This document shows positions 1-64,000 of a stretch of DNA of 64,000 bases, piece after piece. The notes beneath the pieces are model-generated. The model was not told where the DNA came from. It made no database searches and was given only the letters and a program-made list of their open reading frames with translations. Source of the stretch: Blastococcus aurantiacus (lineage in GTDB: Bacteria > Actinomycetota > Actinomycetes > Mycobacteriales > Geodermatophilaceae); the NCBI RefSeq assembly GCF_900102425.1, contig NZ_FNBT01000001.1:496001-560000 (forward strand), given 5' to 3'. Every line of letters begins with the position of its first letter. Position 1 is the stretch's first letter. The translations under genes were made by a program, and so were the position numbers.

Positions 1-191
1 ACCTCCACGCCGGTCATCCCGGGCATCTGCAGGTCCAGCAGGGCGACGTCGGGTCCGGTCGTGACGACGGCGTCCACGGCGGCGAGCCCGTCGGCTGCCT
101 CTGCCACGACGTCGAGGCCGCTGTCCTCCAGGAGCAGGCGCAGGCCGGCCCGGAACGCGGGATGGTCGTCGGCGATGACCACGCGGATCAT
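1..191 (-). CDS. LuxR/NarL-type response regulator, receiver domain (partial)
   Basis: Only the first 63 or so codons are in the window; the gene continues past the left edge. The start ATG (complement of 189-191) gives MIRVVIADDHPAFRAGL, the usual beginning of a NarL/FixJ receiver domain with its acidic pair (D8-D9). The strand that carries the phosphorylated aspartate follows (VALLDLQMPGMTG, with D in LLDLQ). The start overlaps the stop of the upstream histidine kinase gene by 4 bases (ATGA), so the two form a two-component pair with coupled translation. The output domain is not visible; a LuxR-type helix-turn-helix is inferred from the kinase partner class. Confidence 0.9.
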   Translation of the reverse strand, partial: MIRVVIADDHPAFRAGLRLLLEDSGLDVVAEAADGLAAVDAVVTTGPDVALLDLQMPGMTGVE

Positions 192-2203
192 CCCGGTCCT
201 CCGACCCGGAGCGGCAGGAGGGCGGAGACGCGGGTTCCGCCGCCGGGCCCGCAGGAGATCCGGCAGGACCCGCCGAGCTCGGCGGCGCGGTCACGCATCG
301 ACTGCAGGCCGAGACCGGGGACCGCGTCGTCCGGGCACCCGCGACCGTCGTCGTCCACCTCGATGCCGACGCCGTCCGGACCGGCGTCCAGGTGCACCGT
401 GATCCGCTTCGCCCCGGCGTGCCGGATGGCGTTGGTCATCGCCTCCTGGGCGATGCGGAAGGCCGCCACCTCCACGGCGGCGGGCAGGGACGCCAGCTCG
501 CCGCTGCCCTCGATCCGGATGTCCGGTGCGCCCGCCTGGTCCGCGAGCAGCCCGGGCCCGGTCGCCTGGAGGGCGCCGACCAGTCCCAGGTCGTCCAGCG
601 CAGGCGGACGCAGGCCGTGCACGATGCGACGGACGTCGCCGACGGCCTCCTGCAGCTGCCCGCGCGCCGTCGTCACCAGCGGCGCCGCCCGCCCCGGCTC
701 CTGTGCGAGCGCGCGCGTCGCGACGTCGAGCGCCATGACGGCCGAGGCCAGTTGGGGCCCGAGGCCGTCGTGCAGGTCGCGGCGGATCCGACGGCGCTCC
801 TCCTCCCGGGCGCTGACCAGGCGGTCGTGCGAGCGCTCCAGGTCGGTGGCCAGCCGGAGCGCGAACCCGACGGCGGCGAGCTGGTCGGCGAGATCGCCCA
901 GCAGCGCGACGTCGAGCGGATCGAGGGCGTCGGTGCCGACACGTCGGGCCACGTGGAGCGCGCCGACGACGTCGTCGTGCCACCGCAGCGGGAAGGAGTG
1001 GACCGCGAGCGCCGGCTCGCCCACCGACTCGACCACCGGGAGGGCGTCGGGCCGGTCGACCCGGACGCTGACGGCGGGCAGCTTGAGGTCCGCCGCGATC
1101 GTCGCGACCGCCTCGGCCAGCGCACGCCGCGGCGAGGCGGCGTCGCGCAGCACCTGGGTGACGTGCGCGATCACCCGGTGCGGGTCGCCGCGGAGGCCGT
1201 GGAGCAGCCGGTCGACCGCCCGCTGGATGCGGACGTACAGCGGGTGGAAGACGGCAGCGACGGCCACCGCCCCGACGAGGCCGACGACGGTGTCCGCCGT
1301 GCCCGCGAGGCCGCCGAGCCAGCCGACCACCGCCACGTAGACCAGCGCCGAGCAGGCCAGCAGTGCCGTGCCGACCAGGGTGCGGTTGAGGACGACGTCG
1401 ATGCCGAACAGCCGGTAGCGCACCACGGCGATGCCGATGGCGACGGGGACGGCGAGGGTGGCCACGACGTTGAGCGGTGGAGGTGCGACGAAGGAGGCGA
1501 GGACCGCCACGGCCAGCGCGTACCCGACCCAGGCGATCTGGCGGCGGCCCTGCGGATCGGCGCGGCGGAACCGGAGGACCAGGCTCGCCGACGCCAGCAG
1601 CGCGAGCGCCGGGAGGAGCGGGTCGAGCACCGCCTCGACAACGTCGAGGACGGCCTCCGGCAGCGTGAGGGCGACGGGGTTCGGCGGCTGGCCGCCCTCG
1701 GGCTGGATGTCGGTGAAGGCGGTGAGCAGCGATGTCACCACGATCAGCGCGACCGCCATGGCCGCCACGGGCCGCCACCGCCGCGAGAGCAGCCGGCCGT
1801 CGGGGAAGAACAGGGGCAGCAGGAGGGCGAAGGAGAGGAACGAGGGCACCCAGGTCCACAAGGTGAGCCAGGCGGCGACGCGGAAGACGAGGGCGGGATC
1901 GTCGCTGCCGGCGAAACCGTGCGCGGCGAGGCCGACGGAGCCGGCGTAGACGCAGGCGGAGCAGCCGATCAGGGTGGTGAGCTGCACGACCCGGTTCCCC
2001 CGGCCGAGCAGCACGGCGCCGACGACCGCCATGGCGGGGCCCACCGTCGGCTCGGGAGACGCGAAGAGCTCCGCCCGGTCGGCGGCCGGGGTGGCCAGCT
2101 GCGCGACCAGGCCGACCACGAGGTAGCCGATCGCGGCCGCGGCGGACAGCCGGGCCGCCGTGGTGGCGGCCCGGCTGCTCGAGCCTGCGCGTCGTCTCAA
2201 CAC
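188..2203 (-). CDS. Multi-spanning sensor histidine kinase, NarL/LiaS (HisKA_3) type
   Basis: 671 residues from a GTG preceded by GGAGG at good spacing. The first half has many hydrophobic segments (about residues 20-330, roughly nine helices), so the sensor is in the membrane. A GAF-like stretch follows (about 340-460). The HisKA_3 dimerisation box is RRIRRDLHDGLGPQ, with the phospho-accepting histidine at residue 478. The C-terminal HATPase_c domain shows DDDGRGCPDD and GLGLQSMRDRAAELGG. It should phosphorylate the response regulator whose gene overlaps its stop codon. The signal is unknown. The family is clear; the stimulus cannot be inferred. Confidence 0.92.
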   Translation of the reverse strand: MLRRRAGSSSRAATTAARLSAAAAIGYLVVGLVAQLATPAADRAELFASPEPTVGPAMAVVGAVLLGRGNRVVQLTTLIGCSACVYAGSVGLAAHGFAGSDDPALVFRVAAWLTLWTWVPSFLSFALLLPLFFPDGRLLSRRWRPVAAMAVALIVVTSLLTAFTDIQPEGGQPPNPVALTLPEAVLDVVEAVLDPLLPALALLASASLVLRFRRADPQGRRQIAWVGYALAVAVLASFVAPPPLNVVATLAVPVAIGIAVVRYRLFGIDVVLNRTLVGTALLACSALVYVAVVGWLGGLAGTADTVVGLVGAVAVAAVFHPLYVRIQRAVDRLLHGLRGDPHRVIAHVTQVLRDAASPRRALAEAVATIAADLKLPAVSVRVDRPDALPVVESVGEPALAVHSFPLRWHDDVVGALHVARRVGTDALDPLDVALLGDLADQLAAVGFALRLATDLERSHDRLVSAREEERRRIRRDLHDGLGPQLASAVMALDVATRALAQEPGRAAPLVTTARGQLQEAVGDVRRIVHGLRPPALDDLGLVGALQATGPGLLADQAGAPDIRIEGSGELASLPAAVEVAAFRIAQEAMTNAIRHAGAKRITVHLDAGPDGVGIEVDDDGRGCPDDAVPGLGLQSMRDRAAELGGSCRISCGPGGGTRVSALLPLRVGGPG

Positions 2204-2249
2204 CGGCTGGCCTCCGTGACGGCGACGCTAACGGAACCCGGGCGGCTGG

Positions 2250-2978
2250 TCAGCGGTCCGCGTCGCCGTCCGCGCGGCCGGTCCACCACTGCTCGTCGGT
2301 GCGCCGGGCCACCGTCACGGCCAGGCCGAGGGACGCGGCGACGAAGAGCCAGTGCGGGTCGACCGGGCCGGTGGGGAGTCCACCGAAGTCGAGGACCAGG
2401 AAGACCAGGAAGGCCATGGGGATCCAGATCGGCACGACCCGGGTGCGCAGGTACCCGATCGAGGACAGCAGCACCGAGCCGGCCATGCCCAGCAGGAACG
2501 GCACGAGGACCAGCAGCGCGAGAGCGCTGCCCTGCGCGTCCTCGACCAGCGCCACCATCGCGGCGCGGTCGGGCTGCTCGGCCGCGGCGATGTCGTAGAT
2601 CGATACGGCGTGCATGCCGGCGAAGCCCAGCACCCCGACGAACCCCAGGACCATGGCGGTGGTGCCCAGCCGCGGCATGTGCGGCCGGACCAGCTGGGCC
2701 ATCGCGACGAGCCCCAGCAGGAGGAACGGGATGCCGATCGTCCCCACGGCGAGGGCGACGGCGGCGAGCGTCGGCCGGTCCGCCACGGCGGCCAGGTCGT
2801 CGGGGATCGAGCCGCTCTGGCCCACGACGCGCCAGACGAGCGCCTCGGCGAGGTTCAGCGCGGCACCCACGGTCAGGGCCACGACGGCCGTGCGGCGTCC
2901 GAACGGTGCCGGCCGGGGGGCCGGCAGCTCTCGCGTCGCGCTGCGGGCCGGAGCCGGGGTCACGGGCTGAGCGGTCAT
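2250..2978 (-). CDS. Hypothetical multi-pass membrane protein
   Basis: 242 residues. I chose the ATG at 2978 because GGAGGTGG lies just upstream; a GTG 48 bases earlier has no such site. The protein has about seven hydrophobic segments separated by short loops (for example VVALTVGAALNLAEALVWRV, FLLLGLVAMAQL, LALLVLVPFLLGMAGSVLL). No family motif was recognised. It lies on the same strand between the acyl-CoA carboxylase (stop at 3090, 111 bases upstream) and the histidine kinase (start at 2203, 46 bases downstream), so it may share a transcript with either. Confidence 0.75.
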   Translation of the reverse strand: MTAQPVTPAPARSATRELPAPRPAPFGRRTAVVALTVGAALNLAEALVWRVVGQSGSIPDDLAAVADRPTLAAVALAVGTIGIPFLLLGLVAMAQLVRPHMPRLGTTAMVLGFVGVLGFAGMHAVSIYDIAAAEQPDRAAMVALVEDAQGSALALLVLVPFLLGMAGSVLLSSIGYLRTRVVPIWIPMAFLVFLVLDFGGLPTGPVDPHWLFVAASLGLAVTVARRTDEQWWTGRADGDADR

Positions 2979-3089
2979 GGGTCCACCTCCTCGCCCGGCA
3001 GGTCCTTCCCGTCGGGCGAGCACCACCGTGGGGCGGGACGTGTCCCGGTGTCGTGGGGCGGGAGTCCCGTTCCGGGCGGGCGGCCGCCG

Positions 3090-6000
3090 CTACCAGGTGT
3101 CGACGTGTGGCCGGACGCGCCCGGCCGGCCGCGGGGTGGCCGCCGCCTCCCGGGTGAGGGTGGTGATCCAGCGGCGGGTGTCGGCGGGGTCGATGACGTC
3201 GTCGATCTCCCAGTGGGCCGCCACGTTGAGGCCGCGGCCGCGCTCGTAGGACGCGGCGACGGCGGCGTCGAACAGCGCGGCACGCTCGGCGTCGTCCTCG
3301 ACCGCGGCCAGTTCCCTGCGCATGCCCAGCCGGACGGCGCCCTCGAGGCCCATCGGGCCGAACTCGCTGGTCGGCCAGCCGACGGTGAACCGCGGCACCT
3401 TCAGGCTGCCACCGGCCATCGCCTGCGCGCCCAGGCCGTAGGCCTTGCGGACGACCACGGTCCCGATGGGCACCGAGAGGTTCGCCCCGATGACGAACAA
3501 CCGGGAGAAGTGCCGGACGGTGGCCGTCTCCTCCGACTCGGGACCGACCATGAAGCCGGGGGTGTCGCAGAGCGAGACGACCGGCAGCCCGTGGGCGTCG
3601 CACAGCTGCAGGAAGCGGGCGGCCTTGTCGGCGGCGTCGGCGTCGATGGCGCCCCCGAGGTGGGTGGGCACGTTGGCGACGACGCCCACCGGCGCTCCCT
3701 CGACCCGGGCCAGCGCGGTGATCATCCCGTGCCCCCAGCCGTCGCGGAGCTCGAGCACCGAGTCGACGTCGGCCACCGCGTGCAGGACGGCGCGCATGTC
3801 GTAGACCCGCTTGCGGTTCTCCGGGACGACGTGGCGCGCCAGGCGCGGGTCGGGTGCGGTCCACTCCTGCCCCGGGCCCTGGAAGAAGGCGAGGTACTTC
3901 CGGGCCGCGGCGACGGCGGCAGCGTCGTCGGCGACCCGGACGTCGACGACGCCGTTGGCGTGCTGGACGCCGATCGGCCCGATGTCCTCGGGTGCGACCA
4001 CGCCCAGGCCGCCGCCCTCGATCATCGCCGGTCCGCCCATGCCGATGTTCGCGTCCTCGGTGGCGATGATGACGTCGCAGGTGCCCAGCAGCGCGGCGTT
4101 CCCCGCGAAGCAACGGCCGCTCGCGATGCCCACCATGGGCACCAGGCCGGAGAGCCGGCCGAACAGGTGGAAGGCAGCCGTGTCGAGGCCGGAGATGTGG
4201 CCCGAGTCGACGTCGCCCGGCCGGCCGCCGCCACCCTCGGCGAAGAGGACCACGGGCAGCCGGCGCTTCTCGGCGAGCTCGAACAGCCGGTCCTTCTTCA
4301 GGTGGCCGCGCATGCCCTGGGTGCCGGCCAGCACGGTGTAGTCGTAGGAGACGACGACCGCCGCGCTGTTCCCTTGTCCGACGAGCTCGCCGTTGACGTC
4401 GGCCAGGCCGCCGACGACGCCGTCGGCCGGAGTGCGCTCCATCAGCTCCTCGCGGCTCCGGCGGCGCTCCTGCGCGGCGAACACGAGCGGCCCGTACTCG
4501 ATGAAGCTGCCCTCGTCGACGAGGTCGGCCAGGTTCTCCCGCGCGGTGCGGCGGCCCTGCGCGTGCCGTGTGGCGACGGCGTCGGTGCGGTGCTCGTCCA
4601 GGCCGATCTCGTGGCGGCGGCGCACCTCGGCGAGATCCGGGCGGTCGGCGTCCAGGTCGACCGGGGGCGCTCCCGCCTGCCCGCCGTCCCCGGCGTGCTC
4701 GACCTCGGCGAGCAGCTGTCCCTCGCGGACGGTCTCGCCGACCCGCACCGCGAGCCGCCGGACGGTGCCGCCGGCCGGGAGCGAGACGACGTGCTCCATC
4801 TTCATCGCCTCCAGCACGAGGACGGCTCCCCCGGGCGGCACGTCCGCGCCCGCGGCCGCCTCGACGGCGACGACGGTGCCCGGCATGGGGGCGCGCAGGC
4901 CGTCCTCGCCGCCGGCCGTCGCGCCGTCGTCCTCCCCCGTCGGCGCCAGCTCGTCGAGGTGGTCGTCGACGAACGTCGTGGTGGCGCGTGAGAGGTCCGG
5001 GTGGGCGAGGAGGGCACGGAGGAATGTTGTGGTGGTGGCGACACCGCGGACGTCCACCTCGCAGAGCGCTCGCGCCAGGTGGCGGACGGCGTCGTCGAGG
5101 TTGCCGTGGCGCTCGTGCACCACGACCTTGGCCAGCAGGGTGTCGTAGCGGGCGCTGTGCGCGGTCCCGGCGCGGGCTGCGGTGTCGACGCGGACGCCGG
5201 GACCGCCGGGGAGGGTGAACGCCGCGAGGGTGCCGGCGGAGGGCAGGACGCCATCGGGAGTGATCGTCTCGGCGTTGACGCGGGCCTGCACGGCCCAGCC
5301 GACCGGACGCGGTGCGCCGTCGGCCAGGCCGAGGTCGCCGAGAGCGGCGCCCGTGGCCACGCGCAGCTGCAGCCGGACGAGGTCGAGGCCGAGGGTCTCC
5401 TCGGTGACGGTGTGCTCGACCTGCAGGCGCGGGTTGCACTCGAGGAAGACGAACCGCCCGGGGTCGTCGGCGGGCACCAGGAACTCGACGGTGGCCAGGC
5501 CGCGCAGCCCGACGCGGGTGGCGAGCGCCGCCGCGGCGGCGTGCAGCTGGGCGCGGACCGCCTCGGGGAGGTTCGGCGCCGGTGCGATCTCGACGACCTT
5601 CTGCCGGGTGCGCTGCAGGGAGCAGTCCCGGTCGCCGAGCACGACGACCTGCTGCCGGGCGTCGCCGAGCACCTGCACCTCGATGTGCCTGGCGCGCTCG
5701 AGGAGTTCCTCGGCCAGCAGGGCGTCGGTACCGAACGCGACGCGCGCCTCGCCGGCCACCTCCGCGAGGGCTGCCGCGACGTCGTCACCGCGGCGCAGGA
5801 TGCGGGTGGCCCGCCCTCCCCCGCCGAACCTGGCCTTGAGCATCACCGCGCCGGTCCGGTCGAGGAGGGCGGCGACCGCCTCCGGGCCGGGCTCGGCCGG
5901 AGTGCTCCTGGGGACGGGCACGCCGGCGGCCTCGGCGGCGGAGCGGGCGAGCACCTTGTCGCCGAGCGCCTCCAGCACGGTGGCGCCGGGGCCGACGACG

Positions 6001-6311
6001 GTGACCGGGACGCCGGCGGCCTCGCAGGCCCGTGGCAGCGCGGGGCTCTCGGAGAGGAAGCCGTAGCCGGGGTGGATCAGGGAGCAGCCGGTGGCGACGG
6101 CGGCCTGCACCATCGCGGCGGCGTCGAGGTAGGCGGTGGGGCCGCTGCCCGGGAGGGGATGGCTCTCGGCGGCGGCGGACAGGTGCGGGGCGTCGGGTTC
6201 GTCCGCAGCGGTGACGGCGACCGGGACCATGCCCTCGGCCGCCGCCGCCCGGGCGATGCGGACGGCGATCTCGCCGCGGTTGGCGATCAGCAGGCGCGCG
6301 GGGTCGGCCAC
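3090..6311 (-). CDS. Single-chain acyl-CoA carboxylase (biotin carboxylase + BCCP + carboxyltransferase)
   Basis: 1,073 residues. The chosen GTG start (6311) gives V-ADPARLLIANRGEIAVRIAR, the normal N-terminus of biotin carboxylases; the frame stays open 50 codons further upstream without homologous-looking sequence. Domains are biotin carboxylase (about 1-450, ATP-grasp, FLECNPRLQVEHTVTEETLG), a BCCP with the biotinylation motif EAMKMEH (K504), and a carboxyltransferase (about 560-1070, two crotonase-like lobes, SLCDTPGFMVGPESEE). Length and BC-BCCP-CT order match the single-chain long-chain acyl-CoA carboxylase (LCC) described from mycobacteria, so the substrate may be broad or long-chain acyl-CoA. 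It carboxylates acyl-CoA using bicarbonate and ATP in the cytoplasm. A perfect inverted repeat (6367-6396) sits 56-85 bases upstream of the start. Confidence 0.93.
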   Translation of the reverse strand: MADPARLLIANRGEIAVRIARAAAAEGMVPVAVTAADEPDAPHLSAAAESHPLPGSGPTAYLDAAAMVQAAVATGCSLIHPGYGFLSESPALPRACEAAGVPVTVVGPGATVLEALGDKVLARSAAEAAGVPVPRSTPAEPGPEAVAALLDRTGAVMLKARFGGGGRATRILRRGDDVAAALAEVAGEARVAFGTDALLAEELLERARHIEVQVLGDARQQVVVLGDRDCSLQRTRQKVVEIAPAPNLPEAVRAQLHAAAAALATRVGLRGLATVEFLVPADDPGRFVFLECNPRLQVEHTVTEETLGLDLVRLQLRVATGAALGDLGLADGAPRPVGWAVQARVNAETITPDGVLPSAGTLAAFTLPGGPGVRVDTAARAGTAHSARYDTLLAKVVVHERHGNLDDAVRHLARALCEVDVRGVATTTTFLRALLAHPDLSRATTTFVDDHLDELAPTGEDDGATAGGEDGLRAPMPGTVVAVEAAAGADVPPGGAVLVLEAMKMEHVVSLPAGGTVRRLAVRVGETVREGQLLAEVEHAGDGGQAGAPPVDLDADRPDLAEVRRRHEIGLDEHRTDAVATRHAQGRRTARENLADLVDEGSFIEYGPLVFAAQERRRSREELMERTPADGVVGGLADVNGELVGQGNSAAVVVSYDYTVLAGTQGMRGHLKKDRLFELAEKRRLPVVLFAEGGGGRPGDVDSGHISGLDTAAFHLFGRLSGLVPMVGIASGRCFAGNAALLGTCDVIIATEDANIGMGGPAMIEGGGLGVVAPEDIGPIGVQHANGVVDVRVADDAAAVAAARKYLAFFQGPGQEWTAPDPRLARHVVPENRKRVYDMRAVLHAVADVDSVLELRDGWGHGMITALARVEGAPVGVVANVPTHLGGAIDADAADKAARFLQLCDAHGLPVVSLCDTPGFMVGPESEETATVRHFSRLFVIGANLSVPIGTVVVRKAYGLGAQAMAGGSLKVPRFTVGWPTSEFGPMGLEGAVRLGMRRELAAVEDDAERAALFDAAVAASYERGRGLNVAAHWEIDDVIDPADTRRWITTLTREAAATPRPAGRVRPHVDTW

Positions 6312-6366
6312 GGCGCCGATGCTTGCACGAGCGGCCGCTCCGTGACGCCGTCGCACCGCCACGCCG

Positions 6367-6396
6367 GTCGACACGTCGAGAAGTCCACGTGTCGAC
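6367..6396. promoter_or_regulatory. Perfect 10+10 bp inverted repeat, candidate operator
   Basis: GTCGACACGT (6367-6376) and ACGTGTCGAC (6387-6396) are exact reverse complements separated by 10 bases. The half-site centres are 20 bases apart (about two helical turns), the layout expected for a dimeric or doubly dimeric repressor. The site is in the divergent gap between the carboxylase gene (start 6311, minus) and whiB2 (start 6532, plus), closer to the carboxylase. A TetR/FadR-type fatty-acid regulator would make biological sense, but no regulator gene is adjacent; that part is inference. Confidence 0.6.
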
Positions 6397-6531
6397 ACAT
6401 TGCGCCAAAGGAACCCGGTCGTTTCAGGTGCTTGCGCCGGAGCCCCGTCGGTCACGGGCACATAACGTTACCGACAGCAGACGGATCCGTACCGGTCCGT
6501 CACCAGCGCCCCACTTCCCCTGGAGCATCCC

Positions 6532-6894
6532 GTGTCTTCGTACCGCCCCTTCCTGTCCCTGGTCCCCGATGCGCCGGCCGCGGAGCCGACCTGGTCGGAG
6601 TGGTCCGAGCCGGCGACCGACTCGTGGTCGCAGCCGTGGACGGCGGCGCCGGCCGAGGGCGACGAGTCCTGGCGCCTGTCGGCGCTGTGCGGCGAGACGG
6701 ACCCGGAGGCCTTCTTCCCGGAGAAGGGCGGCTCCACCCGCGACGCCAAGCGCGTCTGCACCGGCTGCGACGTGCGGGCCGAGTGCCTGGAGTTCGCGCT
6801 GCGGAACGACGAGCGCTTCGGCATCTGGGGCGGCCTGTCCGAGCGCGAGCGCCGTCGGCTGCGCATGCAGCGCCGCGACGCCATCACCGCCTGA
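6532..6894 (+). CDS. whiB2: WhiB2/WhmD-family iron-sulfur transcription regulator
   Basis: 120 residues from a GTG start. The four cluster-binding cysteines are C53, C76, C79 and C85 (C-x22-C-x2-C-x5-C), followed by the WhiB signature GIWGG (97-101) and a basic tail (ERERRRLRMQRR) that contacts DNA. The stretch DPEAFFPEKGGSTRDAKRVC and the ending RFGIWGGLSERERRRL are those of WhiB2/WhmD rather than WhiB1, WhiB3 or WhiB7. WhiB2 is essential for septation in mycobacteria and acts with the principal sigma factor. The N-terminal 45 residues are Ser/Pro/Trp-rich and variable, as usual. It converges with the sigma factor gene (stop 12 bases away). Confidence 0.93.
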   Translation: MSSYRPFLSLVPDAPAAEPTWSEWSEPATDSWSQPWTAAPAEGDESWRLSALCGETDPEAFFPEKGGSTRDAKRVCTGCDVRAECLEFALRNDERFGIWGGLSERERRRLRMQRRDAITA

Positions 6895-6905
6895 CCGTCG
6901 GCGCC

Positions 6906-7478
6906 TCAGCCGCCGGCCACCCGCGGTGCCACGACGGACGGCGCACCCACCGGGTGGAGACCTTCGTGGAGCCGGCGCATCCCGGTGAACATCCGCGTCT
7001 TCACCGTGCCCAGCGGGGCTCCGGTGCGCTGCGCGATCTCGCGCTGGGTGTACCCGCCCCAGTAGGCCAGCACGAGCGCCTCGCGCTGGAGCGGGGGCAA
7101 CGCTTCGAGCGCGGAGCGCACGCGCAGGTCCGTGATCCGGTCGGCCACCGTCTCGGCGACGTCGCGGACAGTGTCCTGACCCGCCAGCTGCGCCGCCGCA
7201 TCCACCCGGCGGCGCTGCGACTCCTCGCGCCGGACGGCGTCCACCGCCTTGTGGTGCACGAGCGCGAGGAACCAGGACCCGAAGGGTCCCCGCGTCCCGT
7301 CGTAGGCCGCGGGATTGCGCCAGTAGGCGAGGAATGCCTCCTGGACGACGTCCTCGGCCAGCCGGTCGTCGCCGAGGATCCGGCGGGCGAGGGCCCAGGC
7401 GCGGGCCGTGTACTGGTCGAGCAGGTCGGCGAAGGACGTGTCGGCCGCTGTGTCGGACCGATCCACCGTGTGGGTCAC
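6906..7478 (-). CDS. ECF-type RNA polymerase sigma factor
   Basis: 190 residues. Region 2 is about 20-85 (ARRILGDDRLAEDVVQEAFLAYWRNP; the AEDVVQEAF motif is typical of sigma-70 region 2), and region 4 is about 125-175 (ALPPLQREALVLAYWGGYTQREIAQRTG, GTVKTRMFTGMRRL, a helix-turn-helix). The start is GTG at 7478; an ATG 5 bases upstream is out of frame and ends at once (ATGGTGTGA). No good Shine-Dalgarno sequence is seen. The palindrome TGTAG-TTG-CTACA (7483-7495) lies right at the start and could be a control site. No anti-sigma factor gene is adjacent, which is unusual for ECF factors. Confidence 0.9.
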   Translation of the reverse strand: MTHTVDRSDTAADTSFADLLDQYTARAWALARRILGDDRLAEDVVQEAFLAYWRNPAAYDGTRGPFGSWFLALVHHKAVDAVRREESQRRRVDAAAQLAGQDTVRDVAETVADRITDLRVRSALEALPPLQREALVLAYWGGYTQREIAQRTGAPLGTVKTRMFTGMRRLHEGLHPVGAPSVVAPRVAGG

Positions 7479-7606
7479 ACCATGTAGTTGCTACACGATT
7501 CAATTGTGCAAACCGAAAGAGGCCCAAGCGTGATCTCTGCTCGACGCACCGGTTCGCACCGCGACGCAGCGACTCCGGGTGCCGGCGGCCGGGTAGGCAC
7601 GACCTC

Positions 7607-8125
7607 GTGACTCCTCCTCCGGTCCTGCTGCTCGACGTCGACGGCGTGCTGAACGCGGTGCGACCGGACCTCCCGGAGGGCTGGGAGCGCGGGCGGTTCA
7701 ACGGCTACGTGCTGTCGTGGGACCCGACCGTCCTCGCCCGGCTGCGCGCGATGCACGAGGCCGGGCGGGTGGAGCTGCAGTGGCTGACGACCTGGACCGA
7801 GATGGCCGACCGCCTGCTGGCCGAGCCCTTGCAGCTGCCGCGCGGGCTCCGCACGCACAGCCGCGAGCTGCTGCCCACCGGGTTCGGCGGCGCGCTCGGC
7901 GGCGCCTCCGGCTGGTGGAAGCTGGCGGCAGCGCGAGCGGTCGCCCAGGCCGAGCCGGGACGGCGGATCGTCTGGGTGGACGACGACCTCGCCGACCAGG
8001 CCGACGACACGCGCGACTGGCTGGCCGCCAACGGGCAGGTGCTGGTCGTGGCCCCGCACTACACGCGCGGGCTGACCCACGCCGAACTGGACCGCATCGA
8101 GGCCTGGCTCGACCCCACCGACTGA
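7607..8125 (+). CDS. HAD-like protein of the HAD_SAK_2 type
   Basis: 172 residues from a GTG start. The N-terminus VLLLDVDGVLNAV is HAD motif I (DxDGxxN, nucleophile D in LLDVDG). IVWVDDDLADQ near residue 125 fits the acidic motif IV. ELQWLTTWTEMADRLL resembles the equivalent segment of HAD domains associated with Swiss-army-knife RNA repair proteins (family recalled, not searched). Phosphatase activity is likely; the substrate is unknown. It is probably monocistronic. Confidence 0.75.
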   Translation: MTPPPVLLLDVDGVLNAVRPDLPEGWERGRFNGYVLSWDPTVLARLRAMHEAGRVELQWLTTWTEMADRLLAEPLQLPRGLRTHSRELLPTGFGGALGGASGWWKLAAARAVAQAEPGRRIVWVDDDLADQADDTRDWLAANGQVLVVAPHYTRGLTHAELDRIEAWLDPTD

Positions 8126-8212
8126 CCCCCACCCCGGCCGCGCAGCACAGCGGCTCTCACAGGTTGCCCACCTAGCCTGGCGACCCGAACCCGACCAGAG
8201 GAGCAGCGCCTC

Positions 8213-9313
8213 ATGGGCTCCTACGAGCCGGACCGCCGAGCCACCCGACGGTTCCGCCGGCCGCCCGCCGGCCCGCCGCCGAGCGCCCGCCCACCCCAGG
8301 CGGACGAGCCGCTCCGCTTCGACGAGTACGGCCGCCCCGTCCGCGATCCCCGTTTCGATCGGCCGCCGCCGGCCGGGAACGACTGGTACGGCGCTCCCCC
8401 GGTCGACGACCGCTACGGACGCCCGCCGTCGCCCCAGCCGCCCCAGCCGCCCCTCCCGCCTGCCCCGGAGCCCGGTCGCCGGGGCGGTCGATCGGGGCGC
8501 CCCCGCCGGCGGAAGCTGCTGCGCCGGGTGGCGAAGGTGCTGGCGGTGCTCGCCGTCGTCCAGGCGCTGGTCGTGCTCTCGCTGCGCTGGGTCGACCCGC
8601 CGACCACGGCCTTCATGTCCGCCAACCCCGACGGCGCCATCCAGCAGTCGGTGCCGGTGGAGCACGTGTCCCGCACGTTCCTGGCCGCGGTGATCGCGCA
8701 CGAGGACTCCGCACTGCCCACCCGCGCGGGCGCCTTCGAGTGGGGCGACCTGTGGGAGCGGGCGCAGGCGCACATGGCGGGCGAGGAGGACACCTCCGGC
8801 TCCACCATCCCGCAGCAGGTGACCAAGAACCTCTTCCTGAACCAGGAGCTGAGCGCGGTCCGCAAGGGCGTCGAGGCGCTGCTGTCGGTGGAGGTCGCGG
8901 CGCTCATCGACGACCGCCGGATGCTGGAGCTGTACGTCAACTACGCGCAGTTCGGCCCGACCATCTACGGCGTCTGCGCGGCCTCCTGGTACTGGTTCGA
9001 CGTCTCGCCGGCCGACCTGACACAGGCCCAGGCGGTGCGGATCGTCGGGCTGCTCCCCTCCCCCGGGCACGTGCAGCGCGCACCGGGTGGCGGCATGGAC
9101 TTCGAGGTGGACGACGGCCTGGGCTGGCTGTCGCGCTCGCACGTGCTCAACGCCGAGGCGCGGGTGCCGGCGCACCTGGAGCGGCTGGGCACCCAGCCGG
9201 TCGAGGACGTCGGCATCGAGGGCGACGCGTCGGACGAGGAGCCGTCGGGCGACGACTGCAGCTCACCCCCGGACGAGGTCACCGAACTGATCGACGCGGA
9301 AGGCACCGCCTGA
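8213..9313 (+). CDS. Monofunctional peptidoglycan transglycosylase (GT51)
   Basis: 366 residues, ATG preceded by AGAGGAGCAG. The protein has a long Pro/Arg-rich cytoplasmic tail (1-100), one membrane helix (about 107-126), then a GT51 domain with AHEDSAL (catalytic Glu at 164) and GSTIPQQVTKNLFL (196-209), the conserved GGSTITQQ-type motif. The usual EDxxFxxHxG is changed to EDSALPTRAG. No penicillin-binding transpeptidase domain follows, so this is the MtgA-like monofunctional type that polymerises lipid II outside the membrane. The C-terminus ends in an acidic 50-residue extension. A strong hairpin overlaps the stop codon. Confidence 0.9.
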   Translation: MGSYEPDRRATRRFRRPPAGPPPSARPPQADEPLRFDEYGRPVRDPRFDRPPPAGNDWYGAPPVDDRYGRPPSPQPPQPPLPPAPEPGRRGGRSGRPRRRKLLRRVAKVLAVLAVVQALVVLSLRWVDPPTTAFMSANPDGAIQQSVPVEHVSRTFLAAVIAHEDSALPTRAGAFEWGDLWERAQAHMAGEEDTSGSTIPQQVTKNLFLNQELSAVRKGVEALLSVEVAALIDDRRMLELYVNYAQFGPTIYGVCAASWYWFDVSPADLTQAQAVRIVGLLPSPGHVQRAPGGGMDFEVDDGLGWLSRSHVLNAEARVPAHLERLGTQPVEDVGIEGDASDEEPSGDDCSSPPDEVTELIDAEGTA

Positions 9314-9351
9314 CGGCGGTCGGTGCGCGGGATCCGCGCACCGACCGCCGT
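9313..9351. terminator. Bidirectional transcription terminator hairpin
   Basis: ACGGCGGTCGGTGCGCGG (9313-9330) pairs perfectly with 9334-9351 around the 3-base loop GAT: an 18-bp uninterrupted stem. It begins at the last base of the transglycosylase stop codon and ends 9 bases before the stop of the convergent ScyD/ScyE-like gene, so it can serve both. No long T run follows, as is common in Actinobacteria. Confidence 0.85.
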
Positions 9352-9360
9352 GCTCGCCCG

Positions 9361-10446
9361 TCAGCGCGGAAGCACGCTGAAGGCGCGGTCCTCGATCCGC
9401 TGCACCTCACCGCGGCCGGGCATGCCGAGGAAGCCGGCGACGCTCCACGCGGAGGCGTAGAGCTTGCCGTTCTCGAACTCCAGGCCGGTCGGCATCGTCA
9501 CCTTCGCCGTGGAGCGCGGCCCCCACACCGGGATCCTGGTCACCTCGCCGATCGTCCTCGGGTCGAGGCCGGGTCCCGGCCCGCCCTCGGGCATACCCGC
9601 GAACACGTTCGAGGCGTAGACGGTCCCGCGGTGGTCCACCGCGACGCCGGTGATGCCGGTCAGCCCCTTGATGACGTGGATGACCTTGCCCGACGGGGTC
9701 AGGACGTAGACCCGCGCGGCGCCGGGCGCCTCGGAGCCGAGCGTGCCGACGTAGATCAGCCCGCCGGGGCCCTCGGTGATCTCGGTCGGGACCGAGTCGC
9801 AGCCGAACGTGCCCCCGTTGTTCGGTGCGGTCCGGCACTCCGGGGTGTCGGTGACCGTCGGCGGGACGAAGAAGGTGCTGACCTTCCCGCGACGCAGGTC
9901 GACGGCGAGAACGGCGTTCGCACCGGCGTCGGAGACCAGGACACGGTTCCGCTGCGCGAGGACCGCGAACGGGTTGGAGAGGGTGTCCGCCTCCTCGCCG
10001 ACGTCCTGCGACTGGCCGTCCGGGTTGTGGGCGAGCTCGTACTGCAGGAGGTCGAACGAGCGGACGACGTGCCCGTTGGGCTTGGCCTCGACGAGCGCCG
10101 TCCTGGGTCCGCCGGTGGGGGGACCCATCTCCTCGCCCACGGCGACGTACAACCGGCCGTTGGCAGCGTCGACGCCCTGGGCGTTGCCCAGGCCGGTGAG
10201 CAGGGTGCGCACCCGACCGTTGTGCAGGTCGACCGAGGACACCTCGCCCGACTCGGACTCGGCCACGACGAGCCGATGTCCCTCGTAGTCGCTCAGCTGG
10301 CGCGGGCCGCCCAGGCCCCCGGCGACCGTGCTGACCGGCGGGCCGCCTCCGTGCCGGCGCTTGTCGTCGGCGCTCGCCACCGCTGGTGACACCATCACCA
10401 GCGCCATGACCGCGGTCGCGACCGCGGCCTTCCTGATGTTCCGCAT
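9361..10446 (-). CDS. ScyD/ScyE family secreted beta-propeller-like protein
   Basis: 361 residues. The ATG at 10446 follows GAGGAGAG. Residues 1-26 form a signal peptide (MRNIRKAAVATAVMALVMV, cleavage near ASA-DD). The rest has repeating strand-rich units (SSVDLHNGRVRTLLTGLGNAQGV, GLIYVGTLGSEAPGAARVYVLTPSGKV, GITGVAVDHRGTVYASNVFAG, LYASAWSVAG), as in ScyD/ScyE and NHL/strictosidine-synthase-like propellers. In cyanobacteria ScyD/E belong to the scytonemin cluster; in Actinobacteria the function is unknown and is probably extracellular. It stands alone between a terminator and the GGDEF gene. Confidence 0.8.
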   Translation of the reverse strand: MRNIRKAAVATAVMALVMVSPAVASADDKRRHGGGPPVSTVAGGLGGPRQLSDYEGHRLVVAESESGEVSSVDLHNGRVRTLLTGLGNAQGVDAANGRLYVAVGEEMGPPTGGPRTALVEAKPNGHVVRSFDLLQYELAHNPDGQSQDVGEEADTLSNPFAVLAQRNRVLVSDAGANAVLAVDLRRGKVSTFFVPPTVTDTPECRTAPNNGGTFGCDSVPTEITEGPGGLIYVGTLGSEAPGAARVYVLTPSGKVIHVIKGLTGITGVAVDHRGTVYASNVFAGMPEGGPGPGLDPRTIGEVTRIPVWGPRSTAKVTMPTGLEFENGKLYASAWSVAGFLGMPGRGEVQRIEDRAFSVLPR

Positions 10447-10625
10447 GCGTCTCTCCTCAGCGTTCGAGATCCCCCGAGAACGCGGCGAAACTCCCAGCCG
10501 ACCGCGCGTCGCGGGGCGCGCTCCGTCGCCGCTCGTGCGCAGGCGTCGTGCGCCGTCGCCACCTGTGCACGGGCTGCTCACGGAGAGGAGGCACCGTCGA
10601 CCGGAACGCGGATGACGGCCGCTGC

Positions 10626-11630
10626 TCAGGAGCGCGGGGGCGTCCGGGTGATTGCGTCGGCCGGCCGGGCGGACTCGCCGACGAGCTCGGCGCGACCGCG
10701 CCCGAGGATCTTGGCGTCGTAGAGGGCGCGGTCCGCGCTGCGCATGAGCTGGGAGGCACTGTCGCCGGCCTGGTACTGGGCCACGCCGCAGGACAGCGAG
10801 ACCTCGGGGTTGGCGGCGCACACCCGCCGGACCAGGGCGAGCGCCGTGGTGGCCCGCATGCCGGGGAGCAGCAGGGAGAACTCGTCGCCGCCGTGCCGGG
10901 CCAGGAAGGTGCCGTCGGGCACCTCGCGCTGCCATACCTCGGCGACCCGGCGCAGCACCCGGTCGCCCTCCTCGTGGCCGTAGGTGTCGTTGACCGCCTT
11001 GAAGTGGTCGACGTCGATGAGCACCGCGGACAGCGGCTCGCCGGTCCGGGCCGCCTCGGCCATCAGTTCCTCGAGCGCCTGGTCGAAGCCGCGCCGGTTG
11101 CTCAGCCCGGTCAGCGGGTCACGGCTGGCACTGGAGGCCAGGGTGACCAGCTGGCGGATGACGGTGCCGATGCTGACGAGCACGAGGTCGTAGCCGAGTG
11201 CGGTGCCGATGCCCACGTCGCCGGCGATCAGCGCCACGGTGATGCCGACGACCGCGATGCCCAGGTGGGCGTTGGCCTGCCGTGCGGAGAAGAAGAAGTG
11301 GGCGTCGACGACGACGAAGGTGACCAGGAAGGCGGCGGCCATGGCCGTGACCGGGTTCGGCGCGAGGGCCACCGCGCTGACGATCAGGGCCGTCGCCGCA
11401 CCCACCGCCCCGTGGAAGTACGACCGGCGCCAGCGGGCACCCCACCGCCCGGCGACAGCAGCCGCGACGAGTGCCACGGTTCCCAGGGCGGCCAGGACCG
11501 TCCGGCGGGCACCGGGCTCGACGTCGAGGCACATGAGCAGCCCGGCCGAGCCGCCGAAGGCGAAGAAGGTGGCCAGGATCCGCGCCATGACGCGCGTCGT
11601 CGCCACCTCGGGGGCTGCGGACCGGCTCAC
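10626..11630 (-). CDS. Membrane diguanylate cyclase (GGDEF)
   Basis: 334 residues, GTG start. The N-terminal half (about 15-165) has six hydrophobic segments. The GGDEF domain starts at DPLTGLSNRRGFDQAL and carries the intact active site HGGDEFSLL. It should make cyclic di-GMP from two GTP at the membrane. The canonical RxxD inhibitory site just before GGDEF is not seen (TFLARHGGDEF). The whole protein lines up with the first 335 residues of the GGDEF-EAL protein at 50064-51821, from EVATTRVM at the N-terminus through the membrane part into GGDEF, so the two are paralogues. Confidence 0.92.
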   Translation of the reverse strand: MSRSAAPEVATTRVMARILATFFAFGGSAGLLMCLDVEPGARRTVLAALGTVALVAAAVAGRWGARWRRSYFHGAVGAATALIVSAVALAPNPVTAMAAAFLVTFVVVDAHFFFSARQANAHLGIAVVGITVALIAGDVGIGTALGYDLVLVSIGTVIRQLVTLASSASRDPLTGLSNRRGFDQALEELMAEAARTGEPLSAVLIDVDHFKAVNDTYGHEEGDRVLRRVAEVWQREVPDGTFLARHGGDEFSLLLPGMRATTALALVRRVCAANPEVSLSCGVAQYQAGDSASQLMRSADRALYDAKILGRGRAELVGESARPADAITRTPPRS

Positions 11631-11709
11631 CTGTACGTGGTCGGCAGATCGGCCGTCCCGCTTGAGTGCGTCACGGCGTTACATGTACCCGCTCGGGTGA
11701 GTTCGCTGC

Positions 11710-11732
11710 GCGCGGTCCATCCGGGACCGCGC
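11710..11732 (-). terminator. Hairpin downstream of the 56-residue protein gene
   Basis: GCGCGGTCC (11710-11718) pairs perfectly with GGACCGCGC (11724-11732) around a 5-base loop. It lies 56 bases past the stop of the small minus-strand gene at 11789 and before the start region of the GGDEF gene, so it would separate the two transcripts. Confidence 0.55.
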
Positions 11733-11788
11733 AGAGCTGAGCGGGCTGCGGTTCTCGGGTGGCGACGAGGGGCGCGCTACCCCGGGGG

Positions 11789-11959
11789 TCAGCGCGCGTC
11801 GTCGTCCCGGCGCGCAGGGTTCGGGACGGCAGGACGGCGGGGTGCGAACCCGGGGTCGAACCGCTGGGTCAGCTCCAGCTCACCGGTGTCCGGGCCGGCG
11901 TGCCGCCCCAGGGAAGGCATCTTGAACTCAGCGGTCTCATCGACGTAGTGCTTGGCCAC
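11789..11959 (-). CDS. 56-residue hypothetical protein
   Basis: The frame starts at GTG (complement of 11957-11959): VAKHYVDETAEFKMPSLGRH, ending RRDDDAR and a TGA. The hydrophilic sequence has no cysteines or membrane segment. It is supported by a gene-sized gap that no other frame explains, typical high-GC codon use and a terminator hairpin downstream. The Shine-Dalgarno sequence is weak. Function is unknown; it resembles small cytoplasmic proteins left unnamed in Actinobacteria. Confidence 0.5.
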   Translation of the reverse strand: MAKHYVDETAEFKMPSLGRHAGPDTGELELTQRFDPGFAPRRPAVPNPARRDDDAR

Positions 11960-12087
11960 GCGCCCACGGTAAGGAGCCCGGACGCCTCGGCGTCGGACCT
12001 CGGTGAGGCGTCACGGCCAGGTGGGGCGGACGGGGCCGGTGGTGTCGAGGAGTCGACATCTCGACAGGTCGCCCGCCCCCACGGCCG

Positions 12088-13752
12088 TCAGGCGGTCGGC
12101 AGGGTGACCGAGGACGGCGTCGCGCCGCCGAGGCAGATCCGGTGGGTGGTGGGGACGCCGCGGGTGGCCTCACCGAGCGGCTCGCCGGTGCCGAGGTTGC
12201 GGGCGTAGCGCGGGTGCGCGCCGCCGGAGACCTGCAGCCGGATGCGGTGCCCGGCGCGGAACCGGTGCGCCGTCTCGACCAGGGCGAGCTCGACCGTCCG
12301 CTGCCCCGTCACCGGCTCCTCCCCCGGCGCCGGGTCGAGCCGGACGAGCCGGTCGGTGATGTTCAGCGACCTCCCGCTCGGCTCGACGTCGCAGAGCCGG
12401 ACGAAGAGATCGGCGTAGGGGTTGTCCGATTCGACGACGAGCCGCACGCGCACCCCGCCCTGCACCTCGACCGGCTTGCGCAGCGGTCCGGTGGTGAAGG
12501 TGCGGACGTCGTCGCGCGCCTCGAGCTCCCGGTTGTCGCGCTGGCCGGCGCTGTTGGCCAGCATCCGGCCGCCGACCGAGGGCGTGGGGTCCATCGGGTC
12601 GTAGGTGAACGTGGTCTCGCCGGTCGCGGGTGCGTCCTCCGCCAGCCGCCCGTCCGGACCGAGGTACCAGGTGCGCTCGTCGGTGGCCGGCTCCCAGTCG
12701 GGCATCGAGCGCCACGTCCGCGCGCCGCCGACGTGCACCCGCACCCGGTCGGGCCGTGGCTCGGCCGGCGGGGCGCCGTCCACGGGCAGGTGGGTGTTCA
12801 GCCAGGCCAAGCTCTCCGGCGCCGTCACGGCGGCGTCGATGGTGAGGTGCGTCCACAGGCCGAGGGTCATGGCGACATCGACGCCGCGGTCGCGCAGGAC
12901 GGCGTACTGGTAGAGCGTCTGCTCGACGAACCAGTCCTGCCAGCCGCCGATGAGCAGTGCCGGCACCGTGCTCGAGTGCACGGCGGGGGTGGCGCGGTAC
13001 CGGTCCCAGTAGGGGTCGTCCAGGTCGGGGTGGGCCAGCCACTCGTCGAACCAGGGCGCGGGGTTCCCGCCGAAGCGCTCGGCCAGGCCCTGCAGGGGCA
13101 GCACGCCGAAGTGCGGGGCCAGCCGCCGCTCCGCCGTCGTCAGCCGGACGATGCCGCGCAGCCAGCCGACCCGCTCCTGGTGGGCGAGCAGCTCGGTCCA
13201 GATGGCCAGATTGGTGAGCTGGAAGGCGCCGTCGATCATCCCGGCCTGGGCGAGGTCGTGCGGGCCGATGTGCAGCACCATCGCCTTGAGCTCGGGCGGC
13301 GGGTCCAGAGCCAGCGCCCACTGTGTGTAGGCGAGGTAGCTGGGACCGAGGGTGGCGAGCCGGCCGTCGAACCAGGGCTGCTCGCGGAGCCAGACGACGG
13401 TGTCGTGCCCGTCGTGCTCCTCGTTGACGACCGGCGTGAACTCCCCGCCCGAGCCGAACGTGCCGCGGACGCTCTGCATGACCACGGCGTAGCCGCGGGC
13501 GGCGAAGGGCACGGCCATGGTGAGCGCGAAGCCCGGGCCGCGGCCGTACGGCGAGCGCAGCAGCACGGTGGGGTGCGGGCCGGTGCTGGTCGGCAGGTAG
13601 ACGTCGGCGCGGAGGGTGGCGCCGTCGCGCATGGGGACGTCCTGGTCGCGCAGCACCTGCACCGGGGTGAGCGGGGCGGGCAGCTTCCACCGGCGGCTCA
13701 TGGCGGCGGCGGCCAGGCGAGCCGGACGCGAGAGCGGCGTGGGGTCGGGCAC
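12088..13752 (-). CDS. CocE/NonD-family alpha/beta-hydrolase
   Basis: 554 residues. The order of motifs is that of the X-Pro dipeptidyl-peptidase / cocaine-esterase family: VPMRDGATLRADVYLP at the start, LLRSPYGRG, SVRGTFGSGGEF, the nucleophile region LGPSYLAYTQW (Ser138), an acid near GGWQDWFVEQ and LGLWTHLTID (His). A C-terminal jelly-roll domain follows (about 320-554, RVRLVVESDNPYADLFVRLCDV, RIRLQVSGGAHPRYARN). It hydrolyses esters or amides; the substrate is not predictable. No signal peptide is visible, so cytoplasmic. It is divergent from the alcohol dehydrogenase across a 125-base promoter region. Confidence 0.88.
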   Translation of the reverse strand: MPDPTPLSRPARLAAAAMSRRWKLPAPLTPVQVLRDQDVPMRDGATLRADVYLPTSTGPHPTVLLRSPYGRGPGFALTMAVPFAARGYAVVMQSVRGTFGSGGEFTPVVNEEHDGHDTVVWLREQPWFDGRLATLGPSYLAYTQWALALDPPPELKAMVLHIGPHDLAQAGMIDGAFQLTNLAIWTELLAHQERVGWLRGIVRLTTAERRLAPHFGVLPLQGLAERFGGNPAPWFDEWLAHPDLDDPYWDRYRATPAVHSSTVPALLIGGWQDWFVEQTLYQYAVLRDRGVDVAMTLGLWTHLTIDAAVTAPESLAWLNTHLPVDGAPPAEPRPDRVRVHVGGARTWRSMPDWEPATDERTWYLGPDGRLAEDAPATGETTFTYDPMDPTPSVGGRMLANSAGQRDNRELEARDDVRTFTTGPLRKPVEVQGGVRVRLVVESDNPYADLFVRLCDVEPSGRSLNITDRLVRLDPAPGEEPVTGQRTVELALVETAHRFRAGHRIRLQVSGGAHPRYARNLGTGEPLGEATRGVPTTHRICLGGATPSSVTLPTA

Positions 13753-13840
13753 GGTTCCTCCAGGTCGCGAGCGCTCGGGACGGCGAGCGTTCGGGACCCT
13801 AACGGCGGGCTGCGACGGTTCGCCCGTCGGCGCGGGGCCC

Positions 13841-13862
13841 TAGGGTCGGGACGACGTCGTCC
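13841..13862 (+). promoter_or_regulatory. Candidate -10 box and 14-bp palindrome before the alcohol dehydrogenase gene
   Basis: TAGGGT (13841-13846) fits the actinobacterial TANNNT -10 element. GGACGACGTCGTCC (13849-13862) is a perfect 14-base palindrome covering the expected transcription start, 15 bases before the ATG at 13878. A repressor bound there would block initiation. Short GACGTC-type palindromes are common in GC-rich DNA, so support is modest. Confidence 0.35.
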
Positions 13863-13877
13863 TGCGGAGGAGCTGGC

Positions 13878-14906
13878 ATGCGCGCGGTGCAGTACCGGTC
13901 GGTCGGAAGCGAGCCCGAGGTCGTCGAGATCCCGACGCCGGAGCCGGGCCCGGGGCAGGTGCGGCTGAAGGTGACAGCCGCGGGGCTGTGCCACTCCGAC
14001 GAGTTCGTGATGAGCCTGCCGGAGGGCTCGTTCCCGCTGCCGATGACGCTGGGCCACGAGGGTGTCGGGGTGGTCGACGCGCTCGGTCCGGGGGCGACCG
14101 GGGTCTCGGTCGGTGACTCGGTGGCCGTGTACGGGGCGTGGGGCTGCGGGACCTGCCACGCGTGTGCGCGCGGGGCGGAGAACTACTGCCCGCGGGCGTC
14201 GGCGCTGGGCATCCAGCCGCCGGGGCTGGGCGCGCCCGGGGCGCTGGCCGAGTACCTGATCGTCGACGACGTCCGGCACCTGGTGCCGCTCGGTGACCTG
14301 GACCCGGTGGCCGCGGTGTCGCTGACCGACGCCGGGCTGACGCCGTACCACGCAATCGTCTCGTCGCTGGGGTCGTTGCCGGCGGGGTCGACGGCGGTGG
14401 TGATCGGCGTGGGCGGGCTCGGGCACGTGGCCATCCAGATCCTGCGGGCCATCACCGGGGCGACCGTGATCGCGCTGGACGTGGACGAGGAGAAGCAGAA
14501 GCTGGCCCGCGAGGTGGGGGCGCACCGGGCGCTGCACTCGGACGACTCGGCGGTGGCGGCGATCCGGCAGCTCACCGGAGGGGTGGGTGCGCAGGTGGTG
14601 TTCGACTTCGTGGGGGCTCCCCCGACGCTGGAGATCGCGCGGCAGTCGGTGGCCCAGGCCGGCCGCATCGAGATCGTCGGCATCGGCGGCGGGACTCTGG
14701 CGGCCGGCTTCTTCTCGACGCCGATGGGCGCGAGCGTGCGGGCGCCGTACTGGGGCACGCGGTCGGAGCTGCTCGAAGTGCTGGAGCTGGCGCGGTCGGG
14801 GGCGATCCACGTCGAGGTGGAGCAGTACACGCTCGACGAGGCGCCGGAGGCCTACCGGAAGCTGCACGAGGGCACGATCCGCGGCCGCGCGGTGGTCGTG
14901 CCTTGA
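13878..14906 (+). CDS. Zinc-dependent alcohol dehydrogenase (MDR family)
   Basis: 342 residues, ATG after GGAGGAG. Catalytic zinc ligands are C38, H60 and E61 (AAGLCHSDE and GHEGVGVV). The structural-zinc cysteines are C90, C93, C96 and C104. The Rossmann motif is VIGVGGLGHVAIQIL, then IALDVDEEKQKLARE; D at the end of that strand suggests NAD preference. It oxidises an alcohol or reduces an aldehyde; the family includes NDMA-independent aryl and aliphatic alcohol dehydrogenases. Its stop overlaps the next gene's start by 4 bases (TTGA), so they are probably cotranscribed. Confidence 0.92.
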   Translation: MRAVQYRSVGSEPEVVEIPTPEPGPGQVRLKVTAAGLCHSDEFVMSLPEGSFPLPMTLGHEGVGVVDALGPGATGVSVGDSVAVYGAWGCGTCHACARGAENYCPRASALGIQPPGLGAPGALAEYLIVDDVRHLVPLGDLDPVAAVSLTDAGLTPYHAIVSSLGSLPAGSTAVVIGVGGLGHVAIQILRAITGATVIALDVDEEKQKLAREVGAHRALHSDDSAVAAIRQLTGGVGAQVVFDFVGAPPTLEIARQSVAQAGRIEIVGIGGGTLAAGFFSTPMGASVRAPYWGTRSELLEVLELARSGAIHVEVEQYTLDEAPEAYRKLHEGTIRGRAVVVP

Positions 14907-16303
14907 CTTTTCCCTCCACCTCCATGCACCGCTCGCACCGGGTGGCCGGTGCGCTGGTCGGCTCGGCCGTCGGCGATGCGCTGGGGGCGCCGTTCGAGTT
15001 CGGCCCCGCTGGCGAGTTCTCCCGGCGTTTCCCGGTGCCCGCGCGCGGGTCGAGGACGGAGATGTGCGGCGGCGGGTCGCTGGACCGGGAGCCGGGCGAG
15101 TTCACCGACGACACCCAGATGGCGCTGATGCTGGCCGGGTCGCTGGTCTCTGCCGGCGGGTTGGACCTGGCGGACGTGTTCGACCGGTTCACGCAGTGGG
15201 CAGCGGCCGGACCGCCGGACATCGGCAACCAGACGCGGGCGGTGCTGGGCTCAGGGTTGCCGTGGGACGAGGCGGCGGCCGCGCACTTCGCGTCGTCCGG
15301 CCACGCGGCGGGCAATGGCTCGCTGATGCGGACGACGCCGGCCGCGATCTGGTTCTCCCGGTTCGAAAGGGCGGCGTCGATGGACGCGGCGCGGCGGATC
15401 TCGGCGCTGACGCACGGCGACCCTTCGGCCGGCGAGGGCTGCGCAATCTTCCACGAGCTGATGCGCGTGGCGCTGGACGGCGGCGACCCCCTGGCGGCGG
15501 TTGCTGCTGCGCTGGATTGGGTGCCCGAGGAGCACCGCGAGCGGTGGGCCTTCGTACTGGCCGAGGACTGGACGCCTGATCAGGCGACGGAGTTGAACGG
15601 CGCGGTGTGGCCGACGCTCGGTTCCGCGGTGTGGGCGCTGCGGAACGGGCGCGACTTCGCCGAGGTGCTGCGGCTGGTCGTCGATCTGGGCGGGGACACG
15701 GACACAGTCGCGTGCGTGGCCGGCGGGTTGGCCGGCGCGGCGTACGGGATGGGCGGTATCCCGAGCCGGTGGGCGTCGGTGGTGCACGGCCGGGTGCCTG
15801 GGCACGGCGACAAGGTGTGGCGGCTGGCCAACCTGCAGCAGCTGGCTGCGGCGCTGGACGGCGGCGTACAGCAGAGCTACGACCCGGGCGTGATCCCGCG
15901 GATCGGGCCGGCAGAGGTGCTGCCGGGCATCTGGGCAGCCAACCTCGACGGGGCCCGGTACAGCGAGAAGGACTTCGCCGTGATCTCGCTGTGCCGGCTG
16001 GGCGAGCCGTTCGAGCACGAGTTGCAGCGGATGGCATACGTCGCCGACAACGAGCACAACAGCGACCTGGACGTCGTACTGGCGGACGTTCTCGACGACA
16101 TGGCGGCGCTGCAGGCCGAGGGTTACCGGCTATTGGTGCACTGCCACGGCGGCGCGTCCCGCACCGGCCTGGTGCTGCGGGCCTGGCTGATGCGCACCGA
16201 GGGCATGACGGCCGATGAGGCGACCGCGCACGTCGCAGCACGCTGGCCCCACCTAGGCCTGTGGAACGCCAGTTTCACCGCCGCCCTAGAGCGATCTCGC
16301 TGA
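14903..16303 (+). CDS. ADP-ribosylglycohydrolase fused to a dual-specificity phosphatase
   Basis: 466 residues if the TTG at 14903 is used (coupled to the upstream stop); ATG at 14924 is the alternative and may be the true start. Residues 10-310 form a DraG/ARH fold: GSAVGDALGAPFEF, the metal-binding DDTQMAL, GNGSLMRTTPA, and GGDTDTVACVAGGLAGA near the end. Residues 325-466 form a cysteine phosphatase with the P-loop HCHGGASRTG (C414, R420). ARH enzymes remove ADP-ribose from proteins or small molecules. The phosphatase half may act on a phosphorylated product such as ADP-ribose-1''-phosphate; that link is inference. Both active sites look intact. Confidence 0.88.
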   Translation: MTFPSTSMHRSHRVAGALVGSAVGDALGAPFEFGPAGEFSRRFPVPARGSRTEMCGGGSLDREPGEFTDDTQMALMLAGSLVSAGGLDLADVFDRFTQWAAAGPPDIGNQTRAVLGSGLPWDEAAAAHFASSGHAAGNGSLMRTTPAAIWFSRFERAASMDAARRISALTHGDPSAGEGCAIFHELMRVALDGGDPLAAVAAALDWVPEEHRERWAFVLAEDWTPDQATELNGAVWPTLGSAVWALRNGRDFAEVLRLVVDLGGDTDTVACVAGGLAGAAYGMGGIPSRWASVVHGRVPGHGDKVWRLANLQQLAAALDGGVQQSYDPGVIPRIGPAEVLPGIWAANLDGARYSEKDFAVISLCRLGEPFEHELQRMAYVADNEHNSDLDVVLADVLDDMAALQAEGYRLLVHCHGGASRTGLVLRAWLMRTEGMTADEATAHVAARWPHLGLWNASFTAALERSR

Positions 16304-16368
16304 TCCGGAGCCGCCACCGGAGGTGGCGCCCAGGGCGGTGCAGTCGCAGTCAACCGCGCTCGAGATGT

Positions 16369-16929
16369 TCAGGAGCAAAAGGCGCACTCACTGGTGAGGG
16401 GCATCTCCGTGAAGCAGGAAGGGCAGACGACCCCCCGCCGTGTGGGTGGCTTCGCCGAACCGGTCTTGGACTGCCCGATATGGGGTCGATTCTCTGCCCG
16501 CCCAGTCGGACGGCTCGCAGTCGGGCTCATCTTTCCGGCAATACTTGAGGTCTGCGCTCCTACGTTCTTAGCCCGCCGTGCCTGAATGCGAGCGCGCGCT
16601 TCGTCGATCTGCCTTCTCAACGCAGCCTTGTCGATCGTGCTCGGGACTACCTCGACGGACTTGAGTCGTCCTTGCGCGTTTGCCCTGTGTGTTCTCCTCG
16701 GCCGCAGCTGCCTGTTGGCGGAGGCAATCAGCTGTCTGTCCACGCGGCATGCGCGACACGCCCCATCCACTAGCTGTCGAACCGCACGACAGGATCGACA
16801 GGGAAGCGCCTTCGCACTCGTACGTGAGCCAGTCGATCCGCGCAGTTCCTCGGCGATCGTGCGGATGCGCTCCCCTCCTCCTGCGTCGATGGCCTTGAAC
16901 ATCGGACGGCCATGGTCGAGCCGGCTCAT
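16369..16929 (-). CDS. Hypothetical protein with two zinc-ribbon-like cysteine sets
   Basis: 186 residues; the ATG at 16929 has GGGGGA 6 bases upstream. Cysteines form CxxC pairs: C44/C47 with C58/C61, and at the extreme C-terminus C169/C172 with C182/C185 (VCPSCFTEM...SECAFCS). The middle is basic and helical (IDKAALRRQIDEARARIQARR). It is likely a small zinc-binding, nucleic-acid-associated protein; no family was recognised. Base composition is lower in GC than the genes to its left, marking the left edge of the accessory island. The short hairpin CGCCACC-GGA-GGTGGCG at 16312-16328 lies between it and the convergent fusion gene. Bases 16930-17206 upstream hold nothing I can name. Confidence 0.5.
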   Translation of the reverse strand: MSRLDHGRPMFKAIDAGGGERIRTIAEELRGSTGSRTSAKALPCRSCRAVRQLVDGACRACRVDRQLIASANRQLRPRRTHRANAQGRLKSVEVVPSTIDKAALRRQIDEARARIQARRAKNVGAQTSSIAGKMSPTASRPTGRAENRPHIGQSKTGSAKPPTRRGVVCPSCFTEMPLTSECAFCS

Positions 16930-17206
16930 AGCCATTCCCCCGACGCCGAGCCCGTCATCGCCCTTCCACGCTCGACACGTCGTGGATGTCGCCGCGGCCC
17001 ACCCCAAGCTGTAGACGACGGGAGCCCTGGCCCCCCATCAACTTCTGCGGATCTCCAGCGCAGGCTCGGGGCTGCGGCGGTCGCTTGGTTGCTTGCTGCG
17101 TCGCTTTGGTACGTGTTGTCGACGCTGGCCATTACGTCGTCAAGCATGTGATGGGCCGTGGCCACCTAGACCTGCTCTCGCTGGAGCCTTGGGCGCTCGG
17201 CGGCCG

Positions 17207-17932
17207 TCACGCGGACGTCCCGTTGCGTGCAGCCAGCCAGATGGCGTGGTCGACCTCCCACGGCGTCACCGGCGTCGATCCCTCACGGGTCATGAAAGCC
17301 GCGACGTCGATGAGCAGCTGTTGGGCGACGTGCGGATCGCGAACGCCATGGGGTTCCAGCCACCGCAGAACCATCCGGTCAGGCTTCACCCGGGCGTCGT
17401 CGCCGCACAGCATCCAGAAGTAGCCCCGACGGATGCCGTACTTTCCTTCGCCCCGGATGCGGTACAGCCCCTTGTCCAGCGACGCCAGCAGAGGCGGCGA
17501 GGACATCGCGACGTTGGCGGCAGCGATGTCGTCGACTCCGTGATCCCGGAGCACGCGGACGTACCCGAGCACAGCCTGAGCCTTGGTGATCCCATTGCGC
17601 GTCGAGGTCCGCTGGCGGTTCTGCGCCACCGCCAGCAGGGCTTCCTCGTCCGGAAACCGGTCCGCGAAGCGATCCAACGGATACACATCTTCGACGGGAG
17701 GGCCGGGCGTCAGGAGTGGGCCACTGGCCCCCTCGGACAGCACCCGGTGCACGAGCGGCCCCACCACGGCGTTATACCGAGCACCGATGCTCCACACCGC
17801 ATCGAGCACGCATGCGGAGAGGCTCGACCACCGCTGTCCCCGAGGTCGCGGGTTGAGCTCGGCCACCGCCGCGGCGATGCCCGTCACCTTGTCACCTGGG
17901 ACTGAGACCCCGAAGAGGGTGGTCGACGTCAT
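17207..17932 (-). CDS. Hypothetical helical protein, possibly HhH DNA-glycosylase-like
   Basis: 241 residues; the ATG at 17932 has GGGGAG at good spacing. The pattern LSACVLDAVWSIGARYNAVV near the N-terminus and KYGIRRGYFWMLCGDDARVKPDRMVLRWL near residue 190 resemble the helical core of endonuclease III-like proteins, in which a conserved Asp follows the helix-hairpin-helix. I see no FeS cysteine cluster and no clear catalytic Lys. This is a resemblance in pattern only. It may be an island-borne DNA-processing factor; it lies on the same strand as the EcsC-like gene (166 bases apart) and points away from DISARM. Confidence 0.55.
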   Translation of the reverse strand: MTSTTLFGVSVPGDKVTGIAAAVAELNPRPRGQRWSSLSACVLDAVWSIGARYNAVVGPLVHRVLSEGASGPLLTPGPPVEDVYPLDRFADRFPDEEALLAVAQNRQRTSTRNGITKAQAVLGYVRVLRDHGVDDIAAANVAMSSPPLLASLDKGLYRIRGEGKYGIRRGYFWMLCGDDARVKPDRMVLRWLEPHGVRDPHVAQQLLIDVAAFMTREGSTPVTPWEVDHAIWLAARNGTSA

Positions 17933-18097
17933 CGCTGCGCATCTCCCCGTCCTACTCGGCCGCGACTGCCGGGGCCGATCGGAACCCTGCCATCTCGTAA
18001 CGACAGATTCGAGCAAGTGCAGAGCGGCGTCACCGCTTCGGGTGCCGAACTGATCAGTGGCCTCGAGCTGCACGCGGGCCACAACCGCTCGGGGGTC

Positions 18098-18862
18098 TTA
18101 CGAGACAGCCAGGCCACCGTCCGGATCCATGACGGCATCCGCAACGATGACGGCGCTCGCATCCGCCGCCGACTCGCCGGCGGCAGGCGGAGCGGCCACC
18201 GCGCCTTCCGCATCGCGCGAGAACGTCCTGTCAGCGAAGGCGCCGACGGTTCGGGTGACCACTGCGTCGACACCGCCGCCGATGACGCCACCGACCAGGG
18301 GCACGCCCTTCGCGAGAGTGACGACCGCCCTCTTGGTGCCGTACTTGGCCACGAGCATGAAGCCGACCCGCCTGTTGATGTCCCTGAGGACGGCGAGGGG
18401 GATCTTCTTGATCAGACTGTGGCTCAGCCTGGTTCCGACGGTGACGCCGAATCGCTTCAGCACTTCCGATCCTGCGTTGCCGACGAGGCACAGGAGGATG
18501 GTCGAACGGACTTCTTCGCCCTCGAGGTCGTGCCCGTGGACGGCCGCGATGGCGCCGGCCAGGTGCGTCTGGACGAGGTAGGAGGCGCCGATGTTGGCAG
18601 GCAGCGCGACGGGCAGGGTCACGAAACCACCGATATTCGTCACGAAGCCCTGAGCTCCTGCAACCGCCACGTGATTGCGGATGAGCGCCTTCACTGCCTG
18701 CTGCGGAGTGCGCCCCTGGAGCGCTTCCGCCGCCGACTCCGCTGCGCTCTTGAAGGGGCCGAATCCGTTGATCCCGAGCGTCAGCAGCTGCTCGACGAGC
18801 TTCTCCCCCGCCTTGACGAGTCCAGGATTCTCGTCGTTCGACGCTTCCGGGCGTGCAGGCAT
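18098..18862 (-). CDS. EcsC-family protein
   Basis: 254 residues, ATG after GAGGAG. The sequence has the glycine- and alanine-rich amphipathic segments of EcsC-like proteins (NHVAVAGAQGFVTNIGGFVTLPVALPANIGASYLVQTHLAGAIAAVHGHDLEGEEVR is the core, residues about 64-121; GVPLVGGVIGGGVDAVVTRTVGAFA near 190). Membrane association is likely. EcsC-like proteins occur in several phage-defence neighbourhoods, but the role is undefined. It is divergent from drmD with 221 bases between the starts, so both promoters lie in that gap. Confidence 0.8.
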   Translation of the reverse strand: MPARPEASNDENPGLVKAGEKLVEQLLTLGINGFGPFKSAAESAAEALQGRTPQQAVKALIRNHVAVAGAQGFVTNIGGFVTLPVALPANIGASYLVQTHLAGAIAAVHGHDLEGEEVRSTILLCLVGNAGSEVLKRFGVTVGTRLSHSLIKKIPLAVLRDINRRVGFMLVAKYGTKRAVVTLAKGVPLVGGVIGGGVDAVVTRTVGAFADRTFSRDAEGAVAAPPAAGESAADASAVIVADAVMDPDGGLAVS

Positions 18863-19070
18863 ATCGGAACTCCTCGGGGCAGGTCGTCTTCAGCGGCGGA
18901 GCCTAGAGGGAGTCGTCGACATCGCAAGGGCAGGCCCCGCCGACCGACCCTCGGGAGGGGCATCCCTCCTGGCCGAGCGACACGACGAGGCAACACCCGT
19001 CCCATGCGCAACCCGCACCCCTGCGACACACGTACCACCCAGGAGGGGCGACGCTTTCCCGTCTCGGAAC

Positions 19071-19076
19071 TAGTGT
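19071..19076 (+). promoter_or_regulatory. Candidate -10 box for a leaderless DISARM transcript
   Basis: TAGTGT fits the TANNNT -10 element and ends 7 bases before the GTG start of drmD at 19084. Transcription would begin at or next to the start codon, giving a leaderless mRNA. No Shine-Dalgarno sequence is present before this GTG, in agreement. No convincing -35 element was seen. Confidence 0.45.
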
Positions 19077-19083
19077 CCGGCTC

Positions 19084-22000
19084 GTGTCAGTGGCGCAGCA
19101 GAGCGAGCTCAGCCCCATCCACGAAAGCGTGGCGTCCAGCCCGGACACCCGATCCGTCCCCGAACCCGGCCAGATCGCCATGGTCCGGGGGGCAACGTGG
19201 GCTGTCACCGACGTCCGGGTACAGGGCCTCCCCCGGAGCGGTGCTGACGACGCCACCACCGGACTGCAGCACGCCGTCACCCTCCAGTCGCTCGAGGAGG
19301 ACCGACTGGGCCAGGAGCTGCAGGTCGTCTGGGAGCTGGAGCAGGGGCGCTCATTGCGACCGGAGCTCGGCCTGCCGACCTCGATCGACCCCGACCGCTT
19401 CGACGACCCGGGCCGGCTCGCCGCCTTCATCGACGCGCTCCGCTGGGGCGCAATCACCTCGGCCGACTCCCAGGTCGTCCAGGCGCCCTTCCGCAGTGGC
19501 GCCAACGTCGAGGCCTACCAGCTCGAGCCGCTGCGTCGGGCGCTCCGCGAGACCCGCGCCAACCTCCTGCTCGCCGACGACGTCGGTCTCGGCAAAACCA
19601 TCGAGGCCGGGCTCGTCGCCCAGGAGCTCTTCCTCCGCCACCGCGCCCGCACCGCGATCATCGTCTGCCCCGCCGGCCTGGCCCTGAAGTGGCAGGACGA
19701 GATGCTCGAGAAGTTCGGGCTCGACTTCACGATCATCAATTCGGAGACGATGCGCGAGGTCCGGCGCAGCCACGGGCTGCACGCCAACCCGTTCACGCTC
19801 TTCCCGCGCATCATCGTCTCGATGTCCTGGCTGCCCGGGCAGCGCGCGCAGCGCCTCCTCCGCGACGTTTACGCGCAGACGGCGAAGCGCGAGGGCGCCC
19901 GCCGGTTCGCCTACGACATCCTCATCGTCGACGAGGCGCACCACGTCGCCCCGTCGAGCCCGCAGCGCGTCGACAAGCTCAACATCACCCGCCGCGGCTA
20001 CGCCGTCGACTCGCAGCGCACGCATGCCGTCCGGGAGCTGGCCGAGAAGTGCGAGCACCGCCTGTTCCTCAGCGCCACCCCGCACAACGGCTACGTCGAG
20101 TCGTTCACCGCCCTGCTTGAGATGGTCGATCCGCAGCGCTTCGTCCGCGGCTCGCACATCGACCGATCCGCGCTCCGCGAGGTAGCGGTCCGCCGGCTGA
20201 AGCGCGACCTGAAGGAGGCCAAGGGCTTCCAGGAGCGCCAGGTCACCGCCCTGCCGTTCGAGCCCACGCCCGCCGAGGAAGAGGCCTACGAGCGCCTTCT
20301 CGCCTTCACCAACCGACGCGACAAGGCGGTGGCCACGGGCGATGGCGCGGCCAAGCAGGCCCGCGACATGGCGACGCTCCTCCTGAAGAAGCGCTTCTTC
20401 TCCTCCCCCGTCGCCTTCGCCCGCACGGTCGACGTCTACCTGGAGACGCGGCTGCGCGGTGTGGACGCGGAGCTGACCGGCGACTACGACGACGTGCTCG
20501 GCGTCGACGCCGACGACCTCGAAGAGGGGAAGTCCGACCAGACGGAGATGCTGACCCTCGCCGGCACCCGGCGGAAGCTCCCGCCCCTGACCGACGAGGA
20601 CGTCGTGGACCTGCGGTGGCTCAGCCGGTGGGGCCACGAGTTCGATGGCACCGTCGACTCCCGCCTGGCGGCCCTGGTCCGCCACCTCGACGGCGTGCTG
20701 CTCGCCGGCGACCGCTGGCTCGACGAGCGGATCGTCGTCTTCACCGAGTACGTCGACACGCTCTACTGGGTCCGGGACAACCTGCTCCAGCACGGCTACG
20801 CCGCCGACCGGATCGCGGTCATCGACGGCGGCACCGACCCCGAGCAGCGCGAGATCACGCGCGCGCAGTTCAACGAGCCGCCGAGCAAGACGATGGTCCG
20901 CATCCTGCTCGCCACCGATGCCGCCGGCGAGGGCATCGACCTGCAGGCCAACTGCCACCGGTTGTTCAACTATGACATCCCGTTCAACCCGAACCGGCTG
21001 GAGCAGCGGATCGGCCGGGTCGACCGGTACGGCCAGGACCACCAGCCGGACATCCGGCACTTCACGCCGACGGCGGGCCGTTCCGGCCTGGCGTCGGACG
21101 TCGACCTCCTCGCCCGGGTCGCCACGAAGATCGCCCGGGTCGAGCTGGACCTCGGGTCGGCGAACGAGATCATCGCGCCCGACATCCAGCGTCAGCTCAC
21201 CGGCGCCGCTCTCACACCGAGGTCAGCCGCGCAGGCCCCCGAGGGCGACCGCGCGATCAACGAGATGCTGCTCGGACAGCGGCAGGTGAACGCCGAGCTG
21301 ACCGCCCTCGAGACCCAGCTGGCGGCGGACCGGGAGAGCCTGCACCTGCGGCCGATGAACCTCCGGCGCGTGGTCGAGACCGCCCTGGACCTCGACATGC
21401 AGCCTCGACTCATCCCCAGTCAGCTGGAGGACGGCGGCGAGGTCTTCGAGCTGCCGTCCCTCGCCCGCTCCTGGGAGCCGGTCACCCGGGGCCTGGCCAG
21501 CCGACTGGAACCGGACCGTCTGCGCCCGATCACGTTCGACCAGGACGTCGCCCGCGCCACCACGGACTTCGTCCACGCCCACCTGGGCCACCCGCTGCTC
21601 CAGCGGTCCACCCGACTGCTGCGGTCGGCCCTCTGGGGCGGCGAGACCGACCTGAACCGGGTCAGCGCCGTCGTGGTCCCCGCGCTCGACGAGTCCTTCG
21701 CCGCCGCGGTCGTCCGGCTCGTCCTGGTCGGTCGCGGCGGCATCCGGTTGCACGAGGAAGTCTTCCTGGCCGGCACGCGGCTCGCCCGGCGGCAGCAGGT
21801 CGGTGTCGAGCGAGCCGAGGAGCTGCTGGCCCGAGCGCTGGACGGCGTCGAGCTGACCGCCGCGCCAGACGAGGTCGCACGCGACCTCGCTGCGGCCTGG
21901 GACGACGACGCCGCAGGACTCCGGTCCCGCGTCGAGGACGCCATCCGAGCCCGGGTCGAGCGACGGACGCGGGAGGTCGAGGACCGACTGGCGAAGCGGC

Positions 22001-22308
22001 GCGAGGAGGACCTCGCCCGGGTGGACGCCATCTTCACCCGCTTCGCCGGCACGCTCCGCGAGTCGATCGCTGCGGCGGAGAAGCTCGAACAGGAAGCAGA
22101 GGCGATGTTGTTCGACGTCGAGCAGCACCAGTCGGAGCGGGACCTGCGGCAGATGCGCGCCAGGCTCGACGCGCTCGACGACGAGCGCCGCCGCGAACGA
22201 GAGGCGGTGGAGACCCGGTACCAGGACGTGAAGCCGTGGCCGTTCCCCGCCGCGGTGCTCTTCGCGATCAGCCCGGCCGACGCCGAGAAGGGGGTGGCGG
22301 TCCGATGA
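19084..22308 (+). CDS. drmD: DISARM helicase DrmD (SNF2-like)
   Basis: 1,074 residues. SNF2/SF2 helicase motifs are present: Walker A DVGLGKTIEAG (about 167), ILIVDEAHH (motif II, about 283), LSATPHNGY (motif III), ATDAAGEGIDLQ, and LEQRIGRVDRYGQ (motif VI, about 638). The C-terminal 300 residues are charged and helical (EDAIRARVERRTREVEDRL, coiled coil). Length and its place ahead of an Eco57I-like methylase and DrmA-B-C identify it as DrmD of class 1 DISARM, an anti-phage system that methylates host DNA and attacks unmarked incoming DNA. The GTG start appears leaderless. It overlaps drmMI by 4 bases (ATGA). Confidence 0.92.
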   Translation: MSVAQQSELSPIHESVASSPDTRSVPEPGQIAMVRGATWAVTDVRVQGLPRSGADDATTGLQHAVTLQSLEEDRLGQELQVVWELEQGRSLRPELGLPTSIDPDRFDDPGRLAAFIDALRWGAITSADSQVVQAPFRSGANVEAYQLEPLRRALRETRANLLLADDVGLGKTIEAGLVAQELFLRHRARTAIIVCPAGLALKWQDEMLEKFGLDFTIINSETMREVRRSHGLHANPFTLFPRIIVSMSWLPGQRAQRLLRDVYAQTAKREGARRFAYDILIVDEAHHVAPSSPQRVDKLNITRRGYAVDSQRTHAVRELAEKCEHRLFLSATPHNGYVESFTALLEMVDPQRFVRGSHIDRSALREVAVRRLKRDLKEAKGFQERQVTALPFEPTPAEEEAYERLLAFTNRRDKAVATGDGAAKQARDMATLLLKKRFFSSPVAFARTVDVYLETRLRGVDAELTGDYDDVLGVDADDLEEGKSDQTEMLTLAGTRRKLPPLTDEDVVDLRWLSRWGHEFDGTVDSRLAALVRHLDGVLLAGDRWLDERIVVFTEYVDTLYWVRDNLLQHGYAADRIAVIDGGTDPEQREITRAQFNEPPSKTMVRILLATDAAGEGIDLQANCHRLFNYDIPFNPNRLEQRIGRVDRYGQDHQPDIRHFTPTAGRSGLASDVDLLARVATKIARVELDLGSANEIIAPDIQRQLTGAALTPRSAAQAPEGDRAINEMLLGQRQVNAELTALETQLAADRESLHLRPMNLRRVVETALDLDMQPRLIPSQLEDGGEVFELPSLARSWEPVTRGLASRLEPDRLRPITFDQDVARATTDFVHAHLGHPLLQRSTRLLRSALWGGETDLNRVSAVVVPALDESFAAAVVRLVLVGRGGIRLHEEVFLAGTRLARRQQVGVERAEELLARALDGVELTAAPDEVARDLAAAWDDDAAGLRSRVEDAIRARVERRTREVEDRLAKRREEDLARVDAIFTRFAGTLRESIAAAEKLEQEAEAMLFDVEQHQSERDLRQMRARLDALDDERRREREAVETRYQDVKPWPFPAAVLFAISPADAEKGVAVR

Positions 22309-25300
22309 GGCGTCGTCCGCCGAGCACGACGCAGCTGCACCAGGACTGGTTGGCGCAGGTCGAGACCGACGGCCCATTCCTGTCGCTGCCGGTTCTGAAG
22401 GACATGTGGCCGAACGGGATGGAGCCGCTCAGCGACGTCGACGACCGGCTGGTCACGTTCAAGGAGAGCCACGCCGCCTGGGAGCAGGCCTTCGACCGCT
22501 CCCGGAATGGATCGGCCGAGCAGTACGCCGACGTGGCGCACTCCTGGGTGGACGTGGTGCTCGACGTCCTCGCCGAGTGGGAGGGGTATCGGGTCGCACG
22601 GGGCGAGCTGCCGGCGGACCTGGTGGTCCGGTCGCCGGGCGAGACGATCGCGGTGCATCCGGACGGCGCCCTGCGGGGGCGGGACGGCGAGCTCGGGTGC
22701 CTCCTGCGGGTCGTGCCGCCGACGGACAGCCTGCACGCTGCGGGACTGGACGGTTGGTCGGCGAGCGAGACCGACCGGATGGCCGCGCTGCTGCGCAAGG
22801 CCGACGTCGCGGTCGGGGTGGTGACCGACGGCCGCTGGTGGGCGCTGGTCTGGGCCGGCGAGGGCACCACTACCGGGTCAGGGGTGGTCGACGCGCTGAG
22901 CTGGCGCGAGGAGCCCCGGCTGCGCGACGCGTTCCTGACGCTGGTCAGCGGGTCGACGCTGCGACACGCGAACCCCGAGCGCCGCCTCCCGCGTCTGTTC
23001 GAGCGCAGCGTGCTCGAGGCCGAGGAGATCACCGAGGCGCTCGGCGTTCAGGTGCGCAAGTCCGTCGAGCTGCTGGTCCAGGCGTTCTCCGAGGCGCGGC
23101 TGTCCGCGCAGGGCAAGGGGCTCGACGACCCGCTGTGCGAGGACCCGGACGAGATCTACCAGGCCGCGGTCACGGTGATGATGCGGGTGGTGTTCCTGCT
23201 CTTCGCCGAGGAGCGCGGGATGCTGCCGACGCCGGAGCTCTACCGGGCCGCCTACGGGATAAGCGACCTGCTCGACGACCTGCAGGGCAGGGCGCAGCGG
23301 GAGGGCGAGGAGAACCTCGACCACGCCACCGACGTGTGGCACCGACTGCTCGCGGTCAGCACCGCGCTCTACGGCGGGGCGAACTTCGACGAGGTCCGGA
23401 TGCCGGCCTACGGCGGATCGCTGTTCGCCCCACAGCGATTCCCGTGGCTGACCGCTGAGCGTTCCGACGGCGGACTGCGCCTGCGGGTGTCCGACCGGGT
23501 GATGCTGCACGTGCTCGAGTCGGTCCAGGTGGCCAAGGTCGGAGGTCAGGCGCGGCGGATCTCCTTCCGGGACGTCGACGTCGAACAGATCGGCTACATC
23601 TACGAGGGCCTGCTCGGCTACACCTGCCGCGAGGTCGACGCCGAGGTCGTGCTCGGGCTCGTCGGCAAGGACGGCGAGGAACCCGAGATCGACCTCGACA
23701 CCCTGAACGAGATCTACGAGGAGTCGCGGGGCGCCAAGGACTTCGCCGCGAGGCTGACCGACTGGGTCAAGCAGACCCAACCGGCCGCGAAGCTCGTCTC
23801 CGTAGCGAAGCTGGCCAAGCTGCACGACGCAGACGTCGACGAGGCGGAGATGAACCGCCTCCTCAAGCCGATCGCCGGCGACGACCCCGACCTGCTGCCC
23901 GCGCTGGTGTCGTGGGGCAACCTCATCCGCCGCGACCTGCGCGACCTGCCCTACGTCGTCCCGCGCGGCGGGCTCGTCGTCTCGGAGACCCCGTCACGCA
24001 AGAACGCCGGCGCTCACTACACGCCCCGTTCCCTGGCCGAAGAAGTGGTGCTCCACGCTTTGCAGCCACTGGTCTACGAGCCCGGCCCGCTGCAGACCAA
24101 CGACGAGAACGCCTGGCGGCTCAAGTCCAGCTCGGCGATCCTCGACCTCAAGGTCGCCGACATCGCGGCCGGCTCCGGGGCCTTCCTCGTCGCCGCCGCC
24201 CGCTACCTCGCCGACCGACTCGTCGAGGCCTGGACCGCCGAAGCCATCGTCGACGGCGATCATGTCGACACCGGCCTGCGCACCCGCGCCATCCGCGAGG
24301 TCATCGCCCACTGCCTCTACGGCGCCGACATCAACGGCATGGCCGTCGAGATGTGCAAGCTCTCCCTCTGGCTCGTCTCGCTCGATCCCACGAGGCCGTT
24401 CTCGTTCGTGGACGACAAGGTCTTCCATGGCAACTCGCTGCTCGGCCTCACCACCCTCGACCAGCTTCGCCATATGCACATCGCCCCGGAGACCAAGAAG
24501 TCCAAGGGTCAGCTCAACGCCTTCGTCGACGCCGAAGCCGTGCTCGACGAGGTCATCCGCATCCGGCACCAGCTCGCGACGACCGTCGACGAGGACGATC
24601 CCCAACGGACACGCAACGGCAAACGTCGCCTGCTCGAGCAGTCCGAGCAGGTCACCGAGAAGCTGCGTCTGATCGCCGACGGCATTGTCGCCACCGCACT
24701 CCGCCTCGGAGGCAAGCCCGGTACCGCCCTCGACGACAGCCACACGGCCCTCGAAGGAGCCCTCATCCGGGCCTTCCCCGCCGACGGCTCCGCCGGCGAT
24801 CAGTCCCACCTGCACCGCATCCTCGACCATGGCCTCACACCCAGCGTTCCCAACGACTACGCGCGCTGGCACCCCCTCCACTGGATCATCGAAGCCCCCG
24901 ACGTCATCCTCGAACACGGCGGCTTCGACGCCATCATCGGGAACCCGCCCTTCCTTGGCGCCTCTTCCCAGACAAGCGCCTTCGGCGAGAATGTTCGAGA
25001 ATGGATGGTGCACCAGATCGCCCGCGGAAACCGCGGAATGGCAGATCTTGTCGCATACTTTTTCCTGAGGGCTCAGCAGCTCGCGCGAGTTAAGGTTGGG
25101 CAGATCGGACTTATAGCCACGAACTCCATCGCCCAGAATCAGACCAAGCGCGTGGGACTCGACCAGATGGTGGCAGCCGGTGCAACGATTCGCTGGGCAG
25201 TAAAGAGCGAGGCGTGGCCGAGCCGATCGGCCAACCTCGCGTACTCCATCGTCTGTTTGAGTATGAGTTTGTCGGTCGAGGGAGTCCTTAGATACGCGGA

Positions 25301-26321
25301 CCGGATTCCAGTCCCTTATGTTTCAACAATGCTGGAAGGCGAGCTCAGCCAAGGCCGTGGTGTTCCGCTTCGACTTTCAGAGAATCGTGGACTGGCTTTC
25401 GAAGGCTCCAAGATCTACGGCGAGGGCTTCCTGCTTACCGAGGCGGAGGCCCTGGAAATGATCGAGGCTGATCCTCGCAACTCGGAAGTTATCCAGCGAT
25501 ACCTCGGCGGCAAGGATGTCAATTCGCGCCCCGACTGCTCGGCATCGCGTTGGGTAATCAATTTCTTCGATTGGGATCAGCAGAAGGCGTCGAAGTATGA
25601 GCTTCCCTTCGCTCGCGTGCTCGCCCAGGTCAAACCGGAGCGCGAGAAGGTGAATCGCGAGGCCGTGCGCGAACGCTGGTGGCGCTACGGAGAGGTTCGG
25701 CCGGGACTCTATGGTGCAATAGCGCCGCACCCCGAGATTCCAGTGATCACGCGGGTGAGCAGGACTGTCATGCCGGTTCGCGTGCCGACTACGCAGGTCA
25801 TTAGCGATTCACTCAACGCCTTCGCGTTACCAGGCTTCGGCGATCTCGCAGTTCTTTCCTCATCGATGCATCAGCTATGGGCAATCACTTATGGCTCCGG
25901 CATGAGAAATGACCCCAGATATACACCATCTGACGTATTTGAGACCTTCCCGCGCCCCCCAATCACGGACCGACTTGAAACTGCTGGCCTTAACCTCGAC
26001 GGACGACGCCGAGACATTATGGCGGCACGAAAGGTGGGACTGACGACACTTTACTGGCTCGTCAGTTCGGTCAATATCGTCGATGAAGAGATTCAGGAAC
26101 TGCGGGATCTCCACGTCGAGGTCGACGAGGCCACCATGGCGGGGTACGGCTGGCACGACATTGAGCTGGAGCACGGATTTCATTCATACAGAGGATTGGA
26201 TAAGTTCACAGTGAGCCCTGCCGCACGAGCGGAGATGCTCGCTCGCCTGCTCGAAGAGAACCACCGTCGCGCGGCAGCAGAGGGCAAGACCGTCATGACG
26301 CAATTAGGGCTTCTACGATGA
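22305..26321 (+). CDS. drmMI: DISARM adenine-N6 DNA methyltransferase DrmMI
   Basis: 1,338 residues. An N-terminal helical region (1-580) precedes the SAM-binding motif VADIAAGSGAFLVAAARYL (motif I, about 618) and catalytic motif IV GNPPF (about 880), as in Eco57I/type IIG-like adenine methylases. The C-terminal third should be the target-recognition domain. From about 25,000 to 26,300 the DNA is clearly AT-richer, with many A- or T-ending codons, unlike both flanks; this fits exchange of the recognition part by recombination. No nuclease motif was recognised at the N-terminus. The start ATG overlaps the drmD stop and its own stop overlaps drmA. It protects host DNA from DISARM. Confidence 0.92.
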   Translation: MRRRPPSTTQLHQDWLAQVETDGPFLSLPVLKDMWPNGMEPLSDVDDRLVTFKESHAAWEQAFDRSRNGSAEQYADVAHSWVDVVLDVLAEWEGYRVARGELPADLVVRSPGETIAVHPDGALRGRDGELGCLLRVVPPTDSLHAAGLDGWSASETDRMAALLRKADVAVGVVTDGRWWALVWAGEGTTTGSGVVDALSWREEPRLRDAFLTLVSGSTLRHANPERRLPRLFERSVLEAEEITEALGVQVRKSVELLVQAFSEARLSAQGKGLDDPLCEDPDEIYQAAVTVMMRVVFLLFAEERGMLPTPELYRAAYGISDLLDDLQGRAQREGEENLDHATDVWHRLLAVSTALYGGANFDEVRMPAYGGSLFAPQRFPWLTAERSDGGLRLRVSDRVMLHVLESVQVAKVGGQARRISFRDVDVEQIGYIYEGLLGYTCREVDAEVVLGLVGKDGEEPEIDLDTLNEIYEESRGAKDFAARLTDWVKQTQPAAKLVSVAKLAKLHDADVDEAEMNRLLKPIAGDDPDLLPALVSWGNLIRRDLRDLPYVVPRGGLVVSETPSRKNAGAHYTPRSLAEEVVLHALQPLVYEPGPLQTNDENAWRLKSSSAILDLKVADIAAGSGAFLVAAARYLADRLVEAWTAEAIVDGDHVDTGLRTRAIREVIAHCLYGADINGMAVEMCKLSLWLVSLDPTRPFSFVDDKVFHGNSLLGLTTLDQLRHMHIAPETKKSKGQLNAFVDAEAVLDEVIRIRHQLATTVDEDDPQRTRNGKRRLLEQSEQVTEKLRLIADGIVATALRLGGKPGTALDDSHTALEGALIRAFPADGSAGDQSHLHRILDHGLTPSVPNDYARWHPLHWIIEAPDVILEHGGFDAIIGNPPFLGASSQTSAFGENVREWMVHQIARGNRGMADLVAYFFLRAQQLARVKVGQIGLIATNSIAQNQTKRVGLDQMVAAGATIRWAVKSEAWPSRSANLAYSIVCLSMSLSVEGVLRYADRIPVPYVSTMLEGELSQGRGVPLRLSENRGLAFEGSKIYGEGFLLTEAEALEMIEADPRNSEVIQRYLGGKDVNSRPDCSASRWVINFFDWDQQKASKYELPFARVLAQVKPEREKVNREAVRERWWRYGEVRPGLYGAIAPHPEIPVITRVSRTVMPVRVPTTQVISDSLNAFALPGFGDLAVLSSSMHQLWAITYGSGMRNDPRYTPSDVFETFPRPPITDRLETAGLNLDGRRRDIMAARKVGLTTLYWLVSSVNIVDEEIQELRDLHVEVDEATMAGYGWHDIELEHGFHSYRGLDKFTVSPAARAEMLARLLEENHRRAAAEGKTVMTQLGLLR

Positions 26322-29300
26322 CCGGCGGACCGTCAACAGTCGTACGCGGGGAGCTTGTGTCCCTAATCCGGCAAGAGCTGCTCGGCCCGCGAGGCGATGC
26401 CGACGAGGAGATTCCTGCGAGTCCCCGAGCCATGTACGCCGTCGGGGGACTCGCACCGGTCACCATCGACCCCGCGCTTGCCCGCATACATGTCGACCCG
26501 GATGAAGCTGAGAGCCAGGGGATCGATGGCGCTCCCGTGCAGGCGATCAGCGATCCGGACCATCCGGGCCAACCAGGTGTCCCCGTGCCGACCGACGAGG
26601 ACATTAGGACAGCGGACTCCGATGACGAGGAGGACACCGGCCCCAAGGGTGCGCTGACGCATCCCTCGTCGATGGGACTTCGGTTCCAGGTGCCCGCCGA
26701 TGTCGGCACGCTCGCCGTGACAGCCGCCTGGGGCCGCTACAAGAGCTTCCAGCGCCTGAACGAGGAGACCGGCAAGAAGCGCACGTGGTTCCGACGCACC
26801 CCCTTCGAGTTCCCGAAGGAGCTCGTCCTAGGAGGCACCACGGCCCGACGAGCGGACGTCCTCGACCTCGACACCGACGTCAGCCTCCGCGTCGAGGTCT
26901 TCCCGCTCGGTGATCGACTGATCGTCGAACTGGCGCTCAGCAACGATCGCGTCACCGGGACCGATGCCCCGCCCGGGGACTGGCTGTTCCAGACGACGCT
27001 GACCGTCACCGCGAAGGACGGGTCGGCGTGCTTCCTGCCGAGCCGCGACGTCCTCGAACCCGGATATAGGGAGCCCGACGAGGAGCGGCGCCGACTGGAC
27101 CTCCAGTACAAGCACAAGCTCGAGTACGCCGTCGGGCGCACCTGCTCCGTCGACTGGGACGAGGTCCCTGAGTCCCGCCGCGCCCGTGAGGTCACGACGA
27201 CCTGGCTGCCGACGGCCGACGTCCCGCAGACCGTCGCCGGCGATGCCGGTGACACTGTCACCTCGATGCGTGTCCTCGCCGAGATCGACGCCGGCGACGT
27301 CCGCCGGGCGCTCGAGCCGATGATCGCCGGCTACGCGTCATGGCTCGACGTGGACCAAAAGGAGGCTGCCGACGCACTCCCCGACCACCTGGAGAAGACC
27401 GCCTCCGAGGCGATCGGCGAGGCACGAGTTGCGGCCTCCCGGCTGGAGGCTGGGTTGCGGCTCTTGGAGAGCGACCCGGACACGCTGACGGCCTTCCGGT
27501 TCATGAACCGGGCCATGCGCGACCAGCGCATCCGCTCCCAGGTCGCCGCTGCACGAGCCGCCAAGGCCGGCGTCACCGTCGAGACGGCGCTGACCGAGGT
27601 CGAGGCCAAGGGCGACAAGGCGGCTTCCTGGCGGCCCTTCCAGCTCGCCTTCATCCTCATGCAGCTTCCCGCGCTCGTGGACCCGACCGATCCCTACCGG
27701 AGCGGCGAGGACTCCCGCGTCGAGCTGCTCTTCTTCCCCACCGGTGGCGGCAAGACCGAGGCCTACCTCGGCCTGGCAGCCTTCACCTTCGCGATCCGGC
27801 GTCTCCAGGGGACCGTCCAGGGCGAGGACGGTGAGGTCGACGGGGGCGACGGGGTCGCCGTCCTCATGCGCTACACCCTCCGCCTGCTGACCTCCCAGCA
27901 GTTCCAGCGCGCCGCCGCGCTCGTGTGCGCGGCGGAACTGATCCGCCGCGAGGACGAAGCGACCTGGGGCACCGAGCCCTTCCGCATCGGGCTCTGGGTC
28001 GGCAGCAGCGTCAGCCCCAAGCGCTACGCCGAGGCCGAGGCGCAGGTGAAGCTGGCCAAGTCCGAGGACGGCCGAGCTCACGGCCTCACCGTGCTGCAGA
28101 TCAAGCGCTGCCCGTGGTGCGGAACGCCGATCGACCCGAAGCGCGACGTCGACGCCGTGGCCACGACCCAGCGGATCCACGTCCACTGCGGCGACCGCGA
28201 CGAGGAGTGCCCCTTCTCCACGCGGGGCCCCGACGACGAGGGTCTGCCCATCCTCACCGTCGACGAGGAGATCTACCGGCATCCGCCGACGTTCCTGCTC
28301 GCCACCGTCGACAAGTTCGCCCGGCTGGCGCGTGAGGGCGAGGCGGCGAGCCTCTTCGGCTACGTCGCCGAGCGCTGCCCCCGCCACGGCTACCGGCACC
28401 CCGACGCGCGCGGCGACTCCTGCAAGGGCCAGAAGCACATCACCGTCTCGAAGGGCGGCGTCACCTACCCCGCCGTCGACGTGGAGCCCGTGTCACGCCT
28501 CCGCCCGCCGGACCTGATCATCCAGGACGAGCTGCACCTCATCACCGGAGCGCTCGGCACCGCCGTCGGCGTCTTCGAGAACGTCGTCGACGTGCTCTGC
28601 TCCTGGTCCCGGGACGGCGACGCCGTCCGTCCGCTGATCGTCGCCTCCACGGCGACGGTCCGGAAAGCCGAGGACCAGGTCCGCAACCTGTACGGGCGAG
28701 GCGTCGACGTGTTCCCGCCGCAGGTGCTCGACGTCCGGCAGACGTTCTTCTCGAGGGAGCTGGAGGTCACCGAGGAGGACCCGGGACGGAAGTACCTCGG
28801 CGTCTGCGCGCACGGCATCCGGCTGACCCTCGCCGAGATCCGCATCGCCGAGGTGCTCCTGCTCGCCGGGCAGAAGCTGCTCGACGAGCACGGCAAGGCG
28901 GCCGACCCGTACCTGACCTCGGTCGCCTACTTCAGCGCGACGCGGGAGCTCGCCGGCATGCGGCGCTACGTCGACGACGACGTCACCACCCGTGTGTCCG
29001 GCAGGACCGAGCCGTTCCCGCGCCGCACCACGGACTTCTCCCGCCTGGCGATCGGAGAACTGACCTCGCGGATCTCGTCATCGGAGATCGGGGCCACGCT
29101 GGACAAGCTCTCCCTGGAGTTCGATCCGGACCGGTGGAGCACGAACGGAAAGGCTGCGTTCGCCAAGGCGATGCAGGACGGCAAGGTGAAGGGCGGCTAC
29201 GACCAGCGGCCGTACGACTTCGTCCTGGCGACGTCGATGCTGCAGGTCGGTGTCGACGTCCCCCGCCTGGGATTGATGCTCGTCGTCGGCCAACCGAAGA

Positions 29301-29977
29301 ACACCGCCGAGTACATCCAGGCCTCGTCCCGCGTCGGTCGAGATCCGTCCCGCCCGGGGCTGGTCGTTTCCCTGGCCAACTGGTCGAGACCGCGGGACAT
29401 GGCGCACTTCGAGCAGTTCCGGCACTACCACGAGACGTTCTACGCGCAGGTGGAAGCGCTCAGCGTCACCCCGTTCTCCGAGGCCGCTCTCGAGCGGGGA
29501 CTCATGGGGGTGCTCGTGAGCGCGGCCCGGGTGATGGACGTCGGCCGGCCTCAGTCCCTGTCCCCCGAGCTCGGCGCCGGCCGGATCATCGAGGGCTCAC
29601 AGCGCCTGGACGAGATCATCGAGCGGCTCGCTGAACGGGCGGCGCGTGCCTATCCCGAGCCCGACTTCGACGAGCGGGTCCGGGCCAAGCTGATCCAGCG
29701 CAAGGACCGCTGGCTCGGACGCGCGATCGAGGAGGGCGGCGGCCTCGTCTACGAGCGGTCGACCGACAAGACCCAGATCACCAGCCCGCTGCTGATCAGC
29801 CCCGAGGTCCGGACCACCACAGCCGCCGAGAAGGTCTTCGTGGTGGCCAACTCGATGCGCGAGGTGCAGCCGGAGATCAACCTCCTGGTCAGCCCCAGCC
29901 CGAGTCATCTCGCCGCCAAGGAGCCCATCGACGCTCCGGGATGGACCTTCCACGCCCCCGCCAAGGAGGACGCATGA
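26318..29977 (+). CDS. drmA: DISARM helicase-like protein DrmA
   Basis: 1,219 residues. Walker A is FFPTGGGKTEAYLGLAAF (about 476), and the DEAD-box variant is LIIQDELHLITG (DELH, about 736). A C-terminal helicase domain has ATSMLQVGVDVPRLG and QASSRVGRDPSRPG (about 1,003). A zinc-binding insertion lies between (KRCPWCGTPIDP, then HCGDRDEECPF). These are the features of DrmA, which with DrmB forms the DNA-bound core of DISARM and senses incoming DNA. Residues 1-110 come from somewhat AT-richer DNA than the rest. It overlaps drmMI and drmB by 4 bases each. Confidence 0.93.
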   Translation: MTGGPSTVVRGELVSLIRQELLGPRGDADEEIPASPRAMYAVGGLAPVTIDPALARIHVDPDEAESQGIDGAPVQAISDPDHPGQPGVPVPTDEDIRTADSDDEEDTGPKGALTHPSSMGLRFQVPADVGTLAVTAAWGRYKSFQRLNEETGKKRTWFRRTPFEFPKELVLGGTTARRADVLDLDTDVSLRVEVFPLGDRLIVELALSNDRVTGTDAPPGDWLFQTTLTVTAKDGSACFLPSRDVLEPGYREPDEERRRLDLQYKHKLEYAVGRTCSVDWDEVPESRRAREVTTTWLPTADVPQTVAGDAGDTVTSMRVLAEIDAGDVRRALEPMIAGYASWLDVDQKEAADALPDHLEKTASEAIGEARVAASRLEAGLRLLESDPDTLTAFRFMNRAMRDQRIRSQVAAARAAKAGVTVETALTEVEAKGDKAASWRPFQLAFILMQLPALVDPTDPYRSGEDSRVELLFFPTGGGKTEAYLGLAAFTFAIRRLQGTVQGEDGEVDGGDGVAVLMRYTLRLLTSQQFQRAAALVCAAELIRREDEATWGTEPFRIGLWVGSSVSPKRYAEAEAQVKLAKSEDGRAHGLTVLQIKRCPWCGTPIDPKRDVDAVATTQRIHVHCGDRDEECPFSTRGPDDEGLPILTVDEEIYRHPPTFLLATVDKFARLAREGEAASLFGYVAERCPRHGYRHPDARGDSCKGQKHITVSKGGVTYPAVDVEPVSRLRPPDLIIQDELHLITGALGTAVGVFENVVDVLCSWSRDGDAVRPLIVASTATVRKAEDQVRNLYGRGVDVFPPQVLDVRQTFFSRELEVTEEDPGRKYLGVCAHGIRLTLAEIRIAEVLLLAGQKLLDEHGKAADPYLTSVAYFSATRELAGMRRYVDDDVTTRVSGRTEPFPRRTTDFSRLAIGELTSRISSSEIGATLDKLSLEFDPDRWSTNGKAAFAKAMQDGKVKGGYDQRPYDFVLATSMLQVGVDVPRLGLMLVVGQPKNTAEYIQASSRVGRDPSRPGLVVSLANWSRPRDMAHFEQFRHYHETFYAQVEALSVTPFSEAALERGLMGVLVSAARVMDVGRPQSLSPELGAGRIIEGSQRLDEIIERLAERAARAYPEPDFDERVRAKLIQRKDRWLGRAIEEGGGLVYERSTDKTQITSPLLISPEVRTTTAAEKVFVVANSMREVQPEINLLVSPSPSHLAAKEPIDAPGWTFHAPAKEDA

Positions 29978-32079
29978 CCGCCGTGTCGGACGACCCGACC
30001 GACGTCGCCCCACCCTCCCCCGACGTACCCGAGGCGGCGGTGGCCACCGTCGAGCAGGAGCTCGACCCGCTCACCGACGTCGAGACCAACAAGCCGAAGA
30101 ACCGGGCGAAGGTCGGCGCTGTCCGGCCCTCCGCGCTGCTCTACACGCAGGGCATCGGCTCGACGGTCGACCTGCCGCACCTGTCGGTCATGCCGCACGG
30201 GCTCGATGACTGGGAGCGCATCTACCGGCGCAGGCCCACACCGCCGGAGACGATCGTCGAGCCACGCCTGCTCCAGGTCGTCCAGGCACACCTGGGCAAG
30301 ACCGTGCACGAGTTGCGCAAGCCCCCGTGGGCGTCCGCCGAGATCGGCCAGAAGGACTCGGCGACCGACCTGGGCATCCCTGGGCGCGTTTTCCCCCAGT
30401 GGTTGCGGTGCACCGGTTGCGGCCTGCTCGGCCAGGTGTCGGACGGCGCCAGCTTCGAGTACCGCAACACCAACCCCTTTCGGCCGGACCAGGCGGAGTT
30501 CCTGCACTTGAAGTGCACTGGCTGGTCCGAGGGCGGCACGGTGAAGCGCAAGCCGCGAGACCGCACCGCAGTGCCTGCCCGCTATCTCATCGCATGCCAG
30601 AAGGGACACCTCGACGAGTTCCCCTATGTCGCCTGGGTGCACCGGGGAGCGGCATGCCCGTCCGCTCCTCGACCGCGGCTCCGCATGCAGGAGTGGAAGA
30701 GCAACCTCGGTCCCGATGTCCGGATCACCTGCCAAGCGTGCAAGGCCTACCGCGGCATGCTGGATGCGACCACTCGTGCAGCCGCCGCGAATCTGCCTCG
30801 CTGTCGCGGACGACACCCGCACCTCGACGCATTCTTCACCTGCAAGGAGCAGGGCCGGCTCATGCTGCTCGGCGCCGCCAACCAGTGGTTCTCGAACACC
30901 GTGAGCGCCCTGGCCCTGCCGCGCGAGGACGAGGCGTCGGCGTCCGAGCTGGCCCCGGCCATCGCCTCCCTGCCCAGGAAGCTGCTGGCCGGCGTCCATG
31001 GCCCCGAGAGCCTGGACCTGTTCAGGCAGCTGGCGGCCATCAATGGTCTGGCCGGCCTGGAAGACGTCGACGACGACCTTCTCTGGGAGGCCTTCCAGCT
31101 CGCCACCGGGCAATCGACGACCGCGGACGACGGCGAGTACGCGGCTGCCCGACGCGACCCACGGACGCTGCTGGCGCCGGAGTGGGCCGTGCTCAGCGAC
31201 CCGTCGAAGTTCACCAAGTACAGCGGCTCTCCCGACTTCAAGGCCGAGTCGCGCGACGTGGCCGCGGCGTTGAAACCGCTCGTCACCGGGGTGGTCGCCG
31301 TCGAGCGGCTCAAGAAGGTCAACGCCTTCATCGGGTTCACCCGTATCGACGCCTTCGACCGGATCGACGACGCCTCCGACCGCGTCGCCCCCCTCACCCG
31401 CAACGGCCTGCCGTCGTGGGTGCCGGCCACCGAGGACCGCGGGGAGGGCGTGTTCATCCAGTTCGACGAGGCCCGCGTCGCCGCTTGGGAAGCCGACGTG
31501 CTGGACCGTCCGGTCTGGCAGCGCTACAGGGAAGCGCACCGGCTCAACTTCCTGCGCCGCACCAGCAAGACCGCAGCGGAGATCGATCCGGACGGCCGCT
31601 TCCCGTCCCCGCGCTACTGGGCGATCCACACGCTCTCGCACCTGCTGATCCGCGAGATGGCGATGTCCAGCGGCTACGGCTCGGCCAGCCTGACCGAACG
31701 CATCTTCGCCTGGCCCGGCAACGACGACATCCCGCCGGCGGCTGGACTGCTCGTCAGCACGACGTCCTCGGACAGCGAAGGCACGCTCGGTGGTCTCGTC
31801 GAGCTGGCCAAGCCGGGGAAGCTGCAGAAGGTCATCCTGGACGCCCTCCGCCGCGGCACCCGCTGTTCGTCCGACCCGATCTGCTCGCACCGAGCACCGC
31901 GCGGCAAGGAGGACTTCCTGCACGGGGCGGCCTGCCACTTCTGCCTGTTCGTCAGCGAGACCAGCTGCGAGCGGACGAACCGCTTCCTGGACCGCCGGAT
32001 GGTCCTCGACCTGGTCGCCGACCCGAGCACCTGGACGCCCGGACTGTTCACCGAGCTGTGCGAGGAGGACGCCGCATGA
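29974..32079 (+). CDS. drmB: DISARM DUF1998 protein DrmB
   Basis: 701 residues, ATG after AAGGAGG. Cysteine sets suited to zinc binding occur at CTGCGLLG (about 150) and CQACKAYRG (about 260), and in the C-terminal DUF1998 domain, which contains HTLSHLLIREMAMSSGYGSASL and the cluster CSSDPICSH...CHFC...TSCER. DrmB forms a complex with DrmA in the DISARM systems studied so far. The gene overlaps drmA by 4 bases at the start and drmC by 4 at the end, giving one tightly coupled operon. Confidence 0.92.
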   Translation: MTAVSDDPTDVAPPSPDVPEAAVATVEQELDPLTDVETNKPKNRAKVGAVRPSALLYTQGIGSTVDLPHLSVMPHGLDDWERIYRRRPTPPETIVEPRLLQVVQAHLGKTVHELRKPPWASAEIGQKDSATDLGIPGRVFPQWLRCTGCGLLGQVSDGASFEYRNTNPFRPDQAEFLHLKCTGWSEGGTVKRKPRDRTAVPARYLIACQKGHLDEFPYVAWVHRGAACPSAPRPRLRMQEWKSNLGPDVRITCQACKAYRGMLDATTRAAAANLPRCRGRHPHLDAFFTCKEQGRLMLLGAANQWFSNTVSALALPREDEASASELAPAIASLPRKLLAGVHGPESLDLFRQLAAINGLAGLEDVDDDLLWEAFQLATGQSTTADDGEYAAARRDPRTLLAPEWAVLSDPSKFTKYSGSPDFKAESRDVAAALKPLVTGVVAVERLKKVNAFIGFTRIDAFDRIDDASDRVAPLTRNGLPSWVPATEDRGEGVFIQFDEARVAAWEADVLDRPVWQRYREAHRLNFLRRTSKTAAEIDPDGRFPSPRYWAIHTLSHLLIREMAMSSGYGSASLTERIFAWPGNDDIPPAAGLLVSTTSSDSEGTLGGLVELAKPGKLQKVILDALRRGTRCSSDPICSHRAPRGKEDFLHGAACHFCLFVSETSCERTNRFLDRRMVLDLVADPSTWTPGLFTELCEEDAA

Positions 32080-32789
32080 CGTCCGCCGCCGAGCTCGGCG
32101 CGTTCCTGACCAAGGACGAGGCTAGACGAATCGGCGGATCTCTCGATCTCGGGCACGGACTGCTCCACCAGGCCGTCAAGAGCGTCCATGCGGACCGTCG
32201 GGAGCGCGTGCTGGAGCTCCTCCACGCCGCGCTCGAAGATCTCGCGGGCGACGTCCGCGCCCTGACCGTCGTGCTGTCGGCCCTGAGCGGCGTTCCTCGC
32301 GCCGCCCGACCGCAGTTGGTGTGGACGTCACCGAGCCTGCCGCACAGCGAAGGGCGCACGACCCTGGCCGCGTCGCAGTTGATCAACGAGGCGCAGTCGT
32401 ACGTCTACGCCGCCACCTACTCGGCGACCATGGGGTCGTCGTACGTGGCGGCGCTCCGGGAGGCGGTCGGCCGCGGCGTCGCAGTCACCCTCGTCGTGGA
32501 CCGGGCGCGGCAGGCGAAGACAGCCACGGCACTCGCCGGGAAGCTGGCCGGCGCGCGCATCTGGACGATGAGCCCGCCCGAGGTGGGCGAGTACGCCGTG
32601 CAGCACGCCAAGATCGTGATGATCGACGGGCTCGCGGCGCTGGTGACCAGCGCGAACTTCTCCTCCGCAGCGGCCGAGGCGAACCTCGAGTGCGGCGTCC
32701 TGCTGCGCGACGCCGCGGTGGCTTCTTCGATCAAGGCACACCTCGACCAGTTGCGTGACAGCCAGTTCTTGGTGGACTACTCGGCCTGA
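32076..32789 (+). CDS. drmC: DISARM phospholipase-D-like protein DrmC
   Basis: 237 residues. One HxK motif (QHAKIVMIDG, His about 176) is followed by VTSANFSSAAAEANLECG, the usual context of the PLD/nuclease superfamily with the Asn/Ser and Glu positions in place. PLD enzymes with a single HxK act as dimers on phosphodiesters. DrmC is the accessory nuclease-like subunit of DISARM and is not always needed for protection. It ends the operon; the Vsr-like gene starts 55 bases downstream on the same strand. Confidence 0.9.
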   Translation: MTSAAELGAFLTKDEARRIGGSLDLGHGLLHQAVKSVHADRRERVLELLHAALEDLAGDVRALTVVLSALSGVPRAARPQLVWTSPSLPHSEGRTTLAASQLINEAQSYVYAATYSATMGSSYVAALREAVGRGVAVTLVVDRARQAKTATALAGKLAGARIWTMSPPEVGEYAVQHAKIVMIDGLAALVTSANFSSAAAEANLECGVLLRDAAVASSIKAHLDQLRDSQFLVDYSA

Positions 32790-32844
32790 TCCAGACTGTG
32801 GACGCTGCGTCGGGCGGCCGACGCCGTGGAACCCTCAGGACGTG

Positions 32845-33303
32845 ATGGCGAGGACCCCGCAGCCCGGCCCGCATCCCGGGTCCTCCAGCGCCGAGATGTC
32901 CCGACGCATGGGCGCCGTCAAGAAGCGCGACAACGGACCCGAGATGGCCGTGCGCCGACTGCTGCACGCCGCCGGTCTCCGCTACCGAGTGGCCTGGCCG
33001 GTCCCGAGTCAACGCCGGCGGACGATCGACATCGCCTTCACGCGCGCACGTCTCGCTGTCTTCGTCGACGGATGCTTCTGGCACGGGTGCCCTCTCCACG
33101 CGACGTCGCCGAAAGCCAACGCAGCCTGGTGGGTCGACAAGATCTCGACCAACCAGGCGCGTGACGCGGACGTGACAGCGCAGCTCAAGAACATGGGCTG
33201 GACGGTGCTGCGCTTCTGGGAGCACGAGAAGCCGGAGGACGTCGTCTCGGTCATCGTCAACCGGCTCACGTCATCTGATAGCGCCTCGAGATCAGGGCGC
33301 TGA
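32845..33303 (+). CDS. vsr: Vsr-type very short patch repair endonuclease
   Basis: 152 residues, ATG after AGGACGTG. Family landmarks are MSRRMGAVKKRDNGPEMAVRRLL, RYRVAWPVPSQRRRTIDIAF, FVDGCFWHGCP (catalytic Asp and metal/zinc-site residues) and the end GWTVLRFWEHE. Vsr nicks beside T:G mismatches formed when 5-methylcytosine deaminates, preventing C-to-T mutation at methylated sites. It is paired with the cytosine methyltransferase on the opposite strand; the two 3' ends overlap by 12 bases (33292-33303). Confidence 0.92.
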   Translation: MARTPQPGPHPGSSSAEMSRRMGAVKKRDNGPEMAVRRLLHAAGLRYRVAWPVPSQRRRTIDIAFTRARLAVFVDGCFWHGCPLHATSPKANAAWWVDKISTNQARDADVTAQLKNMGWTVLRFWEHEKPEDVVSVIVNRLTSSDSASRSGR

Positions 33304-34452
33304 CAGCGCCACGTGCTCGTCGAGTGCCGACATGAAGTCCCCCGAGTACCGAAGGTTGCTCCGCCGGAGTCGGTCACGGAAGCCCTTTGTCGCTCTGTGC
33401 GACAGGGGCTCCTGGCCGTGTGTCCCAAGGACGTCAGCCAGGTGTTGGTAGTCAGGTGCCGGAGATCGTGGCCACTCGGACACCCGGACGCCCCACCTCT
33501 GGCCTCCGAGGTGACATGCGGCCTTCGGCCAGACGCTGCCGTCGACGTGCGGGGTCGTGTCGAGGGCGGCCGCCGGATCACCGGCGGCGAGCAGCCCTTC
33601 CCCGATCCACTGCGCCACGGGGACGCTTACGGCGTTGCCCACCAGCTTCCACCGGTCGCGCGTCGGCGCGTTCGCAGTCCACCCGGCAGGAAACCCCTGG
33701 AGCACCTCCGCCGCTTCGATCGACGGCCGCACGATGCGCATCCCCGGATCGTTGTCGCACATCCACACCGCCGGCGGGCTGGGGATGCTGACGGTCGTGG
33801 AGCCCTTCAAGGTGGGCACGGCGTCGATCGCCCAACCGACGCCGCGGTTGCCCTCGGTCCAGTAGAAGCCGTAGGCGCTGTTCCGTGCGGCTCCGGAGGC
33901 AGCGCCGTCCGGCTCCTCCGAGGGTGCGTCCTCCCGGAACAGGACCGCTGCCGGGTCGTGGACGGCGGATGCGAGCAAGTACACGCGCTTGCGGCGCTGA
34001 GACAGCCCGAAGGAACGGGAGTCGATGGTGCGGTAGGCCCACGCGTAGCCAGCGGACTCCAGAGACGCGGTGATCTCCCGGATCGCCGCACCTCGACCGA
34101 GGCGGAGCATGTTCGGCACGTTCTCGATCAGCACCCACTCGGGCTGCGACGTCCGGAGGAGCTGGAGCACGTGGCGGATGAGGCCGGAGGCGAGCCCTTC
34201 CAGACCAGACGTGCGGCCCGCCTGCGACAGATCGGTGCACGGGAAACCGGCGGTGACGATCGAGGCGTCTCGTAGGTCCCGCAGACCGATGACGTCGCCG
34301 TTCAGGTCGGCGTCCTCGAAGTGGTCAGCTAGGACGGACCTCGCGGATGGCCACCACTCGTACAGCTCGGACGGCTCGTCGATGCCTGCCTGCTGCAGCC
34401 CGAGTTCCATCCCGCCGATCCCGGCGAACAGTCCGAGGATGGAGTGCCCCAC
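33292..34452 (-). CDS. DNA (cytosine-5) methyltransferase
   Basis: 386 residues from the GTG at 34452 (GGGAGG upstream), giving V-GHSILGLFAGIGGMELGL, which is motif I. Other motifs in order are GFPCTDLSQAG (motif IV, catalytic C72), ENVPNML (VI), QRRKRVYLL (VIII), RPSIEAAEVLQGFP (IX) and GNAVSVPVAQWIG (X). The target recognition region between VIII and IX is short. It is most likely the modification enzyme of a type II restriction unit with the HNH nuclease divergently encoded next to it, with Vsr as repair partner. It could instead assist DISARM, since class 2 DISARM uses a 5mC enzyme, but a full class 1 set with its own adenine methylase is present. Confidence 0.93.
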   Translation of the reverse strand: MGHSILGLFAGIGGMELGLQQAGIDEPSELYEWWPSARSVLADHFEDADLNGDVIGLRDLRDASIVTAGFPCTDLSQAGRTSGLEGLASGLIRHVLQLLRTSQPEWVLIENVPNMLRLGRGAAIREITASLESAGYAWAYRTIDSRSFGLSQRRKRVYLLASAVHDPAAVLFREDAPSEEPDGAASGAARNSAYGFYWTEGNRGVGWAIDAVPTLKGSTTVSIPSPPAVWMCDNDPGMRIVRPSIEAAEVLQGFPAGWTANAPTRDRWKLVGNAVSVPVAQWIGEGLLAAGDPAAALDTTPHVDGSVWPKAACHLGGQRWGVRVSEWPRSPAPDYQHLADVLGTHGQEPLSHRATKGFRDRLRRSNLRYSGDFMSALDEHVALSAP

Positions 34453-34586
34453 GGCGAGCAGCCTCCCACGGCCCACCTGGCCCGCGCTGCTCCGGCACAC
34501 GCAACAAAGACTTCGGCTCCGTCTTCGCGGACGCGCTCTCGGCGTTCCCCGTTGCTGAACAGGCGAGATCAGTAGAGGCTCCGCCC

Positions 34587-35498
34587 GTGACCGGAGTTGC
34601 CTCGGAGCAGTACGTCAGAGCAGCCGCCCTCGAGTGGTTGAGCAGCGTGACGCTCGACGGGACCATCCCGGTCACCCGCGCCCAGCTGCGAGACGACTTC
34701 CACGTCGGCGGTGACCGATTCCCGCTGGTCGACGCCGGCCGCGGGATCCGCCGTCCGAAGGGATGGTCGGCCGCGCTGAGCATCCTGACCGCGGCGCCGG
34801 AAGGGGCTCCGTCCCGGCCCTATGACGACTCCGAGGGCGCGGACGGTCTGCACCGGTACAAGCTCCGCCGGGACCAACGAGGCGCGGCAGAGAACGAAGG
34901 GCTGCGTCGCGCCATGCTCGAGCAGGCGCCTCTGATGTGGTTCTACGGCATCCGGCCCGGGATCTTCCAAGCGATCTTCCCGGTCTACCTGATCGGCGAG
35001 GAGCCGGAGCACTTACAGTTCGTCATGGCCCTCACAGAGGAGCAGCGCCAAGTCCAGCCAGGTAGCCGCGTGGAGGAAACTTTGCGGAAGTACCTGTTGA
35101 CCATGACGCGTCGGCGCCTGCACCAGCCGGTGTTCGCCAGCCAGGTGATGGTGGCCTACGAGACGCGGTGTGCCGTCTGCTCACTCAACCACCGAGAGCT
35201 GCTGGACGCCGCCCACATCACCCCGGACTCCGACCCGCGCGGAGCAGCAGTCACCAGCAACGGTCTCGCGCTCTGCAAGCTGCACCACGCCGCCTACGAC
35301 CGGAACATCCTCGGTATCCGACCCGACTACACGGTCGAGATCCACCACCGGCTGCTCGACGAGATCGACGGGCCCATGCTCAAGTACGGCCTCCAGGAGC
35401 ACCACGGCCGGCCGCTGCTGCAGATCCCAGCGCGTCGGGCCGACCGACCCGACGCCGATCGCCTGATGCAGCGCTACGCGCAATTCAAGGCTGCTTGA
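34587..35498 (+). CDS. HNH restriction endonuclease
   Basis: 303 residues from the GTG at 34587 (AGAGG 7 bases upstream). The HNH nuclease is at the C-terminal half: zinc cysteines C195 and C198 (RCAVC), catalytic region LLDAAHITP (H210), then LCKLHHAAYD (C230, H233, H234). The N-terminal 160 residues are a separate domain, presumably for DNA recognition (RYKLRRDQRGAAENEGLRRAM, WFYGIRPGIFQAIFPVY). Its position divergent to the 5mC methylase suggests it is the cognate type II cutter; a type IV enzyme that cuts modified DNA is the alternative. Confidence 0.85.
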   Translation: MTGVASEQYVRAAALEWLSSVTLDGTIPVTRAQLRDDFHVGGDRFPLVDAGRGIRRPKGWSAALSILTAAPEGAPSRPYDDSEGADGLHRYKLRRDQRGAAENEGLRRAMLEQAPLMWFYGIRPGIFQAIFPVYLIGEEPEHLQFVMALTEEQRQVQPGSRVEETLRKYLLTMTRRRLHQPVFASQVMVAYETRCAVCSLNHRELLDAAHITPDSDPRGAAVTSNGLALCKLHHAAYDRNILGIRPDYTVEIHHRLLDEIDGPMLKYGLQEHHGRPLLQIPARRADRPDADRLMQRYAQFKAA

Positions 35499-35537
35499 CC
35501 TCTGCCCTCATTCATACGACCCCTGGAGTCCTAAACC

Positions 35538-37425
35538 GTGAAGGCTGACGCCCTCAACCCCCGCGAGCTGTTCGGCGGCACCGTCCACTACGAAATCCCC
35601 GTGTTCCAGCGGCCCTACGTCTGGACCGAAGAAGACCAGTGGGCACCACTCTGGGCAGATGTCCGTCGGGTCGCGGAGAAGGTGATTCGCGCGGCGGATG
35701 ACGACGCAGCGGCCGAGGAGGCGGGAGGCCACTTCCTCGGGGCAGTGGTCTTCAAGGCGAAGTCCGCCATCGCGGGGGACGTCACCCGCCACTCGGTCAT
35801 CGACGGCCAACAGCGCACGACGACGCTTCAGATCCTGCTCGACGCCGTGCATGCCGCGGTCTCCGCCCGTGGGCACGAGGACGAGGCTGAGGCGCTCGAG
35901 GAGTTGATACTGAACAAGGCAAAGCGATTTGCGGGAAAGCCCGAGCGGTTCAAGCTGTGGCCAGCTCGCTCCGATCGCAACGCCTTCGAACACGCGATGT
36001 CAGATGAGCACGCAGCCTGGGGGGCGACGACCACCTCATAGTCGAAGCACATCAATTCTTCCGCGATGAGGTCCACGACTGGCTGGCGGGCGAGGTGCCC
36101 GAAGGCGCGGAGGAGGTCCGCGACGAGAAGGCACGCGTTCGCGCGCTCGCCGATGTCATGCAGACGCGCCTCTTCCTCGTCGCGATCAACCTAACTGCTC
36201 AGGACGACGACCAGGTCATCTTCGAAACGCTGAACGACCGCGGAACGCCGCTCCTGAAGGCTGATCTGGTCAAGAACTGGATCTTTCAGGTCGGCGAATG
36301 GGTGCAGGCAGACGTGGAGACGTGGCCGGAGCGTTTCTGGGCCGACTTCGACGACCCGTGGTGGCGAGAAGAGATTTCGCAAGGTCGGCACAATCGATCG
36401 CGGATCGACATCTTCCTGCAGTACTGGCTTACGATGCGCACCCGCGACGAGGTCGTCACAGAGCAGGTCTTCCGCGCGTTCACCAGCCACGCACGACCCC
36501 GCATGACCGACGCAGCATCGGCGGAGAAGCTGCTCGGCGAGCTGCGGCGGGACGCGGATACCTTCCGAAGCTTCGGGCAACAAGCGCCGGACTCCGTCGG
36601 AGGGCGCTTCTACAAGCGCGTGGTGAAGCACTGGAGCTCGCTTCCACCACGCCGATTCTCCTTTGGATGCTCTCGGAGAACCACGCCATCCCGTCTGACC
36701 AAGTCGGGAGAGCGCTGGCTGCCCTCGAGAGCTGGGTGGTGCGGCGAACGTTGCTGCGTCGCACGATGAAGGACGTCAACCGCTTCATGGTGGCGATCCT
36801 GGGTGCGCTCGATGGCGCCGAGGTGGCTCAGGTCGGGGATGTCGTGGAGGCGTACCTGGCCAAGCAGGACTCGGACTCTCGGGCCTGGCCCACGGATGCC
36901 GAGGTCATGGCCGGGCTTCCGAAGGTGAAGCTCTACGGCAACGTTCGCCAGTCGCGCTTGCGCGTCGTCCTGGAGGCTCTGGAGAAGCAGCTGCGCAGCG
37001 GGCTGAATGAAGACGTCTCGTTGCCCTCTGGCCTCCAGGTGGAACACCTCATGCCACAGGGCTGGCGAACCTACTGGGACACCGACCCCAAGTTGTCGCC
37101 AGCGGCGGCTGCCGAAAGGGATCGGCTGGTGAACACGATCGGCAATCTGACGCTGGTCACGTCCACGTTGAACGGCACTCTGTCCAACCGACCGTGGACC
37201 GACGGAGAGACGGCGGCTCTTGTCAAGGCCGCCGGCGATCTCAAGGGCGTGGGCAAGCGCTCACTCGTCAGCAAGTTCAGCTTGCTCGCATTGAGTAGGG
37301 GCGTCGTCGAGAACCGCCCAGATACCTGGACCGAGACGGACATCAAGAACCGCTCGGAACAATTGGCACATGCGCTGTGCCAGGTCTGGCTCGGGCCACC
37401 CGCGCTGGCCACCCTTACCGTTTGA
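35538..37425 (+). pseudogene. GmrSD-like DUF262-DUF1524 restriction protein, broken by two -1 frameshifts
   Basis: The protein reads through three frames. Frame A runs from the GTG at 35538 (ELFGGTVHYEIPVFQRPYVW, then the DUF262 signature IDGQQRTTTLQILL). At the G run 36019-36024 the frame shifts; adding one G restores LGGDDHLIVEAHQFFRDEV and continues to FETLNDRGTPLLKADLVKNW. A second shift near 36,625 (AAGCA where AAGGCA is expected) restores LELASTTPILLWMLSENH and leads to the DUF1524 HNH region VEHLMPQGW...NTIGNLTLVT. Repaired length is about 629 residues, normal for GmrSD-type nucleases, which use nucleotide hydrolysis to cut modified phage DNA. It is either a decayed gene or two base-call errors; as read, no full protein is made. 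Confidence 0.82.
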
Positions 37426-37436
37426 GTGTCGCGTCC

Positions 37437-37949
37437 ATGCCTCGTACTTTCCGCCGACCTGACGCTGACCGACCACGAGAGTCCGTGAGAACTGCAAACG
37501 TCTGGGAGGACTACCCCTTGTCATGGGTCGATGCGCTGATAGGTGGGGGCGCTGCGCTCGGCGGCGTCGGAATGCAGCAGGCGTTCAGCTGGAGGAGCGA
37601 GCAGCACAAGCACAAGCGTGATCAACGGGAGCGCATTCGGCAGGAACAGCACGCCGCGCTGGTGGACGTCGTGAAGACCGGTCGACGGGTGCAACGGGCT
37701 CTCGTGGATCTGGAGCGAGGTTTGGACGTAGAGCAGGCCAACGAAACGTTCGGGCGAGAAGTCGACCAACTCACGGAAGCCGTAGCAGCGGTGAGACTTC
37801 TCGTGACCGACGGTGCGATTCTCGATAGAGCTAAGGCTTTCGAAGAGCACGCCAAGTCACTCGAACGTCACTACGAGCGGTCCGATCAGGGATCGCTGCG
37901 CCTTACCCCGCTGATCGACGCCATCCGACACTTCGAAGGGACCGCTTAA
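37437..37949 (+). CDS. Hypothetical protein, short N-terminal hydrophobic segment and coiled coil
   Basis: 170 residues from the ATG at 37437, only 11 bases after the GmrSD-like stop. A modest hydrophobic stretch (WVDALIGGGAALGGVGMQQAF) is followed by a long charged helix (SEQHKHKRDQRERIRQEQHAALVDVVKTGRRVQRALVDLERGL) and a further helical half. It looks like a small membrane-anchored coiled-coil protein of the type common in mobile DNA. No family was recognised. The close spacing suggests cotranscription with the restriction gene before it. A later start is possible. Confidence 0.55.
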   Translation: MPRTFRRPDADRPRESVRTANVWEDYPLSWVDALIGGGAALGGVGMQQAFSWRSEQHKHKRDQRERIRQEQHAALVDVVKTGRRVQRALVDLERGLDVEQANETFGREVDQLTEAVAAVRLLVTDGAILDRAKAFEEHAKSLERHYERSDQGSLRLTPLIDAIRHFEGTA

Positions 37950-37995
37950 TCGCTCCGGGAGCTCGACCGCCCCGAAGCTGCGAAGCAGCGAACCG

Positions 37996-38745
37996 TCAAC
38001 CTCCAGCAGATCGCCGCATGCTCCACATCTGGGCCGGGCGCTCGGACTGCATCGCGACGTCCCAAGCAACGGCGCCGTTGACGACCTCCTTGCGGAAGTT
38101 GCCCACCGCCACCCGCGCCAGCTCGGGGTCGGCCGCCACGCGCTGCGCCAGCTCGATCGCCCGGTCCTCGACCGCGGCGTCGTCCAGCGATTCCCACGCC
38201 AAGCCGAGCTCAACGGCCTTGTCGCCGTTGATCTCCTCGCCGAACAGCGCCATCGCCGCTGCGGCCTCTCGGCCGATCAGCCGCGACAGGATCACGAAAT
38301 GCCCTCCGCCGGGGTGCATTCCTCGCCGGAGGAAGCCGGCCAGCAGCCGAACGTCCTTCGCCACGATCCGCAGGTCCGCCGCCAGCAGCATGTTCATGCC
38401 GGCGCCCACGGCCGAGCCGCGCACCGCGGCCACCGTGGGCACGCGCACCTGGCCCAGCCGGTAGAACGAGTCGTAGATCTTGCCCATGCCCTCGTAGGCG
38501 TCGGGCGCCGCCGGGTCCTTGCCCGCCGAGGTCAGGGTCGCGACGTCGCCACCCGCGCAGAACGACTTGCCGACCCCGCGGATGACCAGCGCCCCGACCT
38601 CCGGCTTGGCGTCCACCTCATCGAAGGTCGCAATCAGCTCGTCGGCCATCCCAGGCGTCAGCGCGTTGCGCCTGTCCGGAGCGTTCAGCGTCACGATCGC
38701 GACGCCGCCGTCCACCTTAAGCAGCACTTCACCAGATTCGACCAC
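37996..38745 (-). CDS. Enoyl-CoA hydratase/isomerase family protein
   Basis: 249 residues from GTG (38745) with AGGTGG upstream. Crotonase landmarks are LNAPDRRNALTPGM, the oxyanion-hole segment GKSFCAGGDVATL, and RGSAVGAGMNMLLAADLRI with the second oxyanion glycine. The C-terminal helices end in AVAWDVAMQSERPAQMWSMRRSAGG. It hydrates or isomerises acyl-CoA in fatty-acid breakdown. The gene is of high-GC chromosomal type and sits between two accessory gene groups, so the island is either interrupted by native DNA or made of two insertions. The 292 bases upstream (38746-39037) hold no other gene I can support. Confidence 0.88.
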   Translation of the reverse strand: MVESGEVLLKVDGGVAIVTLNAPDRRNALTPGMADELIATFDEVDAKPEVGALVIRGVGKSFCAGGDVATLTSAGKDPAAPDAYEGMGKIYDSFYRLGQVRVPTVAAVRGSAVGAGMNMLLAADLRIVAKDVRLLAGFLRRGMHPGGGHFVILSRLIGREAAAAMALFGEEINGDKAVELGLAWESLDDAAVEDRAIELAQRVAADPELARVAVGNFRKEVVNGAVAWDVAMQSERPAQMWSMRRSAGG

Positions 38746-39037
38746 GGGACCACCTTTCTGCCGGGTGGACCAGCTTCCAGCCGGCCTCACCTTCACGACA
38801 GGCATGAGATCACGACGGCGGCAGGCCCGCCGCCCGCCACCCGGTCGCGGCTCCGACCGCGGGACGTCTTCGACACCTGCGATCGAGCACCGAAGCCAAC
38901 AGGCTCCTAGCCAGAGCCCTGAGCGAAGGCGCTGGTGTCGCGCTTGCCACTTCGACTAGATGCTTGCAGTTCGCTCGCCCGGGCCCCTGAGTTGGCTAGC
39001 CTCGTGTCGACCGTCAGCCAGCCCGCAGGAGGCCGTC

Positions 39038-40030
39038 ATGTCAGTACTCAGCGACGCAGATATCGAAGCTTCGATCGCCGCGGGACAGCTCATCAAGCTG
39101 GGCAATCCAGACCATGTTGACGCCTGCGCTTACGAGTTTCACGCCGGCCGCATCTTCCGGACCGGCGAGCTGGTTGGTCTGGACGACGTGACGGACTGGA
39201 CCGGCAACGCCGCCTACAGCGACATCTACGAGATCCAGTCGGGTGAATTGGTCTGGATCAGGACACGCGAGTCCGTAGTGATGCCGGACGATGTTTGCGC
39301 CTTCTGGTGGCAAACCAATCGACTTTCGCGCCAAGGTCTCATGCTGGTGAACATGAGCATGGTCGAGCCGGGCTACGAAGGAGACCTTTCGTGCCTATTT
39401 GTCAACTTTGGGCGTAAGGCCATCACTATCGATCGAGAAACCGTCATCGCCAAGCTAGTCTTCAATCGACTAGAGACCGTTGCTGCATCGCCATTCAGTA
39501 ACTCGGTTGACCAAGTCGAATACGACCGCAAAGTGCTGCTGAACGCGAAGGACGCTCCTCCCACGTTCCTGGACGTCGGTGGACGGCTCGAAGTTGACCT
39601 GCGACAGAAGAAGGACGAAGCCGTCGCAGCGATCGAGGCGATGAAGCAATCAACCACTGCCGACATTGAGTCCCGAGTTGGCACCGCCACCACCACCGCT
39701 ATTGCTCAGATTGAAGCCACCAAGGCGTCTGCAGAGACAGACTTGAAGGCCAGTGCCGACAAAGACGCACGCGGCCTCCTGTGGAAGATCCTTGGCGTGG
39801 CGTCTATCGGCCTCGCAGTGCTGGTGCTGGCCATGTCCTTCGTGCCCTGGGTTCAGAGTGAACTACAGCCGAACCTCTCCTCTGAGATTAAGAAGCAGGT
39901 TGACGAAAGCTTGACCGACCGCATCGTGGGCTCTAGCAATTCAGGGACCGCTGTTGAGCTCGAGGAGCGAATTCGAGAATTAGAGGCGCGTCTTTCACAG
40001 CTCACTGCGCCAGGCCAAGGAACGCCATGA
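39038..40030 (+). CDS. dCTP-deaminase/dUTPase-fold protein with coiled coil and one membrane helix
   Basis: 330 residues, ATG after CAGGAGG. Residues 1-165 resemble the Dcd/dUTPase fold: LSDADIEASIAAGQLIK start, LSRQGLMLVNMSMVEPGYEGDLSCLFVNFG, then ITIDRETVIAKLVF. Residue E110 replaces the usual Asp of V/I-D-PG. From memory of E. coli Dcd, its catalytic Glu aligns with L120 here. The domain may therefore bind a nucleotide without deaminating it. Residues 185-245 are an alanine-rich helix, 248-270 a membrane helix (WKILGVASIGLAVLVLAMSFV), and 305-323 a coiled coil. The DNA is AT-richer than chromosomal genes nearby. It overlaps the methyltransferase gene by 4 bases (ATGA). Confidence 0.75.
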   Translation: MSVLSDADIEASIAAGQLIKLGNPDHVDACAYEFHAGRIFRTGELVGLDDVTDWTGNAAYSDIYEIQSGELVWIRTRESVVMPDDVCAFWWQTNRLSRQGLMLVNMSMVEPGYEGDLSCLFVNFGRKAITIDRETVIAKLVFNRLETVAASPFSNSVDQVEYDRKVLLNAKDAPPTFLDVGGRLEVDLRQKKDEAVAAIEAMKQSTTADIESRVGTATTTAIAQIEATKASAETDLKASADKDARGLLWKILGVASIGLAVLVLAMSFVPWVQSELQPNLSSEIKKQVDESLTDRIVGSSNSGTAVELEERIRELEARLSQLTAPGQGTP

Positions 40031-40761
40031 CGAAAACATGGATCCCAAACCTGGGCTCGCAGGACGGCGAACGACTGTCAGGACGCGGGTCAGACTCCGC
40101 CACGGTGGCCCGAGCATACGATGCGATTTCGGCCACCTACGATTACTGGGTATGGCAGAACTTTTGGCGAGCCAACGAGCAACCAATCCTTGCCCCTCTG
40201 CTCGCGCAGGCCGCAAGAAACACCTGTCTAGACGTCGGCATCGGCAACGGTGCTTACGTGCCCATTCACCGTTCACTGGGCTATAAACTAAGCGGACTCG
40301 ATATCAGCTCTGGAATGCTTGAGCAGCTGAAGATGAGACACCCGAGCGTCCCCGCCGTCCTAGGTGACGCAACTCGGCTTCCCTTTCACGAGGGACGGTT
40401 CGACACCTTGCTATGCGCAAGGGTGCTGTCTCATCTAAGCGCGCCTGTGGATTTTTTTACGGAGGCGTTTCGAGTAACGACAAGGGGAGCGACCATACTG
40501 GTGGCTGATTTGGATTCGGAGCATGACTACCAATCAATCTCATTCCGCGGACTAAAGAATCCTCGCTCACCGATTTTCCCTTTCAAGCACGCCCTATCTG
40601 AAGTACTTTCGGCAGCTGAGGCCGCGGGGCTAACTTTGAGCTCGTGCCGACAGTTCGGCTATGCAGACCTAGAGTGGAAGCCTCCCCCTCATCAGCTGCC
40701 CGCGCTCGATCGCAGCAGCGCTCGACCGATCTTTTACGTCGCCTCGTTCCGTCACAATTGA
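40027..40761 (+). CDS. SAM-dependent methyltransferase (class I, Methyltransf_11 type)
   Basis: 244 residues. SAM-binding motif I is LDVGIGNG (about 68-75), the second acidic strand is LSGLDISSGML (90-98), then GDATRLPF and FDTLLCARVLSHL, the usual post-I motifs of small-molecule methyltransferases. No DNA-methylase NPPY or PC motif is seen, so the substrate is probably not DNA. Translation is coupled to the preceding membrane protein. Base composition is clearly lower in GC than chromosomal neighbours, so the pair likely arrived together. Confidence 0.85.
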   Translation: MTKTWIPNLGSQDGERLSGRGSDSATVARAYDAISATYDYWVWQNFWRANEQPILAPLLAQAARNTCLDVGIGNGAYVPIHRSLGYKLSGLDISSGMLEQLKMRHPSVPAVLGDATRLPFHEGRFDTLLCARVLSHLSAPVDFFTEAFRVTTRGATILVADLDSEHDYQSISFRGLKNPRSPIFPFKHALSEVLSAAEAAGLTLSSCRQFGYADLEWKPPPHQLPALDRSSARPIFYVASFRHN

Positions 40762-40838
40762 GGTCCGATCATTTATTGAGCGTTGTCGACGCACAACTAG
40801 GTCCCGCGTGCAACCGCTCAAGCGGTCCTTTTAGGTGG

Positions 40839-43800
40839 CTAGGTGCACGGAGATGGCGCGCGTGGCGGTGAGCTTGGCCTAGCCAATCTGGCGAATGCGA
40901 TCAGCCGGCAGAGCGCATTCACCTTCCGCAGCTGGTCCGGCGTCCGCACCGGCGCGTCCAGCAACTCCGGACTGAGGACTACGCCTGCCAGTGCTTGCGC
41001 CCGCGACACCGCCACGTTGAGCCGGTTCAGGTCGTACAGGAACGACACCCCGCGCGGTGCGTCGTCCGCGCTCGTGCTGGTCATCGAGTACAGGACGACC
41101 GGCGCCTCCTGGCCCTGGAACTTGTCCACGGTCCCCACCCGTGCACCGTCCGGCAGCGCCGCCTTGATCAGCGCCACCTGGGCGTTGTACGGCGCCACCA
41201 CCAGTACGTCGACCGGCCCGATCGGCGCCTCGACGCCCTCGTGGTTCCGCCACGTCGAGCCCTGCACCGAGTGCCACAATCGCGCCACGGCGTCGGCCTC
41301 CTGCTGGCTCTTGTCCGCACAGGTCCGCTCGTGGGCCACGGGCAGCACCCGCAGCCCGCTCCCGGACAGCGGCCCCTCCCCCAGCACCGAAACCCGCTCA
41401 CGGCCGTCCGCCGACCGCAGCCGGCCCTCGTACGCCAGCTCCGACACGAACGCCGTCAGGTCCGGGTGCATCCGGTACGACCGGTCCAGGAAGACGCCCC
41501 GGTCAGCCGGGATCGTCGCGTGCCCGTCGAGCAGGTGCTCCAGCGCCGAAGCGCCCGACTCCCCCGGGTGCACCGCCTGAGACGGCTGCGCCAGCTGCTG
41601 CGGGTCGCCCAGCAGCACCATCGACCGCGCTCCCCGCGCCACCGCCACCGCGTTGGCTAGCGAGAACTGCCCCGCCTCGTCCACCACCAGCACGTCGACC
41701 GCGGCAGCGACGTCAGCGCGCGTCCAGAACCACGCCGTCCCGCCGACCAGGTTCACGTCACCGCTCACCAGCGCCGACGCGACGAAGCCGTTGTCCGCCG
41801 ACCAGGCCACCCCGGCGGCACCGCAGTGCTGGCTCTCCTCGCACTTCTGCAGCGCCGGCCGCCGGACCGCCTTGAGCAGGTTGCCGATGACGGCGTGGGA
41901 GGTCGCCGTCACGCCGACCTTCTTGCCGGCGTCCAGCAGCGCCCGGATCAGCGCAGCCGCTGCCGTCGTCTTGCCGCTGCCCGGAGGGCCCTGGATGGCC
42001 AGCACCTCGCCGTCGAGCGCCAGGCCGAGCCGCACGATCGCGTCGGTCGTCGTCTCGCCCTCGCGCAGCTGCGTTCCCGCGGGAACGCGCCGCTCGACCA
42101 GTGCCTGCCCCAGGCAGTCCCGGCCGGCCAGCACGTCCTCGCCCGTCGCGGCGATCGCCTCTCGGAGACCGCGGGTGTTCAGCGGCCCGCCCGAACCGAG
42201 CCCGCGCGGCGAAGGCGGCTCGGCGGCCGTCGTCTTGAGGACAAGTCGACATGTGGCGATGTCGAGCCCGAACACCGTCCCGGCCTTCTTCGCGGTGTCC
42301 ACGTCGAGCGCGTCGTCGCCGACCGAGAGCTTCGTGTCCTGCACCGGGAACGAGTACTCGTACAGGTGGCTCCGCTTGTCCGGGCCCACGTACCGCTCGA
42401 AGGTCAGCCCGCCCAGCGCCGAGCCGTCCTCGATCAGCGCCTCGCGATCCAGCGTCCGCAGCCGGAAGACCTCCCACCAGGACGGCTTGTCCTCGCGCCG
42501 GTGCCAGCCCACGAGGTCGCCCAGCAGCCCGTGCCCCGCGTCGTGCAGGCGATCGGTCAGCTCCACCTCCGCGGCCTGCGCATCGGTCACCTTCGGGTCC
42601 GGCTCGGCGGTCACCCACGACGGCCTCGGCAGCGCGCCGTGCACCGCCTCCAGCTCCGCCCGCTGGGTCTCCAGCCAGTCGTGCAGCTCGCGCGTGGAGT
42701 CCACGTCGTCCTTGTTGTAGGACTCGATGGCAGCCAGCCGGGCGTCGTCGCCGTCGGCGAGCCAGGCCTCGTACTCCAGGACGCTGCCCAGCGCGCTGGC
42801 CACCTCTCCCCCGTGCTCCCGGCCGTAGAGCGCCTCTACCTTCTTGATCGAGTACGACTCCTTGCTGATCCGCATCGACTGCCGGACGACGGGATACAGG
42901 TCGACGAACCGCTCCTCTCGCAGCAGCTGGTCGAGCTCGGCCTCGCGCACGCCGTAGCCGCCGGCCAGCTTCTTGAGCGCCGTCACCTCGTAGGGCGCGT
43001 AGTGGTAGACGTGCATGCCCGGCTCGCTCGCCGCCGCGGCCACCAGCCGGTCGATCAGCTCGGTGACCATCTGCTTCTCCGCCGGCCGGTCGTGCGCCCA
43101 CAGCGCGGTGAACGCACCCGACCGGTCGCCCAGCCCGGCGAGGTACTCCAGCCCCGTGCCGTCCTCGAACCACGGGTCGCCCTCGAAGTCGAGATAGAGG
43201 TCACCGGGCGAAGGGAGCGGCAGCCGCAGCAGGCCCAGGCCGTCGAGCGGCGGGAGCAGCGTCCGTGACGCCTCCCCCGTCAGCCGCTCGCGGAGCTGCT
43301 CGGTCGCCTGCTGCTGCAGCCGTGCCCGCGCGTCCACGCCGATACCCGACGCCTTCAGCAGCTCCGGTGACGCACCCGCGAGCGCGGCCATGGTCGGGAT
43401 GCCGACCGCCCGCAGTGCGTCGCGGTGGTCGCCGCGCATGCCGGCGACCAGGCCGAGGTCGTCGGCCTCCCGCAGCTCGGCGTTGCACCGGTCCGCCCAG
43501 CGGCACTGCTCGCAGTGCCCGATCGGGGACGGTCCGGTCTCCGGCGGCGCGGCGGCGAAGTCCTCCAGCCGCGCCCGCGCCCGCCGGGCGTACGCGGCGA
43601 CGTCGACCAGCCGCCACGGCCGCGACTCGCCGTCGCCGGTGACGACGTGGATGCGCGCCGGCTCGACCCCCTGCAGCACGGTCAGCCGCTCGGCGTAGGT
43701 GGCCATCTGCAGCAGCGCAGCCACCTTGAGCTTGCGGGCGAGCTTGGTGTCGGCGATCTCGTACGACCAGTCGCCGAGCAGCGACGGCGTCTCGACCCGC

Positions 43801-44159
43801 TGCAGGAAGTCGGCCTGCCCGCCCCAGGCGCCGTCGAAGAAGGTCCCCTGGTAGACGACGTCGACGCCGCTGCGCATTGCCTCGACCGTCTCGGCCTCTG
43901 CACGCCGTCGTCCCTCGAGCCCGGAACCACCCGCGATCTCGGTGACCGACAGCCCGCGAGCCTCCAGCGACGCCAGGTACTTCCGCTCGTGCTCCAGCCC
44001 CCGGTCGAAGACGAACTGCACCTCGGGCGCGGTCGCCTCGGCCGGCGCGGTCCACTCCCCCGCGGCCACGCCGAGGTCGAGGCGGGTCAGGTGCCGGCAC
44101 TCCTGGTGGGCGGTCAGGTCGGTCGGGCTGAGCACCAGCCGCCCGTCGAGTCGCTGCAT
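40839..44159 (-). CDS. TM0106-type nuclease-helicase (Cas4/RecB-like + DEDD exonuclease + SF1 helicase)
   Basis: 1,106 residues from the ATG at 44159 (MQRLDGRLVLSPTDLTAHQEC). The N-terminal domain has C21 plus CEQCRWADRC (C216, C219, C225), the spacing of an iron-sulfur cluster in Cas4/AddB/Dna2-type nucleases. A DEDD-like RNase_H_2 domain follows (about 320-500: LYLDFEGDPW, YHYAPYEVTALKKL, YSIKKVEALYG, SYNKDDVDSTRELHDWL). The C-terminal half is an SF1 helicase (Walker A GPPGSGKT near 724, VLVVDEAGQFSL, LGDPQQLAQPSQ, VDKFQGQEAPVVLYS, LNRLNVAVSRA). It probably processes DNA ends in repair. It is divergent from the P-type ATPase gene. Confidence 0.88.
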   Translation of the reverse strand: MQRLDGRLVLSPTDLTAHQECRHLTRLDLGVAAGEWTAPAEATAPEVQFVFDRGLEHERKYLASLEARGLSVTEIAGGSGLEGRRRAEAETVEAMRSGVDVVYQGTFFDGAWGGQADFLQRVETPSLLGDWSYEIADTKLARKLKVAALLQMATYAERLTVLQGVEPARIHVVTGDGESRPWRLVDVAAYARRARARLEDFAAAPPETGPSPIGHCEQCRWADRCNAELREADDLGLVAGMRGDHRDALRAVGIPTMAALAGASPELLKASGIGVDARARLQQQATEQLRERLTGEASRTLLPPLDGLGLLRLPLPSPGDLYLDFEGDPWFEDGTGLEYLAGLGDRSGAFTALWAHDRPAEKQMVTELIDRLVAAAASEPGMHVYHYAPYEVTALKKLAGGYGVREAELDQLLREERFVDLYPVVRQSMRISKESYSIKKVEALYGREHGGEVASALGSVLEYEAWLADGDDARLAAIESYNKDDVDSTRELHDWLETQRAELEAVHGALPRPSWVTAEPDPKVTDAQAAEVELTDRLHDAGHGLLGDLVGWHRREDKPSWWEVFRLRTLDREALIEDGSALGGLTFERYVGPDKRSHLYEYSFPVQDTKLSVGDDALDVDTAKKAGTVFGLDIATCRLVLKTTAAEPPSPRGLGSGGPLNTRGLREAIAATGEDVLAGRDCLGQALVERRVPAGTQLREGETTTDAIVRLGLALDGEVLAIQGPPGSGKTTAAAALIRALLDAGKKVGVTATSHAVIGNLLKAVRRPALQKCEESQHCGAAGVAWSADNGFVASALVSGDVNLVGGTAWFWTRADVAAAVDVLVVDEAGQFSLANAVAVARGARSMVLLGDPQQLAQPSQAVHPGESGASALEHLLDGHATIPADRGVFLDRSYRMHPDLTAFVSELAYEGRLRSADGRERVSVLGEGPLSGSGLRVLPVAHERTCADKSQQEADAVARLWHSVQGSTWRNHEGVEAPIGPVDVLVVAPYNAQVALIKAALPDGARVGTVDKFQGQEAPVVLYSMTSTSADDAPRGVSFLYDLNRLNVAVSRAQALAGVVLSPELLDAPVRTPDQLRKVNALCRLIAFARLARPSSPPRAPSPCT

Positions 44160-44405
44160 CGCCGCCCTGCCTCCGAAGAACCGTCGTCCGGCAGCCTGCC
44201 CGACGAACCCGTGCCGCAGGAGTAGCGGACGCCACCGACACGAATCGGCGTCCGCGGCGCCGGGACCCAGGCCGTCACCCGGACGGGTGCCGGGGCCGCA
44301 CTCACCGTGGTGTGAGCCGCGGCTGTGCCCCGGGCGCCCGGAAGGCTGCCGCTCCGCCGTCGAGGACGTACCGTTCCGAGTGACCGTCGTCACAACGGGG
44401 GTGCC

Positions 44406-47400
44406 ATGGCCCTGCTCCGCCGGATCGCGTCGGCCGGCACCGCCGCGCGCGAGGCGGCGGGTCTGGTCACCGCCACCGCCGCGCTCGCCGCCGTTCCGAT
44501 GGCGGTCGGCGCCGGACTCCTGGGCGGGGCGGCCGGGCTCACGCGCGACGTCGCCCGCGCCGGACTCAGCGGCTCGGTCGAGCTCACCCGCCGCGCCGTC
44601 GTCCACGGCACCCGGGCGGTCGGCACGGTCGTCACCGGCGCCGACCCGCTCCCGGGCGGTCATCTGCGCGACCTGATCGGCACCGCCCGAGGCATGCTCG
44701 AGCCACCGGAGGCCCGGCACACCCGACGGGTCTGGGGCGACCGCGACCGCATCCAGATCGAGGTCGAAGCCCCCGCCGACGACGAGCCGGCCGAGGCCCG
44801 CCACAGCCTGCGGCAGCACCTGGAGCGCCTCGAAGGCGTCGAGTGGGCGACGGTCAACGACGTCCTCGGCCGGGTCCTGGTCGCCGTCGACTCCCGCCGG
44901 ATCTCTCCCGAGGACCTCATCGGCGTCGTCACCGAGGTCGAGCAGGCCCGTGGCGGCACGCACCTCTTCCCCCAGCGCCCCGACCACCCGGCCGACCTCG
45001 AACCGCTCCTCGCGGCGACCGTCTCCGCCGCCATCGACATCGCCGCACTCGGCGTGGCCACCGCCGCCAAGTACCTGCCCGTCCCAGCGCTGAGCCGGCA
45101 CGCCACCGCCGTCCTGGCGCTGATCGACTCCCAGCGGTGGGTGCGGCAGGCCATCGCCGACCGCATCGGACCGGTCGGCACCGACCTGGCGTTCGAGGCC
45201 ACCAGCGCGCTGCTGCACTCCCTCACGCAGAGCCCGACCGTGCCGGCGCTCAACGCCGCCGCCGCCATCCAGCGGGCCCTCGAGGTGCGGGCTCGCCGCC
45301 AGGTGTGGCGGCACCGCGAGCGGGAGTTGTGCCTGCCCGAGCCGGACGACGGCACCGACGATTCGCAGAAGCCGCCCGGACCGCGGCCGAGGCCCCTGCC
45401 GAACGGCCCCGTCGAGACCTACCTCGACCGGCTGGGCCCCACCGAGTTCGTCGCGGCCCTCTCGCTGCTACCGCTCACCCGCCGCCCCGGCCGCTCCGCC
45501 GACCTGTTCAAGGCGCTCACCCCGAAGGCCGCCGTCCAGGGCCGGGAGTCCTTCGCCGCCTGGCTCGACACGCTGCTCGCCCGCCGCGGCGTGCTGCCGA
45601 TGGACGGCTCTGCCTACCGCCGGCTCGACCGGATCGACACCGTCGTCGTCGACGCCGGCGCACTGGCCACCGGCCCTCCGGAGGTCGTCGAGGCCACCGG
45701 GCAGGCCGACGGGTGGAGCGACGCGGACGTCTGGACCGCCGCCACCCGCCTGCTCGGCGGCACCGGCGACAGCGACAAGCTCCGGCTCGGCCCGCCGCGC
45801 ACCTCGGCCGACTACCCCGGCGGCGAGGTCCGCGCACTGCTGCAGGGCCGCCGCCGCATAGGGACGGTGGTCGTCTCCCCCGGGCTCGACCCGCACGCCG
45901 AGGCTCTGCTGACCGCCGCCGTCGAGGCCGGCTGCACGCTGGTACTCACCCCGCACGTGAGCACCGGCGAGCTGGCCGGCGCGGCCGAGGAGGTCCCGCC
46001 CGCCGACGAGCAGCTGGTGGACACGGTGCGACGCCTGCAGTCCGACGGCGCCGGCGTGCTGCTGGTCTCGGCCACCGAGGGGCCCGCGCTGCTGGCCGCC
46101 GACGTCGCCGTCGCCCCCGTCCTGGAGGGCCGCTCCCCCGCCTGGGGTGCCGACCTCGTCACCGCGCCCGGCCTGGCCGATGCCTGCCGCATCGTCGCCG
46201 CCACCGCGGACGCCAGGCGCATCAGCAGTCAGGCGGTGCGCACCGCGGTGACCGGTAACGTGCTGGGCGGGCTGCTCGCCGCGGTCGGGAGCCCCCGCGT
46301 CGGCCAGCGGCGGGCCACCACCCCCGGCAAGTGGGCCACGGTGAGCACCATGACGGTCGGCGCCGCGACCGCCGTCCGGGTCGCCCGCCGGCCCGTGCCC
46401 GCGCCCACCGTGCACACCCCTGGCACGCACTGGACGCCGACGAGGTCCTCCGCCGGGTGGCCGACGTCCCGGCCGAGCCGGACGAGCGCCGGAGGCCGAA
46501 GGCGGTCAGCACCCCGGCCCGCTTCGCCCGCACCGTCGCCGCCGAGCTCGCCGACCCGCTCACCCCGGTGCTGGCGACCGGAGCCGCCGCGACCGCGGTC
46601 CTCGGCGAGTACACCGACGCGGTGCTGGTCGGCGGCGTCACCGTGGTCAACGCCTTCGTCAGCGGCCTGCAGCGGCTCCGCGCGGAGACGGCGCTGGAGC
46701 AGTTGCTGCTCGAGCAGGACCGCACGGCCCGCCGGGAGGTCGGGAACGGGCGGACGGAGGAGATCCCCGCGACGGAATTGCGCGTGGGCGACGTCGTACA
46801 GGTCGGGTCCGGGGACCTCGTCGCGGCCGACGCCCGGCTGCTCGAGGCCGAGGACCTCGAAGTGGACGAGTCCGGGCTCACCGGTGAGTCGCTGTCGGTG
46901 GGCAAGTCGGTCGCGGCGACGCCGGGGGCCGTGGTCGCCGACCGCACCTGCATGCTCTTCGACGGCACCACGGTGGTCGCCGGCACCGGACGCGCCGTCG
47001 TCGTCGCCGTCGGGCAGTCCACCCAAGCCGGCCGGGCCACCCGCGCCGCCGGGGGCGCCGCTCCCCCCGCCGGCGTCCAGGCCCGGCTGGCCGAGCTCAC
47101 CAGCGCCGTCCTCCCGCTGACCCTCGCCGGCGGCGGGGCGGTCACCCTCCTCGGCGTGCTGTGGGGCCGCCCGTTGCGCGAGGCGGTCGCCGCCGGAGTG
47201 GCGATCGCGGTCGCCGCGGTCCCGGAGGGGCTGCCGCTGGTCGCCACCGTCGCCCAGCAGGCGGCGGCGCGGCGGCTCTCGGGGCGCGGCGCGGTGGTGC
47301 GCAGCGCGCGGGTGCTCGAGGCACTCGGCCGCGTCGACACCGTCTGCTTCGACAAGACCGGCACGCTCACCGAGAACCGGCTGCGGGTCGCCCGGCTGGT

Positions 47401-48907
47401 GCCGCTGGGCAGCGGCTCCGGTGACGAGGGCACCGACGACGACCAGCTCCGGCTGGCCGCCGCCGGCATGGGCGACGGCGACGGCGAGGCGCACGAGACC
47501 GACCGCGCCGTCCTCGACGCCGCCGGCGACGCCCACGACGGGCCACCGGACGCGAGCCTGCCCTTCGCCGCCGGGCGCGGGTTCTCCGCCGGCGTGCGGA
47601 ACGGCCGGCTGGTGGTCAAGGGCGCACCCGAGGTCGTGGCCCGCCGCTGCGCCGACGCCCCCGACCTGCGCGAGCGCATCCAGGAGCTGGCCGCCGAGGG
47701 GCTGCGGGTGCTCGCCGTCGCCGACCGGGCGGTCGACGGCGTCCCCGACGACCTCGACGAGGCCGCGCGTGGGCTGACCCTCCGCGGTCTGGTCGGACTG
47801 GCGGACACGCTGCGGGAGTCGTCGGTGCGCGCCGTCGAGCAGCTGCGCGCCGCCGGCGTCCGGGTGGTCGTGGCCACCGGCGACCACCCCGAGACCGCCG
47901 CCGCCATCGCCGCCCAGGCCGGCATCCCCGACGCCGACCGGGTCGTCACGGGCACGCAGCTGGCCCGCGCCTCGGAGTCCGAGCGCGCCCGCCTCGTCGC
48001 CGACCACGCCGTCTTCGCCCGGCTCAGCCCGGAGCAGAAGGTGCTGCTGGTCGGCGCGCTGCGCCGAGCAGGGGCGACGCTGGCCATGACCGGCGACGGG
48101 GTGAACGACGCCGCCGCCATCCGCCTGGCCGACGTCGGCGTGGGCGTCGAGGGCGCCGAGTCGCCGGCCGCTCGCACCGCGGCCGACCTGGTGCTCACCG
48201 ACTCCGACCTCACCCGGCTGGTCGACGCGATCGCCGAGGGCCGGGCCATGTGGTCCCGCGTCCGCGACGCCGTGTCCATCCTGGTCGGCGGCAATGCCGG
48301 CGAGGTCGCGTTCACCGTGCTCGGCACCGCGGTCGGCGGTCGCGCGCCGGTGGGCACCCGGCAGCTGCTGCTGGTCAACCTGCTCACCGACATGTTCCCG
48401 GCACTGGCCGTCGCGGTCGCCGCACCGCGGTCGGCCAACGGCACCGGTGACGACGACGGCCCGCTCGCCGGCCACCCGCTCGCGGCCGTCCTGCTCGCCG
48501 GCCCGCATTCCGGGTTCACCCGCGAGGTGCGGCGCATGGTCCTGGTACGCGGTGCCGCGACGGCGAGCGGTGCCACCGCCGCCTGGGTCGCCGGCCGGGT
48601 CACCGGCCCGCTGTTCCGGGGCCGGGCGAGCACCATGGGCCTGGCCGCGCTCATCGCCACCCAGCTCGTGCAGACGGCGTGGTCCGGGCGGCACAGCCCG
48701 CTGGTGCTGGGCACGGTGGCCGGCTCGTTCGCCGTCCTGCTCGGCATCGTGCAGACCCCGGGGCTCAGCCGGTTCTTCGGCTGCACCCCGCTGGACCCGG
48801 TCTCCTGGGCGGTCGTCCTCGGCTGCGCCGTCGCCGGAGCGGCCGGCGCCGAGGTGGTGCCCGGCCTGGTCGCCCGGTGGCGGTCCGCGGGAACCCCCGC
48901 CGGCTGA
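44406..48907 (+). pseudogene. CtpI-like cation P-type ATPase, split by one -1 frameshift
   Basis: Frame 1 starts at the ATG at 44406 and encodes about 675 residues: a hydrophobic N-terminus, a heavy-metal-domain-like strand segment (IQIEVEAPADDEPAEARHSL) and a long spacer typical of mycobacterial CtpI. Near 46,424 the C run (CACACCCCTGG) is one base short. Adding a C gives HTP-WHALDADEVLRRVADVP and continues in the second frame with TGES (SGLTGESLSV), DKTGTLTENRL (phosphorylated Asp near 47,349) and TGDGVNDAAAI, ending at 48907. Repaired length is about 1,500 residues, the normal size. All catalytic motifs are intact, so a base-call error is as likely as true decay. It would pump a metal or other cation through the membrane; the ion is unknown. 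Confidence 0.85.
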
Positions 48908-49082
48908 CCCGACATGGATTCGCCTCGGGACGGCGACGCAGCGAGGCCGACGTGGGATCGTGGACCCAGCCGACCGACGGCGACACGACCCGCAGGGTTC
49001 GCCGCCCGGGCCGACGCGCTCCACCCGAGCGCCGGGGACCCGCAGGTGCACGCAGACGCACCAACCGAACGAACGGGAACCC

Positions 49083-49916
49083 ATGGCTCTGATCGCTTGC
49101 CCCAACTGCTCCAGCGAGGACATCACCGGCACCAAGCAGGCCGACAGCCAGCTGCTCATCCACTGCGCCGACTGCGGCCACGAGTGGCTCCGCGGCGAGG
49201 CCCGCCGCGACCCGGGTCGCCCTGCGGTGCAGACGATCGACTCACTGCACGCCGCCTTCCCGACCGCCGCCGCCGTGCGCCCCGACGTCCGCGAGCGGGT
49301 GGAGCTGCTGAAGGCGGACTTCCAGCTCGACCGCCCGGAGCCCGACCCCGAGGTCGCCGGCTTCCGCGAGCGCTACCAGCAGCTCTTCACCCGGGACGGG
49401 CTCGCCGACGCGACGCCGGAGCAGCTGCTGCACTTCGCCACGTCGGACACCCTCGCCAGCGCCGGCAACATGTCCGGCGTCAACCGCGCCTGGAAGACCC
49501 AGGGCGCCGACGTCGCGGCCCAGAAGGTCCGCGAGACGATCGAGTTCCTGCTGCACGGGCCGGCCACCCTGCGCCTGGAGGACCGGCTCACCCAGCTCGT
49601 CGACGGCAAGAAGATCGGCCTGGCCTCGTTCAACAAGGAGCCGCTGCTCACCAAGGTGCTCTGCGTCGTCGAGCCCGACCGCTTCCTCCCGGTGCTCAGG
49701 TACACGGCCCCGACCGACGGGAAGAAGGAGATCGCCAAGCTGGTCTTCGACCTCGACCTGCCGGCCGCCGAGAAGGTGGCGTGGACGATCGGTCGCCTCG
49801 CCGTGTGGAGCAACGACCTGCTGCGCTCGCTGGTGGGCAACGACATCCCCGACCTGCACCAGGCCGCGAAGTTCCTCGCCTGGGCGAAGACCCGGCCGGC
49901 ACTGGCCCGCAGCTGA
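49083..49916 (+). CDS. Hypothetical protein with N-terminal zinc ribbon
   Basis: 277 residues, ATG at 49083. The N-terminus MALIACPNCSSEDI...IHCADCGHEW carries two CxxC pairs and is a zinc ribbon of the zf-ribbon type. The rest (about 60-277) is mostly helical, ending with a domain rich in LLTKVLCVVEPDRFLPVLRY and AKLVFDLDLPAAEKVAWTIG. That domain is not recognised; the pattern faintly resembles domains that read DNA or restriction-associated proteins, but I would not name it. It is closed by a strong hairpin 5 bases past the stop. Bases 48908-49082 before it hold no other gene. Confidence 0.75.
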   Translation: MALIACPNCSSEDITGTKQADSQLLIHCADCGHEWLRGEARRDPGRPAVQTIDSLHAAFPTAAAVRPDVRERVELLKADFQLDRPEPDPEVAGFRERYQQLFTRDGLADATPEQLLHFATSDTLASAGNMSGVNRAWKTQGADVAAQKVRETIEFLLHGPATLRLEDRLTQLVDGKKIGLASFNKEPLLTKVLCVVEPDRFLPVLRYTAPTDGKKEIAKLVFDLDLPAAEKVAWTIGRLAVWSNDLLRSLVGNDIPDLHQAAKFLAWAKTRPALARS

Positions 49917-49921
49917 GGCAC

Positions 49922-49951
49922 CGCGCTCCGCACCTCCGGGTGCGGAGCGCG
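49922..49951 (+). terminator. Terminator hairpin after the zinc-ribbon protein gene
   Basis: CGCGCTCCGCAC (49922-49933) pairs perfectly with GTGCGGAGCGCG (49940-49951) around a 6-base loop. The 12-bp GC-rich stem begins 6 bases after the TGA of the gene ending at 49916. It separates that gene from the GGDEF-EAL gene starting at 50064. Confidence 0.75.
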
Positions 49952-50063
49952 CGCGGCAGGCAGACCCTGGAGGCCTGCGCGGCGGAGCCTGAGCCCCCGC
50001 CGCCCACCCCCCGGGGAGGGAGGCGTCATCAACGAAGCGGTTGAAACGGCCGATCCCGTTCCT

Positions 50064-51821
50064 ATGAAGTGGTCTGCCGTGCCCGAGGTGGCCACCTCGC
50101 GCGTCATGAGCCAGGCGCTCGCCACCCTGTACGTCTTCGGTGGGAGCGCCAGCCTGCTCGCCGTCCTGGGCGCCGAGACGCCCTGGGTCGACCGGGCGCT
50201 GCTGAGCGGCCTCGCGGTGTCCGCGCTGCTCGCAGGTGGCGTCGTGTTGCGCTGGGGGTCGCGCTGGCCGCGGCCGGCGTTCCACATCGCGGTCCTGCAG
50301 GCCACGGCCGTCGTCGTGGCCGGTGTGGTGCTCGCGCCCGACGCACCGACAGCCCTGGCGGTGGGCGCCCTGACCAGCTTCCTGGCCATCGCCTCCTGCT
50401 TCTTCTTCAGCCTGCCCCTCGCCGTCGGCCACACGGCGCTGGCCCTGGCCGGCCTCACCGCCGGCCTGGCGGTGCGAGGCGACGTCGCCCTGCCCCTCGC
50501 GCTGTCGCTGGACGCGATGGTGCTCGGCTTGAGCGTGGTCACCCGGGGGCTCGTGCTGCGCGCCTCCAGCGCCAACCGCGATCCGCTCACCGGCCTGACC
50601 AACCGGCGTGGTTTCGACCAGGCGCTGCACGAGCTCATGCGCGTGGTCTCCCGCACCGATGAGCCGATGTCGGCCGCCCTGCTGGACCTCGACCACTTCA
50701 AGGCCATCAACGACACCCAGGGCCACGACGCCGGCGACCGCGTGCTGCGCTCGGTGGCCAAGGCCTGGCGCCGCGCTCTCCCGCCGACGGCGGTGCTGGC
50801 CCGGCACGGCGGCGACGAGTTCGCGCTGCTGCTCCCCGGGCTGCCCGGGCCGGCCGCGCTGACCCTGGTGCAACAGCTCCGCGCCCGGCACCCCGACGTC
50901 GGCATGTCCTGCGGTGTGGCGGAGCACCAGCCCGGCGAGAGCGCCGCGCAGCTCATGCGCCGCGCCGACCTGGCCCTCTACACCGCCAAGTCGTCCGGCC
51001 GCGGCCGGTGCGAGCTCGGCGCCGGGCCCGACACGTCCGACCTGGTCGCCGACCTCACCGCGGCACTCGATGCCGGCGACGTGACCGTGCACTTCCAGCC
51101 GATCCGCGACCTGCGCACCGACCAGGTCGTCGGCGTCGAGGCGCTGGCCCGCTGGACCCATCCCGAGCGTGGCCTCGTCTCCCCCGCCGAGTTCGTCGCC
51201 GTCGCCGAGCGGCACGGGCTGATGCCGCGCCTCGGCGAGCACGTGCTCCGCTCCGCCTGCGGCCAGATGTCGGCCCTGCACGCCGGCACCGGACGCCGCC
51301 TCCGCCTGGGCGTCAACGTCTCCGGACGCGAGCTGTCCGACCCTGCCTACGCCCAGCGGGTGCGGACGGTGCTCGCCGAGACGGGCTGGCCCGCTACCGA
51401 GACCGTGCTCGAGGTGACCGAGAGCCTCGTGGACGCCGAGTGCTCGACGGCCGTGGCCACGCTGCACGAGCTGCGCGGTCTCGGGCTGGGCATCGCCATC
51501 GACGACTTCGGCACCGGCTACTCCTCCCTGAGCCGCCTGGACACGCTTCCCGTGGCGATCCTCAAACTCGACTCGTCGTTCATCGCGACCATCACCACCT
51601 CACCGCGGCGGGCGACGATGCTGCGAAGCATCGTCGGCATGGCCCACGTCCTGGGTCTGGACGTCGTCGCGGAGGGCGTCGAGACGGCGGAGCAGGACGC
51701 CCAGCTGCGCGCGATCGGCTGCCGCTTCGGCCAGGGCTGGCTCTACGGTCGTCCCGCTCCCCTGGCGGACGTCGCCGCGCAGCTCGACCGCGCCGACGAC
51801 GCCCACGCCCTGCACGCCTGA
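50064..51821 (+). CDS. GGDEF-EAL membrane protein (cyclic di-GMP synthesis and breakdown)
   Basis: 585 residues. Six hydrophobic segments (about 15-165) precede the GGDEF domain (RDPLTGLTNRRGFDQAL, active site HGGDEFALL) and the EAL domain (VEALARWTHPERG, EVTES, IDDFGTGYSSL, LKLDSSFI, VVAEGVET, GWLYGRP). The metal- and substrate-binding residues of EAL (E in EAL, DD, K, E) all appear present, so the enzyme may both make and degrade cyclic di-GMP. The first 335 residues match the GGDEF protein at 10626-11630 in layout and sequence, including the N-terminal EVAT-RVM. No RxxD inhibitory site is visible before GGDEF. Confidence 0.92.
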   Translation: MKWSAVPEVATSRVMSQALATLYVFGGSASLLAVLGAETPWVDRALLSGLAVSALLAGGVVLRWGSRWPRPAFHIAVLQATAVVVAGVVLAPDAPTALAVGALTSFLAIASCFFFSLPLAVGHTALALAGLTAGLAVRGDVALPLALSLDAMVLGLSVVTRGLVLRASSANRDPLTGLTNRRGFDQALHELMRVVSRTDEPMSAALLDLDHFKAINDTQGHDAGDRVLRSVAKAWRRALPPTAVLARHGGDEFALLLPGLPGPAALTLVQQLRARHPDVGMSCGVAEHQPGESAAQLMRRADLALYTAKSSGRGRCELGAGPDTSDLVADLTAALDAGDVTVHFQPIRDLRTDQVVGVEALARWTHPERGLVSPAEFVAVAERHGLMPRLGEHVLRSACGQMSALHAGTGRRLRLGVNVSGRELSDPAYAQRVRTVLAETGWPATETVLEVTESLVDAECSTAVATLHELRGLGLGIAIDDFGTGYSSLSRLDTLPVAILKLDSSFIATITTSPRRATMLRSIVGMAHVLGLDVVAEGVETAEQDAQLRAIGCRFGQGWLYGRPAPLADVAAQLDRADDAHALHA

Positions 51822-51859
51822 CCTCCCTGCAGGCCGACCGCCTCCAGTGAGGGCGAGGA

Positions 51860-52462
51860 CTACTCGCAGCCGACTCCGTCACCGTCCCTGTCGAGGTGCC
51901 GTCCGTAGCCGGCGTCACCGACGCGCACAGGGGCAGCCCCTGCGGCTCGCGCGGCGGTGCAGTTGTCGAAGTACTCCGCTGTCGAGGGAGCCGGAGGGAC
52001 CACCGGCACCGCACGCGGCGCAGGTGCAGGTGCAGGCGCAGGTGCAGGTGCCGCAGGCCGGGGCGCTGCCTGCGACGGCGGGGTGGCTCGCAGTGCCCCG
52101 GTCTCCCGAGCGGCGACTTCGCTCTCGCGCTGGTCCAGCAGCGCGCTCCGCTCATCGAGCTGGGCCGCTTGCGCGGCGAGGCGCGACTCTCCCTCGGCGG
52201 CGGCCTGACGGATCCTCTCCTCGGCCTCAGCCACCTCGTCCTCGAGCTGCGCTGCTTCTTCCTGGCTCTCCGTCAGCTCGCTCTTGAGCGACACGAATGC
52301 AGGAGCCGATTCGACCGTGGCCTCGGAGTCGGCTTCGGACGCCGTCCCGCTGTTGCCCACTCCCACTCCGATGACGAATGCCAGCAGGGGGATCGCCCAC
52401 TTGAGCCACGGCTTCGGCTTCTTCTGGGGCTGCCCCAAAAAGGGCGCAGTGGCACCGGACAT
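51860..52462 (-). CDS. Excalibur-domain membrane-anchored protein
   Basis: 200 residues from the ATG at 52462; a GTG at 52528 would add 22 residues. A membrane helix (WLKWAIPLLAFVIGVGVGNSG) lies near the N-terminus. A coiled coil follows (SELTESQEEAAQLEDEVAEAEERIRQ to DERSALLDQRESEVAARE), then a Pro/Ala linker (APAPAPAPAPAP) and a C-terminal excalibur domain: YFDNCTAARAAG...DRDGDGVGCE, with the calcium-binding DxDxDGxGCE loop and paired cysteines. It is likely outside the membrane, binding calcium near the wall. It converges with the GGDEF-EAL gene 39 bases away. Confidence 0.85.
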   Translation of the reverse strand: MSGATAPFLGQPQKKPKPWLKWAIPLLAFVIGVGVGNSGTASEADSEATVESAPAFVSLKSELTESQEEAAQLEDEVAEAEERIRQAAAEGESRLAAQAAQLDERSALLDQRESEVAARETGALRATPPSQAAPRPAAPAPAPAPAPAPRAVPVVPPAPSTAEYFDNCTAARAAGAAPVRVGDAGYGRHLDRDGDGVGCE

Positions 52463-52827
52463 AGCAGCGGTCTCAGACAAGAGCTCTCCCCGTTCCCAGT
52501 AGTGGCACGGGACGGTATCGCTATTCACGGGCCCCGGTGATCGAGGCGAGACACCCGGGACCGGCGGGTTCAGAGAGTCGCCTGGGGCATGCCCGCGTGC
52601 CGGCGAACCTCTCGAGACGAAGGGTCATACGGGCGTGCGGGCAATCCCGAGTGCATCACCAGATCCAGCGCTCCAGCCGCTTCGACTCCCGCCAACTCCA
52701 ACCCCGAGCGGGGGTCCGGCGAGCCACGACCGGGACGTAAGGCCGTGGACAAGCCCCACGAGCGGAGCAGCATGGCCCGTGCGGCGACGCCGCCGGGGCG
52801 CCGCGCCCGTTCCTGGAAGGGGGCGTC
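52463..52827. other. Intergenic region between divergent genes, no gene seen
   Basis: No convincing frame, RNA or repeat was seen in these 365 bases. They must hold the promoters of the excalibur-domain gene (minus) and the ABM-like gene (plus; its ribosome site GGAAGGGGGC is at 52815-52824). If the excalibur gene starts at the upstream GTG, the first 66 bases are coding. Confidence 0.6.
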
Positions 52828-53451
52828 ATGTACGCCCGAACCACCACGATCACCGCTGACCCGATGCGCCTGGACGACGGCATGGCCGACGTCCGCGACA
52901 CCGTTCTGCCCGCCGTCGCGGAGATGGACGGCTACACCGGCATGTCGATGCTCTGCGACCGCGACTCCGGCCGCTGCATCGTCACGACCGGCTGGCGCGA
53001 CGAGGACTCCATGGCCGCCAGCCGCGACCGGGTGATGGCGATGCGCGAACACGCCGCGGAGCGCTTCCGCAGCCGCGACACCCAGGTGCAGGAGTGGGAG
53101 ATCGCCATGATGCACCGGCTGCACTCCGCGACCGACGACTCGTGCGCCCGCGTGCTGTGGAGCCGCACCGACCCCACCATGCTCGACGAGACGCTGGACG
53201 CCTTCCGCAGCCAGATCATCCCGCGCATGGACGACGTCGCCGGCTTCTGCAGCCTGAGCCTGCTCGTCGACCGCCGAACCGGCATCGGCTCGCTCACCAC
53301 CGTCTACACCGACCGCGCCGCCATGGACGCCAGCCGCGACCTCATCTCGGGCATGCGCGACGAGTTCGTCGCGCAGCGGGGGGTGATGGTCACCGAGGAG
53401 GCCGAGCTGGACGTCGTCATGCACAGCCTCCGGGTGCCCGAGCTGGTCTGA
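52828..53451 (+). CDS. Tandem ABM-like (dimeric alpha-beta barrel) domain protein
   Basis: 207 residues, ATG after AAGGGGGC. Two halves share one plan: residues 1-90 (MYARTTTITADPMRLDDGMADVRDTVLPAVAEMDGYTGMSMLCDRDSGRCIVTTGWRDEDSMAASRD in short segments) and 105-200 (ARVLWSRTDPTMLDETLDAF, IIPRMDDVAGFCSLSLLVDR, SLTTVYTDRAAMDASRD). Each fits a ferredoxin-like ABM barrel, and the fused pair would replace the usual dimer. Members include monooxygenases and stress-related barrels; no catalytic residue can be assigned. It is probably cytoplasmic. The copied Nudix 3' end begins 11 bases after its stop. Confidence 0.7.
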   Translation: MYARTTTITADPMRLDDGMADVRDTVLPAVAEMDGYTGMSMLCDRDSGRCIVTTGWRDEDSMAASRDRVMAMREHAAERFRSRDTQVQEWEIAMMHRLHSATDDSCARVLWSRTDPTMLDETLDAFRSQIIPRMDDVAGFCSLSLLVDRRTGIGSLTTVYTDRAAMDASRDLISGMRDEFVAQRGVMVTEEAELDVVMHSLRVPELV

Positions 53452-53461
53452 CGGACGGCGC

Positions 53462-53520
53462 TCAGACGCCGAGGTGCGCCAGCGCCCGCAGCAGCGGGGT
53501 GCTCTGCCCGTTCATCAGCT
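53462..53520. repeat. Direct repeat, distal copy of the Nudix-gene 3' end
   Basis: This copy matches 57 of 59 bases of 54295-54353. On the minus strand it reads LMNGQSTPLLRALAHLGV and stop, against LMNGQSTLLLQALAHLGV in the intact gene. Identity stops exactly at the stop codon on one side and at CAGCT on the other. Confidence 0.85.
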
Positions 53521-53545
53521 TGCTGAGTTGGCTATCAGAAGATCA

Positions 53546-54148
53546 TTAGGCGTTGATGCTGATCTCGTCGGTCGCATACCGCTCCCGGGCCTCTAGCAGC
53601 TTGATGTCTCGCACCATGCTGGCGAGCACGCGATCGTATGCATCACGGATCGCGCTGAGGTCGGCCACCGTATGACCCTGACTGAACGACTCATCGAACT
53701 GCGGATCCCACTCGTGATTCCAGGAGGTGCCCAACGCCTGTCGCCGTCGCTGGGAGCTTGTCCGCAGCTTTGCGTCCTCGCCCCAGTTGCCGAAGCTCAA
53801 GAAGCACTGCTTCATGAAGCGACGATAGGCCTCGTTAGCTTCAGTGCTGAAAAGTGGTAGTGCCACGTGAAAGTCGCGGTCCAACTGTCGTTTGATCTCG
53901 ATTACTCGCGGCGGCGTGAGTTCTTTCCAGCCGCCGATGAAGGTAAAGAAGCACACTAGGTCATTGAGCGGTGGGGCCAGAACCTTGTAATAGTCGAGCC
54001 GCGCCTTTACCAGCTCCTGGTTACGCCACTGGCTGTCGTCCAACTCCTTCAGCCGACGACTCAAGCGGTGCCCCAGAACTACGAGCACGACTGGCAGCAA
54101 GAGTGCTGCCACAAGCTCCAAGACGTCGCGCGTCACTTCCCAACTCAC
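53546..54148 (-). CDS. Hypothetical membrane-anchored protein (cargo of the repeat-bounded insert)
   Basis: 200 residues from GTG (54148), with AGGAAAGG upstream. An N-terminal membrane helix (VLELVAALLLPVVLVVLGHRL) is followed by a soluble helical part: LKELDDSQWRNQELVKARLDYYKVLAPPLNDLVCFFTFIG, WKELTPP, GNWGEDAKLRTSSQRR. From memory, similar short membrane-anchored proteins are scattered across unrelated bacteria and often lie in islands; the function is unknown. Codon use is visibly AT-richer than the flanking genes, pointing to transfer. It lies wholly between two copies of the Nudix 3' end. Confidence 0.75.
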   Translation of the reverse strand: MSWEVTRDVLELVAALLLPVVLVVLGHRLSRRLKELDDSQWRNQELVKARLDYYKVLAPPLNDLVCFFTFIGGWKELTPPRVIEIKRQLDRDFHVALPLFSTEANEAYRRFMKQCFLSFGNWGEDAKLRTSSQRRRQALGTSWNHEWDPQFDESFSQGHTVADLSAIRDAYDRVLASMVRDIKLLEARERYATDEISINA

Positions 54149-54294
54149 AGGAGCGCCTTTCCTGCAATCCGAGAACGCCGCTCGAGCCAGCGACGCAACC
54201 CACACCGCACCTAGTTAGCCACGAACCGCAAGATCGGCGGCGTGGGATCACTCACGGACGCCACCGGGAACGGCGGCCCCGGGGAATCAGAGCA

Positions 54295-54353
54295 TCAGAC
54301 GCCGAGGTGCGCCAGCGCCTGCAGCAGCAGGGTGCTCTGCCCGTTCATCAGCT
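54295..54353. repeat. Direct repeat, proximal copy forming the Nudix-gene 3' end
   Basis: These are the final 59 bases of the Nudix-like gene. They match 53462-53520 except for two substitutions (T for C and A for G), which change Leu/Pro and Gln/Arg in the encoded C-terminus. Confidence 0.85.
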
Positions 54354-54825
54354 CGGCCAGCACGGCCGGGTCCCGCGCCTCCAGGGGCGTGACCCAGGTG
54401 AGCTCCAGAGCGTCCTGCTGCGGGGCGCAGTCGCCCTCGACCGGCACGACGTAGGCCAGCGACACGGCGTGCTGCCGTGAGTCGTGGAACGGCGTGACCC
54501 CGGGAGTCGGGAAGTACTCGGCCACGGTGAACGGCTGCGGCGCAGGTGGCACCCGCGGCAGCGCCAGCGGTCCGAGGTCCTTCTCGATGTGCCGGAGCAG
54601 GGCCGCGCGGATCCGCTCGTGGTACAGCACTCGCCCGGACACCAGGGCCCGCTTGATCTGCCCGTCCTCGCCGGCCCGCAGCAGCAGGCCGACGGCCACG
54701 ACCGTGCCCTGGTCGTCCACGCGCACGGGCACGACGTCGACGTAGAGGATCGGCAGCCGCTCGCGGGCGAGGTCCATGTCCTCCCGGGAGAGCCAGCCCG
54801 CGTCCGAGTTCGTCACCTCAGTCAT
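54295..54825 (-). CDS. Nudix-like DUF4916-type protein
   Basis: 176 residues, ATG at 54825. The sequence WLSREDMDLARERLPILYVDVVPVRVDDQGTVVAVGLLLRAGEDGQ then RALVSGRVLYHERIRAALLRHIEKDLGP has the Nudix fold order, with a degenerate Nudix box (GRVLYHERIRAALLRHIEKDLG in place of GGxxExGExxxxAxxREL-type spacing). Catalysis is uncertain because the REXXEE core is not intact. Family name DUF4916 is recalled. The last 59 bases are the proximal copy of the direct repeat, so its C-terminus may have been supplied by an integrated element. Confidence 0.75.
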   Translation of the reverse strand: MTEVTNSDAGWLSREDMDLARERLPILYVDVVPVRVDDQGTVVAVGLLLRAGEDGQIKRALVSGRVLYHERIRAALLRHIEKDLGPLALPRVPPAPQPFTVAEYFPTPGVTPFHDSRQHAVSLAYVVPVEGDCAPQQDALELTWVTPLEARDPAVLAELMNGQSTLLLQALAHLGV

Positions 54826-54891
54826 GTGCCCTGTCTAGCCGACGACGCGCGCTCGCACCGCGCACGGGGCGGCCGCGCGTCGCCCGGAGGG

Positions 54892-55329
54892 TCAGTTGCC
54901 GGCGTAGGCAGAGACGCCGAAGGTCCGGTCGCCGTCCTCGTCCTCGTGGACCAGGACGGAGTAGGCGGCGCCCTCGACGATCGCCGAGCACGAGCCCTCG
55001 TCGCACCGGACGCTCTCCACCTCCTGGCCCTGCTCCTCGATGAAGTCGGTCACCGCATCCTCGGTGTCGGCGTTCTGCTCGTCCACCGACTCCCGGTAGA
55101 AGAACAGCGTGACCAGCGCGGCCGCGACGGCGATGACGGCCACCGAGACGCTGATGACCAGGGTGGCGTTCCGCTCGAACCAGCCGGGCTCGGACTCGTT
55201 GTCGGAGTCTGGCAGCGGGTCCCCCGCCGGCGCGGAGGAGCCGCCGAAATAGGGAGCGCCTGGGTCGCCGGGCACCGTCTGGGTCACGGCGGGAGCGGCG
55301 CCGGTCGGCTGGCTGTCGTCGGTGCTCAT
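54892..55329 (-). CDS. Hypothetical single-pass membrane protein
   Basis: 145 residues. An acidic, Pro/Gly-rich N-terminus (1-50) is followed by one membrane helix (ATLVISVSVAVIAVAAALVTLFFY, about 55-78) and an extracytoplasmic domain of about 65 residues with two cysteines (VRCDEGSCSAIVEGAAYSVLV) that could form a disulfide. The layout resembles small actinobacterial lipoprotein-like sensor or chaperone domains (DUF4333-like), but I cannot assign it. It lies 66 bases upstream of the Nudix gene on the same strand. Confidence 0.7.
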   Translation of the reverse strand: MSTDDSQPTGAAPAVTQTVPGDPGAPYFGGSSAPAGDPLPDSDNESEPGWFERNATLVISVSVAVIAVAAALVTLFFYRESVDEQNADTEDAVTDFIEEQGQEVESVRCDEGSCSAIVEGAAYSVLVHEDEDGDRTFGVSAYAGN

Positions 55330-55450
55330 GGGGTGCAGGCCTCACGTCGTGCGGTATCGGAGCGAGCACCTTGTCATGCGGAACCGCCGTTTGCCGCATT
55401 GCACGCCGATTGCCCAGCAGACGCACAGCGTGTCGCCCTCGCCACATGGC

Positions 55451-55681
55451 TCAGGCGGGCCGCCACCCCGCGGCCAGCTTGGCGAGCACCGCCTGCACGG
55501 CGGTCAGCGGGGCCAGCCCCTCGTACGCCTGGAGGCGGCGCACCTCGGCCTGCACGTCGTCCAGCCGGTGGGGCGGTGCCAGCGCGCGCAGCTGCGCCCG
55601 GGCCTCGGCGAGCTCCGCCGTGGCGCCGGTCCGCTGGAACGGGATCGCCGCGGACCTCCGGGCAACCGGCTCGATCTCCAT
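55451..55681 (-). CDS. 76-residue hypothetical protein
   Basis: The frame from ATG 55681 gives MEIEPVARRSAAIPFQRTG, then a charged helical body (ELAEARAQLRALAPPHRLDDVQAEVRRLQAYEGL) ending AKLAAGWRPA. It lies 68 bases downstream of the DUF4407 gene on the same strand, in the gap before the 145-residue membrane protein. Codon use fits the genome. Function is unknown; I see no motif. Confidence 0.5.
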   Translation of the reverse strand: MEIEPVARRSAAIPFQRTGATAELAEARAQLRALAPPHRLDDVQAEVRRLQAYEGLAPLTAVQAVLAKLAAGWRPA

Positions 55682-55749
55682 GGGCGCGGAACCTAGAGGT
55701 CGACGCCGCGCCGGACCAGTACTCAGTGCGTCCGAAACGTGACCGTCCG

Positions 55750-57156
55750 TCAGACGGTCTCGACCTCGCGGGCATCGGGACGGCGGCGCATCGTCCGCAC
55801 GGTCCGGGACGCCGCCTCGCGGGCCAGCCCGATGATCGGGCCGGTGTCCCACATGCGCCGTCCGGTGTCCTCCACCGACGACTCGGTGCGCGGCGCCGGG
55901 ATCTCGCCGGACTCCCGCGCGGCCACGGCCGCCGCCAGCCGCGCACGGCGACGGGCCAGCACCTGCTCCTTCTGCTTGTCCACGCGCTCCTTCTCCGCGA
56001 GCACCAGCAGGTCCTGCACCGCCTGCTCGACCTCCACCCGCGCCGACTGCTGCAACTGCTCGACCTCGAGGTCGCCGTCGTCGCGCAGGTCGGAGAGCCG
56101 GTCGTAGGTGCTGCGCGGCCCGAAGTTGAGCAGCATCTTCATCAGCACCGGCAGCAGCTCCACGCAGATGAACAGCAGCGCGAGCATGTAGTGCGCGATC
56201 GCCATCGTGGCGTTGGAGTCGCTGAGCGCCGACAGCGCCTGGAGCCGGATGAGGATGCCGGTGTTGTCGGCGTTGGTCTCGTCGAAGGCCGCCTGCAGCG
56301 CCGTCTGCTGCTCGGCCAGCCGGGCGAGCTCGGCCTTGTCGGTCTCCAGGTCGGCGGTCGCCTGCTGCATGCTGCGCGAGGCGCCGGCGGTGATCGCGGC
56401 GGTCGCGGCGTCCAGCTCGTCCTTCGCGGTGTCGACGACGGCGGCGTGCGCGTCGGCCGCGGCCCGCGCCTGCAGGTATGCCTCCCCCGTGCCGGCGTCC
56501 CCGGTGCCGCAGGTGCCGTCCAGCTCGCACTGGGCCCGCGCCGACAGCTCTCGCTGGGTCGCGAGTGCGGAGTCGTACGCCGCCTGCGCGGCCGCGAGCT
56601 CGCCCTGCAACGGCGCGAGGTCCGCGGCCGAGCTGCCACCACTGGCGACGACGGCCTGCTCGGTGGCGACCTTCTCGCGCAGCTCGGGCAGGCCGGCGAA
56701 GCGCGCGTCGTCGTCCAGGTTCCGGTTGAACTCGTCCGAGGCCTCGGCCTGCAGCGCGACGACCTGCGTGTCGATCTCCTTGTGGAAGATCTGCAGCGTC
56801 AGCGGCGTGGAGATCACGATGCCCAGCACCAGGGCCAGCCCGACGCGGGGCACGGCCATGAGCAGGTTGCGCTTGAGCGAGGAGTCGTGCGCCATCCCGA
56901 CCAGCAGCATGCGGTCGAGGTTCACGATCACGAAGCCCCAGCCGACGCCGAGCAGCAGCGCGAACGGCCACCAGACGCCGAGGGCCATGTGCACGGCGAA
57001 CGCGGCGGACAGCACCGCGAGCCCACCGGTGGACAGCAGCACCCCGCCCAGGGCGACGAACTTCGCCCGGGCACCCGGTACCGCCTCCAGCACGTCGGGC
57101 CGGGCGCCGGACAGCACCGCCAGTCCGTCGCCCAACCGTGCACGTCGTCGTGCCAT
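55750..57156 (-). CDS. DUF4407-family membrane protein
   Basis: 468 residues from the ATG at 57156 (GAGGGGG upstream); a GTG at 57201 would add 15 residues. Membrane helices lie near the N-terminus (KFVALGGVLLSTGGLAVLSAAFAVHMAL, WWPFALLLGVGWGFVIVNLDRMLL, VGLALVLGIVISTPLTLQIF), then a long extracytoplasmic coiled coil (about 135-310) with two cysteines in CELDGTCGTG, then a final helix pair (ALLFICVELLPVLMKMLL) and a charged C-terminal tail. FVIVNLDRML and ELLPVL are typical of DUF4407 proteins. Function is unknown. Confidence 0.85.
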   Translation of the reverse strand: MARRRARLGDGLAVLSGARPDVLEAVPGARAKFVALGGVLLSTGGLAVLSAAFAVHMALGVWWPFALLLGVGWGFVIVNLDRMLLVGMAHDSSLKRNLLMAVPRVGLALVLGIVISTPLTLQIFHKEIDTQVVALQAEASDEFNRNLDDDARFAGLPELREKVATEQAVVASGGSSAADLAPLQGELAAAQAAYDSALATQRELSARAQCELDGTCGTGDAGTGEAYLQARAAADAHAAVVDTAKDELDAATAAITAGASRSMQQATADLETDKAELARLAEQQTALQAAFDETNADNTGILIRLQALSALSDSNATMAIAHYMLALLFICVELLPVLMKMLLNFGPRSTYDRLSDLRDDGDLEVEQLQQSARVEVEQAVQDLLVLAEKERVDKQKEQVLARRRARLAAAVAARESGEIPAPRTESSVEDTGRRMWDTGPIIGLAREAASRTVRTMRRRPDAREVETV

Positions 57157-57335
57157 CCCGCAGCAGCCCCCTCGGGTGGCGGGATCGAGGAGCTCCGCCA
57201 CCTTCCCTGCATCTATCGGCGGACTCGGCCGCCGAGCGGACCGTCCGGGCAGGTCGGGACCGTGAGCCGCGCCTCAACCGCCCCATGCCCGGGCGACCGG
57301 GGCATGCTGGGATCGACCGGGAGGGGGACCCCGAG

Positions 57336-58094
57336 GTGTCCGAACCGCTGCATCTGCCCAGCGCCGGGCCCGAGCCGATCCCGGCCGACGCCGCGGTCGC
57401 CGCCGTCCTGGGGTACGCCGCCGCGCGGCGGCCGCTGTACTACCGGGCGCCCAACGTCCGCACCGGCCGGTGGGCCGAGGTGCCGGCGTTCGGCTACGAG
57501 CGGTTCGACCGGCGGCCGGTTCCCGACGCTCCGCTCGGCGAGGCCGACATCCTCACCGCCGAGGGGCTGCACGGCCGCCTCGGCCGCGAGGAGTGGACGG
57601 CGATGGCCGCCGCGCTGCCCGCCGTCCAGTCACTGGCCGACGACGTCGTCGCGCAGGCCGCCGGGCGGGCGTTCTGGGAGCTGCCCGAGGACGAGTTCTC
57701 CGTCCTCGCCGAACCCGGCACCGTCGGCGCCCTGCTCCGCGAGATCGGCGAGCTGTGCGCCTCCGCCGGGGCGAGCCGCTGGCACGTCGCCGCCGCCCTG
57801 CACCACCGGCACCCCGAGCTCTTCCCGCTGCTGCACACCACCACCCGATGGGCGCTGCTCCCCCACAGCCGGGAGGGCGACAGCGGGGTGGCGGCCGTGG
57901 TGCACCGCGAACTGCTGAACTCCGCCGACGCCTTCGCGGAGCTCGAGGCCGCGGTCCGCGCCGAGGGCGTCGGTCTCACCCGGCTGCGACTGCACGACGT
58001 GCTGCTGTGGTTGTCCGCCACCCTGCGCTTCCAGCACGCTGTCGCGGCCGGGCGTGCACCGGTACTGACCGAGCGACGGACGGGACGGGCCTGA
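57336..58094 (+). CDS. Hypothetical protein, unassigned family
   Basis: 252 residues from GTG (57336) with GGAGGGGGA upstream. A soluble protein with no cysteine clusters; recurring features are AAVLGYAAARRPLYYRAPNVRTGRW, FGYERFDRRPVPDAPLGEADILTAEGLHGRLG and RWHVAAALHHRHPELFPLLHTTTRW. The last of these gives a His-rich central part. It may belong to a domain of unknown function limited to Actinobacteria. It is divergent from DUF4407. Confidence that it is a gene is high; the role is unknown. Confidence 0.75.
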   Translation: MSEPLHLPSAGPEPIPADAAVAAVLGYAAARRPLYYRAPNVRTGRWAEVPAFGYERFDRRPVPDAPLGEADILTAEGLHGRLGREEWTAMAAALPAVQSLADDVVAQAAGRAFWELPEDEFSVLAEPGTVGALLREIGELCASAGASRWHVAAALHHRHPELFPLLHTTTRWALLPHSREGDSGVAAVVHRELLNSADAFAELEAAVRAEGVGLTRLRLHDVLLWLSATLRFQHAVAAGRAPVLTERRTGRA

Positions 58095-58097
58095 CCC

Positions 58098-58679
58098 TCA
58101 GCGCGCCGTCCACGCCGGGTCGCGCCCGGTCTGCCCGAGCAGCCGGTCCAGCACCGGGGCGTCGTCGGGCACCGGGACGACGGGGCCGTAGAGCCCGGCC
58201 CGCGCCTCCGGGTCGTCCCCGACCGACTCGGCGAACTCCAGGCAGCGCCGCACCGACTCCTCGTCGGGCCGGTACTCCTGGCCGGTGGCGACGGCGAGGT
58301 CCCAGCCGTGCACCACGAGCTCGTCGAGCGCCACGACGGCCATGACGGGTGCGGGCATCTCCACTCCCCCGGCCTCGGCCGTGCCCTCCCACGCGTCCGG
58401 CTTCCGCCAGGCCTCGACCAGGTCGTCCAGCTGCGCCGGGAGCCGGGCGCGCCAGTCCGCGGGAAGTGCGGCGGCATCCGCCTGGGGGGCTCCGCCGGGC
58501 ACCACCTTCTCCGCAGCCATCCGGAACGCCAGGGTCAGCCCGAGCACGTGGTCGAGCAGCCCGGCCACCGCGGTCGCCTCGCAGGGCGTCGGGTCGCACA
58601 GCTGCGCGTCGCGCACCCCGGCCAGCACCCGCCGGAGCTCCTCCGCCGCGGGTGCCAGGTCGAACGTCGTCGTCTCCAC
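58098..58679 (-). CDS. TIGR03086-type DinB/MDMPI metal-binding protein
   Basis: 193 residues from GTG at 58679 (VETTTFDLAPAAEELRRVL); a further-upstream ATG at 58712 is possible. The fold is a DinB/mycothiol-dependent maleylpyruvate isomerase N-terminal bundle: LLDHVLGLTLAF supplies the first metal His, and ALDELVVHGWDLAVATG is the conserved VHxWDLA motif with the second. Such proteins use a divalent metal and often act as mycothiol transferases. The presence of mycothiol chemistry supports Actinomycetota. The stop is 4 bases from that of the convergent gene ending at 58094. Confidence 0.88.
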   Translation of the reverse strand: METTTFDLAPAAEELRRVLAGVRDAQLCDPTPCEATAVAGLLDHVLGLTLAFRMAAEKVVPGGAPQADAAALPADWRARLPAQLDDLVEAWRKPDAWEGTAEAGGVEMPAPVMAVVALDELVVHGWDLAVATGQEYRPDEESVRRCLEFAESVGDDPEARAGLYGPVVPVPDDAPVLDRLLGQTGRDPAWTAR

Positions 58680-58718
58680 GCAGCTAGGACCGGGCAGCCG
58701 CCGGCTCCTCATCGGCCG

Positions 58719-58916
58719 CTAGTCGGAGAACGACACCTGGGGGCGGGCGCCGTCGTTCCGCCACCCGGTTCCCTGGCTCAGCCCACGCACCTTGCCGGCG
58801 CGCAGGGCCTCGACGTGCTCGTCGCACAGCCGCAGCTCGAGCGGCCTGATCGGGAGCTCGGCCACGCCCACCTGCGTGGCGCGGCGGGGGCAGTCCTGGG
58901 CGTCGCACACGGTCAT
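58719..58916 (-). CDS. 65-residue protein with Cys/His zinc-site pattern
   Basis: MTVCDAQDCPRRATQVGVAEL starts the chain, with C4 and C9; C30 and H33 follow in LRLCDEHVEAL. A four-ligand C-x4-C...C-x2-H set suggests a small zinc finger. It lies 39 bases upstream of the TIGR03086 gene on the same strand and is probably cotranscribed. No family was recognised. The divergent DUF1810 gene starts 51 bases away. Confidence 0.65.
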   Translation of the reverse strand: MTVCDAQDCPRRATQVGVAELPIRPLELRLCDEHVEALRAGKVRGLSQGTGWRNDGARPQVSFSD

Positions 58917-58966
58917 GGCCCGAGTCTCCCTGCCCGGCCCCCGTCCGCGTGGCAGCGTGGCCGGTC

Positions 58967-59392
58967 ATGAGCGACCCCTTCGACCTGCAACGGTTCGTCG
59001 ATGCGCAGCGCGACACCTACGGGACCGCGCTCGCGGAGCTGCGCGCCGGTGCCAAGCGCAGCCACTGGATGTGGTTCGTCCTCCCGCAGCTCGCCGGGCT
59101 CGGACGCAGCGCGACCGCCCAGCACTTCGCGATCAGCGGCCTGGACGAGGCGCGCGCCTACCTGGCCCACCCGGTGCTCGGGCCCCGACTGCTCGAGTGC
59201 GCGCGGGCGCTGGTGGACCTGCCGGGCTCCGACGCCGTCGCCGTCCTGGGATCGATCGACGCGCAGAAGCTGCGCTCCTCGATGACGCTGTTCGCGCGCA
59301 CCGACCCGGGCGAGCCGCTCTTCCGCGCCGTCCTCGACCGGTACTTCGACGGCACCGAGGACGACGCCACGACCAGCCGGCTCCCGCGCTAG
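58967..59392 (+). CDS. DUF1810-family protein
   Basis: 141 residues from ATG 58967. The order DPFDLQRFVDAQRDTYGTALAEL, KRSHWMWFVLPQLAGLGRS, AYLAHPVLGPRLLECARAL, DAQKLRSSMTLFARTDPGE and FRAVLDRYFDG matches DUF1810 along its whole length. In other bacteria it is a small cytoplasmic protein; an NADAR-like or calpastatin-like label has been used, but the reaction is unknown. It converges with the PHP gene (1 base between stops). Confidence 0.9.
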   Translation: MSDPFDLQRFVDAQRDTYGTALAELRAGAKRSHWMWFVLPQLAGLGRSATAQHFAISGLDEARAYLAHPVLGPRLLECARALVDLPGSDAVAVLGSIDAQKLRSSMTLFARTDPGEPLFRAVLDRYFDGTEDDATTSRLPR

Positions 59393-59393
59393 C

Positions 59394-60275
59394 TCAGGCC
59401 CGACCCCAGAACTCGTGGGGGACGGCGCCCGGCCGGAAGCCGTGCGCCTGCACCATGGCGGCGGTCTCGACGAAGTCGTGCGCCAGGTCGTCCGGGCGGT
59501 GCGCGTCACTGCCGAAGACCACCGCCTGTCCGCCGGCCTCGTGCCACCAGGTCACCACACGGGGGCTCAGCGGCAGGCGGGTGTTGACCTCCAGTGCCCG
59601 CCCGGAGGACGCCAGGGCTCCCAGCGCGACCCGGAAGGCCTCCTCCAGCGCCGGCCACGGGACCGGCCCGGCCGCCTCCGGCCAGGAGCGCAGCGGGTAG
59701 TCGATGTGCCCCAGGACGGCGAAGTCGGCGTCGGATCCGGCCAGCGCGGTGACCTCCTCGAGGTAGGCGACCACGACGTCCACGGGGGCGCGCTGGAGGT
59801 AGCCGTCGACGACCTCGACGAAGCCGGCAGCGTCGGTGTGCCGGCCGCCGGTGGGGACGTCGTCCAGCGCGTGCACCGAGCCGATGACCCGGTCGAGGCC
59901 ACCGGTGCCGGCCAGGCCGGCGGCCGCCAGCAGACCCGGCACGGCGCCGGGATGCCGGTGGGGCTCGCTCAGCTCCACCCCGGACAGGATCCGCAGGGCC
60001 GGGAACGCCCGGCGGCAGCGGTCGACCTCCTCGAGGTAGGCGGCGATCGCCAGCGGCTGGGCCAGGAACCGGCCGTGCTCGTCGACGCGGCCGGTGTAGT
60101 GCGCCGGCAGGTCCCGACCGTGCAGGGCCCAAGGCGTCAGGTCGACGTGCTCGGTGAAGGCCAGCGACCTCAGCCCGATCGCCACCGCGCGGGCACAGGT
60201 GGCGTGCATGTCGCCGCCCGCGATGGCGTCCCAGGAGAACTGGCTGTGCACGTGACCGTCCTGCGGGAGCACCAC
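59394..60275 (-). CDS. PHP-domain phosphoesterase (histidinol-phosphatase-like)
   Basis: 293 residues, GTG start. Metal-binding motifs of the PHP fold are DGHVHSQFSWDA (H8, H10), AFTEHVDL (H42), SGVELSEP, GSVHALDD, GHIDYPLRSW and FGSDAHRPDDLAHDF. Histidinol phosphatase of the HisK type is the closest well-known activity, but isolated PHP proteins act on varied phosphoesters. It starts 25 bases after the stop of the acyl-CoA ligase gene on the same strand, so the two may share a transcript. Confidence 0.87.
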   Translation of the reverse strand: MVLPQDGHVHSQFSWDAIAGGDMHATCARAVAIGLRSLAFTEHVDLTPWALHGRDLPAHYTGRVDEHGRFLAQPLAIAAYLEEVDRCRRAFPALRILSGVELSEPHRHPGAVPGLLAAAGLAGTGGLDRVIGSVHALDDVPTGGRHTDAAGFVEVVDGYLQRAPVDVVVAYLEEVTALAGSDADFAVLGHIDYPLRSWPEAAGPVPWPALEEAFRVALGALASSGRALEVNTRLPLSPRVVTWWHEAGGQAVVFGSDAHRPDDLAHDFVETAAMVQAHGFRPGAVPHEFWGRA

Positions 60276-60300
60276 GGCGACATGGTTCCACCCGCCCCGG

Positions 60301-61860
60301 TCAGTGGCGGGGAACGGCGACCCAGCCCTCGGCGTCGCGCAGCGTCGTCTTCAGCACCTTGCCGCCGGCGTTGCGCGGCAGGCCGTCCTCGATGACCCGC
60401 ACGAACTGCGGCACCTTGTAGTCGGCCAGCCGCTCGCGGGCGAAGGCGATGAGCGAGGGCACCAGGTCCTCCGCACCTTCCCGCGGCAGGACGACGGCGC
60501 CCACCTTCTCCCCCATCACCGGGTCCGCGACCCCGACGACGGCCACCTCGAGCACGTCCGGGTGCTCCGCCAGCACGTTCTCCACCTCGACGGAGTACAC
60601 GTTCTCGCCGCCGCGGTTGATCATGTCCTTGGCGCGGTCGACGATCCGCACCATGCCGTCGGTGATCGCGGCGACGTCGCCGGTGTGCAGCCAGCCGTCG
60701 ACGAAGGTCTCCGCCGTCCGCGCCGGGTCGCCCCAGTAGCCGGCCACCACGTTCGGCCCGCGCACCAGCAGCTCCCCCACCCCGCTCACGGGATCGGGCC
60801 GGTCGAGGCGCACGTCGCACACCGGCGTCGGGAAGCCGACCGACTCGGCGTGCTCCACGGCGTACTCGTGCGGCAGGAACGTGGCGAGCGCCGAGGTCTC
60901 CGACAGGCCGAAGCCGTTGCCCAGCCGCGCGTGCGGGAAGGCGGCCTGCAGCCGGCGCACCAGCTCCGGCGCCATCGGCGCCCCGCCGTAGCTCAGCGTG
61001 CGCACCGACGAGACGTCCGTCGTCGCGAAGTCCGGGTGCCGCAGGGCCAGCTCGTAGATGGTGGGCACGCTGGTGATCAGCGAGACCCGGTACTGCTCGA
61101 TCGCGGCGAGGAACGCCGCCGGCGTGAACGCCGGCATCACCACCGACACCCCGCCCAGGGAGCACTGCGTCATGAACTGCGAGCAGCAGCCGGTGACGTG
61201 GAACAGCGGCACCGAGATCAGCGAGATGTGCTCCGGCCCGCGCTCCATGGTCCGGCAGCGGATGACGCTCTCCACCGACGACAGGAAGTTCTCGTGGGTG
61301 ACCATCGCGCCCTTGGGGCGGCCGGTCGTGCCCGACGTGTAGAACAGCGCGGCGACGTCGCGGTGCTCCCGCTCCGGCACCTCGCCCGGCTCGCCGTCGG
61401 GCAGCGGCGTGTCGGGGAGGACGACGTAGGCGGCGCCGCAGTCGGCGAGGATGTACTCGACCTCGGGCTCGGCCAGCCGGGTGTTCATCGGGACGACGAT
61501 CGCGCCGGCGAGGTGCCCGCCCCAGAACGACAGCACCCAGTCCAGGCCGTTGCCCAGGCGGATCGCGACCCGGTCCCCCGGCCGGACCCCGGCGTCGCGC
61601 AGCCCACCGGCCACCCGCAGCGCGCGCTCCCACAGCTCGGCGTACGTCGCGGACGGGCCGCCGAGCTCGACGACCGCCGTCCGCTCCGGGTGCCGCTCGA
61701 CGGTGGAGCGCAGCATGTCCACGACGGTGCCCGAGACTGCCGTGTAGCGACGGATGCCGTCCGGCCCGACCTCGACGCCGCTGGTGTCGAACGGGCTCTC
61801 CCCGACCTCGCGCACGTGCTCCCCCACTCCCGGCACCCGCGTGGCGCCCGCTCCCGGCAT
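60301..61860 (-). CDS. Fatty-acyl-CoA ligase (AMP-binding, FadD-like)
   Basis: 519 residues, ATG at 61860 after GGCGAGGGGA. ANL-family motifs in order are YTSGTTGRPKGAM (174-186), SYGGAPM, GLSETSA, GELLVRGPNVVAGYW, GWLHTGDVA, DRAKDMINRGGENVYSVEVE and, near the end, PRNAGGKVLKTTLRD (catalytic Lys). It activates a carboxylic acid to acyl-CoA through acyl-AMP. The specificity is unknown; length favours medium or long-chain acids or an aromatic acid. A downstream PHP gene follows closely. The metalloprotease gene is divergent, 157 bases away. Confidence 0.92.
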   Translation of the reverse strand: MPGAGATRVPGVGEHVREVGESPFDTSGVEVGPDGIRRYTAVSGTVVDMLRSTVERHPERTAVVELGGPSATYAELWERALRVAGGLRDAGVRPGDRVAIRLGNGLDWVLSFWGGHLAGAIVVPMNTRLAEPEVEYILADCGAAYVVLPDTPLPDGEPGEVPEREHRDVAALFYTSGTTGRPKGAMVTHENFLSSVESVIRCRTMERGPEHISLISVPLFHVTGCCSQFMTQCSLGGVSVVMPAFTPAAFLAAIEQYRVSLITSVPTIYELALRHPDFATTDVSSVRTLSYGGAPMAPELVRRLQAAFPHARLGNGFGLSETSALATFLPHEYAVEHAESVGFPTPVCDVRLDRPDPVSGVGELLVRGPNVVAGYWGDPARTAETFVDGWLHTGDVAAITDGMVRIVDRAKDMINRGGENVYSVEVENVLAEHPDVLEVAVVGVADPVMGEKVGAVVLPREGAEDLVPSLIAFARERLADYKVPQFVRVIEDGLPRNAGGKVLKTTLRDAEGWVAVPRH

Positions 61861-62016
61861 TCTGCGCCGTCCCCTCGCCGGGCATCCACGGGGCCGACCC
61901 GCCGGGTGTGCGGCCCTCCCCTCCCATCGGGTGAATCGGAGCCCGCGGAATCCGGTACCGGTGGGTCCGTGCCGACGGCATGACGAGAGGTCCTTCGTCC
62001 TGCCCTGGAGTCGTCC

Positions 62017-64000
62017 GTGTCGCAATCCGTCCGTCTGCGTGGCGCCTCGCGCGTGCTGGCCACCGCCGTCGTCGCCCTCGCGGTGGTCTCCGGCGCACCG
62101 GCCACCGCCCAGGCAGCGCCCACGGCGCCGGCACCGGTGACCACCCCGACCGCCGAGCCCGCCCCGCCGGAGCCGGGCAGCGAGCCCACTCCGGCCCCGC
62201 AGCCGACTCCGGCTCCGGCTCCGGCCGAGGAGCCCGTCGAGTCCGGCGACACCGTCACCGGCACCCTCGTCCGCGTCTACGTCGACGAGATCGGGGATCA
62301 CGGGAGCGGCGACCCCGGAGCGCTGGACCACGGCAACGGGGACCACGGGAGGGAGGAGACCGAGACCTGGATCGAGACGGGCGGCGGCGAGGCCGTGCGC
62401 GTGGACTCCGCCGACGTCGCCGATGTCCCGCTGCTGGCCACCGTCGAGGTCACCCTGGGCACCGAGGAGCCGGTGGAGCCGGGCACCCCCGCCGGGACGC
62501 CGCCCACGCACGAGGTGCTCGACGTCGCCGTGGTGGCCCCGGCACCCGAGCCGCCCGCCCGGCCGTCCGGTGGGGACGGGGCCGCGGCGGGAACGCCCAC
62601 CAACACGCTCACCGTCGTCCTGGTCGCGCCCGCGGGGGCCACGCCGGACTCGACCACCGTTGCGCAGGTGGTCGCACACGTGACCGACCAGGTGGCGCCC
62701 TGGTGGGCGACCGAGAGCGGCGGCACGGTCCGGATCGCCGTGGCCGCCTCCCGTGACTGGGTCACCTCCACCAAGCCGTGCACCGATGCGTCCGGCCTGT
62801 GGGCCGACGCCGCCGCCGCGGCCGGCTGGAGCCCCGGTGCGGGCAAGCACCTCTTCACGTACCTCTCCACGAACACCCCCGGCTGCGGCAGCGTCGCCGG
62901 GATGGGGAGCCTGGGCGCGGCTCCGACCACGGGCGGGAGGCTCTGGGTCAAGGGCCTCAGCCCCCTGGTCTCGGAGCACGAGCTGGGTCACAACTTCGGT
63001 CTCGGCCACTCCGCCAGCACGGCGTGCGCGGGCGCGGTCGAGACCGGCACCTGCTCGACCGTGGAGTACGGCGACGTCTACGACGTCATGGGCAACTGGC
63101 ACGACGGCAGCCTCAACGTCGTGCAGGCGGCACGCATCGGTCTACTGCCGGCTCCCCGTCAGCAGACCCTCGCGTCCTCCGGCACCGGCGGCGCGTACAC
63201 GCTGGCCCCCAACTCCGGCAGCGCAGGCGTCCGCGGCATCAAGCTGACCGACGCGGGCGGTGCCGTCTACTGGCTCGAGTACCGCACCCCGTCCGGCGCC
63301 GACGCCTACCTGGCCGACCGCGGGCGCAACAGCGCCGCGCCGTACGGCCTGCAGCCCGGCGTGCTGCTGCACCGCACGTCCACCGGCGGAGCCACGTCGG
63401 TCCTCCTGGACCCCACGCCGTCCGCGGGCGACAGCTACGACCGCCACTTCGCGTTCCCGATCGGTACGGGCGTGAGTTTCGGCGGCGGGAACTTCACCGT
63501 CACCGTGCAGGACGTCACCGCCTCGGCAGCCACGCTGTGGATCGCCACCCGGACGACCGCCGCCGCTCCGGCCAGGACGCCGATCCAGGCCGCGTACGAG
63601 GCGTCCGGCGCGATCAACGGGCCGCTCGGCCTGGCCGTCGCCGGGCAGACCTGTGGCCTGACCGGCGGCGGCTGCTCCCAGTCCTTCGCCGGTGGCTCGA
63701 TCTTCTGGTCGCCGGGCACGGGAGCACACCACGTCTCGGCCGCGGCGATCGCGACCCGGTGGACCGCCGGCGGTGGCGTCGACGGCGTCCTCGGCTACCC
63801 GACCACCGACACCCGGTGCGACTACTGGGGCACCACCTGCGAGCAGACCTTCCAGGGCGGCCGCATCGTCACGGGCTCGACCGGGACCTACGCCGTCGCC
63901 CCGCCGTTCGACGCCGCGTGGGCGGCTCGCGGGGGTGCCGACGGGGTGCTCGGCGCTCCGGCGACCGATGCGACCTGCGGCCTCAGCGGCGGTGGCTGCA
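62017..64000 (+). CDS. Secreted gametolysin-like zinc metalloprotease with LGFP-like repeats (partial)
   Basis: A long open frame from GTG 62017 (TGGAG upstream) to the right edge, so at least 661 residues and cut at the C-terminus. The signal peptide is MSQSVRLRGASRVLATAVVA, cleavage near AQA-AP. A Pro/Ala-rich linker follows (36-75), then an unassigned beta region, then the protease: SEHELGHNFGLGH has H321, H325 and H331, with E322 as catalytic base, and YDVMGNWHDGS provides the metzincin Met-turn. Past residue 525, units such as GVDGVLGYPTTDTRCD and GADGVLGAPATDATC are LGFP-type repeats, thought to bind the cell surface. It probably acts outside the cell, anchored to the envelope. Confidence 0.85.
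   Translation, partial: MSQSVRLRGASRVLATAVVALAVVSGAPATAQAAPTAPAPVTTPTAEPAPPEPGSEPTPAPQPTPAPAPAEEPVESGDTVTGTLVRVYVDEIGDHGSGDPGALDHGNGDHGREETETWIETGGGEAVRVDSADVADVPLLATVEVTLGTEEPVEPGTPAGTPPTHEVLDVAVVAPAPEPPARPSGGDGAAAGTPTNTLTVVLVAPAGATPDSTTVAQVVAHVTDQVAPWWATESGGTVRIAVAASRDWVTSTKPCTDASGLWADAAAAAGWSPGAGKHLFTYLSTNTPGCGSVAGMGSLGAAPTTGGRLWVKGLSPLVSEHELGHNFGLGHSASTACAGAVETGTCSTVEYGDVYDVMGNWHDGSLNVVQAARIGLLPAPRQQTLASSGTGGAYTLAPNSGSAGVRGIKLTDAGGAVYWLEYRTPSGADAYLADRGRNSAAPYGLQPGVLLHRTSTGGATSVLLDPTPSAGDSYDRHFAFPIGTGVSFGGGNFTVTVQDVTASAATLWIATRTTAAAPARTPIQAAYEASGAINGPLGLAVAGQTCGLTGGGCSQSFAGGSIFWSPGTGAHHVSAAAIATRWTAGGGVDGVLGYPTTDTRCDYWGTTCEQTFQGGRIVTGSTGTYAVAPPFDAAWAARGGADGVLGAPATDATCGLSGGGC

Follow-up and report, generated by a model that had tools for sequence, protein, structure and literature searches.

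Does the operon at positions 19084-32789 of the 64,000-nucleotide stretch of Blastococcus aurantiacus DNA analyzed here (the window) encode a complete class 1 DISARM system, and which of its parts would decide what DNA counts as self? Class 1 DISARM is defined by drmD, encoding a SNF2-like helicase, and drmMI, encoding an adenine methylase, ahead of drmA. We confirmed that the operon is complete, with the order drmD-drmMI-drmA-drmB-drmC, and, taken as DISARM, it is ordinary and of a kind already known. The drmMI gene, on the other hand, looks like a mosaic with a replaced target-recognition half, which an earlier sequence-only reading of this DNA had missed.

Gene content and order of the operon

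All five genes lie on the plus strand. The first, drmD (19084-22308, GTG start, 1074 aa), encodes a SNF2-like helicase that was matched by the NCBIfam model DISARM_DrmD at 1195 bits (cut-off 610) and by the PADLOC DrmD model at 1229 bits; a PADLOC model labelled DrmA also scored 894 bits on this protein, below DrmD's own score. It is followed by drmMI (22305-26321, 1338 aa) for an MmeI/type IIG-like N6-adenine methyltransferase, and by drmA (26318-29977, 1219 aa) for a short-form YprA-type helicase (NCBIfam DISARM_DrmAS, 1330 bits against a cut-off of 950). The adjacent, separate drmB gene (29974-32079, 701 aa) encodes the DUF1998-type partner of DrmA (NCBIfam DrmB_fam, 647 bits against 240). 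The Pfam zinc-domain model MZB reached 21.5 on DrmB, under its cut-off of 24.2, and the DrmB assignment therefore rests on the full-length models. Finally, drmC (32076-32789, 237 aa) encodes a phospholipase-D-like (PLD) nuclease (NCBIfam DISARM_DrmC_I, 149 bits against 133; Pfam PLDc_2). Motifs were found in DrmD (GLGKT, DEAH, GRVDR), DrmMI (DIAAGSGAF, NPPF), DrmA (GGGKT, DELH, ASSRVGR) and DrmC (HxKx4D).

The sequence-only reading had proposed that all five genes are present and open, in the order and with the content of class 1 DISARM, and this was borne out: the profile search of the five proteins against DISARM models, which it had suggested as a check, upheld every family assignment and placed neither drmD nor drmMI in another family. 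Each pair of neighboring genes overlaps by exactly 4 bases, as it had also stated, since inspection of the sequence revealed ATGA at all four junctions; the overlaps suggest translational coupling of the five genes. Its claim of a fixed stoichiometry found no support, and in some relatives extra genes intervene between drmMI and drmA.

DrmA and DrmB matched chains A and B of the Serratia DrmAB structure (PDB 7s9v) with E-values of 2.4e-222 and 8.8e-132, respectively. The homology to this class 1 DISARM from Serratia sp. (7s9v/7s9w; excerpt of PMC9142583) extends over nearly the whole of both window proteins, although the window DrmA, being the short form, is missing about 127 residues found at the N-terminal end of the Serratia chain. 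V1183 of DrmA aligns opposite V1296 of Serratia DrmA, which the excerpt of PMC9142583 presents as a proposed methylation sensor, and the valine is conserved. The placement of drmD and drmMI before drmA agrees with the annotated order on plasmid pNOCA01 of Nocardioides sp. JS614 (NC_008697.1), where drmD, a DNA methyltransferase, drmA and drmB follow each other in the same way. The DrmA of that strain is 55.4% identical to the window DrmA; the plasmid is conjugative, however, and three opposite-strand genes separate its methylase from drmA.

A methylase without a visible nuclease motif

The PADLOC DrmMI model matched DrmMI over its full length at 1548 bits, as did the PADLOC type IIG model at 676 bits, and Pfam assigned MmeI_Mtase, Eco57I and MmeI_TRD. 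The NCBIfam search returned no DrmMI match, only two weak PglX matches far under cut-off. The methylase and target-recognition (TRD) region is homologous to that of MmeI, a type IIL/IIG restriction-modification enzyme (PDB 5hr4, E 5.8e-12). Unlike MmeI, DrmMI has no visible conserved nuclease motif in its N-terminal region: inspection by eye of an alignment of 28 DrmMI proteins revealed, among the positions conserved in 90% or more of them, no N-terminal PD-(D/E)xK set, the nuclease feature of type IIG/IIL restriction-modification. A nuclease inside DrmMI is thus unsupported by this alignment.

DrmMI may be analogous to PglX/BrxX of BREX, a methylase that acts as specificity factor and has a variable TRD, as described in excerpts of PMC11341690 and PMC11842806, whereas the other effector genes of BREX differ from those of DISARM. 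The excerpt of PMC11341690 describes PglX as the specificity factor for methylation and defence alike, and pglX duplications and phase variation are also described in these excerpts.

Independent variation of the DrmMI recognition half

The TRD half of drmMI, from residue 841 (24825-26321, plus strand), differs from that of relatives, most steeply over 25084-26333. Against three close relatives, DNA identity is 35-58% over 25.08-26.33 kb and about 93% over most of the operon; the sharp fall is followed by a recovery in drmA in all three alignments, and protein blocks also mark the TRD half as the differing part. We compared the subunits pairwise in 29 loci (the window and 28 others), a set that is not random because L137 and L144 were included for their inverted copy or recombinase. 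Loci that were cut, incomplete or divergent (L025, L034, L131-L136), that had no drmD or drmMI match (L033, L043, L044), that had a distant DrmA (L046, L047) or that were short (L002-L020, most also present as longer copies) were excluded, and for L028, whose drmD lies in two frames, the better piece alone was used. Over 406 locus pairs, which are not independent, the identity of the DrmMI N-part correlated with that of DrmD (r 0.98), DrmA (0.99) and DrmB (0.97), and over 378 likewise non-independent pairs with that of DrmC (0.93), whereas its correlation with TRD identity over the 406 non-independent pairs was only 0.18. The recognition half of DrmMI therefore varies independently of the other DISARM subunits.

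The specificity half has the appearance of a module acquired by exchange. The rival explanation, a half that is not exchanged and simply evolves faster, under relaxed constraint or point-by-point diversifying selection, seems unlikely to us. It would by itself account for the TRD being the lowest-identity part in all 19 pairs with an N-part identity of at least 84%, and in BrxX, too, no part varies more than the TRD (excerpt of PMC11842806). It does not fit the 11 of 406 pairs in which the TRD is at least 10 points more alike than the N-part, such as L028-L031 (TRD 76, N-part 51, DrmA 52), nor the sharp recovery of identity at the drmMI/drmA boundary. The drop in third-position GC (GC3) of drmMI, from 93% to 65% in the TRD half, also argues against it, and exchange between lineages remains our preferred reading.

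GC3 was lower in the TRD half in 15/15 genes examined, these being 15 of the drmMI genes at hand; the low value names no donor. Fast evolution can account for some of the TRD difference. From 24 genomes with a TRD match, four (G239, G128, G203 and G224) were taken for a closer look. The stretch from G224 (L140) holds a TRD piece and no other drm match, and such TRDs therefore occur outside evident DISARM too.

An apparent invertible switch in distant relatives

Four distant DISARM loci (L031, L137, L144 and L143) apparently hold an invertible specificity switch. In all four, one of them cut by a contig end, the space between drmMI and drmA holds an inverted TRD piece together with a serine recombinase, and the three testable ones contain in-phase exact repeats. 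When 32 DrmMI were screened for a second TRD copy regardless of a recombinase, an inverted copy was found in one (L031) and a second methylase gene in tandem in another (L134). No relatives of the recombinase were found on plasmids at E 1e-90; four, 62-64% identical to the L031 recombinase, were found on viral contigs. These four had no drm match within up to 3 kb, and the recombinase therefore appears to resemble phage-type serine integrases. In the window, no such switch was found: there is no second TRD copy, no exact inverted repeat of at least 16 bases in 18001-34000, and the best recombinase match had E 0.64.

We lean slightly toward a reading in which the recognition half is exchanged between lineages while DrmA, DrmB, DrmC and DrmD stay constant and in which, in a sub-group of actinobacterial DISARM operons, a dedicated serine recombinase brings a silent half into drmMI by inversion, allowing a population to switch its self mark. 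An invertible or exchanged DrmMI was not described among the literature matches listed, and an earlier report may exist. With an invertible methylase, if confirmed, DISARM would join BREX and type I restriction among the defence systems whose specificity varies within a population.

A proposed mechanism

We consider it quite probable that the operon is a complete class 1 DISARM in which the TRD half of DrmMI sets the mark, DrmAB, DrmD and DrmC stop unmarked phage DNA, and TRD exchange changes the self mark. DrmMI would methylate host-chromosome adenines that lie in a single sequence motif, chosen by its C-terminal target-recognition half. DrmAB, presumably an ATP-driven helicase complex binding single-stranded DNA, would load on incoming DNA and be held back by self-marked DNA, and DrmD and DrmC would work with or after DrmAB in stopping phage DNA. 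The activity and expression of the operon, its motif, what DrmD and DrmC do, and a change in the DNA treated as self upon TRD exchange are inferred. The mark would behave like a password, replaced from lineage to lineage with the effector machinery kept the same, and in our opinion the exchange is kept because phages bearing the local mark would otherwise pass.

If the exchange and inversion reading is true, self/non-self recognition by DISARM hinges on the DrmMI sequence motif. Operons that are about 93% identical with different DrmMI TRDs are natural allele sets, which could test a motif-specific self mark against a general modification state. Close holders of the operon are L021 (Blastococcus tunisiensis DSM 46838), L024 (Blastococcus sp. 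TF02A-30) and L038.

Genomic setting and limits of the system

The operon sits in a variable hotspot; the flank search used the enoyl-CoA hydratase flank. A separate cassette adjoins it, consisting of vsr for a mismatch endonuclease (32845-33303, plus strand, frame checked; TIGR00632, 111 bits, over cut-off), an m5C DNA methyltransferase gene (33292-34452, minus strand; TIGR00675) and an HNH endonuclease gene (34587-35498, plus strand, start chosen by us; Pfam HNH_2, 38.0 bits; PADLOC HNH). The earlier remark that restriction genes adjoin the operon holds for these neighbors. Farther on, at 35.5-37.4 kb, GmrSD shows an apparent frameshift. The m5C methylase scored 375 bits with PADLOC MTase_II and 58 bits as DrmMII, the class 2 methylase, which ruled out a class 1/class 2 hybrid.

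Might the system be something other than DISARM, or larger than the five genes? ARMADA or another YprA-helicase system is scarcely credible here. Both ARMADA and class 1 DISARM combine a helicase resembling BrxHII with a methylase resembling PglX (excerpt of PMC12458937), and PADLOC BrxH models do match DrmD at 222-224 bits, but the best-scoring models are DISARM's, and separate DrmA and DrmB followed by a PLD DrmC are DISARM-typical according to the same excerpt. ARMADA is described there as having a helicase with a fused DUF1998 module and a Vsr-type nuclease domain, whereas in the window DrmA and DrmB are separate and vsr is a distinct downstream gene. That the operon and the downstream vsr, m5C methylase and HNH genes form one larger, two-mark DISARM is improbable, though less so. 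Methylase and vsr homologues lie downstream, in two arrangements, in 11 of the 14 loci whose DrmA is at least 63% identical to the window's, and the Serratia operon holds an m5C as well as an N6-adenine methylase (excerpt of PMC9142583); the window operon shares only the latter, its m5C methylase lying outside the operon on the opposite strand. With DrmA below 60% identity, however, a strong pair was found in one of 23 loci (L040) and weak matches in two (L046, L124), some of these stretches ending soon after drmC. Moreover, the methylase is not DrmMII, and its relatives away from DISARM were accompanied by vsr in all 19 fetched loci, with no drm homologue in 18 of the 19 stretches. L040/L093 also joins a window-type cassette to a 54-56% identical DISARM in another orientation. 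The view of the cassette as a needed part of DISARM is weakened by these observations, and we regard it as linked to a five-gene class 1 DISARM.

The genome-contig scan with DrmA reached close DrmA relatives only. Among the other three of the 14 loci, L026 has vsr and a weak methylase match, L028 has the methylase alone, and L027 is cut.

Identity of the operon

The sequence-only reading had called 19084-32789 a complete class 1 DISARM operon, and our analysis bore this out in composition, gene order and motifs. All five genes, drmD (19084-22308), drmMI (22305-26321), drmA (26318-29977), drmB (29974-32079) and drmC (32076-32789), lie on the forward strand, and the claimed four-base overlap is an ATGA at all four junctions. 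Profile searches agreed with the family calls: DrmD, DrmA, DrmB and DrmC scored above the NCBIfam cut-offs, and DrmMI was matched over nearly its full length by PADLOC. The operon is of an already known kind, and the closest operons in a scan of genome contigs were all from Geodermatophilaceae (Blastococcus, Klenkia, Geodermatophilus and Modestobacter). In sequence searches, the solved chains matched by DrmA and DrmB were solely those of the Serratia DrmAB complex (PDB 7s9v and 7s9w). Compared with the Serratia chain, the DrmA of the window is a short form lacking about 127 N-terminal residues. Its V1183 aligned to V1296 of that chain (residue counted by hand), which the available part of PMC9142583 proposes as the methylation sensor.

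Variation of the DrmMI recognition half

Over its first 780 residues, DrmMI is about 95% identical to its homologues in Blastococcus tunisiensis DSM 46838 and Blastococcus sp. TF02A-30. The target-recognition half (TRD, 24825-26321) begins at residue 841, and from there identity in 60-residue blocks ranges over 33-68% and 18-63%, respectively. The DNA behaves likewise against these two loci and a third close relative, L038: identity is 85-97% in the majority of 250-base blocks across the operon, decreases to 65-80% at 24584-25083 and to 35-58% at 25084-26333, and is regained in drmA after some hundred bases. The 5' end of drmD was also less conserved than most blocks, as were parts of drmB in both named Blastococcus loci. 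Across 29 loci (406 pairs, which are not independent), identity of the N-terminal part of DrmMI correlated with that of DrmD (0.98), DrmA (0.99), DrmB (0.97) and DrmC (0.93, 378 pairs), and at 0.18 with that of the TRD (406 pairs). The recognition half varies independently of the other subunits; it was the least identical part in every one of the 19 close pairs, and exceeded the N-terminal part of DrmMI by at least 10 points in 11 of 406, most in the pair L028-L031 (76 vs 51). In the window's drmMI, third-position GC is 93.1% ahead of the TRD half and 64.9% within it, and the TRD half has the lower value in all 15 genes examined. Our reading of the identity drop, the uncoupled TRD variation and the GC shift is that recognition halves have been exchanged between DISARM operons. 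The donor of the window TRD was not found among the 29 loci, since the best partner, that of L031, reaches only 57%.

Inverted TRD copies in distant relatives

In L031, a Propionibacteriaceae metagenome-assembled genome, drmMI is followed by an inverted TRD copy, a serine recombinase with Resolvase and Recombinase domains (together 6502-9598) and drmA. A TRD search revealed the same layout in L137 (7763-11669), with a 72% identical recombinase and an exact inverted repeat of 467 bases. Searching 345 genomes of the class with the recombinase (E 1e-90) gave two matches, L144 (reverse complement 10106-12564) and L143 (reverse complement 1-1710, where the contig ends within the inverted copy), both adjoining DISARM with an inverted TRD piece between drmMI and drmA. 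Four exact repeats in the three testable loci (467; 111 and 82; 31 bases) have equal codon phase on both arms, and inversion would therefore preserve the frame; equal phase would also arise from homologous coding. The longest exact inverted repeat among 42 other stretches, not all of class 1, was 19 bases. These arrangements suggest an apparent invertible specificity switch in four distant class 1 DISARM operons. The window itself carries no inverted TRD copy, recombinase or inverted repeat of the switch type. The apparently invertible methylase of these relatives looks new for DISARM, as no published account was found in the literature searched, which included few subscription papers. Two drmMI genes occur in tandem in L134 and about 12 kb apart in L138, and a TRD-like piece with a stop lies near 9758-10901 of L140, a stretch with no other drm match.

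Possible consequences for DISARM

In the window strain, DrmMI would provide the self mark, and an altered DrmMI target would matter to phages. According to the available part of PMC9142583, the DNA bound by DrmAB is single-stranded with 5' overhangs, the ATPase activity of the complex is lower when the DNA is methylated, and DISARM is regarded as independent of any given sequence. Two kinds of effector are compatible with a DrmMI that varies while DrmA-D stay constant: one sensing a modified state in general, or one that DrmMI guides in the way that PglX guides BREX according to the available parts of PMC11341690 and PMC11842806. Natural drmMI alleles can discriminate between the two readings.

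The downstream cassette

The operon is followed by vsr, an m5C methylase gene on the opposite strand and an HNH gene (together 32845-35498), and by a GmrSD-type gene (35538-37425) split by a frameshift into GmrSD_N and GmrSD_C pieces; its frame is open for 167 codons from 35538, compared with single frames of 629 and 627 codons in L024 (strain TF02A-30) and L093. The methylase was considered as DrmMII and rejected, being of the type II kind. Strong methylase and vsr homologues, in two arrangements, lie downstream in 11 of the 14 loci whose DrmA is at least 63% identical to that of the window; the exceptions have vsr with a weak methylase match (L026), the methylase alone (L028) or a stretch cut short (L027). 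Where DrmA is below 60%, the strong pair occurs in 1 of 23 loci and weak matches in 2, several of these stretches ending soon after drmC. The linkage is thus real in one lineage. Among 298 genomes we found 26 methylase matches, five of which, including the top five, adjoin class 1 DISARM. In 19 further loci, a sample that leaves out 2 weak matches of the 26, vsr was always present, and weak DrmA/DrmB homologues occurred once (L077). The cassette is a companion of DISARM with an existence of its own elsewhere.

Genomic setting

GC is 0.63-0.72 over 16-42 kb and 0.73-0.79 in the adjoining 16 kb (left) and 10 kb (right). An ADP-ribosylglycohydrolase/phosphatase gene (14903-16303) flanks the region on the left, and an enoyl-CoA hydratase gene (37996-38805) and a RecB-like nuclease/helicase gene (40839-45314) on the right. 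Among 84 genomes searched for the left gene, 42 had it; for the enoyl-CoA hydratase gene the figure was 26 of 60, and 25 genomes had both. In 17 of these 25 they share a contig (the left match being partial in G003, G009 and G024), 2.65-88 kb apart when the nearer of two matches is taken, compared with 21.7 kb in the window; in the other eight they lie on separate contigs, which is uninformative or speaks against a common site. A DISARM drmA lies between both genes in G000, G009 and G024. The segment 14903-38805 is a variable hotspot.

Upstream of the operon, an EcsC-family gene on the opposite strand (18098-18862) matches the PADLOC candidate PDC-S29 (248 bits); homologues adjoin DISARM in L024 and L029 and occur also in L046. 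At 38960-40030, a gene sharing a 4-base overlap with a methyltransferase gene encodes a 356-residue protein with a dCTP-deaminase-like domain (Pfam DCD, 52 bits).
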